Source: Deltaproteobacteria bacterium HGW-Deltaproteobacteria-13
GTDB lineage: Bacteria; Desulfobacterota; Syntrophia; Syntrophales; Smithellaceae
Direction: 5' to 3'
DNA: 39,864 nucleotides
Assembly: GCA_002840555.1 (NCBI GenBank)
Contig: PHBJ01000020.1
Location: 1-39,864, forward strand
Shown here: piece by piece, positions 1 to 39,864 of the stretch
How positions within the stretch are numbered: position 1 is the stretch's first letter
Layout of the letters: each line of letters starts with the position of its first letter
Notes under the pieces: model-generated
Databases searched by the model: none
Seen by the model: only the letters and a program-made list of their open reading frames with translations
Told to the model about the DNA's origin: nothing
Position numbers and translations under genes: made by a program

Positions 1-2575
1 CCGAAATTTTCCCGATATCATGAATGGCGCCGGCCATGCGGATGGCTTCAATTTTGTCATGAGGAAGTTTCATCTCCGTAGCAATGGCGCGGGCGAGATT
101 GGCCACCCGCTTCTGATGACCTGCCGTGTAAGGGTCTCTGGCTTCCGATGCCGTGCCCAATACCTGAATCGTTGTTTTAATGGATTGCCGCAGGTTTTCC
201 AGTATGTCATTCAGTTTCTTTTCGGCCTGCCTGCGCAGGGTGATATCCTGATAGATAACCTGAGACAGTTTTTTGCCGCTCCAGAATATTTCTTTACGTA
301 AGACATGGAGATGACGTATTTCGCCGTCCTTTCTCACGATGCTTACTTCATATTCAGACGGACCGGGTTCCCCCCGTAATCTTTTTTCTTTTCTGATCTG
401 AAATTCAGCATAACTTTCCGGTGTATAGCGGTCTTTCAGGGATGTTTCTTTCAGTTCTTCGATGCTGTCATAACCGTATATATCCAAAATCGCGCGATTG
501 GCATAAATGGTCTCGCCTATCGCGGTCGAGATACGCACGCCGAGGGGCGAATCATCCAGCGAATGACGGAAATTCTCTTCGCTCTTTTTCAGAGAATCCT
601 CCATTTGTTTACGTTCCGTGATGTTTCTGCCTTCGCCCAGAATAGACAGAGGTTTTCCGTTTTCGTCCCGGATGAAGCTGAAAGCGCATTCAATCCATAA
701 AATCCGGCCGTCCTTACAGATAAATTCCAGTTCCAGTGAACGGGTTAAAAGATAGGTTGGAGGGGCTGCCAGCGCTTTGGACATTTCCGTTGAAAAAAAA
801 TCCATCGCTGCTTGTAAAGATTGTACGGTGAGAATTTTATCCAGCGAAAGTTGTTTAATTTGCTCTAAATTGTATCCCAATAACTTTTCCACAGACGGAC
901 TGATGTACGTCGTTGCTAAGTTCAGATCCATGATCCAAATCTGGTCTTTCATGTGGTCGGCCAGCAGGCGATATTGGGCTTCGCTTTTTTTCAGCAATTT
1001 TTCCGATTCCCTGCGCTCGGTGATATCCGTTCCGATCACGATAAAATAAGACAGACTGCGTATTTCAAATCTGACGCCGGTGACGAAGAAAGGGATCGGG
1101 TGGCCATCTTTTGCTATCAAAGAGATTTCCATCGAATCTTGACCTTTTCTCATCACCGCTTCTATGGCCTTTAAAACGGTTTCCAGGCTTTCCGGCGCAA
1201 CCCAGTCTGTGGCAAGATGCCCTTTTATTTCTTCGGTGTTAAAGCCCAGAAGCGTTTCAATTTGCCTGTTCCAGAGCACCAATCGATTTTCCGGGTAGGT
1301 GCAGAGACAGAAAATTCCGGGAAGATTATTTAACAGCAGTTTTGAAAATTGTTGTTCCTGCAGCAACTCCGCTTCCGCATTTTTCCTCTCGGTGATGTCG
1401 CGCAGGTTGACGATTACGGCTCCTACAACATTATCCTGCACCAGGTTGCTGGCCACGGCTTCAAATATACGCCAACTTCCATCCTGATGACGAAGGCGTA
1501 TTTCTGATCGTTGAACAGGGGTGTTTATATTGCTAAATAATTCATGGTATGCTGCGGTTACAGACTTCAGATCATCCGGATGAAGAAGGTCAAATACGTT
1601 GACGCCCATCCTTTCTTCAGCCTTGAATCCCAAAATTCTCTCAATCGCCGGATTTTCATAGGTTACAGCCAATTCTTGATTTACGACAATAATAATATCC
1701 GAAGATTGTTCCGCAAGAGCCCGGAATCTTTGTCCTTCAAACAATAATTTCTCTTCCGTTTGCTTGCGTGTTGTGATGTCGCGTACAATACCGAGCATTC
1801 CTATCGCTGCGTTATTTTCATTTCTGAGAAATGTAAGTTTAGTCTCCACCCACACTTTTGACCCATCCTTACGCACATGCTGGTATTCCAGCACACGAGA
1901 TCTTTTTAAATCCCTGTCTGCCCGATTTTCTATCTCCAACTCTTCGGCAAACATTTCAGCGAACCAGCTGAGCGTCTCAGGCTCGACAAGCTGTTCTACC
2001 CTCAGCGTAATGAATTCATCAGTTGTATATCCGACGATATTATATGCGGAAGGGCTGGCATAGGTATAATTGAAATTCATGTCTGTGGTGAAGATTGCGT
2101 CAGTGACATTGTCCGTAAGAAGACGGTATCGCTCTTCGCTTTCTCTCAAAGATTTTTCAGCATTCTTGCGCTCGGTGATATCTCTGAGAACCGCTACCCT
2201 TAGGATGCGGTTTTTATATTTATAGGGTTTGCCGACCAGAGAACATACAAAAGTAGAACCATCTTTTCTGACGCCAATACCTTCGTATGGTTTGTCGTAT
2301 TCTGTAAAAATATGTTCCCTGATCATTTTAAATGATTCAGGCGTGGAAATACTTTCAGCATTCATGCCGATCATCTCGGATAATTCGTATCCAAACATAC
2401 GGGCGAGGGCCTCGTTCGCCTCGACGATAACGCCGTTGTCATGAATGGCGATTCCCTCTTCAGCCGCCTCGGAAAGAAGGCGGAAACGTTCCTCGCTTGT
2501 CTTCAGTTTTTCTTCCACCTTTTCCCGTACGGACACGTTTGTAGGATTTTTAGATACAGCGTTCTTTTTCTGCAT
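1..2575 (-). CDS. Multi-PAS sensor with C-terminal HD-GYP domain (partial, 3' end outside window)
   Basis: Seen: the reverse strand is open from an ATG at 2575 to the window edge (about 858 codons). The translation contains six successive PAS modules, each closed by a PAC-type ending such as DITERKNAEKSL or DITERKQMEDSL and followed by a short linker (ESEERYRLL, KSEENFRHSL). After the sixth PAS comes TAGHQKRVANLARAIA and then IHDIGKIS, the opening of an HD-GYP domain with its HD pair right at the edge. No membrane segment is visible, so the protein is probably cytoplasmic. Known: HD-GYP proteins hydrolyse cyclic di-GMP and PAS domains sense redox, gas or small ligands. Start: the first in-frame ATG after an in-frame TAA; AAGGAT lies 12 bases upstream. 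Inferred: a signal-regulated c-di-GMP phosphodiesterase, with a cyclase of the opposite activity at 24 kb. The GYP motif lies outside the window, so activity cannot be judged. Confidence 0.9.
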   Translation of the reverse strand, partial: MQKKNAVSKNPTNVSVREKVEEKLKTSEERFRLLSEAAEEGIAIHDNGVIVEANEALARMFGYELSEMIGMNAESISTPESFKMIREHIFTEYDKPYEGIGVRKDGSTFVCSLVGKPYKYKNRILRVAVLRDITERKNAEKSLRESEERYRLLTDNVTDAIFTTDMNFNYTYASPSAYNIVGYTTDEFITLRVEQLVEPETLSWFAEMFAEELEIENRADRDLKRSRVLEYQHVRKDGSKVWVETKLTFLRNENNAAIGMLGIVRDITTRKQTEEKLLFEGQRFRALAEQSSDIIIVVNQELAVTYENPAIERILGFKAEERMGVNVFDLLHPDDLKSVTAAYHELFSNINTPVQRSEIRLRHQDGSWRIFEAVASNLVQDNVVGAVIVNLRDITERKNAEAELLQEQQFSKLLLNNLPGIFCLCTYPENRLVLWNRQIETLLGFNTEEIKGHLATDWVAPESLETVLKAIEAVMRKGQDSMEISLIAKDGHPIPFFVTGVRFEIRSLSYFIVIGTDITERRESEKLLKKSEAQYRLLADHMKDQIWIMDLNLATTYISPSVEKLLGYNLEQIKQLSLDKILTVQSLQAAMDFFSTEMSKALAAPPTYLLTRSLELEFICKDGRILWIECAFSFIRDENGKPLSILGEGRNITERKQMEDSLKKSEENFRHSLDDSPLGVRISTAIGETIYANRAILDIYGYDSIEELKETSLKDRYTPESYAEFQIRKEKRLRGEPGPSEYEVSIVRKDGEIRHLHVLRKEIFWSGKKLSQVIYQDITLRRQAEKKLNDILENLRQSIKTTIQVLGTASEARDPYTAGHQKRVANLARAIATEMKLPHDKIEAIRMAGAIHDIGKIS

Positions 2576-2579
2576 TTTT

Positions 2580-2666
2580 TCACGAATCCTTTTCAGCTTT
2601 CTTTTTCTTTAACGGCATGTCGTTGGCATAGGGACCATTTCTCAGGGGGTAATCATTATTGCGCAT
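2580..2666 (-). CDS. Possible 28-aa leader ORF upstream of the PAS/HD-GYP gene
   Basis: A small frame begins MRNNDYPLRNG, ends LKKKKAEKDS, and stops four bases before the ATG of the PAS sensor. The tight spacing suggests translational coupling or a leader peptide. No good ribosome binding site precedes its ATG and I recognise no family, so it may be fortuitous. Confidence 0.2.
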   Translation of the reverse strand: MRNNDYPLRNGPYANDMPLKKKKAEKDS

Positions 2667-2790
2667 AAAACTAAAGGAAGAACGATTATAAGTCAATTGA
2701 AATATAGATTAATAAAATGCAAGATGGATGCCCTGCGGAGAAAGAGGGTTTTCCCTTTCGTCTGACTAATCCGGTAAAAGGTTGTTTAAT

Positions 2791-2867
2791 TGGTGCCCCT
2801 GGCGTGAGTCGAACACGCGGCCCACAGATTAGGAATCTGTCGCTCTATCCTACTGAGCTACAGGGTT
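2791..2867 (-). tRNA. tRNA-Arg (anticodon CCT)
   Basis: The reverse strand folds as a tRNA: D arm GCTC/GAGC, anticodon stem ACAGA/TCTGT with loop TTCCTAA (anticodon CCT, Arg), five-base variable loop, T arm GCGTG/CACGC with loop TTCGACT, and an encoded 3' CCA. The oddity is the acceptor stem. The 3' strand is CAGGGGC, but the 5' strand reads AACCCTG, so pairs 1-72 (A/C) and 2-71 (A/G) do not form. The other five pairs do. Either the two 5' bases have been replaced by a rearrangement at the gene's 5' side, or this is a decaying copy. The sequence beyond the 5' end is AT-rich and carries two orphan genes. Confidence 0.9.
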
Positions 2868-3104
2868 ATTGTAACGTGTTTTCAACAAGTTAGAAATTTA
2901 TTTCTAAAAAGACACACGACTGATATTTTACACTATTTTTTGTATGGTTATATTTTCCTTAAAAAGAAATCAATAACCACGATGGTTATTTTAATGATTG
3001 TATATATATAATAATTGATTTCGTCAACAACAGGAAATTTTATCTTGTAAATCATCAAATATTAAGTATTTTAATAACAGTCTTAAATTGGAGGTAAATG
3101 TGAA

Positions 3105-3596
3105 ATGAAGTTCAAAATTTTCTGTATGGCTATAATCGTTGTTGTCTTTTCAATTCCACTCATTTGTTATTCTGAACAATCGGACAGTAAAATAAAAAAA
3201 TCATATCAATTGCCGGACAGTAAAGTTTGGGAGTATTTTGGACATAATTCTTATTACAATAAAAAAGCCCTCTCCAAATCATCCGATATTCTATCCGTCT
3301 GGACCTATACAATTACAAGGGATCAGCAGAGAGAAGAGATGGTCGAGTATTTAAAGAAATATGATTTAGAGAAATCTAAAAAATACCAAAATTTTGACCA
3401 CAGCATTTCATTATATGAAATTGACTGTAAGAATAAACAAAAGATCTATAAAGAGTCCAAAGATTACGACGATCAGGAAAATGTTTTAGACCATCAGATC
3501 AATAAGGATATTGAATGGACAAGTATTAAACCCTACACGATCAGTGAAGGATTATACAAAAACCTTTGTGCGCCTCAAAAGAAGGGTAAAAAATAA
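3105..3596 (+). CDS. Secreted protein resembling the surface-adhesin E family (paralog 1)
   Basis: 163 residues with an N-terminal signal peptide (hydrophobic core at about 5-20, ending near CYSEQ). The mature part contains KVWEYFG, a tyrosine-rich stretch, LSVWTYTI, a YEIDC motif, a D-Y-D-D-Q-x-N-V-L-D segment, a tryptophan in a W-x-x-I-x-P context, and a C-terminal cysteine in YKNLC. This order (VW, EIDC, YD-x-x-G-x-V-L, W, C) is what I know from the surface-adhesin protein E (Adhesin_E-like) domain common in deltaproteobacteria; the family call is by recall. The function of these proteins is poorly known, and the two cysteines could form a disulfide in the periplasm or outside the cell. 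A strong GGAGG lies about ten bases before the ATG. The next gene is a paralog starting directly after the stop. Base composition is visibly more AT-rich than the biosynthetic cluster. Confidence 0.7.
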   Translation: MKFKIFCMAIIVVVFSIPLICYSEQSDSKIKKSYQLPDSKVWEYFGHNSYYNKKALSKSSDILSVWTYTITRDQQREEMVEYLKKYDLEKSKKYQNFDHSISLYEIDCKNKQKIYKESKDYDDQENVLDHQINKDIEWTSIKPYTISEGLYKNLCAPQKKGKK

Positions 3597-4064
3597 ATGA
3601 AGTTCAACCTTTTTTGGATTTCCTTAATCGTTATCGCTGTTTCATTCCCGTCAATTTGTTTTTCAGAACAACCGGACGGCAGGGTATGGGAGTTTTTGGG
3701 AAAAGATGGCGGGGGTAGTTTCTGGTATTACAATAAAACAAATCTCACCAGATCATCTGATATTGTATCCGTCTGGACTTTTATGACGGTAACAGGTGAT
3801 GTCAGGAAAAAGATGATTAAGAGATTCATCAAACATAATATAAAATATCAGAATTTTGACCATCTGAAAAGTTTTAATGAGATTGATTGTCGGAAAAAAC
3901 TGATTAAAGAAATTGAATTCACGGATTATGACGATCAGGGAAATGTTTTAGACAAATATATCTATAACAAGAGTGGATGGAATGGTATTGTATCCGGAAG
4001 TGTATTTGAAAAATTATATCAAAAAGTTTGTATCACTCAGGAGAAACCCATCAAGAAGAAGTAA
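3597..4064 (+). CDS. Secreted protein resembling the surface-adhesin E family (paralog 2)
   Basis: 155 residues, starting with the ATG directly after the TAA of the upstream paralog, so the two are co-transcribed and probably translationally coupled. Signal peptide: MKFNLFWISLIVIAVSFPSICFSEQ, nearly matching the first paralog's start (MKFKIF...CYSEQ). It shares the same landmarks: RVWEFLG, YYNK, SSDIVSVWTF, KYQNFDH, NEIDC, DYDDQGNVLD, W-N-G-I, and a terminal VC. Compared with paralog 1 it lacks the repeated LPDSKVW-type linker and is slightly shorter. The pair is best explained by tandem duplication. Its stop lies a single base from the convergent stop of the minus-strand radical SAM gene, with no obvious bidirectional terminator between them. 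Confidence 0.7.
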   Translation: MKFNLFWISLIVIAVSFPSICFSEQPDGRVWEFLGKDGGGSFWYYNKTNLTRSSDIVSVWTFMTVTGDVRKKMIKRFIKHNIKYQNFDHLKSFNEIDCRKKLIKEIEFTDYDDQGNVLDKYIYNKSGWNGIVSGSVFEKLYQKVCITQEKPIKKK

Positions 4065-4065
4065 T

Positions 4066-5523
4066 TCAGATTTTATTATTTTGGGGTTCAAATTGATTTT
4101 TTGCCGACCAGAAAGAAGGCAGATGCCGCAGTAAGTACAGAAGGCTTTTTCGATGCTCCCAAATCCTTTTGCGGAATTTGTCGCGCCACGCGGAATCGGA
4201 ATAAAAACGTTTGACATGCTCGTTGTAAAGTTGATCGAGTCTTTCCTTGGAAGCAATTCCCCTGGGGACAAAAACAAAATTCAGACAGTTCATCAGCCGC
4301 CAGTCTTCATTAAAAGTTCCCTCCTCTTTTATTGTGCTCCACAGCGGTGCGCCGGGGAAGGGCGTAAATTTGGCCATGTTCATGTCGTCGAGCCCGAGTG
4401 AAATGATAAAGTCGGACGTGCGCTTGACGGATTCTTCCGTTTCGCCGGGCAGGCCCATCATAAAAAGTCCCTTGGCGCGTAAGCCGGCTTTCTGAATTCG
4501 CCGGACCGTATCGCTCACTTCTTCAAGCGACACGCCCGATTTATGTCTTGCGAGCATTTCCGGATCGGCCGATTCAATGCCCAGCGAAACCATAAGGCAT
4601 CCGGCGTCTTTAAGCATTTTCAGTAAATCATCATCGGTATAACCCACGCGTACGGCGCAATTGAAATTCATTCCCAGAGGGTGACGGCTGAGTTTTTCGC
4701 AAAGCTCGATGATCCGCTGGCGGTTGGCGGTGAACAGATCATCATAAATGTTGACATGCCTCACACCGAATTTATCGCGTAAATATTTCATGTGTTCGTA
4801 AATGTACGCGGCGGAGTTGTAGCGGAAACCTTTTTTGAAAACGGAACGGTCACAATAGGAGCATTGGTACATGCAGCCGCGCGACGTGATCATCGTTGCG
4901 CCGGGCGTGTTGATATAGCTGAATAACGGTAAATGATAATCGCCGGGAAAACCTTTAAGTTTTTCATAGGCGGGAAACGGGAGCGAGTCTAAATCCGCTA
5001 TTTTCGGACGCGGCTCATTGGTTATAACGTCCGTGTTTTTTCGCCAGATCAATCCTTTGATTTCAGCGGGGTCAAGCCCTTTGGCAAGTTCAGCGATCGT
5101 TTCTTCGCCTTCTCCGGCAATCAAAAAATCAAATGCCGGATAATCCCGCAGAAGTTTTCCTTCCAAAGCGGAAACATGCACCCCTCCGCATACCGTTATA
5201 ATGTCCGGCGATTGTTCTCTGATTTTTTGCGCGAGATTGGCGGCATCAGGGAACGATGATGTTGTCGCTGAGAATCCGACCATCCGCGGCTGACAGGCCA
5301 AAATGGCTTTGACCTGTTTCTCCAAATCCAGCGGTGCATCCAAACCCAGGCAATCATAAACATGAACGTCATGGCCTTGTCCGATAAGATAAGCCGCGAT
5401 GGAAAGCAGACCCTGCGGAACCATTCGGTTGGCGATATCGGTAATATCGCGTTTTCCGGGGAACCAGTTGAAGCCCCGCGGATGAACAAGGACAATGCAT
5501 TTATTTTGTTGAGATGAGGCCAT
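4066..5523 (-). CDS. B12-binding-domain radical SAM protein (end of biosynthetic cluster)
   Basis: 485 residues from the ATG at 5523, two bases after the stop of the preceding ketosynthase-like gene. A longer frame reaches back to 5661, but its extra 46 codons overlap that gene and look non-protein-like. The N-terminal part (to about 150) is the Rossmann-like B12-binding domain (VPQGLLSIAAYL, MVGFSATTSSFPDAA, VCGGVHVSALEG, AGEGEETI). The radical SAM domain follows, with C217, C221 and C224 in SRGCMYQCSYCD, then GIESADPEML and MGLPGETEESV. Known: this class includes methyltransferases, cyclases and hopanoid- or polyene-modifying enzymes; sequence alone does not fix the reaction. As the last gene of a tightly packed ACP/ketosynthase run it probably acts on the acyl product. 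The C-terminal helical region (about 410-485) is typical of the family. Confidence 0.85.
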   Translation of the reverse strand: MASSQQNKCIVLVHPRGFNWFPGKRDITDIANRMVPQGLLSIAAYLIGQGHDVHVYDCLGLDAPLDLEKQVKAILACQPRMVGFSATTSSFPDAANLAQKIREQSPDIITVCGGVHVSALEGKLLRDYPAFDFLIAGEGEETIAELAKGLDPAEIKGLIWRKNTDVITNEPRPKIADLDSLPFPAYEKLKGFPGDYHLPLFSYINTPGATMITSRGCMYQCSYCDRSVFKKGFRYNSAAYIYEHMKYLRDKFGVRHVNIYDDLFTANRQRIIELCEKLSRHPLGMNFNCAVRVGYTDDDLLKMLKDAGCLMVSLGIESADPEMLARHKSGVSLEEVSDTVRRIQKAGLRAKGLFMMGLPGETEESVKRTSDFIISLGLDDMNMAKFTPFPGAPLWSTIKEEGTFNEDWRLMNCLNFVFVPRGIASKERLDQLYNEHVKRFYSDSAWRDKFRKRIWEHRKSLLYLLRHLPSFWSAKNQFEPQNNKI

Positions 5524-5525
5524 AA

Positions 5526-6542
5526 TTATTTTGTTGACGCAAGAACGAATGCCTGTTTGCCCGAAGCGTGACAATTGTAATGCACAAAAAAAGATGATTG
5601 TCCATCCCGCAGGGCGCGCGCTATGCCGAAAGCGGCCGCTGTCGAATGAATGCCGCAGCAAGGCAGATAATCGTCAATTTCCCACCCTTTTTGTTTCCAG
5701 AAAGCGGTTTCTATTTTGCCCAGGCGGAAACCCGGCAGAAAAACCCGGCTTTTATTCTGTCTGGCGCTGTCTTGATGCAATGATACGGATATAAGCTTCT
5801 CGCACTTGGTTAAAATATCTTCGCTTTTAGAAAAATCTTCCAGCCGTAATAATTGATCATCAAAATCCACCGCCAGGATGTCACCTGTTTTTTCTTTTTC
5901 ATCTTTGCCCAGCAAAAGCCAGGAACTGCCTTCCCCCATTTTCATCGCGCGGAAGTTACCCGGCGTCAGATTAACACGTTCACGGTATTCCTCAACGGTG
6001 GGAGTAAAAATATCGCAGCCGCCGACCAAAGCCAGTTCTATTTCGCCGCTTTCCAGATAGCTTTGCGCCAGCCACAGCGCTGACTCAAATGACAATTCCT
6101 CCTGAGAGATGGTGAGTACGGTTCCCGTGACTTCGCAAATCCGCGCCAGAACAAACGCGGCGGCATTGCTGACCGAATTGGCGAACTGATTGGGACTGGG
6201 GAATCCGCCGCCATGCTTGAATACCTGAGTAATAAACGGCATTATTTCATCGACGTTTCCCAGGCCGGTCGCCAGAAATATCCCTGTCCTTTTCCCTTTC
6301 AAATAATCGAGCGATACTTTTTGCAGGCAGGCCAGCCCTCCGCAGCAGACCATCTTGATGAAACGTCCGGCGCGTCGCATCGGCTGTCCCATGATTTCGT
6401 TGACCAGCCCGTCGGTATTGAGCGGCAAATGACTTTCTTCCCAAAGCGCATCGCGATTCGGCGTGAGCGCCGGGCCGATGTAGCTTGCCGCGATCACAGG
6501 CATGGCCGTATTAAGATTATTTTTATTTAATTCCGAAGACAA
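5526..6542 (-). CDS. Ketosynthase-like protein lacking the active-site cysteine (chain-length-factor type)
   Basis: 338 residues, shorter than a normal ketosynthase (about 400). It aligns by eye to the thiolase fold: GIFLATGLGNVDE, FPSPNQFANSVSNAAAF, GEIELALVGGCD, MGEGSSWLLLG, and a closing HASGKQAFVLAS. At the nucleophile elbow, where a ketosynthase has A-C-x-S, this protein reads TISQEELSF, so glutamate (about residue 149) replaces cysteine. The HGTGT histidine motif is not recognisable; a weak GIHSTAAAFG may correspond to the second histidine region. It starts four bases after the stop of a complete ketosynthase, the usual alpha/beta arrangement of type II polyketide and aryl-polyene systems. 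Known: KS-beta or chain-length-factor subunits are catalytically dead partners that shape chain length. Pairing with the upstream KS is inferred from adjacency. Confidence 0.8.
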   Translation of the reverse strand: MSSELNKNNLNTAMPVIAASYIGPALTPNRDALWEESHLPLNTDGLVNEIMGQPMRRAGRFIKMVCCGGLACLQKVSLDYLKGKRTGIFLATGLGNVDEIMPFITQVFKHGGGFPSPNQFANSVSNAAAFVLARICEVTGTVLTISQEELSFESALWLAQSYLESGEIELALVGGCDIFTPTVEEYRERVNLTPGNFRAMKMGEGSSWLLLGKDEKEKTGDILAVDFDDQLLRLEDFSKSEDILTKCEKLISVSLHQDSARQNKSRVFLPGFRLGKIETAFWKQKGWEIDDYLPCCGIHSTAAAFGIARALRDGQSSFFVHYNCHASGKQAFVLASTK

Positions 6543-6546
6543 TTTA

Positions 6547-7710
6547 TTAAGACTCCTTGATAATTAAATAACTGGTGCACGTTCCGCCGAAGCCGAAATA
6601 AGTAAACAAATAAGCGCCGTCGCGGGCCTTCACATTGGCTTGTAACGGTGCGAAACCGATCTCCGGATCAACTTCCGTAAAACCAAAACTGCGCGGAATC
6701 GCTCCGGCATCTAAACAAGAAAGCCATACGGCCGTTTCCGCCGCACCCGCCGCACCCAATGTGTGGCCGATGGCTCCCTTGAGGGAAACCACGGGCGGAA
6801 GTTTTTCTCCAAAGAGCTTAACCAAACCTCTTCCCTCCGAGAGGTCATTGTCTCTTGTGCCTGTTCCGTGCGCCTTGACGGCCACAACATCGGCCGGCGA
6901 TACCCGCGCTGATGTCAAAGTTTGCTCAACGACCTTGCTCACGGTTACGCCGTCAATGCCCGCCGAGGTCATGCTTTTGATGTCGTTATACTGATAGCCT
7001 CCGGAAAATTTGTATTTTGCGGAAGATGATTTATCTGCATCCAGAATAACAACGGCGGCGGCCTCGCCGATTTGCATACCGGCGCGCGTTACGCAAAAAG
7101 GGCGGCATTGATCGTAATCAAAAAGAAGCAGACTGGCAAATCCATGCAAAGTCATATTCAGCAGCGGATCAAATCCGACAACGATTGCCCGGCGGATTTT
7201 TTCCCGTTTTATCAGATCGGCGGCAACCACTAAAGCGTGCGAGCTGGAAACGCAGGCCATGCTGAAGGTCAGCGACATGCCTTTAATGCCGTATTGATTG
7301 ACGATCAGATCCGCTACTTCTCCCGCGCCTCGGTTGCGGCAGGAAATAGCCGGCGATTTCCTGTCGGGATTGTTGCGTACCGCTTCGGTGAATTCATATT
7401 CGTTGCGGATAAAAAGACCGCCTGTCGTGCCCACCAGCACGCTGGATTCGGCAATTTCATCAGTCGTCAGTTCGGCATGTGCAAAAGCCTCGGCAAGTGC
7501 GCTATCCAGCATAGCCATTGATTTCTCCAGGGGATTGCCGGAATAAGAAACTTCAAAAGCCTTAAATTCGCGGCTGACCAAATGGGATGATTTGCCCACC
7601 GCTGCCGGCGGCGCCGCTCCTCCGATTAAATTACATGCCGACTCAGAAGCGCTCCAACCCAGAGTCGTTACCGCGCCCCAGCCGCGCACATAAATATCCC
7701 CTTGGTTCAT
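6547..7710 (-). CDS. Beta-ketoacyl-ACP synthase, catalytically complete (KS-alpha of first pair)
   Basis: 387 residues. The catalytic triad of a condensing enzyme is intact: C153 in FSMACVSSSHAL, H281 in KAHGTGTRDND and H316 in GAIGHTLGAAGA, followed by a glycine-rich FGFGGTCTSYLI end. Known: decarboxylative Claisen condensation of malonyl-ACP with an acyl-ACP. It overlaps the ACP gene upstream by four bases (ATGA) and is followed after four bases by a degenerate ketosynthase, so ACP, KS and chain-length factor form one translational unit. The N-terminus (MNQGDIYVRGWGAVTTLGW) differs from the usual RVVVTGIG opening of FabF and resembles the divergent ketosynthases of aryl-polyene and related lipid clusters. 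It probably elongates the acyl chain attached to the neighbouring ACP. Confidence 0.92.
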   Translation of the reverse strand: MNQGDIYVRGWGAVTTLGWSASESACNLIGGAAPPAAVGKSSHLVSREFKAFEVSYSGNPLEKSMAMLDSALAEAFAHAELTTDEIAESSVLVGTTGGLFIRNEYEFTEAVRNNPDRKSPAISCRNRGAGEVADLIVNQYGIKGMSLTFSMACVSSSHALVVAADLIKREKIRRAIVVGFDPLLNMTLHGFASLLLFDYDQCRPFCVTRAGMQIGEAAAVVILDADKSSSAKYKFSGGYQYNDIKSMTSAGIDGVTVSKVVEQTLTSARVSPADVVAVKAHGTGTRDNDLSEGRGLVKLFGEKLPPVVSLKGAIGHTLGAAGAAETAVWLSCLDAGAIPRSFGFTEVDPEIGFAPLQANVKARDGAYLFTYFGFGGTCTSYLIIKES

Positions 7711-8018
7711 CTTTTAACCTTTGGTGCGTCAATGATAAAATCGGCCAGCGTGTCAAACGATTGCATCGCCTTGGCCGCTGTAGAGGCGTTCTTTAATTCC
7801 ACGCCAAACTGATATCTTATTTCCATGGCAATTTCCATGGCATCGAGGCTGTCGAGAATAAGTGGGCCCGGTCCGCCGATAAAGGGAACGTCGGTGGGCA
7901 CATCTTCCGGCTTCACGTCCGTAATTTCACAAGCCCGGATAATCATCTCCTTGAGTTTGAAAATCAATTCTTCCTTCGATGATACATTTAACTCTTTTAA
8001 TTTCTGGTTTAAATCCAT
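7707..8018 (-). CDS. Acyl carrier protein
   Basis: 103 residues. The phosphopantetheine attachment site is S57 in ILDSLDAMEIAMEI, the DSL motif at the start of helix II; helix I (about 16-30) and the acidic helix II-III character are typical. A 10-15 residue N-terminal extension and a basic C-terminal tail (PKVKR) make it longer than the roughly 78 residues of AcpP, as often seen for dedicated secondary-metabolism ACPs. A clear Shine-Dalgarno (GGGAGGAAAG on the minus strand) precedes the ATG. It overlaps the ABC permease gene (10 bases) upstream and the KS gene (4 bases) downstream. It would carry the growing chain for KS and chain-length factor and could be the donor for the BtrH-like and LpxL-type acyltransferases further upstream. 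Confidence 0.93.
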   Translation of the reverse strand: MDLNQKLKELNVSSKEELIFKLKEMIIRACEITDVKPEDVPTDVPFIGGPGPLILDSLDAMEIAMEIRYQFGVELKNASTAAKAMQSFDTLADFIIDAPKVKR

Positions 8019-9130
8019 TTAACTTTCCTCCCCGCTACATAAAAACAAGCCAACGCGAAAAACGTCAAGACGGCTAATTTCGGTAAAATAAAACTAAAGG
8101 ACGCGTCGCGTAAAAACACATCCAGATAAGCCTGATGCGCCCAGTACATCGGCGAGATCAAGGCCAATTTTTTCATAACCACCGGCATGACAAAGTACGG
8201 CACCATAATGCCGCCGAACACCCCCATCAGGATAGCGCCCGTCGCCGCCAGTGTTGAAGATTGCTCAGACGTGCGCGCCAGCGCGGCAACAAGCACGCCA
8301 AAACCGGTTGTGGCTGCGGCAACAATCAGTGTGACCGGAATCAGATGCCAGGGATGTTCTCCCAGGTGAAAAGAAGAACCAACAATGTAGGGCGCAAGAT
8401 AAACACCAACCAGCATCATTAAAAGAAACTGGACAACGTTGATGATATAATAAGGAATAATTTTTCCCAGTGCAACTAAATTCGGGTTGACCGGATAAGT
8501 AAAAAGACGCTGAAGCGTGCCGTCATTTTTTTCTTTTAAAAAACCGATGGACATGGGGATGGCAATAAAAAACATAGCGAATATCGCATAAGCCGGAACT
8601 GTGTGCTGAAGAGGGCTGGGGAAAGCCTTGTTTGATTTTGTTTTTTCCACGATTAAATTGGCAACCACGGCATCCAGGTTGTCTATGCCCATAACCACTT
8701 CCACCGTTAAACTGGTCATCAGCGAACGAACGGCTATTTTGTAACCGGTATCCAGCACAGGATCAAAATAAATTTCGACAGGCTTCTGCCCTTCATCAAA
8801 ACCTTTCGGAATGATGACAAGCGCCTGCGCCTTGCCGTCTTCAAAGATCCGGTCATTATCCATGCCCTGCGGCCGCTTGACCCGCTCAATCAGTTTATTG
8901 GACTGGATTTTCTCCTCAAGAAGGTTTGCCTTGGGTAATTTGCTTTCGTTTTCGATAACCAGCGGAATTTTCCGTTCGTATATTTTATCTGTGTAGACTC
9001 CTTTGAGCGCCAGCGTGATGAAAAAAATCAGCGCCACCGGCATCAGGAAAAGAAGCAGGATCGTCTGCTTATCGCGAAGCAGGATCAGCATTTCTTTTTT
9101 GATCAATTCTTTTAATTTTCTCAAATTCAA
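8009..9130 (-). CDS. ABC-2 type transporter permease
   Basis: 373 residues. One N-terminal membrane helix (about 23-42, LLLFLMPVALIFFITLAL) is followed by a large extracytoplasmic domain (about 45-175), then a cluster of five to six helices from about 185 (TVPAYAIFAMFFIAIPMSIGF, IINVVQFLLMMLVGVYL, LIVAAATTGFGVLVAAL, GAILMGVFGGIMV, LAVLTFFALACFYVAG). This is the YhhJ/DrrB-like ABC-2 architecture for export of lipids, polysaccharides or drugs. The start is a TTG at 9130 with AGGTAGAAG upstream; the next in-frame ATG would remove part of the first cytoplasmic segment. The partner ATPase lies upstream, separated by about 170 bases that hold a long palindrome. Location next to ACP and KS genes suggests it exports the cluster's product or a precursor. 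Confidence 0.88.
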   Translation of the reverse strand: MNLRKLKELIKKEMLILLRDKQTILLLFLMPVALIFFITLALKGVYTDKIYERKIPLVIENESKLPKANLLEEKIQSNKLIERVKRPQGMDNDRIFEDGKAQALVIIPKGFDEGQKPVEIYFDPVLDTGYKIAVRSLMTSLTVEVVMGIDNLDAVVANLIVEKTKSNKAFPSPLQHTVPAYAIFAMFFIAIPMSIGFLKEKNDGTLQRLFTYPVNPNLVALGKIIPYYIINVVQFLLMMLVGVYLAPYIVGSSFHLGEHPWHLIPVTLIVAAATTGFGVLVAALARTSEQSSTLAATGAILMGVFGGIMVPYFVMPVVMKKLALISPMYWAHQAYLDVFLRDASFSFILPKLAVLTFFALACFYVAGRKVKWI

Positions 9131-9180
9131 GTTACTTCTACCTATCTATGAGTTGTTTCCTTTTTATCCGAAAAGCGAAC

Positions 9181-9297
9181 AAACGGATTATTCAAAGCAT
9201 AACGCGGCGGCAAGGAGGAGGCACCGCAGGCGTATTGCTAATACGTCGAGGAAGCCGACGACGCGGCCAACAATGTTATGCAAAGAAGAATCCGTTT
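9181..9297. repeat. Long imperfect palindromic element between the two ABC genes
   Basis: Arms 9181-9203 and 9275-9297 are inverted repeats matching at 19 of 23 positions. The centre contains the perfect CGTATT-GCT-AATACG hairpin flanked by GC-rich, partly self-complementary sequence. It resembles palindromic repeats of deltaproteobacterial intergenic regions (by recall) and an element at 18735-18862 with similar GCAAGG and GACGA blocks. It separates ATPase and permease genes that would normally be adjacent, so it may stabilise or attenuate the transcript. Confidence 0.7.
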
Positions 9298-9302
9298 GTA
9301 TT

Positions 9303-10043
9303 TTATTCGTCACGCAACCCCCTCCCCGTCTTCTCCAGGAAGAATTTTTCCAGATTGTCTATCTCCGACATGAATCCGTCGTAAATCACCTTGCCTCTGT
9401 CCGCCAATGTCACGCTCGAACACAGACGCGCGGCTTCTTCCATGATATGTGTGGATAATAAAATGGTCATGCCCGCCGCATTGAGAGTCAGCAGGGTTTC
9501 GTAAATGTTAAGGCGGCTTTGCGGATCAACGCCCACCGTCGGCTCGTCGAGCAACAGCAGTTGCGGCGAATGCAGCAGCGCCACGGCCAGATTCAGGCGT
9601 CTTTGCATTCCGCCGGAATAAGTCGCAACCGGTTCGCCGGCGTGATCGGTCAGGCCCGTCTGGGCAAGCACCGCCTCCGAACGCTCGGTTATTTGTTGAT
9701 CCGATAAATTAGCCATCGCGCCGAAAAAGCGCAGATTTTCCCGGGCGGTGAGCGTCGTATAAAGTGAGATGGCCTGAGGCGCGTAAGCGATGGATAAAAG
9801 CGCTTTGGGGTCCGGCATTTTGCTTCCCAATATGGAGACGTCACCCGAATATCCCCTGAGCACCCCGGTAATGATCCGCATCAGTGTGGTCTTCCCCGCA
9901 CCGTTAGGTCCTAAAAGCGCGTGAATCCGGCCGGAATCCACCCGCATGGAAAAATTACGCAAAGCATATTCGGAATCCCCGGCTGATTTATTCGCCGAAG
10001 GATTGTAAGAAAAAGTTATTTGCGAAATTTCCAGCGCCTTCAT
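9303..10043 (-). CDS. ABC transporter ATP-binding protein
   Basis: 246 residues, a single nucleotide-binding domain. Walker A is GPNGAGKTT (45-53), the Q-loop region is [11 protein letters not shown], the signature is YSGGMQRRL (about 142-150), Walker B is LLLLDEP (about 162-168), and the switch histidine is in [10 protein letters not shown]. The GVDPQSR sequence after Walker B is typical of the CcmA/DrrA exporter class. The stop of the upstream BtrH-like gene overlaps its ATG (ATGA), so the two are translationally coupled. With the permease downstream it forms an ABC-2 exporter, presumably for the lipid or polyene product. Confidence 0.93.
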
Positions 10044-11074
10044 GCTTTTAACTTTCCGGCGGCATCACGCAGGTTTTTATAAAGTTCTTCCTCACGTCCC
10101 GCGCAAACCAGCATCAATCCACCCGCTTTGGCGAATGTTTCTTCCTGTTTGCCTCTTTTCTTGATGATGCGCGCGGATACCACGGCAAACTCCCGCCAGA
10201 TATCGCCGATAGCCGTCATCTCCTGTGATAGTTCGTTAAGTTCGGGAGAACCGAACAGTTCCGCTGTTTCCTGCAGAAAGGCCGCGTACATGTAGCGGAA
10301 TCCCGCGCCGCCCGTGCCGACTTCCTCCTGCATGCGGACGATATTTCCCAACTCCCGGCAGGCTTCCTGAAATCCCAGTTTCTTGTCGCTTGTAGCGACT
10401 CTTTTCGCCAGAAAACGAATGCCGCGGATGCCGAAAATAGGCAGAGGAATTCTGAGCATCATATTGCAGGTGTCGAGCATTCCTTTGATGCAGGCCGTCC
10501 GCATATCAGGTTTGGGGGTGATGGATAGAGGATAATACATAAAGCCGTGCGGCTCCATTGGACCGCGTGCGAAACGCGCCCGCACCAGATCGTCCGTTAG
10601 ACAATCCATGGGCCTGTCCAGTACCGGGTCGCTCACGCGAAAACCGTTTTCAATTTCATGCAGGACAATAATGTTGTGGCCGTTGAATTGAAAACGGAAA
10701 CGATTGGGAAAATAAGAAAGCCAGTAGATGTTGGTTGTCAGTCCGACGATTTGTCCTGATTGGAGCACGCGCCGCAGTTCATCCATGCCTTTTTTTGCAT
10801 TGCGAAAATGTTGAGTAACAAATTCACCGCCCAGCCTCTTGGCCGCCTTGCGAAAAATCGCTCCCGGCTGCGTCCGGTAAGTGCTGATCGGGAGGCCCAC
10901 CCATTTGACAAAAGGCAGATGACCGAAAAATATACCGCTGCCGATGCCGAAAATCATGGGTTCGCTGATTTCCAATCCCTTGTCCCGGAATAAAGCCGAG
11001 GTGACACCGCTTTCGCAATGTGCCGAATGGTGATGGATAAATGGTTTGCCGCCTGCTGTTACTTCCTCGCTCAT
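10040..11074 (-). CDS. BtrH-type acyltransferase-like protein
   Basis: 344 residues. The N-terminal half (about 12-150) matches my recollection of the BtrH N-terminal domain: FIHHHSAHCESGVTSALFRDKG, then SEPMIFGIGSGIFFG, VGLTTNIYWL, and GHNIIVLHEIENGFRVSDP. C20, H133 and D149 are placed like a papain-type cysteine triad (inference). The C-terminal half is helical and resembles the DUF4872 region that often follows. Known: BtrH of butirosin biosynthesis transfers a gamma-glutamyl-aminobutyryl group from an acyl carrier protein to an aminoglycoside. Inferred here: transfer of the cluster's acyl chain from the ACP to an amine or hydroxyl acceptor. It is coupled to the ABC ATPase (4-base overlap) and lies 24 bases after the small unknown gene. 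Acceptor and activity cannot be read from sequence. Confidence 0.75.
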   Translation of the reverse strand: MSEEVTAGGKPFIHHHSAHCESGVTSALFRDKGLEISEPMIFGIGSGIFFGHLPFVKWVGLPISTYRTQPGAIFRKAAKRLGGEFVTQHFRNAKKGMDELRRVLQSGQIVGLTTNIYWLSYFPNRFRFQFNGHNIIVLHEIENGFRVSDPVLDRPMDCLTDDLVRARFARGPMEPHGFMYYPLSITPKPDMRTACIKGMLDTCNMMLRIPLPIFGIRGIRFLAKRVATSDKKLGFQEACRELGNIVRMQEEVGTGGAGFRYMYAAFLQETAELFGSPELNELSQEMTAIGDIWREFAVVSARIIKKRGKQEETFAKAGGLMLVCAGREEELYKNLRDAAGKLKA

Positions 11075-11098
11075 AAACGAATAGACTTCTTTCCTTTT

Positions 11099-11503
11099 TT
11101 ATTTTTGCGGTACGGTTTTTAATTCTTCCCGCGTAATCGCGAGGGCTGTTGCGTAACGATCTAAAACAGAATCTTTAAGTTTGGCAAAGATTTCCGGGCG
11201 GCAATGCCTCTTGACTCTGAAGACGGCAATGCCCGCTGTTTTTCCCAGGATACCTGGTATCATCTGCCGCCGCTCCATATGATAAGCAAGAGGACTTTTC
11301 TCACCGGCCAGCACCGCCTTCCTGGTTTTTTCCAGATTGACAGCCAGTTCATCAACGGCAAGACCATTGATAAATTCTTCCGCTTCCCAGCCGTTGCTGG
11401 GCACAATGACGTATTTCCCTTCATTATTAACAGCATAACACGCCCGCTTTATTCCTTCGTAATATTGAACAGTGTTATCCTGTGGAACTTCATTTACTTT
11501 CAT
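11099..11503 (-). CDS. Conserved-looking 134-aa protein of unknown function in the biosynthetic operon
   Basis: I do not recognise a family. The protein is soluble, with no signal peptide or membrane helix, and is mildly charged, with alternating predicted strands and helices. Notable stretches are YYEGIKRACYAVNNEGKYV, VPSNGWEAEEF, YHMERRQMIPGILGKTAGI and FRVKRHCRPEIFAKL. It sits directly upstream of the BtrH-like gene with 24 bases between them and on the same strand as the whole cluster, so a role tied to that acyl-transfer step is likely (inference). The ATG at 11503 lacks a strong ribosome binding site. About 100 bases including a small hairpin separate it from the LpxL-type gene, so it may begin a sub-operon. 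Confidence 0.6.
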   Translation of the reverse strand: MKVNEVPQDNTVQYYEGIKRACYAVNNEGKYVIVPSNGWEAEEFINGLAVDELAVNLEKTRKAVLAGEKSPLAYHMERRQMIPGILGKTAGIAVFRVKRHCRPEIFAKLKDSVLDRYATALAITREELKTVPQK

Positions 11504-11568
11504 CGAAAACGTCCGCTCATGATAGATTTTTTATATCCGGACATACTTCTTATACTAAAATTGATAAA

Positions 11569-11591
11569 GCGAAAAGAAAATTCTCTTTCGC
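11569..11591 (-). terminator. Weak hairpin after the LpxL-type gene
   Basis: An imperfect inverted repeat (GCGAAAGAG against TCTTTTCGC) follows the acyltransferase stop and is followed by a short TTTAT run on the minus strand. It may be a partial terminator or attenuator dividing the cluster; the stem is AT-rich and short. Confidence 0.35.
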
Positions 11592-11602
11592 CGGAACTAT
11601 AT

Positions 11603-12484
11603 CTATTTATTAATTATTTTGCCGATAAACGGCTCAAAATGATGCCATTCGAAGGGATGTTCGGAGGCGAATCGGGCAAGATCCATGGCGTAGGCCTGAG
11701 CCGATGCCTGCACGGTTTTTTTTCTATCCGCGCGTGTGGCGGCAATAACCTTCCGTCCTTTGGAAACTTTAATATGATATTTTCCGAGAGTTTCCTGATA
11801 AACAAAAAAAGTCATCAGCGGCGCGCCTGTCATCAGGGCAAATAAATGCGGCGTATCCGGCAGATGTGCTTCATATCCCAGAAAATCCACAGGAACATAA
11901 CTCTGCCGGCCCCAGAGACGGTCGCCCGCCATGGAAACAATCCCGCCTTCGCGCAGGAAATTGATTCCCTCGATCAAAGCAAAAGGCGACTTTTCGTCTT
12001 CGGACGTCGCCACGATCCTGATGCCGTTTTTCGCCAGATTTTCTTTTTGAACACGTTCCATCTGTTCTTTATGTTTTGCTCCCAGATACAGCATGATCGG
12101 CAGACCTTTGCTGTTAAGCGTTTGCGCGGCCAGTTCCCAGTTGCCGATATGCGACATCAGTAAGATCGCCCCGGTTTTTTTCCCCACCGCTTCATCAAGA
12201 TACTCCCATCCTTCCCTGATAAATTCGGCCTCCCTGGCCATCCAGGGGAAGAATCTGTGAATATAGACGTCGGTAAAATTATGATACTGCTTCCATGTGC
12301 AATGGAAATGATACAGAAAGCCGTGATCGGGAAACAAAGCGCTATAAAATTTTAAGCTGTCCGCAACACGCACCGGGAAAAGAAAAAAATATCCCGTAGC
12401 GATAAACCAGGAGAAGATGCGGAAAAACCACAACCCCAGCCTGTGGGAAAGATAAAGTAATATTTTGTAAGGAAGTTTTTTCAT
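11603..12484 (-). CDS. Lysophospholipid/LpxL-type acyltransferase family protein
   Basis: 293 residues with an N-terminal membrane anchor (about 16-40). The LPLAT H-x4-[D/E] motif is H112-IGNW-E117 in LLMSHIGNWELAAQ, and the later FLREGGIVSMAGDRLWG corresponds to the substrate/GDR-like region of the HtrB/LpxL superfamily. Length is in the family range (about 290-320). Known: members transfer acyl chains from acyl-ACP to lipid A precursors or glycolipids at the inner membrane. In aryl-polyene clusters a homologous acyltransferase attaches the polyene acyl group to a glycolipid anchor. Here it probably loads the KS product, or a fatty chain, onto a membrane acceptor. It is separated from nhaA by repeat hairpins. 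Confidence 0.87.
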   Translation of the reverse strand: MKKLPYKILLYLSHRLGLWFFRIFSWFIATGYFFLFPVRVADSLKFYSALFPDHGFLYHFHCTWKQYHNFTDVYIHRFFPWMAREAEFIREGWEYLDEAVGKKTGAILLMSHIGNWELAAQTLNSKGLPIMLYLGAKHKEQMERVQKENLAKNGIRIVATSEDEKSPFALIEGINFLREGGIVSMAGDRLWGRQSYVPVDFLGYEAHLPDTPHLFALMTGAPLMTFFVYQETLGKYHIKVSKGRKVIAATRADRKKTVQASAQAYAMDLARFASEHPFEWHHFEPFIGKIINK

Positions 12485-12496
12485 GACACCTTTGTC

Positions 12497-12565
12497 ATTG
12501 CGAAGCGGCTCTCAGCCGCTGTGGCAATCTTTAAGTTTTTTGTCATTCCCGGCCCGATCGGGAAT
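12497..12565. repeat. Two adjacent REP-like hairpins
   Basis: Hairpin 1 (12497-12528) has arms ATTGC and GCAAT enclosing AGCGGC/GCCGCT. Hairpin 2 (12545-12565) has arms ATTCCCG and CGGGAAT. Both are preceded by TTGTCATT or TGTCATT. Such units are common extragenic repeats in this bacterial group (by recall). They lie between the stop of nhaA and the start of the acyltransferase gene. Confidence 0.7.
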
Positions 12566-12586
12566 CCAGTATTTTTTAATTAAGTG

Positions 12587-13780
12587 TTATGTCCCCTTAA
12601 TTCCTAAATTGTTTGATGTATTGGCTGTCTGTCTATTCAAGATTAAAAAACCGACAGTAGCCGCCGCAAGTGAACCAAGTAAAATACTAATCTTCGAACT
12701 TTGGACAATTTCTGGATTGTCAAAAGCCAGGATCGTGACAAAGATGGACATTGTAAAACCGATACCTCCTAGAAAACCTGCACCAATAATATGTTTCCAT
12801 GATACATCATCTGGTAATTGAGATAATCCCATTTTGACCGCCAACGCGCTGAATAGAAAAATACCCAGCGGCTTCCCGACAAACAAGCCCGCGAAAATAC
12901 CCAGGCTGTTTAATGTTAACAAGCCCTCCGTCCAATTTTCTGTCAAGGTAATACAAGTATTGGCAAGAGCAAAAAGTGGTATGATGATTAAGGCTACTGG
13001 TCTATGCAGGAAATGCTGAAGCTTGTAGGATGGAGATTCTTCATCGCCATTCGCAAAAGGAATGGCAAAAGCAAGAAGAACGCCTGTTATTGTGGGGTGG
13101 ATGCCGGATTTGAGCATAAAGTACCACATAAAAAATCCGGGAATTAGATAAAATGATAATCGATAGACACGAAGTCGATTGAGTATCAGTAACCCTGCAA
13201 ATATACTTAAAGACAGGAAGAGATTTAAAAACGATAAATTGCCCATATAAAATAAAGCAATAATGACAATTGATCCCAGATCATCTATAATGGCAAGCGA
13301 AGCAAGAAAAATCTTTAGCGATATGGGGATTCTATTACCCAATAACGCGAGAATTCCAAGCGCAAACGCAATGTCTGTTGCTATAGGGATACCAAACCCG
13401 GCTTGAGTTTCCGTTCCCCGATTAAGCAGGAAGTGCAATAGAGCGGGAGTTGCCATGCCGCCAATAGCAGCAAAAAAAGGCAGAGTTGCATTCTTTAGAT
13501 CAGATAGTTCTCCAATATAAAGTTCTCTTTCAATTTCAAGTCCGATCAGCAGGAAAAAAATTGCCATCAATCCGTCATTGATCCAGTGTCCAATACTATA
13601 TTTTAGAGCAACAACACCTGCTTCAAATCCAATTTTGTTATGCCAAAAATCAAGGTAATCTTTTCCGAAATAGGAATTTGCAATAATAATAGAAAGAACT
13701 GTACAGAGAATTAATATAATTCCCGAAGTTTTTTCACTTTCAAAAAATTCCGTGAATAGTTTTGTCAGTGTTTTTTTCAT
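12587..13780 (-). CDS. nhaA: Na+/H+ antiporter NhaA
   Basis: 397 residues from the ATG at 13780. A longer frame to 13828 would overlap the upstream gene. About twelve membrane helices are visible. Diagnostic motifs: GHWINDGLMAIFFLLIGLEI near the N-terminus, IPIATDIAFALGILALLG (D136, equivalent to Asp133 of E. coli), and LAIIDDLGSI with the paired D166-D167 that bind Na+/H+. The C-terminal helix GAGFLGGIGFTMSIFV is also typical. Known: electrogenic Na+/H+ exchange across the inner membrane. It has no evident role in the biosynthetic pathway. Its AT-rich codon use contrasts with the flanking GC-richer genes, and repeats lie just downstream, so it looks like a later insertion into the operon (inference). 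It starts seven bases after the preceding stop and could be co-transcribed. Confidence 0.96.
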   Translation of the reverse strand: MKKTLTKLFTEFFESEKTSGIILILCTVLSIIIANSYFGKDYLDFWHNKIGFEAGVVALKYSIGHWINDGLMAIFFLLIGLEIERELYIGELSDLKNATLPFFAAIGGMATPALLHFLLNRGTETQAGFGIPIATDIAFALGILALLGNRIPISLKIFLASLAIIDDLGSIVIIALFYMGNLSFLNLFLSLSIFAGLLILNRLRVYRLSFYLIPGFFMWYFMLKSGIHPTITGVLLAFAIPFANGDEESPSYKLQHFLHRPVALIIIPLFALANTCITLTENWTEGLLTLNSLGIFAGLFVGKPLGIFLFSALAVKMGLSQLPDDVSWKHIIGAGFLGGIGFTMSIFVTILAFDNPEIVQSSKISILLGSLAAATVGFLILNRQTANTSNNLGIKGT

Positions 13781-13787
13781 TAATTTA

Positions 13788-16700
13788 TTAATCCGTAATC
13801 TTTTTGCCGACAAACCACTTTTCTTCAACGCCGGCTGTTAGTGAAGCATGAACCTTGACATCAAATCCGGCAGCGGCCATAAAACCGGTAATTTCGTTTT
13901 CCGGACGGAATCGATTTCCCATACCCACAACCTTTAAGCGCACGGCTTCAATCCATCGTTTCCAGGGGACCTTCCTGGGGGAAGGAATTGTCGCGCGAAT
14001 CAAAAGCGTGCCGCCTGTGTCCAGCTTTTCGTAAATGCGCTGAAAAGCAATCTGCACCTCGTGGTCGGAAATCAGATGCAGCATATCCAGCATCAGCACG
14101 TAATCAACTTTTCCTTCAACCTCCGGCAAATCCGGTGCTCGTCCGACTTCCACCCGTCCACGATGGCCTATAGCATAAGACGCAACAAGCACGCGTTCCT
14201 CATCCGGCTCCAGACCGTAAACTTTCGCTTCGGGATAAATTTCCAAAAGCCAGTTGGCGGGTACGCCGTAACCGCAGCCGATATCAATAATTCGATGAGG
14301 ATTTTGAACATATTTATCCAGTTCTTTAAACATCGGGTCCATCATCATTTTCATGCGGACAAAAACCCGCGGATAGGTGGGCAGATGCCGATAACGCAAA
14401 ACTGTTCGGCGTAAATGTTCCCGCGAGCCTGTTTGAAATTTACCTGCGGGATATTGACCCGGAGTAAATATCTTCTGCATCAATACCGGCAGAATAAAAT
14501 ACGATCCGATTAAGGAATAAAAAATTCCCAACAAAGAGACAAGGCCGATGCTGCGCAGGAGTGCGTGGCTGGCAAAAGCCAGTACGCCAAAGCCGATTAA
14601 AGTTGTAAAGGCCGCCAGAAACATGGCCAACTTGATATTTTGCATGGCGGGAGATTTTTCATCAGGATAGCGCTGATAGGTACAAATGTAATAAATGGCG
14701 TAGTCAATTCCCATGCCCATAATGACAACCCACAGCATGATGCCGGGGATATCTATCGGATGGCCGATAATTTTCAGAGTACCAAGCGTGGCGACCAGCG
14801 CAAAAACAATCGGAGCAATGGTCGCGAGCGATAGTTGCCAGTCCAGAAAAAATATAAATATAACGAGTGCCAGCCCGATGCTGATAAGAATAGCAATTTC
14901 CAGAAAAAGATTTTTCAGAAATTCACTGAGCCTTTTGTTGAATAAATCCGCGTCGAATATTTTGGCCACGCCGCCGGTAGAAATACGTTTGAAGAAATTA
15001 TCCGCATTATAATATTTCCCGGCGGCAAGCAGGCTCAGTTGCGAGTATCCTGCGGAGCTTTGGGCAATTCCCAGCATTTCGAAATATTTCTGTGGTATTT
15101 CGAAAGTCCCGGGATTTTCCTGATGGATGATTTTCCAGAAAGGCGCAAAGGCGTCCGGCGCAAAACCATTTTCACGCCCTGCCGCACTTAAATCGCGCCT
15201 GAGAGCGGCTACATGATCTTTATTCCAGAATGCGCGCCAGGCGGCAAAGTTGCTCCGGGCTGACTCGGCAGTCGGAAATAAAACAGAAGGAAGAAACACG
15301 GGGGATAGTTTTTCCTGCCGAATATCAGCGGCAAGCACGTTCGTTAATTGTTTGTCTTTTTCCCGCAATTGCGCAATGTCGGGAGCCTCCAGAAGAACAT
15401 AACATTTGCCGGAAAGGCTGCCCCATACACTTTGCATTTTCTTATCCGCGTTTATCGTGTTTTGGCTCATGGAGTTCATGGTGTTTAAATCCACATTAAA
15501 TACGGGTTTGGCGAAAAACAGCATGATCAGACCAAAGACAATCGCCGCAACTAATTTCCACTTTGCGGGGGCGGCAATGTTCTTAATTGCGTCAAAAAGA
15601 AAACGATTGGTCCGACGCTTCGCCGGCGGCATAGCCGGGAATATTTTGGGAAAAACGATATGCACAAAAAGCAGGGCGAAGGTAACTCCCAGCGCGGAGA
15701 AAACGCCGATTTCGGCCATAATTTTAAAGTCGCTGATTAAAAGCAGAAGAAATGCGCCGACAGTCGTCAATACAGCCAGAAGCTCCGCTGACCAGAGTTC
15801 CCGGGCTACTTGTTTTCCATCTGTACTGTGCGGCTGATCCAGAAAAAGTAAATAAGTGATACCCAGATCAACTGTAAAAGCCATGATGGCTCCGCCGAAT
15901 CCCACTGCCAGCATCGACATGGACTTAAACAAAAAAGAACAAACAGCCAGGGCGGCAATTGCGCCGATCGACGAGGGCAGGAGCGCCAGCAGGCCAATGA
16001 GCGGCCGGGGAAAAGCAAAAATAAGCAGAAGGGCGATACCCAGCGTTGTCAAAATTATGGCCAACCGGGTGTCGCGCTTGGCAATGGTTTCGTTATCCAG
16101 CGCCGCGCGATACGCTCCGACAGAACTCAGGACATACTGATTCTTTAAATCCGTCTTTGCCGCCAGATCTTTACGGCAATCTCCAATAAGTTTTTCAATT
16201 TTAGCAGCTGTTGACGTGTCCGTGCCCGAACCGGCAATTCTGGCGATAATCAGCGCGTGTCTGCCGTCTTCGGAAAGGAGCTGCCCCTGATAAAATTGCG
16301 CTTTATTGGCGGGAAGCAAAGCGGACATTCGCCCCAGAATAACGCCGGAAAAACCCAGCGGGTCTTTGGACATCATCTCGCTTCGGCCTATTCCTTCGAG
16401 TTGCTCCAGGCTTTGCCGGTTTTGCGCCATTGCCTCCCGGATTTTGTCAGGTTTTAGAAGCGGCGTAATTTTCTGCTCCAGATCGGAAGCGCTCATCAGC
16501 GAGGGCAGATTGTTGTTTACATGCGCGATAAGTTCGGGAAAGTTCTTGGCGTCATCGCCGATGCCGACTTTGGTGAAAAGGCCGCTTTTGCCGAGCTTGT
16601 CCGAAAGGAAAACCGCCGTGCTCACCAGTTTGTCACGATCAGGGGATGTCTGCTCCAGATCAATAAATACTTTATCCTGAATGGGCAGATGTTTGATAAT

Positions 16701-16859
16701 CTGGCGCGCGTCAGACAGTACCGGATCATTTTGCGGCATGGACTCCAGAATGTCCGTTTCGATTTGCAGGTTTTTAGATTCCCAGAAAAAAAGCGCCGCG
16801 ACAATCAGGGCAACAATAAAGACAATAGACCACTTTATTTTATATTTACCAAGAGACAT
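13788..16859 (-). CDS. MMPL/RND-type exporter fused to a SAM-dependent methyltransferase
   Basis: 1023 residues from the ATG at 16859 (AAGG five bases upstream); a GTG two codons earlier is possible. The first 780 residues are an MMPL-type transporter: an N-terminal helix (about 10-26), an extracytoplasmic domain, a helix bundle at about 265-400 (GGAIMAFTVDLGITYLLF), a second anchor near 437-455, a second soluble domain, and a second bundle near 640-780 (VVIMGMGIDYAIYYI). The last 170 residues are a class I methyltransferase with motif I RIIDIGCGYGVPANW, acidic YGLEPDEERV and VDYVLMLDMLHLI. Known: MMPL proteins move polyene lipids or lipid precursors; aryl-polyene loci usually encode exporter and methyltransferase separately. 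The fusion suggests methylation coupled to export at the inner membrane (inference). The linker is basic and probably cytoplasmic. Confidence 0.92.
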   Translation of the reverse strand: MSLGKYKIKWSIVFIVALIVAALFFWESKNLQIETDILESMPQNDPVLSDARQIIKHLPIQDKVFIDLEQTSPDRDKLVSTAVFLSDKLGKSGLFTKVGIGDDAKNFPELIAHVNNNLPSLMSASDLEQKITPLLKPDKIREAMAQNRQSLEQLEGIGRSEMMSKDPLGFSGVILGRMSALLPANKAQFYQGQLLSEDGRHALIIARIAGSGTDTSTAAKIEKLIGDCRKDLAAKTDLKNQYVLSSVGAYRAALDNETIAKRDTRLAIILTTLGIALLLIFAFPRPLIGLLALLPSSIGAIAALAVCSFLFKSMSMLAVGFGGAIMAFTVDLGITYLLFLDQPHSTDGKQVARELWSAELLAVLTTVGAFLLLLISDFKIMAEIGVFSALGVTFALLFVHIVFPKIFPAMPPAKRRTNRFLFDAIKNIAAPAKWKLVAAIVFGLIMLFFAKPVFNVDLNTMNSMSQNTINADKKMQSVWGSLSGKCYVLLEAPDIAQLREKDKQLTNVLAADIRQEKLSPVFLPSVLFPTAESARSNFAAWRAFWNKDHVAALRRDLSAAGRENGFAPDAFAPFWKIIHQENPGTFEIPQKYFEMLGIAQSSAGYSQLSLLAAGKYYNADNFFKRISTGGVAKIFDADLFNKRLSEFLKNLFLEIAILISIGLALVIFIFFLDWQLSLATIAPIVFALVATLGTLKIIGHPIDIPGIMLWVVIMGMGIDYAIYYICTYQRYPDEKSPAMQNIKLAMFLAAFTTLIGFGVLAFASHALLRSIGLVSLLGIFYSLIGSYFILPVLMQKIFTPGQYPAGKFQTGSREHLRRTVLRYRHLPTYPRVFVRMKMMMDPMFKELDKYVQNPHRIIDIGCGYGVPANWLLEIYPEAKVYGLEPDEERVLVASYAIGHRGRVEVGRAPDLPEVEGKVDYVLMLDMLHLISDHEVQIAFQRIYEKLDTGGTLLIRATIPSPRKVPWKRWIEAVRLKVVGMGNRFRPENEITGFMAAAGFDVKVHASLTAGVEEKWFVGKKITD

Positions 16860-16949
16860 GAACACCTTGAAATTCGTTTGTTTATAAGAGTTTGACGCAG
16901 ATTTTATAAACCATATTTTGCAGACAGTGGCAAGACAAAAAGCCTTACT

Positions 16950-16977
16950 TTGTCATTATCCGGCTCGCAGACCGGCG
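16950..16977. repeat. REP-like repeat, inverted copy of part of the 18.6-kb element
   Basis: These 28 bases match the reverse complement of 18661-18688 at 27 positions (start TTGTCATTA, end GACCGGCG). They lie in the 303-base space between the MMPL-methyltransferase and GT2 genes, which otherwise holds only the hairpins at 17058-17145. Confidence 0.75.
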
Positions 16978-17057
16978 AATGCTGATATCCAATAGTTTTT
17001 CCTCCCTCGATGGGAGGAAATTAAAAGGAGGGTAGAATTTCTCCCGCCTCTCTTCTT

Positions 17058-17145
17058 CCCCCTTTCGCAAAGGGGGATTGAGGGGGATTTTTCAACTGGG
17101 ATAATTGCGTAAAATCTCCCCTAACCCCTCTTTAGAAAAGAGGGG
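17058..17145. repeat. Repeat of consecutive C/G-run hairpins
   Basis: A perfect hairpin CCCCCTTT-CGC-AAAGGGGG (17058-17076) is followed by GAGGGGGATTT, which can pair with AAATCTCCCC, and then a perfect nine-base hairpin CCCCTCTTT-AGA-AAAGAGGGG (17125-17145). I know this class as a dispersed extragenic repeat of deltaproteobacteria. It follows the GT2 stop closely upstream of the MMPL gene and could act as a transcription pause or terminator. Confidence 0.75.
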
Positions 17146-17162
17146 AATATATTTGTTTGTAA

Positions 17163-17873
17163 TTATTTCAGAAAAAATATCCGGCGGAAAATCAAACGGG
17201 TGAAGGTTGAAGAATTGCGGCAGAAATCGACAAAGGGACGGAAATGAGAAATTCTTCCTCCTTCAGGATTGTAGCGAACACGAATGGGCGCCTCGATCAC
17301 CGGGATGCCGTTGCGGTTGGCGTGCGCCAGAATTTCAACTTCAAACTGAAAGCGACGCGCTTTTGTTTTTAATTGAAGCGCCTCGGGCAGGGGATAAATG
17401 CGAAAGCCGCTTTGCGAGTCGGATATTTTCGGGCCGCCGGAAGTCTGGACCCAAAAATTGGAAAATTTCCGTCCGAAGCTGCTTGTCCACGGAACATTTT
17501 TGCCGGTCATGCCAACTCTTGCGCCCGCGACAATTGGCCGCGAATTTTCAGGAATGGCGTTGATAAGATTTCGCGCATCTTCCGGATAGTGCTGACCGTC
17601 GGCGTCAATGGTGATGGCGAAGTCGGCCACAGAAGAAGCTGCCGCAAAGCCCGTCAGGATGGCCGCGCCCTTGCCCTGGTTTTGCTCATGCCGCAGAATT
17701 GTAATGTCTGCTATATCTTTAATCTGATCGTAAGTGTTATCGGTTGAGCCGTCGTCAACAACAAAGACAGGGAAACGAAAGGCCTGTGCCTGCTTGACAA
17801 CCCGCGCCACCGTCCCGGCATGATTATAAACGGGAATCACAAAGGCAAAACGGTTTTTGTTTTTGATGGTCAT
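17163..17873 (-). CDS. Family 2 glycosyltransferase (dolichyl-phosphate mannosyltransferase-like)
   Basis: 236 residues, a bare GT-A domain without membrane helices. Nucleotide-sugar binding is shown by FVIPVYNHAG near the N-terminus, VVDDGSTDNTYD (about 39-50) and D90-A-D92 in ITIDADGQHYPEDA. QSGFRIYPL and FEVEILAHA-N are typical of DPM-like polyprenyl-phosphate and lipid glycosyltransferases. Known: sugar transfer from a nucleotide or prenyl-linked donor to a lipid or other acceptor. GT2 enzymes of this size are regular members of aryl-polyene-type clusters, where they are thought to glycosylate the lipid anchor, so the acceptor here is probably the cluster's lipid. It starts 13 bases after the stop of the DUF429 gene. 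Confidence 0.9.
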   Translation of the reverse strand: MTIKNKNRFAFVIPVYNHAGTVARVVKQAQAFRFPVFVVDDGSTDNTYDQIKDIADITILRHEQNQGKGAAILTGFAAASSVADFAITIDADGQHYPEDARNLINAIPENSRPIVAGARVGMTGKNVPWTSSFGRKFSNFWVQTSGGPKISDSQSGFRIYPLPEALQLKTKARRFQFEVEILAHANRNGIPVIEAPIRVRYNPEGGRISHFRPFVDFCRNSSTFTRLIFRRIFFLK

Positions 17874-17886
17874 ATTAATTTATGTT

Positions 17887-18480
17887 TCATTCTCTTGGAA
17901 ACCAATAAGATATTGGCTTGCCACTGGGGAAAAACGGATTATCTTCTCTAGTGACGAGATCGCTCCATTTACTGTGATTTCTTGCCATTGCCCATGCCGA
18001 GTACGCAGCGATTGCTGCATCGCGTTCATGTTCAGTGCTAGAGGATGGGAAGTTTTCCGCAAGAAATATTTTAGTTTCAGCCCATATTAGAAGTAAGGCC
18101 TTAGGATGGGTCTCTGTGATCTGTGCGTCCGGCCACCTTTCGGATATCTTACGGGCGGCAAGTATACCCTGAACAAGGCATGCTCCACGAAGGGAGTTAA
18201 CATGAGAGACAGTACCTGAATGCCCACCAGCGGCACAGACTCGCTTTCTAATATGAGTATCCACATATCGATCTCCCTGTTCTACCCAGAACATAGGAGA
18301 ATCAATACCCACTGCTAATGGATTGGTTTTGCCACTAGCTTCATATGCCAAATCTAGAGCGGCCAGTCCGTACGAGGTGATACCAGTTTTCAAGTCTGAA
18401 GGGTTTCCTGTCGGATCAATGCTAAGTACAGCCCAGCCGAAACGCCTATAACCACCTGGGTCAAAACCGAATAAGTTCAT
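17887..18480 (-). CDS. DUF429-like predicted nuclease-fold protein
   Basis: 197 residues. Family landmarks by recall: GFDPGGYRRFGWAVL at the N-terminus (RNase H-like first strand with its aspartate), VGIDSPMFW in the middle, and HERDAAIAAYSAW near the C-terminus, where DUF429 proteins carry a D-A-x-x-A-Y motif. The biochemical role of DUF429 is not established; an RNase H-like fold has been predicted. GAGGTG precedes the ATG at good distance. It sits between two repeat-rich intergenic regions and has no obvious role in polyketide or lipid synthesis, so it may have been carried in with the repeats (inference). Codon use is less GC-rich than in the neighbouring GT2 gene. Confidence 0.65.
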   Translation of the reverse strand: MNLFGFDPGGYRRFGWAVLSIDPTGNPSDLKTGITSYGLAALDLAYEASGKTNPLAVGIDSPMFWVEQGDRYVDTHIRKRVCAAGGHSGTVSHVNSLRGACLVQGILAARKISERWPDAQITETHPKALLLIWAETKIFLAENFPSSSTEHERDAAIAAYSAWAMARNHSKWSDLVTREDNPFFPSGKPISYWFPRE

Positions 18481-18594
18481 AGCACCTCGTAAACAATAAA
18501 GTCAGTATAAATCGAGAAATATATACTGCATAAGACGTTTCCGTATTTTCCTAAGAATTTACAAATAGCACAAAAAGTAAAATTGTTAAACCAT

Positions 18595-18688
18595 TGTCAT
18601 GCCGGACTTGATCCGGCATCCAGGAATAAACAAAACTGGATTACCCGGTCAACCGGCATGCGCCGGTCTGCGAGCCGGGTAATGACAA
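18595..18688. repeat. Composite REP-like cruciform
   Basis: The outer arms TTGTCAT and ATGACAA enclose hairpin GCCGGA-CTTGA-TCCGGC and a second palindrome ACCGGC-ATGC-GCCGGT nested inside ACCCGG/CCGGGT. The part at 18661-18688 recurs in inverted orientation at 16950-16977. With the next element it fills the 370-base gap between the DAK2-DegV and DUF429 genes, in which I see no gene. Confidence 0.75.
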
Positions 18689-18734
18689 AGAAGAGGTTGC
18701 CACACCGCGCAAGGTACGGCCTGCATGACAACAT

Positions 18735-18862
18735 ACTAACGGCTTCGTAAAAAGCTCTATATGCAAGGCGCGCGAGTCCTGAGGAATGAGACATATCTTT
18801 TCATACGTTGCAATGACGAAGGGCGAAGCGCAACGCAGCAGGTGGACTTTTTACTGAGTCGT
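18735..18862. repeat. Palindromic intergenic element reaching into the 3' end of the DAK2-DegV gene
   Basis: Terminal arms GTAAAAAGCTC and GGACTTTTTAC are imperfect inverted repeats enclosing GC-rich sequence with GCAAGG, GAGGAATGAGAC, CATACG and GACGAAGG blocks. Its right arm contains the TAA stop of the DAK2-DegV gene, so the element appears to have replaced or created the gene's end. Its general form resembles the palindrome at 9181-9297. Confidence 0.6.
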
Positions 18863-20590
18863 TCCCTCAGGGAGGAAGGCGATTCCCCATGTCCCCGGCC
18901 CCATATGTGCGCCCGACGTCAGCGACAGCGGCTGCATGATAATTTCCGCCTGCGGATAGTGTGTTGTCACCAATTTTTTAACAGTGCCTTCCACCCAATT
19001 TTTATTGTCGGAATATTCCAGCATGATAAGAGCGTGGGCATCATCTTTAATGGAAGCGTCAAGTTTGGCCAGCGCAAACTTCACCTGGTCTTCCTGATTT
19101 TTCGCCGTGCCGACTTTTTTTGCTCCTTCGGGAAGAGGCGATATCACCGGCTTCATGTTCAGCATTTCGCCGAAAAAGGCGCTGGTTTTGGAAAGACGGC
19201 CGCCCGCGGCCAGATATTGAAGTTTATCGAGAAAAATATATTCTTCGCAGGTGCTGATGGCTTTTCGTGCAAAAACGACGGCGCTTTTCATATCATTTGT
19301 TTCGGAAAGTTTTCTAACTGCTGCCAGGGCGATTGTGGCCAACCGGCCTGATGCCGCTCCGGTGTCCATTATTAATAATTTGTCCTGCGGGTCGTGCTCT
19401 TTTTTCCACTGAAGCGCCGCCTGATAGTTGCCGGTAAATACGGAGCCGACGCACAGATATAAAACTTTTTCAAATCGCTCCACGACGCTTTGGTAGAACT
19501 GATGCCTTTCATAAACGGAAGCCTGGGAAGTGGATACCTTTATGCCCTTCTTCATCGCCTTGTAGAGTTCTTCGGGATGAAAATAAGTTTCCGGCAGGCA
19601 TTTTTCGCCAATTGTCAGATAACTGTTCAGAAGCGTGAATCCATATTGTTTAGCGTCCTGATTTGTCAGGGAACCGGCGGCGTCGGTCATTATATGGAAT
19701 GCCTGCGCGGTATTGGACTGCCGGAATTCCCGGACTTGAGAAGCCAGATTATCATCTTCCCATTTAATCACATTGCCCAGCCCGCTTATTTGATCCCTGA
19801 CTTTTTCTTTATCGCCGGTATGCAGATGAATTTTATAAAAATCACCTTCGGGAATGATAATGACATTTTCCTGATCGCCGGTGATTATCTTTAATACATC
19901 AGGCGGATAATTCGGAGCCTTAACGACAAAATCAACGCAATACCCTGATTCCGTCTCTTCCTGAAATGAAGAAGATATCTTCAGACGATTTTTAAATGTT
20001 TTGGTAACCGGACGGCAATCATCGGGCAGATTGGCAAGGGTGTGGAAAAATCCTTCGAAGAAAATATAAATACCCAGTGCGCCCGCGTCCACGACCCCCG
20101 CTTCTTTTAAACGGGGCAACTGCTCGTAAGTTTCATGGACAGCTTTTTCCAGGGACCCGATAATAGTATCTACGGTTTTTCTGTCGGGATTAATTTCTCG
20201 CGGCAGAACATCAGCAAGAGCGTCAAAGACACTCAACATGGTTCCCGGACGCGGATTGCTCACTGCCTGCCAGGCTTTGACGGCGCCTTCTTTTGCGCAA
20301 TCTGCCAGTTCAGAAACATTTCCCGCGGCACAAAAAGAGGAAAAAAACTGTGAAGCGATATTGCCGGAATTGCCGCGCGCCGATAAAAGAAGCTCATGAA
20401 CAAGCTTTTCTTCGGGCTTGCCGATATTATGCAGCGGAGTGAGGCTCAGGGAAAGATTTCTTCCGGTGTCTCCATCAGCGACCGGAAACACATTGATGGA
20501 ATCAAGCAGGTCCGCCCGGGCAATGAGACGTTCCAGACCGGCAATAAATGATTTTTGTAAAACGTCTTCCATTTTAGAAACCGAAAGCAT
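18851..20590 (-). CDS. DAK2 (DhaL-like) domain fused to DegV domain; fatty acid kinase-like
   Basis: 579 residues. The N-terminal part (about 8-200) is a DhaL/DAK2 ATP-binding domain: INVFPVADGDTGRNLSLSL with D39 and D41 for Mg-ATP, SARGNSGNIASQF, RPGTMLSVFDAL, and VVDAGALGIYIFFEGF. A linker domain follows. The last 290 residues are DegV: HIMTDAAGSLTNQ, VSTSQASVYE, LCVGSVFTGNY, DTGAASGRLA, LQYLAAGGRLSK and LNMKPVISPL. Known: FakA (DhaL-like) phosphorylates fatty acids presented by FakB (DegV), so this fusion joins both halves. Inferred: it presents and activates free acyl chains released by the neighbouring thioesterase. GGAAG precedes the ATG at 20590; an ATG at 20572 would avoid the 17-base overlap with the thioesterase gene. 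Its stop lies inside a repeat. Confidence 0.88.
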   Translation of the reverse strand: MLSVSKMEDVLQKSFIAGLERLIARADLLDSINVFPVADGDTGRNLSLSLTPLHNIGKPEEKLVHELLLSARGNSGNIASQFFSSFCAAGNVSELADCAKEGAVKAWQAVSNPRPGTMLSVFDALADVLPREINPDRKTVDTIIGSLEKAVHETYEQLPRLKEAGVVDAGALGIYIFFEGFFHTLANLPDDCRPVTKTFKNRLKISSSFQEETESGYCVDFVVKAPNYPPDVLKIITGDQENVIIIPEGDFYKIHLHTGDKEKVRDQISGLGNVIKWEDDNLASQVREFRQSNTAQAFHIMTDAAGSLTNQDAKQYGFTLLNSYLTIGEKCLPETYFHPEELYKAMKKGIKVSTSQASVYERHQFYQSVVERFEKVLYLCVGSVFTGNYQAALQWKKEHDPQDKLLIMDTGAASGRLATIALAAVRKLSETNDMKSAVVFARKAISTCEEYIFLDKLQYLAAGGRLSKTSAFFGEMLNMKPVISPLPEGAKKVGTAKNQEDQVKFALAKLDASIKDDAHALIMLEYSDNKNWVEGTVKKLVTTHYPQAEIIMQPLSLTSGAHMGPGTWGIAFLPEGTTQ

Positions 20591-20990
20591 TGCGGATTTC
20601 TTCCGGAATACTGAATAATATTTCCATCTCCGGAGTTTTTACCGCCACCTGCTCCGTGCGGCCGCGGGCGCAGATCTTGCCGTCTTCCGCTTTTCTGATT
20701 TCAAAATCAACGACCAGTTTGACGTACGCGTCAACGATAGTTGCCTTGCAGACGATTTCGTCCCGATGACGCAAAGGGAAAATATGTTTTGTCGAGGTTT
20801 TGATGATGGGGAAGATTATTTTGTCCCGGCCGTAAAAGGAATAAAGATCAACGCCGTTATTTTCGAAGAGCGCCGCCCGCGCGATTTCAAAATAGTTCAG
20901 ATAGTTGGCGTGCCAGACGATCTGCATGGGATCGAGATCAAAAAACGGCACCCTTATTTTCACTTCGAAACTTTTTCGATTTTCTTTCAT
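20574..20990 (-). CDS. Hotdog-fold acyl-CoA/ACP thioesterase (4HBT type)
   Basis: 138 residues, normal length for a 4HBT-like thioesterase. The catalytic stretch is FFDLDPMQIVWHANYLNYFEIARAALFE: an acidic D-x-D (D18, D20), then V-W-H and the long helix. ICARGRTEQVAVKTPEMEI forms the last strands. Known: hydrolysis of aryl-, hydroxybenzoyl- or fatty acyl-thioesters; aryl-polyene clusters contain such an enzyme. It is coupled to the ammonia-lyase gene by an ATGA overlap and overlaps the DAK2-DegV start, so the three form one translational chain. It probably releases a polyene or aryl-acid chain from ACP or CoA. Confidence 0.92.
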   Translation of the reverse strand: MKENRKSFEVKIRVPFFDLDPMQIVWHANYLNYFEIARAALFENNGVDLYSFYGRDKIIFPIIKTSTKHIFPLRHRDEIVCKATIVDAYVKLVVDFEIRKAEDGKICARGRTEQVAVKTPEMEILFSIPEEIRNAFGF

Positions 20991-22540
20991 TGTTTAATAC
21001 CAAAAAAATCGGAATATTTTATGGCCATGCAAATATTTTCTATATCTTCATCCATCGCTCTGTCTTCTAAAACAGGCGCGCTGACCAATCTGATTTTTTC
21101 CATGATTTCGGCCAGAAGAGGCCGTGCCGTGATATTGTCTCTTATATCACAGGCCTGCGCCGCCGCCAGAAGATGAATGGCCACAACGCGCTCCGTCAGC
21201 GTGCAGATTCTTTCAGCGTCGCGCGCCGCGATGGTTCCCATGCTGACCTTATCCTGATTGTGGGATTCGGTGGAGCGCGAGAACGAAGCCGCCGGCATGG
21301 TCGCTTTCAGGGCTTCCGCCGTGAGTGCAGACGATGAAATGGACATGGCCTTAAAGCCATGATGCAATCCCGTTTTCTTGTCCGTGTTTCTTACCAGATC
21401 GCCCGGGAGTCCCCTGTTTAAGTTCGGGCTGACCAGAAGCATGATCTGGCGGTCGCACATATCGGCAATAGATGCCAGCGCGGCTTTCAAGCCGTCCATG
21501 GCGAAAGCGATATGCCCGCCGTAAAAATTACCGCCCATCATCACCTCGCCTGTCGCTGGATCGAAAATCGGATTATCGTTGGAGCTGTTGGCTTCAATTT
21601 CCACCCATTTCTTGATCCAGTCCAGTCCGTCATATAAAACACCCGCCACCTGCGGAGCGCAGCGCAGCGAATAAGGGTCCTGCAGCGTGTCCAGCGAGTC
21701 ATCTTCCAGGTGACGCGCCGACACTTTAGTTTTTAAAAGATGAATAATCCGGGCGGCAACAAAAGCCTGACCGGGGAATGGTTTGGCTTGGGCGATGACC
21801 GGATGATAATGCCTTGCGTTTCCCTTGAGGGCGTGAATGGAAAGCGCCGTCGCGTAAATTGCTGCGGATAAAATTCGCCATGCCGATTCGACAGCGATCA
21901 CGGCTATTCCCGTCATGGTCGTTGTACCGTTAACAATCGCCAGAGGTTCCTTGGGCAGATAACGGTAAGGCTTTAATCCCGCCAACTTCAGGGCCTTTGC
22001 CGCGGACATGATCTTGTCCTGGTAAATAACGTCGCGCTCGCCCATGAGACACGCTCCGATATAAGACATCGGCGTCAAATCGCCGGACGCGCCGACCGAT
22101 CCCTCGCAGGGAACTATCGGCGTTATGCCGTGATTCAGGAAATCGGCCAGTTGCTGAAGCAGGGCGACAGATACGCCGGAATAACCGCGCGCGAGACAAA
22201 TAATACGGCACAGCATGGCCGCTCTTGTTTCCTCAATGCCGATGGGCTCTCCCGTGCCGCAGCCGTGAAAACGAAGAATGTTGACGCCGTTTTTCAGAGC
22301 GATATCCAGCGGCATGCGCTTGCCGCAAGATTTGCCGTAGCCGGTTGTCACGCCATAAACGGGAACACCCTTGCGCATGGATTCCATGAGCATTTTTTGA
22401 GTTTTTCCCATCATCTTGATGAACTTGCCGGATTTGCTGATTTGCACCGGAACTCCGTAGCGCGCTATGGCTATAATATCATTGAAGCTGACATGGCTGC
22501 CGTCAATAACCACGGCGGCTTTGTTTCCATTTTTTTTCAT
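20987..22540 (-). CDS. Aromatic amino acid ammonia-lyase (HAL/TAL/PAL family)
   Basis: 517 residues, the usual length. The self-processing MIO tripeptide A151-S152-G153 lies in GSVGASGDLTPMSYIGA. Also present: Y62 in VYGVTTGYGKS (catalytic tyrosine loop), NGTTTMTGIAV, QDPYSLRCAPQVAG, NSSNDNPIFD and ESHNQDKVSMGT. At the selectivity switch it reads RFHGCGTG with H92, as in histidine and tyrosine lyases rather than the Phe-Leu of phenylalanine lyases, so tyrosine (giving 4-coumarate) or histidine is more likely than phenylalanine. That is a prediction. Known: deamination to an alpha,beta-unsaturated arylacrylate. There are no hutU, hutI or ftcD genes nearby, so histidine degradation is unlikely; it more plausibly supplies the aryl starter for the polyene/lipid pathway. 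It starts three bases after the upstream radical SAM stop. Confidence 0.95.
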   Translation of the reverse strand: MKKNGNKAAVVIDGSHVSFNDIIAIARYGVPVQISKSGKFIKMMGKTQKMLMESMRKGVPVYGVTTGYGKSCGKRMPLDIALKNGVNILRFHGCGTGEPIGIEETRAAMLCRIICLARGYSGVSVALLQQLADFLNHGITPIVPCEGSVGASGDLTPMSYIGACLMGERDVIYQDKIMSAAKALKLAGLKPYRYLPKEPLAIVNGTTTMTGIAVIAVESAWRILSAAIYATALSIHALKGNARHYHPVIAQAKPFPGQAFVAARIIHLLKTKVSARHLEDDSLDTLQDPYSLRCAPQVAGVLYDGLDWIKKWVEIEANSSNDNPIFDPATGEVMMGGNFYGGHIAFAMDGLKAALASIADMCDRQIMLLVSPNLNRGLPGDLVRNTDKKTGLHHGFKAMSISSSALTAEALKATMPAASFSRSTESHNQDKVSMGTIAARDAERICTLTERVVAIHLLAAAQACDIRDNITARPLLAEIMEKIRLVSAPVLEDRAMDEDIENICMAIKYSDFFGIKQ

Positions 22541-22543
22541 TAG

Positions 22544-23803
22544 CTAAACATCCCCTTTCTTCGCAGGCATCACCTGCTGACGAACGCGCGGCTTGTACGT
22601 GCCGTCCGCTTTTTCTTTATCCATTACTTTTTTCAACATCTTGAACATTTTGTAATTTTGCGGCTCTTCCTCGTAGAATTTATCCCAGGCGTAATAATAA
22701 AGGTTCTGCAATTCTTCGGGTTTCAATAATTTGGGCTGAAAAACAACTTTTCCGCAAGTGTAATCATTCCAGTCGTAGGAAAAAATTCTTTTCTCATTAT
22801 GCAGATCGTCAAAAGTACGTGTGTGCGGAAAAGGCGTGAGCACGGTAAATTCCGCCATGTCCAGATCGACCTCCAGCAGAAAATCAACCAGTTTTTTTAT
22901 GTAATCTTCCGTGTGATAATCGAGTCCCAGCAGGATGCTTCCTTCCACCGCAATGCCGTAATCGTGATAGCGCTTGATGCGGTCGCGGATGAAATCAGAA
23001 GAATCGAAAATCGCCTGATAGACAAACCATGCTCCGGCCTGCGCGGCCAGATCCAGCACCTTGTCGTCATCTTCAATAGGATGGCAGCACCACTTCTTTT
23101 TGAGTGGAATCATTTCCTTGAACAAATCCATTTCCCATTGCTTGTCCTGCGCCAGCGAATTATCCACAATGAAAAGCCGGTTGTTAGTAATGCTGGCCAT
23201 TTCTTCAACCACTTTATCAAAGGGGCGGGGACGGAAACTCCTTCCTCCCAGAAAATTAACGCAGCAGGGATAACAATTGAACCGGCAGCCGCGAGATGCG
23301 TGCACGAGATCAACCATCTGCACACCCCGGTAATTATAAGCTTCGCGGTTTAAAATACTGCGTCTTGCCGTTCCGACCGTTTCAATGGCCGGGAAGTTCT
23401 GCATATAGTTGTAAACTTTTTGCAGGTTGCCGTTTTTGAAATCGGCAAACACCTGTTCCATCCGGCCTTCGGCCTCTCCCAGAAAAACGCTGTCGGCGTG
23501 TTGTTGTGTTTCTTCGGCATGTAGCATCGTGGCGATGCCGCCGAAGATCACTTTTATTCCTTTTGCGCGGAACTTGTCGGCTATTTCCCAGCCGCGTTTA
23601 ATCTGCGCGGTCAGCATTACGGAAATGCCGATAAAATCGGCCGCCTGGTCGAAATCAATTTCCTGTATGTTTTCGTCAATAAATTCCACCTCCACATAAT
23701 CAGGCAGCGTCGCGGCAAAAACAACCGGCCCGTGCGGCGGCAATGTAAACCGTGTTTGACGGTCGAGCTTTTCCCATTTCGGGTAAATCAATTTAAATTT
23801 CAT
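22544..23803 (-). CDS. B12-binding-domain radical SAM protein (start of biosynthetic cluster)
   Basis: 419 residues from the ATG at 23803. A TTG six codons upstream gives a slightly longer form, but MKFKLIYPKW is a natural start for the family. An N-terminal B12-like Rossmann domain (GPVVFAATLPDYVEVEFIDEN, FIGISVMLTAQIKRG, IKVIFGGIATMLH, VFLGEAEG) is followed by the radical SAM motif C173-x3-C177-x2-C180 in HASRGCRFNCYPC. VEGSILLGLDYHTEDY and LTPFPHTRTF are typical of the class. It is the first gene of the minus-strand cluster and a paralog in architecture, not a close copy, of the enzyme encoded at 4066-5523. The substrate is unknown; it probably tailors or methylates the aryl/polyene product. 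The upstream region contains a long direct repeat rather than a clear promoter. Confidence 0.88.
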   Translation of the reverse strand: MKFKLIYPKWEKLDRQTRFTLPPHGPVVFAATLPDYVEVEFIDENIQEIDFDQAADFIGISVMLTAQIKRGWEIADKFRAKGIKVIFGGIATMLHAEETQQHADSVFLGEAEGRMEQVFADFKNGNLQKVYNYMQNFPAIETVGTARRSILNREAYNYRGVQMVDLVHASRGCRFNCYPCCVNFLGGRSFRPRPFDKVVEEMASITNNRLFIVDNSLAQDKQWEMDLFKEMIPLKKKWCCHPIEDDDKVLDLAAQAGAWFVYQAIFDSSDFIRDRIKRYHDYGIAVEGSILLGLDYHTEDYIKKLVDFLLEVDLDMAEFTVLTPFPHTRTFDDLHNEKRIFSYDWNDYTCGKVVFQPKLLKPEELQNLYYYAWDKFYEEEPQNYKMFKMLKKVMDKEKADGTYKPRVRQQVMPAKKGDV

Positions 23804-23843
23804 ATGTTGTCTTTCTACCAAATTATTTCTAAATTTTACAAGT

Positions 23844-23986
23844 ACTTACTCCGTTAGAAAACCTCCCCGTGCGAGATCATCCCGTAGGAAGGCGAGAAAC
23901 CTTCTCACGGGTTTACAATATTTTACGCTTTACGCCAATAAAAAATTATATGTCAATCATATTGACTGCTTTGGATCATTTTCTTA
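23844..23986. repeat. Direct repeat copy A with internal hairpin
   Basis: Bases 23844-23881 are identical to 25384-25421 (38 of 38). After an extra 76-base segment, 23958-23986 matches 25421-25449 at about 24 of 29 positions, so the two loci are homologous with an internal insertion or deletion. The extra segment starts with a strong hairpin: CCCGTAGGAAGG (23881-23892) against CCTTCTCACGGG (23900-23911), 7-base loop. The rest of the 278-base gap between the radical SAM gene and the cyclase gene is AT-rich with no gene that I can see. Confidence 0.85.
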
Positions 23987-24081
23987 AAAAATAAAAAATT
24001 TGAACTCAAAATTTACATGTGATAAAAAATAAATCAAAATACAACATGCCGGAAGCTTTTTAACTATTAAGGAGATAATCA

Positions 24082-25176
24082 ATTTTTAGTATATTCCCCG
24101 AAGGCGATCGTCAACAGACTTTAAGAATCAAAAGGTTTTTCATAGCTTTTTCATCGTATGTTCTGATTTGCTCTCTGGTCATCTTTGCTTTTAACCTGGG
24201 ATTAAGCCCGGTATCTTTCTCTGTCCTGGCTGCTTCTCAGACCGGTATTCTTGTCTGCAATATTTTAATATATGCCATGATCAGAACCGGATTTAACAAA
24301 AGATTTAAGGATCCGAGTCTGACACTTCTCCAGATTGTTATAGCTACTTTCTGGCTCATGGAAGTTTTGTATTACGCTGAGTCGGTCAGAGGCGCAGTGC
24401 TCCTTGATTTTCTGATTATTTTTATTTTAGGACTTTTCAAGTTTAATGTACGGGAATTTCTTTTCTTGTCTTTTTTTACCGTTGCCGGTTACGCGATGGT
24501 CATATTACTGCTTTATAAAAACTATCCCGAATCCATCAATTTTAAAATGGAAATATTGAACATCGTGATTTTAGCAACGGTTCTTCCCTGGTTTTCGCTG
24601 GTCGGCGGATACATTACCAGGCTCAGAACCAAGGTTGTCAGATCCCTTTCTATCATCAAAGAAAGTGAACAAAGATATCAGGAGTTGAGTATAATGGACG
24701 ATCTTACTCAGCTTTACAATTCCAGGCATTTTTACGCTCAGCTTGAAAAGGAAATTGAGCGGTCCAATCGTTATAATCAACCATTGACCCTTCTGATGCT
24801 GGATCTCGACAGATTCAAGACATTCAACGACACATACGGACATATTGAAGGGGACTGTGTATTATCTCGATTAGGTCAGGTCATCAAACGATGCCTGCGT
24901 GATCCCGATTCCGCCTATCGCTATGGCGGCGAGGAATTTACAATTATGCTGCCGATGACAACAAGCGAGAAGGGAATGATAACAGCGAACAGAATACAGA
25001 CGGAATTCAGAAAAGAGTCCTTTATCCCTGTGCCGGGTCAAGAGGTCTTTGTGACAATGAGCATAGGCCTTTTGCAGTACAAACCTAATGAAGAGATGAG
25101 AGCGTTTGTTCATAGAGTAGACCAGCTCATGTACCAGGCAAAGCAGCAAGGTCGGGACAGGATTTGCTCTGAATGA
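24082..25176 (+). CDS. Membrane-bound diguanylate cyclase (GGDEF domain), apparent ATT start
   Basis: 364 residues if translation begins at the ATT at 24082, seven bases after an AAGGAG. The frame is then open through EGDRQQTLRIKRFF and about six hydrophobic helices. The first canonical start is the ATG at 24277, which would cut off the first two helices, has no good ribosome binding site and would remove the GDRQQTLRIKRFF opening that I associate with this cyclase family. No in-frame ATG, GTG or TTG lies between the in-frame TAA at 24076 and 24277. The C-terminal GGDEF domain has MDDLTQLYNSRHFY, DLDRFKTFNDTYGH, the active-site GGEEF and an RDPD five residues before it, a complete inhibitory I-site. 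Known: makes cyclic di-GMP with product feedback. The gene is bracketed by the long direct repeats. Confidence 0.88.
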   Translation: MFSIFPEGDRQQTLRIKRFFIAFSSYVLICSLVIFAFNLGLSPVSFSVLAASQTGILVCNILIYAMIRTGFNKRFKDPSLTLLQIVIATFWLMEVLYYAESVRGAVLLDFLIIFILGLFKFNVREFLFLSFFTVAGYAMVILLLYKNYPESINFKMEILNIVILATVLPWFSLVGGYITRLRTKVVRSLSIIKESEQRYQELSIMDDLTQLYNSRHFYAQLEKEIERSNRYNQPLTLLMLDLDRFKTFNDTYGHIEGDCVLSRLGQVIKRCLRDPDSAYRYGGEEFTIMLPMTTSEKGMITANRIQTEFRKESFIPVPGQEVFVTMSIGLLQYKPNEEMRAFVHRVDQLMYQAKQQGRDRICSE

Positions 25177-25281
25177 TAACGTTATGAACCATTCAAATAG
25201 TAATTCTCAATTCTCATAATTTCTTTCAGATTTTATATTTAAAAAAGCAGTTAACAAGGTTAACAAAAAAACAAGTTGGTA

Positions 25282-25383
25282 TTATTTGCCGAAAATTAAA
25301 TATGTGTAAGTACCACCGAAAGAAATACCGGCAAGGGCCGTGTAATGGATATTCGGTTCTTTTTTCTCTTCGGTGACAAATTC
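25282..25383 (-). pseudogene. C-terminal remnant of a chain-length-factor (ketosynthase-like) gene
   Basis: On the minus strand, 33 codons read EFVTEEKKEPNIHY then TALAGISFGGTYTYLIFGK and a TAA. This matches the end of the intact chain-length-factor gene whose stop is at 33765 (DFVIGRKKELDIHN then TALAGISFGGTYAYLIFGK). At nucleotide level about 72 of the last 78 bases agree. No start codon or upstream coding frame remains. The homology ends where the 38-bp direct repeat begins at 25384. It is the only feature besides the repeat in the 444-base gap between the cyclase and GT2 genes. Confidence 0.85.
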
Positions 25384-25449
25384 ACTTACTCCGTTAGAAA
25401 ACCTCCCCGTGCGAGATCATCATATTGGCTGTTTTGAATCACTTCCTCA
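25384..25449. repeat. Direct repeat copy B, abutting the ketosynthase remnant
   Basis: Bases 25384-25421 repeat 23844-23881 exactly, and 25421-25449 matches 23958-23986 with a few changes. This copy lacks the hairpin segment of copy A. The two copies are 1.54 kb apart and bracket the cyclase gene. Confidence 0.85.
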
Positions 25450-25620
25450 GCATTTTATCAGGGAGAGCATCATTCATTACATGGATCATTTCCTGAAAGG
25501 TTGTTTTTCTGATTCAGAGAGTCGATACAACATTTCAACTGGAAATGAATAAGCGACAAGGATATAAGTTTACTCCATATAAAAGAGCCGTAAAAAATAT
25601 TAAACAGTTTGGCTGATCCG

Positions 25621-26559
25621 ATGATGAATGTGAAAAATTATCACGACCCATGTCCTGCCGTCAGTATTATTGTGCCGGTTAGAAACGGCGAGAAGACTAT
25701 CGGGAAATTGCTGGATGCCCTGCAAAAGCTGGATTATCCTGAGGATAAAATGCAAGTCATCATTGTAGACAACGGCTCGCAGGATAATACAGGTGAAATG
25801 ATTAAAAAATATCCCGTTATTCTTGAACATGAAAATGAGAAAGTCAGCTCTTACGCGGCAAGGAATAAAGGATTGTCAATTGCTCACGGAGAAATAATCG
25901 CATTTACCGATGTCGACTGTATTCCTGAAAGAAGTTGGATAAGCAAGGGTGTGCTGGCACTGGATAATCAAAACGCAGATATGGCCGGCGGCAGAATTAA
26001 ATTTATTTTTTCAGGGCGTAAATCAGCGGCTGAGTGTTTTGATTCCTTAAATAATTTACGTAACGACAGATTTATACATTACAAACTTGGAGCTATCACC
26101 GCAAATTTATTTGTTAAGGCCGGCTTATTTGAGAAAATGGGTTTGTTTCAGGAGGTGACGTCCGGTGGTGATATAAACTGGACAGGCATGGCGCTGAATA
26201 ACGGTTTTTCGTTGATTTATGTTCCGGAAGCGATCGTGTATCATCCCGTGAGAAATTTTGTTGACTTGCTTTGGAAAAGTTGGTTTCGTGGAACAGGCCT
26301 GTTGTTAACACTTAAGCAAAGAAAATGGAGGTTTTTTAAAATACTATATTTAATTAATCGTTTGCTGATTCCTATTCCCAGCATTGTTGTTATTAAATCA
26401 CTTATCGGCGTAAAGGTTGATCCTGATATAAAGGGCAGGCGTCTGGCCATTTGGGGGATTTCTTATTTGAATCAGCTTTTTTCACTTGGCGGCCTAGTGT
26501 ATTCTATTTATCGGAATATTTCCGACAGCTGTAGATCAGCAAAGAAAAATCAAGCTTAA
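25621..26559 (+). CDS. Family 2 glycosyltransferase with C-terminal hydrophobic segments
   Basis: 312 residues from the ATG at 25621 (ATGATG; a TTG at 25609 is also in frame). No clear ribosome binding site is visible. The GT-A domain shows VSIIVPVRNGEKTIGKLL, VIIVDNGSQDNT, ARNKGLSIAHGEIIAFTDVDC with the D-x-D metal site, and SGGDINWTGMAL. The last 90 residues contain two hydrophobic stretches (ILYLINRLLIPIPSIVVI and ISYLNQLFSLGGLVYSI), suggesting membrane association. Known: inverting sugar transfer in polysaccharide or glycolipid synthesis. It opens a plus-strand run of three glycosyltransferases followed by the RiPP-like genes; the acceptor is unknown. Confidence 0.9.
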   Translation: MMNVKNYHDPCPAVSIIVPVRNGEKTIGKLLDALQKLDYPEDKMQVIIVDNGSQDNTGEMIKKYPVILEHENEKVSSYAARNKGLSIAHGEIIAFTDVDCIPERSWISKGVLALDNQNADMAGGRIKFIFSGRKSAAECFDSLNNLRNDRFIHYKLGAITANLFVKAGLFEKMGLFQEVTSGGDINWTGMALNNGFSLIYVPEAIVYHPVRNFVDLLWKSWFRGTGLLLTLKQRKWRFFKILYLINRLLIPIPSIVVIKSLIGVKVDPDIKGRRLAIWGISYLNQLFSLGGLVYSIYRNISDSCRSAKKNQA

Positions 26560-26617
26560 CATCAAAAAAAGTTTTTTGTTACAGAATCATATTGATAAAA
26601 AACGTGAGACAAACGGA

Positions 26618-27649
26618 ATGAAAAAAGATTTATTGGCGACTTTGGCGGACGGCAATTATATCGATCAGGCCAGACAGCTTTTTTCCAGTGTTTATTGGAA
26701 TGCCGGTTGGAAAGGCGATTACATGCTTCTGGCTTATAATATTCCTGAAAAAGATTTGATATGGTTCAGGGATAAGGGAATTCTGGTCAGAGAATGCGAA
26801 CCGATATTGACGGAGTCTAAAACCCGCATCGGCCATGCTCCGTTAACTACTCTTTCCAAGTTCTATCTGTTCACGCCTGAATTTAAGAAATGGAAAAACA
26901 TTGTATTTCTTGACGGGGATATCATTGTCAGAGGGGCTCTGGATTCACTCACTGACGTGGAAGGATTTGCAGCGGTAAGAATTTTAAATATATTTCTGAC
27001 TAAGCTGAAAGGGCAATTTTGCAATCGCAATAATCTCAATAAGCATCTGTTTGAAAAACTCGAAGGCCAATGTGACTTGAGCCGCCCCGCGTTTAATTCT
27101 GGTGTGATGGCTTTTAACTCGGATATTATATCTGAAGATGATTTTCAGAATCTTAAAAATATAGTCTTTAATTTTAAAGACATTCTTCATATATCGGAAG
27201 AAACCGTTCTGAACATATATTTTTATAACAGGTGGCAGGGGTTGTCCCAGGTTTATAATGTCTGTCCCGGTTATGAGCTTTATCTTTCCGGCTGCGGCCC
27301 CGGTAATTTGAAAGCAATTATTTCCCACACCTACTCCAATTTTCCCGGAGGCAAGCCCTGGAGGTTGACCAGTCCCCTGTATCCCGAATGGAAATCGAAT
27401 CTGGACAGGGCCGATATGATTGATACCGCAACCCCAAGGGAGTCTGCAAAGATATTGAGCAAACGGGAAGAGGAAGAATATGATTCTTATTTGAAGAATC
27501 TGCAAAAACGTCATTTCCATAAATTTTACGGCTATAAAATACGCTATTTTTACACCTATAATCATTACAGACTGAGCGCGGGCGCGTATCTCAGAAAAAA
27601 TTATCCGCGGATCAATAAACTGCAAAGAAGGTTGAGGAATCTGGAATGA
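26618..27649 (+). CDS. Family 8-like glycosyltransferase
   Basis: 343 residues from the ATG at 26618. A TTG start at 26576 is also in frame, but the ATG fits the protein start MKKDLLATLADGNYIDQARQLFSS. GT8 landmarks are LTTLSKFYLFTP, NIVFLDGDIIVRGALDSL (DGD, metal binding), FNSGVMAFN, and SHTYSNFPGGKPW, the conserved H-x-x-G-x-x-K-P-W-like end. The C-terminus (about 280-343) is basic and tyrosine-rich. Known: retaining transfer of galactose, glucose or similar from UDP-sugars. It overlaps the next glycosyltransferase by four bases (ATGA), so they are translated together. Confidence 0.88.
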   Translation: MKKDLLATLADGNYIDQARQLFSSVYWNAGWKGDYMLLAYNIPEKDLIWFRDKGILVRECEPILTESKTRIGHAPLTTLSKFYLFTPEFKKWKNIVFLDGDIIVRGALDSLTDVEGFAAVRILNIFLTKLKGQFCNRNNLNKHLFEKLEGQCDLSRPAFNSGVMAFNSDIISEDDFQNLKNIVFNFKDILHISEETVLNIYFYNRWQGLSQVYNVCPGYELYLSGCGPGNLKAIISHTYSNFPGGKPWRLTSPLYPEWKSNLDRADMIDTATPRESAKILSKREEEEYDSYLKNLQKRHFHKFYGYKIRYFYTYNHYRLSAGAYLRKNYPRINKLQRRLRNLE

Positions 27650-28797
27650 AAAAGAACACGCCGGCGGAAGCTGCCGAAAGCGCCTCCCGGCCTGCCGGAC
27701 AGGAAATCGCGCGAAACGCCGTCTGCCTCTGCACCGACCGGAGAATGCTGATACCCGCGTTATTCGTTGCGTATTCGGTGAAGTCGCGCTCCGCCGCAGC
27801 GCATAAAAGCTTTGACGTTATAGTCTTCGCGGAGCCGCTGGAAGTGACGGATGTCCACAGGCGCTGGATGAAACAGCATGATATTCTTCTTTGCGAAGAC
27901 ATGAACATATCGCAAATGCGCGGCGTGGGTAAATTTCAGGAAAGGCTCAGCCCCGCAACCCTGATGAAACTGATGCTTGCCGGGCATCTCGCGGGTCGTT
28001 ACGAAAAAATCCTTTATCTGGACTGCGATCTGACCATACACGGCGACGTATCCGTTTTGTTTTCGCTGGATACCGCGCCGTTCGCGCTGGCGGCGGTTCC
28101 CTCGGGGCGTATTATGCTGGATTTAAGCCAGAAACAGCGCGAAGAGACAGAGAATCATTTTCATAACCTGGGAATGACCAGACCCTATCGCTTTTTTAAT
28201 ACAGGCGTCCTCTTAATAGACGTGGAAAGATGGAACAACGAAAAACCGGGCGAAAAAGCGCTGGAGTTCATCCGGCAAAATCCTGATCTCTGTTCGCTTC
28301 CCGATGAACACGCGCTCAACGCCGTTCTGGACGGAAGAATGGCTCAATTATCAACGGTATGGAATTGCGTGCCTCTTTCCCTGTGGCGCAAAGCGTCCGC
28401 CGGTCTTTATCATCCGGTTATTATTCACCATACAGGGGCTGTTAAACCGTGGCGCCGGTTTTGTTACGGCAGGGGTATTTTCTCCGACCGGTCGGCCTAT
28501 AAGATGTACAGGGATTTTCTGAAGGACTCGCCCTGGCCGAAGTGGCTCGACGAGCAGTGGACCCGGCGCGATCTGTATCTGAATATCAGGGGGGAAATCG
28601 GGAATATTCTGCGGCGATTGGGACTGCGGGGGAAATGGGAAGGCCCGTCGGCCGGACAGCGCCGGGAATATAAAAAAGCGGCCCGGCGGTTTTACGAAGA
28701 AGAGCGATTCGCGGATGTGGAGCAGGGGATAGTCCTGCGCGAAAAAGGCAGGCTTCGCGTCAGGGAAAGCAGCAGCCGGTCCGTAAAAAACAGTTGA
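27646..28797 (+). CDS. Family 8 glycosyltransferase (LgtC/glycogenin type)
   Basis: 383 residues. Motifs in order: NAVCLCTDRRMLIPALFVAYSV at the N-terminus, LMKLMLAGHL, YEKILYLDCDLTIHGDVSVLF with the D-x-D metal site, FFNTGVLLIDVERWN, SLPDEHALNAVL, and IIHHTGAVKPW. All fit GT8 retaining enzymes of the LgtC type. The C-terminal 90 residues are very basic, and may bind membrane or an anionic acceptor. Base composition is strikingly GC-rich compared with both flanking genes, so it may have a separate origin (inference). Its stop is followed immediately by the promoter of the RiPP-like genes. Confidence 0.92.
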   Translation: MKKNTPAEAAESASRPAGQEIARNAVCLCTDRRMLIPALFVAYSVKSRSAAAHKSFDVIVFAEPLEVTDVHRRWMKQHDILLCEDMNISQMRGVGKFQERLSPATLMKLMLAGHLAGRYEKILYLDCDLTIHGDVSVLFSLDTAPFALAAVPSGRIMLDLSQKQREETENHFHNLGMTRPYRFFNTGVLLIDVERWNNEKPGEKALEFIRQNPDLCSLPDEHALNAVLDGRMAQLSTVWNCVPLSLWRKASAGLYHPVIIHHTGAVKPWRRFCYGRGIFSDRSAYKMYRDFLKDSPWPKWLDEQWTRRDLYLNIRGEIGNILRRLGLRGKWEGPSAGQRREYKKAARRFYEEERFADVEQGIVLREKGRLRVRESSSRSVKNS

Positions 28798-28822
28798 CTT
28801 GAAAATTGAATTTCTCTATATT
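28794..28822 (+). promoter_or_regulatory. Sigma-70-type promoter of the RiPP-like operon
   Basis: The -35 TTGACT (28794-28799) and -10 TATATT (28817-28822) are separated by 17 bases. It starts inside the last codons of the GT8 gene and lies 38 bases before the precursor ATG, which has a strong AAGGAGG (28849-28855). This gives the precursor its own transcription start, probably at higher output than the glycosyltransferases. Confidence 0.75.
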
Positions 28823-28860
28823 TACGGAACTAGTGAATTATTATTTATAAGGAGGGGAAA

Positions 28861-29016
28861 ATGAAAAGAGATAAACAGTGGGAAAAACCGCAGGCCGATG
28901 TGATGAAAAGAAAAAGTACAAAGAAAGCCGCCGGTTCATCTAAAAGCCGCGATGCGCGTTTTGGCCTGGGACCTCTTGCTCCTCCGACGCCTCCATACAG
29001 AACCGATTTTGTATAG
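28861..29016 (+). CDS. Candidate RiPP precursor peptide (51 aa)
   Basis: A short frame with a near-ideal AAGGAGG and promoter. The N-terminal region is charged and carries W7-E-K-P10-Q-A-D-V14, which fits the aromatic-x-x-P-x-x-x-aliphatic leader motif bound by PqqD-like recognition elements (YxxPxxxL in lasso peptide leaders). The middle is Lys/Ser-rich (RKSTKKAAGSSKSRDAR). The C-terminal part is quite different: FGLGPLAPP followed by TPPYRTDFV, rich in Gly and Pro with one Tyr and one Phe. The peptide is directly followed by a PqqD-like gene and a radical SAM gene. There is no cysteine, so sactipeptide thioethers are excluded; a modification at Tyr, Pro, Arg or Asp, or cleavage, is possible. 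I do not recognise a described precursor family. The frame could be called too short for automatic annotation. Confidence 0.75.
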   Translation: MKRDKQWEKPQADVMKRKSTKKAAGSSKSRDARFGLGPLAPPTPPYRTDFV

Positions 29017-29095
29017 TAAATTCTGAAAAATCGATTCCATCATCTTAATATTCCATTAAGATCGGAACCAGCAGGTTTTTATTCAGGTAAATTTT

Positions 29096-29416
29096 ATGAA
29101 AAAAAATATCAACCCGGATGCCGTATACGCGGCATCCGATTCTGTAGTGGTGCGTTTGGTCGAGAATCAGATTGTTCTCTTATCCATTGATCCCGGTGAA
29201 TCCGGCGGCGACGAAGCGGACAATGAACCGTACTTTCTCAACACAACAGGCCGGATTATCTGGCGGAAGATGGACGGACGCAAAAACCTAAAGGATGTAG
29301 TGAAGGTTCTGTCCGCCGAGTTCAGGACTCCGGCAAAAGTTATCGAAAAGGACGTTGCCGCGTTTGTGGAGAAACTGGTTGAAAGAAAATTTCTTGTCAT
29401 GGTTTCAGAGAGTTGA
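29096..29416 (+). CDS. PqqD-like RiPP recognition element protein
   Basis: 106 residues with the PqqD fold pattern: a beta-hairpin region (VYAASDSVVVRLVENQIVLLSID), then YFLNTTGRIIWRKMDGRKNLKDVVKVLSAEF with the conserved L-N-x-T-G-x-x-I-W motif, and a C-terminal helix D-V-x-x-F-V-E-x-L-V-E-R-x-F-L. Known: PqqD and other RRE domains bind the leader peptide and deliver the precursor to the modifying enzyme. It sits between the precursor and the radical SAM gene, with only six bases before the latter. AGG lies about eight bases before the ATG. This is the strongest sign that the small upstream frame is a precursor. Confidence 0.92.
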   Translation: MKKNINPDAVYAASDSVVVRLVENQIVLLSIDPGESGGDEADNEPYFLNTTGRIIWRKMDGRKNLKDVVKVLSAEFRTPAKVIEKDVAAFVEKLVERKFLVMVSES

Positions 29417-29422
29417 TTTATC

Positions 29423-30904
29423 ATGCCGTACGATAAAGTAATCAAAGATTCCGATATTGAGTACATACGGGAACAAACCGGCTGGGCCTATCAGGACATG
29501 AAATGGCTCTCGAAGGAAGAGGCGGTAAAAGCCGGCAGCGAAAGGAACGCATTACTGCAATCCGTATCCGGCAGAGTCATAAAACATTTCAATGAAAGCA
29601 AAATATCGACAGGGCCATTGTCCCCCGGATGCATGACCTGCGGGAAAGGCACGTGGTCGTGCATTTTCATAGGTTCGCTTTGCACGGCAAACTGTTTCTA
29701 CTGTCCCCAGGACAGAAAACAAAAAAAGGATGAACCGCCCAACGAATCGGGGCTCATTTTCAATGATCCGGACGACTATGTGGATTATCTGGAAAAATTC
29801 AAATTCAAAGGGGTGAGTTTTTCCGGGGGAGAACCTTTCCTTAAGTTTAAGGAAGTGCTCGCCTTCATCAAGAAAATCAGGAAACGGCTGGGCAGGGGAA
29901 TCTATATTTGGGTTTACACAAACGGCGACCTGGTTGATGAAAAGAAGTTAAAAGCCCTGAAGCAGGCCGGTCTTAACGAAATACGGTTCGATATCGCAGC
30001 CAGAAAATACAGCCTGAAGGCTGCGAAAATGGCAGCAGGCATTATCGACAGGGTGACGGTCGAGATTCCCGCCGTTCCGGAAGATTATGAAATACTGAAA
30101 AAATGCCTGCCGAAAATGAAAGCGATGGGCGTGGCGCATTTGAATCTGCATCAGTTAAACGCCACCGAGCAATGTTTCAGGCCGTTTATCGATCACGGAT
30201 ACACTTTTTTGCACCAGCCCAACATAGCCGTTCTGGAATCGGAGATGACCGCGCTCAGGATTGTTAAAGACGTTCTGGATAACAATATCGGATTATCCGT
30301 CAACTACTGCACTCCGGTCTATAAACACAGATTTCAGAAGAAAGCCTACCGGAAAAGATTCCAGCCGTATATCAAAGAAAAATACGAGGATCTGACGGAA
30401 TCGGAATTTATCAGGCGGCTGTCCGTTCAGGATAAACCGGCAAATTTAAAGGAAATCGTCCGCGCGTTTCAGAAAAGCAAATGCGATGGCGGACTTTGGT
30501 TTTTTGACGAAAGAGAAAATAAACTGTTTTTTCATCCTTCGCTTCTGGATAAGATTGATTCCGGCAGGCATAACCTGATTGTAAACTATTACACGCCGAT
30601 GCTGACGACGGTTCCCGGAAAAGAGGATGAGGGTGTCAAAGAAGTCGTGCTCAACGCCCGACGGAAATTTATGGTTGAAAGAAATCTTTTGCACGAACTG
30701 ACGATAGATAATCCCGCGGCGGTAAAGTTCTTTCAGGAGCTGTTCATTGAAAAAAAGAACGAAAGGGATGTCCTCAAAAGATTTTACAGCGACTATGATC
30801 TGAAAACAAAAGCCGATGTCAATGAGATGATGAATGAAAAAGACAATATATGTTATTTAAAAACATGGGAATTTGTCGGCAGCGGACTTTACGAAATTTA
30901 CTGA
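29423..30904 (+). CDS. Radical SAM enzyme, candidate RiPP maturase
   Basis: 493 residues. The cluster-binding motif is C87-x3-C91-x2-C94 in SLCTANCFYCPQD. Three further cysteines, C70, C73 and C80 (PGCMTCGKGTWSC), precede it and may bind a second cluster or metal. The SAM-binding glycine motif is FSGGEPFLKF, and WVYTNGDL and LNEIRFDIAA follow. VTVEIPAVPEDYEIL, HLNLHQLNATEQ, VLESEMTALRIV and SVNYCTPVYKHRFQ characterise a radical SAM family that I recall from anaerobes but cannot tie to a reaction. No classical SPASM domain with seven cysteines is visible at the C-terminus. Context (precursor and PqqD-like genes directly upstream, same strand) makes it the likely peptide-modifying enzyme. It may instead be a conserved housekeeping-type radical SAM protein that has acquired these neighbours. 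Confidence 0.85.
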   Translation: MPYDKVIKDSDIEYIREQTGWAYQDMKWLSKEEAVKAGSERNALLQSVSGRVIKHFNESKISTGPLSPGCMTCGKGTWSCIFIGSLCTANCFYCPQDRKQKKDEPPNESGLIFNDPDDYVDYLEKFKFKGVSFSGGEPFLKFKEVLAFIKKIRKRLGRGIYIWVYTNGDLVDEKKLKALKQAGLNEIRFDIAARKYSLKAAKMAAGIIDRVTVEIPAVPEDYEILKKCLPKMKAMGVAHLNLHQLNATEQCFRPFIDHGYTFLHQPNIAVLESEMTALRIVKDVLDNNIGLSVNYCTPVYKHRFQKKAYRKRFQPYIKEKYEDLTESEFIRRLSVQDKPANLKEIVRAFQKSKCDGGLWFFDERENKLFFHPSLLDKIDSGRHNLIVNYYTPMLTTVPGKEDEGVKEVVLNARRKFMVERNLLHELTIDNPAAVKFFQELFIEKKNERDVLKRFYSDYDLKTKADVNEMMNEKDNICYLKTWEFVGSGLYEIY

Positions 30905-30934
30905 TAGCATAGCAGCGCCCGATATAGCTTCTAT

Positions 30935-31816
30935 ATGATAAAAAAATTATTATTTAGCATCCTCAGAAGAGGTTTCGGCCGATGTCTGCCGGACAGGATC
31001 TATCTTTTGCTGATGTACAGAAGAAATCTTCGCAGACCTTTGAATCTGAAAAATCCCCGGGCCTTCACCGAAAAAATTCAGTGGCTTAAATTAAATTGGC
31101 GCTATGACATTCTCACAAAATGCGCGGATAAATACGAAGTGCGAAAGTTTGTGGAAGAAAGAATCGGCCCGGGATTGCTCAAAGAGTTATATGGCGTTTA
31201 TAAAAAACCGGAAGAGATTGACTTTAATCGGCTTCCGGATGCGTTTGTATTAAAAGTCAATCACGGCTGTAAGCAAAATATATTCTGCAAAAATAAATCG
31301 GACCTTGATTGGAATTCGACCACTCGTCTGTTAAGAAAATATTTAAGAGCTAATCTTTTTCCCAAGTCCAGAGAATGGGCGTACAAAAAGATTACTCCCC
31401 GCATCATTTGTGAAGAGCATCTGACAAAGGACGGCGAAACCCTGTATGAGTATGGTTTCTATTGCTATGACGGTGTTCCGCGCCTGGTGGAGATCAATGA
31501 ATACAGTCCCGGATCAAAGCGGGTCAACATGTTTGACATCGATTTACATCTTACGGAAAATGAATATATGGATCCTCCTTTATCCCTACCGGCTACTAAG
31601 GATCCGCAGTATGAGAAGATGCTTGAAGACGCCGCTGTATTATCCAAAGGATTTCCTTTTGTCCGGGTGGATTTGATTTTTGTAAATCACAGGATTTACT
31701 TTGGAGAAATGACCTTCTATCCTCTGGCCGGATTCGGCTGGATAGCTCCCGAATCTTTTAATTATTTTCTCGGTTCTTATTTAAATCTTCCCGTGTTACC
31801 GCCCAAATATTTTTAG
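30935..31816 (+). CDS. TupA-like ATP-grasp protein
   Basis: 293 residues. Recognised by LKNPRAFTEKIQWLKLNWR near the N-terminus, CADKYEVRKFVEERIG, LPDAFVLKVNHGCKQN, ICEEHLTKDGE and FVRVDLIFVNHRIYFGEMTFYPLAGFG, the pattern of the TupA-like ATP-grasp family. Known: ATP-grasp enzymes form amide or ester bonds through acyl-phosphates. TupA-like members are often next to glycosyltransferases in teichuronopeptide, capsule or exopolysaccharide loci, where TupA joins amino acids to a glycan. It follows the radical SAM gene by 30 bases. Two readings exist: it belongs to the glycosyltransferase set at 25.6-28.8 kb, or it attaches the peptide or an amino acid to another molecule. The ribosome binding site is weak. 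Confidence 0.85.
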   Translation: MIKKLLFSILRRGFGRCLPDRIYLLLMYRRNLRRPLNLKNPRAFTEKIQWLKLNWRYDILTKCADKYEVRKFVEERIGPGLLKELYGVYKKPEEIDFNRLPDAFVLKVNHGCKQNIFCKNKSDLDWNSTTRLLRKYLRANLFPKSREWAYKKITPRIICEEHLTKDGETLYEYGFYCYDGVPRLVEINEYSPGSKRVNMFDIDLHLTENEYMDPPLSLPATKDPQYEKMLEDAAVLSKGFPFVRVDLIFVNHRIYFGEMTFYPLAGFGWIAPESFNYFLGSYLNLPVLPPKYF

Positions 31817-31942
31817 CTCCGGGTTCCTGTTTAAAATTATTGTCTCGTGAAGAGTGTTTAACAAAGAATCCTATGGGATTTCTATTATTAAGCATCTTTT
31901 AACTAGAAAATAATGAAAGTTTCCTGTAGGATGCAAAAGATA

Positions 31943-31980
31943 TTGACAGATGTTGTTTTAGAAAATACCCGTTTTCTAAA
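31943..31980 (+). promoter_or_regulatory. Promoter-like -35 box with perfect palindrome upstream of the porin gene
   Basis: TTGACA (31943-31948) is followed by an exact inverted repeat, TTTAGAAAA (31957-31965) and TTTTCTAAA (31972-31980), spaced by TACCCG. The palindrome covers the position where a -10 box would lie and looks like an operator. The -10 itself is poor, so an activator may be needed. Confidence 0.45.
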
Positions 31981-32025
31981 GCGGAAATTACCAACTTTCT
32001 TTTATTTAGGAGGAAAGGAGAAAAA

Positions 32026-33543
32026 ATGAAGAGATTTTGGATGGTTTTGTTGTCGCTGGGGCTGGTCATGGCCTTTAGCGTGTCAGCCTTCGCGGTTGAC
32101 GTAAAAGTAAGCGCCGATTATTATGTCGGCGGCCTGTATTTAAATAAAGTCAATGTAAATAGCACAGACAGTGTGACGGTCTTATTTCCAGCCGACCCAA
32201 CCGTAAAGCCACCTTCCGTGAGATATCTTCCTTCGGACATCAGTACGGCTTTCTTTTATCAGAGACTGCGCGTCGGTACAGACTTTATCGTATCTCCGGG
32301 CCTGAAACTGGTAACCCGTTTTGACGCTCTGGAAAGAATCTGGGGAGGCGCCAGATCTAACGTTTGGCAAGTTAACGCTACAGAACCTACCATGTCAGCC
32401 GGAACAAGAGCGGAATCCGAAAACATCGCTTTTGATGTGGCTTACATTGATTACACCTCTCCCATCGGTAAGTTCGAAGTTGGTTATATGCCGGACTCCA
32501 CATGGGGAACCGTTTTTGGAAATGACAGCACAGGACCTACCGTTGGCCTGATTAAATGGTCAGCTCCTGTCGGACCGGTTATCCTGTTGGCCAATTTCGC
32601 TAAGCTGGCAGACAATAGTTCGAGTGCAGTAAGCACGCAGTCCTGGTACTGGTATAATAATGTCATGGCGAATAAAACAGACAGAGATACAGACTCTTAC
32701 CGAGCGGGCTTTATTTACCCCTTCAAGAATGAGAAAGCCAACGGCCAGGCCGGCGCTCTTTTTATTTACAGCCGTGATGCCAGCAATAGAGGCCGTGCAA
32801 ACTGGGTTATGCCTTTCCCCGGTGCGTACGGGCAGCTTGCTTTCCTGTCAAGAAGTTACAAGATAATGCCTTATTTCAAAGCCAATATCGGACCGGTAGC
32901 TCTTCAGGGCGAAATAAATTATCAGTGGGGTGACGCGGTATCCGCAGAGTATGGGGTGCCATTTACCAATTCTGATAAGAGGATAGACTCTCTGAGTGCA
33001 TTTTTGGATGCCACTGCCAAATTTGGTATGTTTACTGTAGGCGGTACATTTGCTTACGTGCAGGGAGATGATAATATAATGGATGGCGTAGTTCATGACG
33101 CGAATACAGGTGGAATTGACTTTAATCCCTGCCTGCTCATGTTCAACTATGATACCGTTCAATACTGGATAGGCGGAATAAACGGTTGGAATCTGCCCGG
33201 GTTGAATACGACTTCGGTGGGCGGCCCGATGAAAAATGCCTGGTTCTTGCAGGGTAGAGTTGGCGCAAGCCCCACTCCGAAGTTAGATCTTCTGGCATCG
33301 CTTTCGTGGGCGACAGCCGATAAGAAACCAGAAATTGCTCCTTATAGCGGCGTCCACTTCCCGAATGGCGGCTACGGCTTTGAAATTGACCTGACCGGTA
33401 CCTATAAAATAACCAATAACCTGTCCTATATGCTGGGCGCAGGTTATCTCTTCACCGGTGATTACTTCAAAGGCTACGGTGTGCCGGGCATGGACGTTCA
33501 GGACGACTTCATTCTCATCAACAAACTTACTCTCAGTTTCTAA
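32026..33543 (+). CDS. Outer-membrane beta-barrel (porin-like) protein
   Basis: 505 residues. The signal peptide ends near SVSAFAVD (cleavage after AFA). The mature protein alternates hydrophobic and polar residues in many short strands with aromatic girdles (VKVSADYYVGGLYL, FFYQRLRVGTDF, IAFDVAYIDYTS, FEVGYMPDS, LQGEINYQWGD) and ends in LINKLTLSF, the C-terminal phenylalanine used by the BAM machinery. Glycine/asparagine-rich loops occur between strands. Known: such large barrels in deltaproteobacteria act as porins or surface proteins; no substrate is deducible. It has a strong ribosome binding site (AGGAGGAAAGGAG) and is followed by a perfect terminator, so it is a monocistronic and probably highly expressed gene. 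Confidence 0.88.
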   Translation: MKRFWMVLLSLGLVMAFSVSAFAVDVKVSADYYVGGLYLNKVNVNSTDSVTVLFPADPTVKPPSVRYLPSDISTAFFYQRLRVGTDFIVSPGLKLVTRFDALERIWGGARSNVWQVNATEPTMSAGTRAESENIAFDVAYIDYTSPIGKFEVGYMPDSTWGTVFGNDSTGPTVGLIKWSAPVGPVILLANFAKLADNSSSAVSTQSWYWYNNVMANKTDRDTDSYRAGFIYPFKNEKANGQAGALFIYSRDASNRGRANWVMPFPGAYGQLAFLSRSYKIMPYFKANIGPVALQGEINYQWGDAVSAEYGVPFTNSDKRIDSLSAFLDATAKFGMFTVGGTFAYVQGDDNIMDGVVHDANTGGIDFNPCLLMFNYDTVQYWIGGINGWNLPGLNTTSVGGPMKNAWFLQGRVGASPTPKLDLLASLSWATADKKPEIAPYSGVHFPNGGYGFEIDLTGTYKITNNLSYMLGAGYLFTGDYFKGYGVPGMDVQDDFILINKLTLSF

Positions 33544-33571
33544 GAGAAACTTTGTTTGATATTTAGACTAA

Positions 33572-33606
33572 CCCCCGGGAGGCAGGTATTCTCCCGGGGG
33601 ATTTTA
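33572..33606 (+). terminator. Rho-independent terminator of the porin gene
   Basis: CCCCCGGGAG (33572-33581) pairs exactly with CTCCCGGGGG (33591-33600) around a 9-base loop; ATTTTA follows. The T run is short but the stem is very stable. Confidence 0.88.
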
Positions 33607-33764
33607 ATGAGACAAAAATTTTGAAAACATAATACCCTTCTTTCCAGCCGCCATCCTTTCATGTATTCGAAAAAACAATATAGTCCGAACCATGGGGCGC
33701 CTTGTCTGACCGGTTTGATAACCTGAAGGTCACAAGAGACACGTACGACGTTTCCCTTAAAATT

Positions 33765-35006
33765 TTATTTTCCGAAAATTAAATATGCGTAAGTACCGCC
33801 GAAAGAAATACCGGCTAGGGCCGTGTTATGGATATCCAGTTCTTTTTTCCTGCCAATAACAAAATCAAGCGGCAACAGAGGATTGGTAAGTCCCGCCGCC
33901 GGCGGCAGAACATTTTTTTCCATGGACAGCGCCAACGCGCAAGCCCTGATGCCACCGCCGGAGAAGCTTTCTCCTGTGGCTCCTTTGAGCGCGGTAATTA
34001 ATGGTTTATTCTCCGCACCGGCAAATATTTCTTCATAAGCTTGGGCTTCCACGACATCGAGAATCTTATCGCCGTTGCCCGCCGCAAAAATAGCCTGGAT
34101 ATCGTTTGTCGTTATGCCCGCATTTTTCAGTGCGCGGTTCAATGTTCGTTTTATGCCGTCTAAGTCTTGGGGCCAGGCCGTCGGTTTGGTTGGCGACGAA
34201 CCCATGCCTGTGCCTTTAATTTCGCAATAAGGCTTGCGCCCTCTGGCTCTTGCGGATTGCAGGCTCTCCAGACAAATTATTCCGCAACCTTCTCCAACGA
34301 TCATTCCGTTTCGCTCTTTGTCGAAGGGGCGACACGCTTCGTTCCCTCCATTCTGGGGGGAGAGGCTGTGAAATTTTGTCAGCGACTCATAGTAAAATTT
34401 GGATAAAATGTCCACACCGCCGGCAAGAATATAATCGGCGGTGCCGCGTTTGATTTCCGCCGCGGCATAAGTAATCGCGTTTTCGGCGGAAACGGCGAAA
34501 TGCGTTACCGTTGTATTGATGCCGCGAAATCCCAATTCGATGGAAGTATGACCGGCGGCGGCGTTCATTACAGTATTTGGCACCAGTATCGGATTGACGG
34601 AAGCGGGACCTTCATTAAACAGTGTTCCTAAAAATTGGACGGTAATATCTGTCGCTCCGAAAGCGGTGCCCAGCATAATGCCGACGCGGTCACGGTTTCC
34701 ATCCGTAATTTGCAGGCCTGCGTCTTCCACAGCCAGACGTGCGGAAGCCGCCGCCAGCAGAGATATTTTATCCATTCGCCGGATATTTTTCACGGAAATA
34801 AAATCACGCGGGTTGAAGTTGGTCACTTCCGCGCCCAGATGCGAGCCCAATGTGTCGGTATCGAATGATTTGATTTCCGCAATTCCGGTTTCGCCTGAAA
34901 AAAGCCTCCGGCCAAACTCCTCCTTGCCTATTCCCAGAGGCGTTACCATGCCGATGCCGGTTACGACCACTCGTTGAGCGTTATCTGTTGGCTGATTTTT
35001 ATTCAT
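33765..35006 (-). CDS. Ketosynthase-like chain-length factor of the second pair
   Basis: 413 residues from the ATG at 35006, with AAAGGGG eight bases upstream; a GTG three codons earlier is also in frame. Overall it is a FabF-like protein (RVVVTGIGMVTPLGIG, CRPFDKERNGMIVGEGCGIICLE, GISFGGTYAYLIFG), but every catalytic residue is replaced. The nucleophile position reads THFAVSAEN (A171 instead of Cys), the HGT motif reads FAAGNGD, and the second histidine motif reads GATGESFSGG. Known: KS-beta subunits lose these residues and act as chain-length factors with KS-alpha. It overlaps the complete ketosynthase gene upstream by eight bases, the classic coupled pair. A near-identical C-terminal remnant exists at 25282-25383. 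Confidence 0.9.
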   Translation of the reverse strand: MNKNQPTDNAQRVVVTGIGMVTPLGIGKEEFGRRLFSGETGIAEIKSFDTDTLGSHLGAEVTNFNPRDFISVKNIRRMDKISLLAAASARLAVEDAGLQITDGNRDRVGIMLGTAFGATDITVQFLGTLFNEGPASVNPILVPNTVMNAAAGHTSIELGFRGINTTVTHFAVSAENAITYAAAEIKRGTADYILAGGVDILSKFYYESLTKFHSLSPQNGGNEACRPFDKERNGMIVGEGCGIICLESLQSARARGRKPYCEIKGTGMGSSPTKPTAWPQDLDGIKRTLNRALKNAGITTNDIQAIFAAGNGDKILDVVEAQAYEEIFAGAENKPLITALKGATGESFSGGGIRACALALSMEKNVLPPAAGLTNPLLPLDFVIGRKKELDIHNTALAGISFGGTYAYLIFGK

Positions 35007-36243
35007 GGGCAGCACCCCTTTCGGAATGTCCGCCGAAAATTAACGTCGTGTTGTTTCCCCCGAAGGCGAAGGAATTGGAAAGAACGGCACGCAGACGGGT
35101 TTCCCTTGAACCGGTCGTGACATAATCCAGATCGCACAGGGGATCGTTTTCCTGATAATTTATTGTCGGCGGGATAAAACCATGCCGAAGGGCCAGTACG
35201 GAGACAATGCCTTCAAGAGCGCCTGAGGCTCCCAGCGTATGCGCGTGCATGGACTTGGTAGAACTCACCGGAATGGAATATGCGCGCCTGCCGAATACTG
35301 CTTTGATGGCCTTGGTCTCCATGACATCATTGACCGTTGTGGCCGTGCCGTGAGCGTTAATATAATCAATATCATCAATGGAGAGGCCGCTGTCTTTAAA
35401 CGCCGCCTGCATGGAGCGAACAGCGCCGGAAGCCTGCTCGTCAGGGGCGGTCATATGATAGGCGTCGCAGGTAATACCATAGCCCAGGATCTCACCATAA
35501 ATTTTTGCCCCTCTCTCCAGCGCCGCGTCCATTTCCTCCAGAACCATTATCGCCGCCGCCTCGCCAAGTGAAAGTCCCAAACGGTTTTTATCAAAAGGCC
35601 GGCAAGTTTCCGGATCAACGGATTTCAGCGCGTTAAATGCCGCGTAAGTCAGGCGGGACATCGGTTCAACGCCTCCGGCAAGCATGATAGACGCCTGGCC
35701 ATTTACGATTAAGTCCCGCGCGTAGCCTATGGCTGTTGCGCCCGCGGAGCAGGCTGTCATGAAAGTTAATTTCGGCCCCGTAAAACCGAAGGTGGAGGCA
35801 ATCCGATCAGCGGAAGAGGCACAGAACAAGGAGGAGAGTGTGGAAAACTTCGCGTTGCGGCCATTCTTTTTTAAGAAATCTGCGTAGAATTCTTCCGCTT
35901 CCAGAAGCCCGCCCGCACCGCCGCCGATAGCAATGCCGATTTCTTCTTTTAATTCTTCCGGCGGGGGATAGAGCGCGGCATCACGCAGAGCTTCGAGTGT
36001 CGCGGCAAAAGAAAGCATATCCGCCCGCGACATTCTTTTGATAGAAAAATTTCGGGGAATATAATCGCGGGCGATAAAATTTTTAATCTGGCCGCCCGTC
36101 CGGCTGCGGAATCCTTCTGTATCAAACAGATCGATTGCCCCTATGCCGCATGAACCTCCCCTTAGTGCGCGCGCGAAATCAGGGACATTATTGGCAATTG
36201 CATTCAACGTTCCCAATCCGGTTATTACAATACGTTTTTTCAA
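34999..36243 (-). CDS. Beta-ketoacyl-ACP synthase, catalytically complete (KS-alpha of second pair)
   Basis: 414 residues. The start is a TTG at 36243 with AAGG seven bases upstream, giving the usual KKRIVITGLGTLNAI opening. The catalytic triad is C165 in FMTACSAGATAIG, H298 in INAHGTATTVND and H335 in MHAHTLGASGALE, with SFAFGGNNTTLIFG at the end. Known: condensation of malonyl-ACP with an acyl-ACP. It overlaps the chain-length factor downstream and is about 10 kb from the main cluster, separated by plus-strand genes. No ACP, ketoreductase or dehydratase is adjacent, so it probably works with the ACP encoded at 7707-8018 (inference). An N-terminal remnant of a similar gene lies at 37523-37569. 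Confidence 0.92.
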   Translation of the reverse strand: MKKRIVITGLGTLNAIANNVPDFARALRGGSCGIGAIDLFDTEGFRSRTGGQIKNFIARDYIPRNFSIKRMSRADMLSFAATLEALRDAALYPPPEELKEEIGIAIGGGAGGLLEAEEFYADFLKKNGRNAKFSTLSSLFCASSADRIASTFGFTGPKLTFMTACSAGATAIGYARDLIVNGQASIMLAGGVEPMSRLTYAAFNALKSVDPETCRPFDKNRLGLSLGEAAAIMVLEEMDAALERGAKIYGEILGYGITCDAYHMTAPDEQASGAVRSMQAAFKDSGLSIDDIDYINAHGTATTVNDVMETKAIKAVFGRRAYSIPVSSTKSMHAHTLGASGALEGIVSVLALRHGFIPPTINYQENDPLCDLDYVTTGSRETRLRAVLSNSFAFGGNNTTLIFGGHSERGAAHE

Positions 36244-36297
36244 GTCACAGCCTTGTCCTTAGGTTGTAGTCATTACATTTGTTTAGACGTCAGGAAA

Positions 36298-36324
36298 CTT
36301 AAATTGGCACCGGCAAAAAGTCAA
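36298..36324 (-). promoter_or_regulatory. Possible promoter of the second ketosynthase pair
   Basis: Reading the minus strand, TTGACT (36324-36319) is followed after 15 bases by TTTAAG (36303-36298). The spacing is short and the -10 matches at four of six bases. Confidence 0.3.
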
Positions 36325-36413
36325 ACAAATATTACCGTCAGATCAAATTGTTTCGGGTGGATTATTAAAAAATAATACAATAACCTGTAACCTAGGCTTT
36401 CTGAAATGTTCAA

Positions 36414-36441
36414 TTGATAAATTCATGACAATATGTATGAT
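36414..36441 (+). promoter_or_regulatory. Sigma-70-like promoter of the MetX-like gene
   Basis: TTGATA (36414-36419) and TATGAT (36436-36441) are separated by 16 bases, about 50 bases before the GTG start. It is divergent from the ketosynthase pair. Confidence 0.55.
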
Positions 36442-36492
36442 GACTAAGAAGAGCTTTCATAGCAATCGCGTCAGGTTAAAGGAGATTGATAC

Positions 36493-37521
36493 GTGAAAAC
36501 ATTCATCCGTATTTTCATGATTATAGCAATGTTATTCCTTTGGAGCAGCAGTGTCTTTGGCCAGGATAATCTTCATTTTGCAGACCTGGGAAACTATACT
36601 CTGGAAAATGGCCAGGTCATCCGGGATTGTCGCGTGGCCTATCGCACCTTTGGCGTTTTGAATCCCGCAAAATCCAATGTATTGCTGTTTCCCACCTGGC
36701 TTGCCGGAACAACTCAGGATTTGGTTGATCTGGGATTCATCGGGCCGGGGAAAATGGCCGACAGCTCAAAATACTTTATTGTCGCCGTCGATGCTTTTGG
36801 TAATGGCGTATCTTCTTCACCTTCCAATAGCAAGAGTCAGCCCGATCAGGTCTTTCCGCAATTTTCCATTAAGGATATGGTGAATGCGCAGCACCTCCTT
36901 CTCTCCCGATATTTGCAGCTGCCCCGTCTTCATGGCGTAATCGGCATTTCCATGGGCGCAATGATGGCCTATCAGTGGATGGTTTCCTATCCCGAGTTCC
37001 TCAATAAGGCCGTTGCTGTTGCCGGATCGCCGCGATTAACTTCGTATGATCTGCTTTTGTGGCAGGCTGAATTAAGCGCACTCGATGCGTGCCGGGGAAA
37101 ATCGCAGGGGGAAAATGCTTCCATGAAAACATTGGCGGCGATACATAATCTCCATTTGAGAACGCCCCGTAACATTACGGCGAATACGACGCCGGAATCA
37201 TTTCCGCAATTTCTTGCCGAAATGGAAAAAAATTTCATAAAACGCAATGCCTTCGATTGGGTATGGCAGCTAAAAGCCATCATGGGTCATGATATCTATC
37301 GATCATTCGGAGAGGCGATTGATCCCGCCGTGAAAACCATACGGGCAAAAGCCCTGATCGTCTGGGCACAGCAGGATCTTACGGTAAATCCCGAGCCGGC
37401 TCAGACGCTTGCAAGATCATTGCATGCCGACACCTTTGAGTTTGCCGGCGATTGCGGCCATTTGTCCTTTCTGTGTGAGAGTGAGGCTCTGCGCGACACG
37501 GTCAGTCACTTCATGCAATAA
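36493..37521 (+). CDS. Secreted alpha/beta hydrolase of the MetX (homoserine acyltransferase-like) family
   Basis: 342 residues. The start is a GTG with AAAGGAG eight bases upstream; the N-terminus is a signal peptide ending near SSVFGQ. The fold follows MetX: LENGQVIRDCRVAYRTFGVLN, FPTWLAGTTQD, FIVAVDAFGNGVSSSPS, the nucleophile elbow GISMGAMMAYQW (S153), D295 in QQDLTVNP and H323 in DCGHLS. Known: cytoplasmic MetX acetylates homoserine. The signal peptide and altered surroundings of this protein make methionine synthesis unlikely; exported members are better described as hydrolases or acyltransferases of unknown substrate. It is divergent from the second ketosynthase pair and could process the exported product (inference). 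Its 3' end meets a ketosynthase remnant. Confidence 0.87.
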   Translation: MKTFIRIFMIIAMLFLWSSSVFGQDNLHFADLGNYTLENGQVIRDCRVAYRTFGVLNPAKSNVLLFPTWLAGTTQDLVDLGFIGPGKMADSSKYFIVAVDAFGNGVSSSPSNSKSQPDQVFPQFSIKDMVNAQHLLLSRYLQLPRLHGVIGISMGAMMAYQWMVSYPEFLNKAVAVAGSPRLTSYDLLLWQAELSALDACRGKSQGENASMKTLAAIHNLHLRTPRNITANTTPESFPQFLAEMEKNFIKRNAFDWVWQLKAIMGHDIYRSFGEAIDPAVKTIRAKALIVWAQQDLTVNPEPAQTLARSLHADTFEFAGDCGHLSFLCESEALRDTVSHFMQ

Positions 37522-37522
37522 G

Positions 37523-37569
37523 TTTAGTGTTTTCAGGCCGTTGATAACTATACGTTTTTTTAATTTCAA
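37523..37569 (-). pseudogene. N-terminal remnant of a ketosynthase gene
   Basis: On the minus strand, from a TTG at 37569, the sequence reads MKLKKRIVINGLKTLN. It matches the start of the intact ketosynthase at 36243 (MKKRIVITGLGTLN) at 11 of 13 aligned positions from KKRIV onward. GAGGG overlaps the start. The likeness stops where the MetX-like gene's stop codon lies, so only about 15 codons remain. Confidence 0.6.
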
Positions 37570-37836
37570 ACCCTCAAAACATTAACTCTCCTTTGATCTC
37601 TGTTTTTTTATCCTGCTTGGGAAACCTTTCATATTTTATTCAACGGCTTTAATGTTTCATTAAAATAAATGGGCAAAAAAAAAGAATTTACATCTTCAAC
37701 CGCAGTAACATATTTTTAAAATCACATTTTATTTCTTATAGTTACAATATTTTTACTACCTTTTGTAAATATGGCACGATAATTTCAGTAGTATAAAGTC
37801 AAATAAACAAATTACCTGCTAAGGAGGTAACAGATC
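37570..37836. other. AT-rich intergenic region
   Basis: I see no gene here. It contains A/T runs and, near its end, an AAGGAGG ribosome binding site for the next gene. A TGGCAC followed by TTTCA (from about 37771) resembles a sigma-54 site but lacks the essential -12 GC. Confidence 0.5.
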
Positions 37837-38112
37837 ATGAAAAAGACATTAAGAACAACAGTAGTAGCGGCGGCGGTTATTCTTTTAACTGCAACTTTTG
37901 GTTTCGCCGAGTATGCGGCAACTGGAGCAGCTAATTTCCCCTTCTTTCAATTGGGTTGCTTGATTATCGGCGGTTTAATTTTGATGACTCTGAAAAAGAA
38001 ATACGAAAAGATGTACGTAGCAGAAATGGTTGGTGCGTTCGCTCTTTACACCATACTGATGGCTCTGTTCACCAACCCGGTTATTGAAGCAGTTAAGATC
38101 ATTGTAACATAA
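37837..38112 (+). CDS. Small membrane protein, unknown function
   Basis: 91 residues. The N-terminus (MKKTLRTTVVAAAVILLTATFGFAEYA) is a signal peptide or first helix, with a possible cleavage after FGFA. Two further hydrophobic helices, FFQLGCLIIGGLILMTL and MVGAFALYTILMALFT, are joined by a basic loop KKKYEKMY, which would be cytoplasmic or facing the membrane surface. I do not recognise a family. Expression signals are strong: AAGGAGG before the ATG and a perfect terminator 85 bases after the stop, so it is a monocistronic, probably well-expressed gene. No functional hint comes from its neighbours. Confidence 0.8.
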   Translation: MKKTLRTTVVAAAVILLTATFGFAEYAATGAANFPFFQLGCLIIGGLILMTLKKKYEKMYVAEMVGAFALYTILMALFTNPVIEAVKIIVT

Positions 38113-38196
38113 GTAAACGGTTAACGAGATTTGTGGATTGAGTAAATAGTTAAATTAACCGCTGCAAAAAAATCATGATCTGTTTATATAGCGGTT

Positions 38197-38235
38197 GCCC
38201 CCCTTGAGGTCAAGGTTTCAAGGGGGGCTTTTTTT
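38197..38235 (+). terminator. Rho-independent terminator of the small membrane protein gene
   Basis: GCCCCCCTTGA (38197-38207) pairs perfectly with TCAAGGGGGGC (38218-38228) around a 10-base loop, followed by seven T. Confidence 0.95.
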
Positions 38236-38374
38236 ATGGGAATTTTCTGATGAGCATACATTGATTCAATAATTTTCATCATATTAATTTGTGACTTAAT
38301 CCGGCGAGAAAATATATTTGGCAAATACTAAAATCAAAAAATATATTATAAAATTACCGTCAAAACTTCTGGAC

Positions 38375-39864
38375 TTAAAGCCGATCGAGTTCCAAAAGCA
38401 GAAATTTTGTTTTGGACATTTCTTTTAATTGATCCTGATTAATGAGCGAGGTATCATCTTTTTTTAATTCGTCGGCTGTTAGGTAATTATTGATGATATC
38501 AGTAGCTTCCTGAATACGAGAAAGAAATTTATCCGCTGAAATAAAATTTATTGATATCTGATATACTAAAACATTTTCAAGAATGAGCTTTTCTGTTTCG
38601 ATGCATGCTTCATTTAATAGCCCCAAAATATGTTTACATATTCCTGTCGTTAAAAATGGAGCAAAATCCCATATGAGAATACAAGTCAAGTATTTGACAT
38701 AAGGAATATAGCCTTTGGCCAGCATGGAATTTTCAAATCTTGCGACGATATTTCTTAATACTAACAATAAAGCATAAAATGCTGATTCATTTACATTCCC
38801 TTCCGGAGAGACGGCATTTCTTAACCAGCCGATTTCGATGAAAAAACGAGTGCCAACCTTTCTTAAAACATCATGTTTATCTGTAAGGATGGGATATGCT
38901 GTTTTATCAAAAAGATTTTCACCTGTAGATATCAGCTCAATAAAACCAAGCGTACACATAAAGAACAAAAGAGAGCTTGCGTCTTTACCGGTTGGAGAAG
39001 CGGCCATGCCATTTAAGAAAAACTCATTTGCTTTTTTTAAGCTATTTAAAACATCTTCTTTATGAATGTTGTGTGTATTTGATGCATTATCTCCTCTAAG
39101 ATAATTAATATATTTTTTTGCCCGTCCATAATAAAGAAGCCCGATTTCGCACCAGATGGCTTCCTCACCATTACAACGCCTGATTATAAATTCACTTTCA
39201 GCTATTGCCCGGTTAAAAGCCAGTTCGGAAATATGAAAATCAGTGTGTGAATGAGCGATATTTTCAAAAATAAGCATCCGCATGGTTCTGGCAATGACAT
39301 TGTGTGGATCGGATAACAGTAAGTTGGAAATGATGGCATCCGCTTCATATGGCATCTGCCGGGCACGAAGCACTTTGGCAATTTCAATTAAAAGCAGACT
39401 GCTTTGGGGGAACCGGTGCATTGCCCGGAGCGCTTCAAACGGACTCTCCGAAAACATTTCCGGAAAGTAAAGGGCCTGTTGGAATTTGCTATAGGAGAGA
39501 CCGGTTTGGGAAACGGGAAGCATCCTCTCTTCCAGCAGATAAGGAATATAATCATAATAGTTGTACGACTTGAAAAATTTGACAGTCCAAACATCGCTAA
39601 TATAGCTTTCCTCAGACGTGGACTTATTCTTGTAGCCTTCAAACCCGACTTTAACCTCGGCAACACGCGCGCATAAATGAGCATAATCTGTCAGGTAGAT
39701 ACCAGTCTCCCCTGTAAGCTTTGTTTCCAAAAGCGGCTGGATGACCAGATTAGTTTCCGCGACCAGTCCTGCATGAATAATAATGATCAGCTTTTTATGA
39801 GGACTGCTGTATTCGGAAAGAAGCCATCTGACCGCCATCTGATGAGCAAGAGCCAGGCTGTCGC
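38375..39864 (-). CDS. Helical-repeat protein of unknown function (5' end outside window)
   Basis: The frame is open to the right edge. An ATG at 39838 would give 487 residues, but it has no ribosome binding site, and the upstream codons (DSLALAHQ) continue naturally, so the true start is probably beyond the window. I do not recognise a family. The first visible 60 residues (KKLIIIIHAGLVAETNLVIQPL) look like an alpha/beta strand-helix unit. From about 150 onward the protein is helical with TPR-like spacing (LRARQMPYEADAIISNLLLSDPHNVIARTMRML). There is no signal peptide in the visible part. The composition is AT-rich. The last residues (MSKTKFLLLELDRL) end just before an AT-rich gap leading to the convergent small membrane protein gene. 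Confidence 0.65.
   Translation of the reverse strand, partial: DSLALAHQMAVRWLLSEYSSPHKKLIIIIHAGLVAETNLVIQPLLETKLTGETGIYLTDYAHLCARVAEVKVGFEGYKNKSTSEESYISDVWTVKFFKSYNYYDYIPYLLEERMLPVSQTGLSYSKFQQALYFPEMFSESPFEALRAMHRFPQSSLLLIEIAKVLRARQMPYEADAIISNLLLSDPHNVIARTMRMLIFENIAHSHTDFHISELAFNRAIAESEFIIRRCNGEEAIWCEIGLLYYGRAKKYINYLRGDNASNTHNIHKEDVLNSLKKANEFFLNGMAASPTGKDASSLLFFMCTLGFIELISTGENLFDKTAYPILTDKHDVLRKVGTRFFIEIGWLRNAVSPEGNVNESAFYALLLVLRNIVARFENSMLAKGYIPYVKYLTCILIWDFAPFLTTGICKHILGLLNEACIETEKLILENVLVYQISINFISADKFLSRIQEATDIINNYLTADELKKDDTSLINQDQLKEMSKTKFLLLELDRL

Follow-up and report, generated by a model that had tools for sequence, protein, structure and literature searches.

W/Y/LxxP has been reported as the recognition sequence for PqqD-type RREs, and its WxxP form is common to the PqqD, FusE, McjB and StsC RRE groups (PMC12710340). 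The RRE-Finder study flags combinations of an RRE with a glycosyltransferase and leaves their chemistry unassigned (PMC7470986). SynChlorMet (with ScmD), GeoRSP and similar rSAM/PqqD cassettes join a PqqD, a radical SAM enzyme and a small peptide, as does the locus described here.

The window, the whole stretch of 39,864 nucleotides that was analysed, is one complete contig (G000:C28) of a 3.5 Mb Smithella-type genome in 29 contigs. In our view it probably carries a RiPP cassette of six genes, comprising two GT8 glycosyltransferases, a precursor peptide, a PqqD-like RRE, a radical SAM maturase and a TupA-like ATP-grasp protein. The product is possibly a glycosylated proline-rich peptide. The features are as follows.

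26576..27649, + strand: GT8 glycosyltransferase a (PF01501, 3.3e-14)
27646..28797, + strand: GT8 glycosyltransferase b, directly 5' of the precursor (PF01501, 2.9e-33)
28794..28822, + strand: sigma-70-like promoter serving the precursor, TTGACT-17-TATATT (10/12 matches)
28850..28855, + strand: ribosome binding site AGGAGG, 5 bases 5' of the precursor ATG
28861..29016, + strand: precursor peptide gene, 51 aa, ATG start (homologues in 5/5 genomes, dN/dS, profile search)
29096..29416, + strand: PqqD-like RRE, leader-binding by prediction, 106 aa (PF05402, E 2.2e-13)
29423..30904, + strand: predicted radical SAM maturase, 493 aa (PF04055, E 5.3e-15)
30935..31816, + strand: TupA-like ATP-grasp protein of the amide ligase family, directly 3' of the radical SAM gene (PF14305, 1.3e-40)

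A sequence-only reading had placed the precursor, PqqD-like and radical SAM genes at exactly these coordinates, all on the + strand and with six bases (29417-29422) between the last two, and both protein identifications were borne out by Pfam. That reading depended on a homologous small frame lying 5' of related PqqD/radical SAM pairs. The genus includes four further genomes with a close radical SAM enzyme (63-89% identical), namely G011, G007, G002 and G008, and in 4/4 a homologous frame of 49-56 codons sits just 5' of the PqqD-like gene, giving a homologue in the same place in 5/5 genomes with the window included. Because the five cassette genomes belong to the same genus and are close relatives, their shared gene order does not amount to five independent observations. 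A precursor profile run against 155 genomes of the order returned five strong matches (E 6e-23 or better), each adjoining the radical SAM gene, and nine further matches at E 0.01-0.1; in the alignment behind these searches, the G011 and G007 rows lack the initial Met. One additional match in G086 (E 7.9e-6, 22 residues, in the Pro block) lies opposite a long gene frame with no enzyme nearby, and was therefore treated as spurious. The 51-aa peptide itself has no match in Pfam or NCBIfam.

The leader of the window peptide carries W7xxP10, and its conserved block reads R33-F34-GLGP-LA-PPTPP. Fourteen residues are invariant among the five homologues (K2, W7, P10, M15, K16, K22, R33, G35, G37, P38, P41, P42, P44 and P45), and the core keeps the block R-[F/Y]-(0 or 2)-GxGP-(1 or 2)-PPxPP throughout. 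The predicted conservation of the WxxP leader is thus confirmed, but not that of the end PYRTDFV, which had been proposed as a conserved part of the core: the C-terminal tail (YRTDFV in the window) differs in length and sequence among homologues. The statement that the precursor has no cysteine is correct for the window peptide and does not extend to 2/5 homologues, those of G011 and G007, which have one Cys each.

The precursor frame is under purifying selection, with dN well below dS. NG86 dN/dS was 0.076/0.274 against the nearest relative, G011 (47 codons only), and 0.345/1.376 against G007 (49 codons only), which fits translation, as the sequence-only reading had expected. Gaps between the window and G011 are 9 and 3 bases within the frame and 14, 15, 1 and 4 bases just outside it. 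The start codon and Shine-Dalgarno sequence are kept in 5/5 genomes; in the window the latter is the AGGAGG noted earlier as an ideal ribosome binding site. These results bear on the view, already disfavoured, that the 51-codon frame is untranslated and that its conservation reflects RNA or chance. The frame is short and the precursor-PqqD transcript can fold (z about -1.9 in the window and about -1.2 in G011), but dN below dS, in-frame gaps and a conserved start and Shine-Dalgarno sequence make this view very improbable.

A sigma-70 promoter of the precursor's own had also been claimed. A scan of the window alone was not above chance (7 found, compared to a mean of 5.5 in shuffles), but TTGACT-17-TA[TC][AC]TT recurs 5' of the peptide frame in 5/5 genomes, hexamers and 17-base spacer included, and the claim stands on that recurrence. 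A regulatory hairpin between the precursor and the PqqD gene was considered and found not convincing (z -1.91, -1.24, -0.34, -0.46 and -2.47 in the five genomes).

The PqqD-like protein scores 50.8 bits with PF05402, above the Pfam gathering score of 23.4. Its closest PDB sequence match is TbiB1 (E 0.0015), and the top PDB fold matches of its model are PqqD 5sxy (1.0e-3) and the lasso RRE TbiB1 5v1u (4.0e-3). The model shows the beta-hairpin plus three-helix winged fold at modest confidence (mean pLDDT 63.7), with a poorly modelled middle part. The protein reaches the cut-off of 0/7 matched NCBIfam models; the nearest is PqqD TIGR03859, at 39.3 bits against a cut-off of 46. The WxxP invariant in 5/5 precursor leaders is consistent with binding by this protein.

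Related PqqDs elsewhere in the order point in the same direction. Those of G041, G031 and G035 are 44-45% identical to the window protein and adjoin quite different 61-aa precursors starting ME[KD][DN]NKQWQKPEL. The leader string QWQKPEL is common to these peptides and to the G007 homologue of the window precursor, MKKDRQWQKPEL. Thus leader and RRE are common across systems and core and maturase differ, a pattern that would be expected of leader-guided pathways.

The clusters of these three genomes (L074, L075 and L077 of G041, G031 and G035) each contain the Cys-rich 61-aa peptide (QWQKPELIALVRSKPEETVLMGCKSC...) and a PqqD, along with a pair of radical SAM proteins, a protein similar to signal peptidases and a large one resembling an ABC exporter; none of their proteins scanned reached an NCBIfam cut-off. 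Separately, six-frame arrays of about 27-32 aa peptides of the type MKKEYEKPELVVYEDLSDVTTGG occur at L086 (G000:C15, 6021-7360) and L025 (G029:C59, 8535-12500), adjoining PqqD, HprK-like and PF14907 nucleotidyltransferase genes. The lasso model NF033528 matches these arrays below threshold (20.4 against 33). The L086 array, which lies in the same genome as the window, may be another peptide system of the leader type.

Of the 11 Cys in the radical SAM enzyme, six are arranged as C70-x2-C73-x6-C80-x6-C87-x3-C91-x2-C94, in which C87xxxC91xxC94 is the CxxxCxxC cluster motif that accompanies the PF04055 match. Every full-length relative examined keeps C-x2-C-x6-C-x6-C-x3-C-x2-C. C296 is likewise invariant across the 17 non-Smithella relatives compared, a set that leaves out G103 and the window genome's own paralogue. 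These conserved cysteines would fit an enzyme that binds a further metal site besides its SAM cluster. No SPASM domain was found in the enzyme by Pfam at E up to 10, nor was an NCBIfam cut-off reached among the best 25 of 38 matched models; the PqqE model TIGR02109 gave 20.7 bits against a cut-off of 381. In the predicted structure, the C-terminal part (about 385-483) forms a beta-hairpin and three helices, with pLDDT 81-90 at 421-480 and below 50 at 393-418. Support for a C-terminal RRE in this part is weak by profile comparison (probability 2%, E 0.025), and Pfam found no PqqD match inside the window protein. A PDB fold search with the enzyme returned only the general radical SAM fold.

These features allow us to weigh the idea of a cofactor precursor: the peptide would play the part that PqqA plays for PQQ, and residues cross-linked by the radical SAM enzyme would be excised to give a small redox cofactor or metallophore. 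PqqD is the nearest NCBIfam model of the RRE, there is a single, low-copy precursor per genome and the cassette has no exporter, as this idea would have it. However, the radical SAM enzyme lacks a SPASM domain, and the peptide lacks both a PqqA-like Glu-Tyr pair and any NCBIfam or Pfam match. Furthermore, to our knowledge its Pro-rich core is unlike known cofactor precursors. We regard a cofactor precursor as unlikely.

Matches to the radical SAM enzyme were found in 11/197 relatives, all 11 of them among the 155 genomes of the order. Apart from the close enzymes, the seven remaining matches within the order show 38-43% identity or, in two cases, lower coverage. In a 25-row tree, which left out L090 (frame not recovered) and the truncated L099 and used only the radical SAM part of G229, the five Smithella rows cluster with L015 (Omnitrophica), G029, G229, L016 (Methanothrix) and L017; support for this 10-row clade (84/98) is under the stricter mark. 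The locus of 8/10 clade rows includes a PqqD-like gene: the five Smithella rows, G029, G229 and, weakly, L015 (PF05402 20.8 bits against 23.4). None was seen in the stretches available for L016 and L017, and 0/17 loci of relatives outside the clade have one, with 6.6-19.5 kb scanned at each. One of the PqqD profiles used included its own positives; rebuilt without L015, L025, L086 and G229, it recovers L086 (1.3e-12), L025 (2e-10) and G229 (0.0011), not L015. In G029, a 90-aa PqqD-like gene has a PF14907 nucleotidyltransferase gene on one side and an HprK-like gene on the other, and the locus holds six frames of 27-31 aa of the type M/LK[KQE][DE]YE[KT]P[EA]L.

The radical SAM family with the six-Cys motif is therefore mostly stand-alone, without an RRE. 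The sequence-only reading was right that the enzyme has six cysteines, which are a trait of this wider family and not specific to the pathway. With most of the family lacking an RRE, and none in the stretches seen for L016 and L017 in the clade, the basic role of the family need not be RiPP maturation. At L017 (4291-7461), the relative adjoins frames that by eye we take to resemble SelD, YedF and DUF1858, so that the family may also touch selenium metabolism. Both the stand-alone habit and these selenium-metabolism-like neighbours would suit an enzyme acting on some other substrate, a sugar or a protein, beside a small frame that is regulatory or unrelated. Against this stand the leader motif, the RRE and the fact that peptide and enzyme strictly co-occur in 5/5 genomes, and we consider it decidedly unlikely for the window.

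The six-gene cassette extends beyond the three genes that had been taken for a complete minimal RiPP unit. Precursor, RRE and radical SAM genes are indeed conserved together, but two GT8 genes 5' and the TupA-like ATP-grasp gene 3' travel with them, so the unit as described was not complete. In each of the five loci the peptide genes are bordered by homologues of GT8a, GT8b and the TupA-like protein. The GT8a homologue is 72-77% identical and lies 5' of the cassette in 4/4 other genomes; the GT8a frame in the window opens at TTG, and the methionine of MKKDLL, about codon 15, suits the relatives better. GT8b is present in 5/51 family genomes (E 1e-40), a set identical to the cassette carriers. 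A TupA-like homologue of 65-77% identity adjoins the cassette in 4/4 other genomes, the G011 copy ending at a contig edge. Across the family, TupA-like ATP-grasp proteins occur in 8/51 genomes, with at least 65% identity in the same five and 36-42% in the other three. In G007, one extra gene, with a sub-threshold galactosyltransferase match, lies between GT8a and GT8b. Outer genes, including the GT2 gene at 25609 and a porin, are common to the window and G011 only.

Unit boundaries can be read from a comparison of G008 with G007. The two genes bordering the six in G008 have counterparts in G007 separated by 106 bases, and the flanking proteins are 87-94% identical; the G007 cassette sits a few kilobases from the position equivalent to that in G008. 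Since these boundaries enclose all six genes, the cassette behaves as one movable block. No protease or exporter conserved with the cassette was found among the genes common to the five loci; leader peptidases and exporters are often unlinked in known RiPP systems. The 8 frames scanned between 25609 and 33540 gave no match to a lasso cyclase (PF00733) or a B2 protease. Elsewhere in the window, at 4066-23821 on the - strand, frames that by eye look ketosynthase-, aromatic ammonia-lyase-, MMPL-exporter- and acyltransferase-like together resemble an aryl-polyene-type lipid locus, and two more appear to be B12-type radical SAM proteins.

Members of the GT8 and TupA-like families are best known for their part in making lipopolysaccharide or teichuronopeptide. 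The RiPP cassette could accordingly consist of precursor, RRE and radical SAM enzyme only, with the GT8 and ATP-grasp genes serving surface polysaccharide synthesis and linked to the neighbouring peptide genes only by block movement. In keeping with this, the top NCBIfam match of both GT8 proteins is LPS galactosyltransferase, although far below the cut-off, and the precursor has its own promoter. On the other side, the peptide genes of the five genomes lie between GT8b and TupA homologues, which are not found at similar identity in the 46 remaining genomes of the family; the G008 versus G007 boundaries take in all six genes, and a glycosyltransferase is fused to the same enzyme in G229. We judge this separation into two pathways a serious possibility, somewhat short of even. 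That the peptide itself is glycosylated, we put at just under an even chance.

The G229 locus (L100, G229:C271, genes in a row, oriented 3941-10521) comes from a genome 95% complete with 8% contamination. An 804-aa protein there consists of a PF11397 GlcNAc transferase (6.2e-66) fused to a radical SAM enzyme of the same clade, with a sub-threshold PqqD match at the end of the fusion (19.5 against 23.4 bits). 5' of the fusion are two further proteins, a PqqD-GT2 (35.2 bits with PF05402, cut-off 23.4) and one that is GT2-like but stays below the cut-off. A frame of 159 aa with KWTKPIV (WTKP) and five SSPTTPTPTP repeats lies 159 bases 3'. The fusion is a single example, found in 0/2 other genomes of G229's order; from this one genome, the arrangement suggests that glycosyltransferases may act together with this enzyme clade on substrates rich in Pro.

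PF11397 includes the eukaryotic hydroxyproline GlcNAc transferase of Skp1. Smithella are strict anaerobes, and so could not use O2-dependent prolyl hydroxylases. A speculative and rather unlikely extension is an O2-independent route to sugar-bearing Pro-rich peptides, in which the clade enzyme, guided by the RRE, would activate a GPTPPVPP-type core (for example by hydroxylation or cross-linking) for dedicated glycosyltransferases, GT8 in Smithella and the fused PF11397 GlcNAc transferase in G229.

For the six-gene cassette, we propose the following sequence of events. The precursor would be made from its own promoter, and the RRE would bind the WxxP leader and pass the peptide to the radical SAM enzyme. 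With SAM at C87/C91/C94 and a second metal cluster probably held by C70, C73, C80 and C296, the enzyme would abstract hydrogen within the core block R-[F/Y]-..-GxGP-..-PPxPP, most likely leaving a residue there that is oxidised, cross-linked or activated in some other way. Sugar and an amide-linked group would then probably be added by the two GT8 enzymes and the ATP-grasp protein, and leader removal and export would fall to genes elsewhere. Homology, conservation, selection on the peptide frame, the RRE fold and co-inheritance are computed results; leader binding, the order of steps, the radical reaction and peptide glycosylation are what we infer from them.

Compared with known systems, the window RRE resembles PqqD and other discrete RRE proteins (PF05402; PQQ, lasso) in fold, in Pfam membership and in having a WxxP leader next door, but its partner enzyme and core peptide differ, and it scores below every NCBIfam PqqD-type cut-off. 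The same is true for PQQ biosynthesis (PqqADE), where the window falls below both cut-offs (PqqD TIGR03859, 39.3/46; PqqE TIGR02109, 20.7/381). The likeness to SynChlorMet and GeoRSP extends to related PqqDs in the order whose leader carries the same QWQKPEL string; however, their SPASM-type radical SAM pair is absent from the window cassette, and the PqqD-like protein reaches only 32.5/100 bits with the ScmD model and 29.7/100 with GeoRSP. Sactipeptides and ranthipeptides share radical SAM maturation and an RRE, but the core Cys needed for thioether bonds is missing in 3/5 precursors and there is no SPASM match. The window RRE fold is closest to the lasso B1 protein TbiB1 and to PqqD, with a likeness to YxxP-type leaders, but no cyclase or B2 match was found among the window ORFs scanned around the cassette. 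As in the window, an RRE, a radical SAM enzyme and a glycosyltransferase occur together in predicted, uncharacterised RiPP clusters in the RRE-Finder study; in contrast to the fusions described there, the window RRE and GT8 are separate genes and come with a defined, conserved precursor (PMC7470986).

Known RiPP classes were rejected for the cassette by class-specific tests (SPASM, core Cys, lasso genes in the frames scanned around the cassette, and NCBIfam cut-offs), and the cassette was not found in the literature searched, which was limited to open-licence PMC papers; Smithella, SynChlorMet and GeoRSP were all absent from the best-matching of these. We conclude that an rSAM/RRE RiPP cassette not described before is very probably present here. 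Through it, a radical SAM family without annotation gains a likely substrate and a likely partner, so that the radical SAM chemistry is directly testable with three small genes. A Cys-free, proline-rich core is unusual for radical SAM RiPPs, and the cassette suggests that peptide maturation by radical SAM enzymes may be linked with glycosylation. The components are of known kinds, and it is the combination of this enzyme clade with a Cys-free, Pro-rich core and GT8/ATP-grasp proteins that was not found in the open-licence literature searched. With known components and no fit to an NCBIfam cassette among those tested, the system is hence a variant of the rSAM/RRE kind of RiPP and not a categorically new one.
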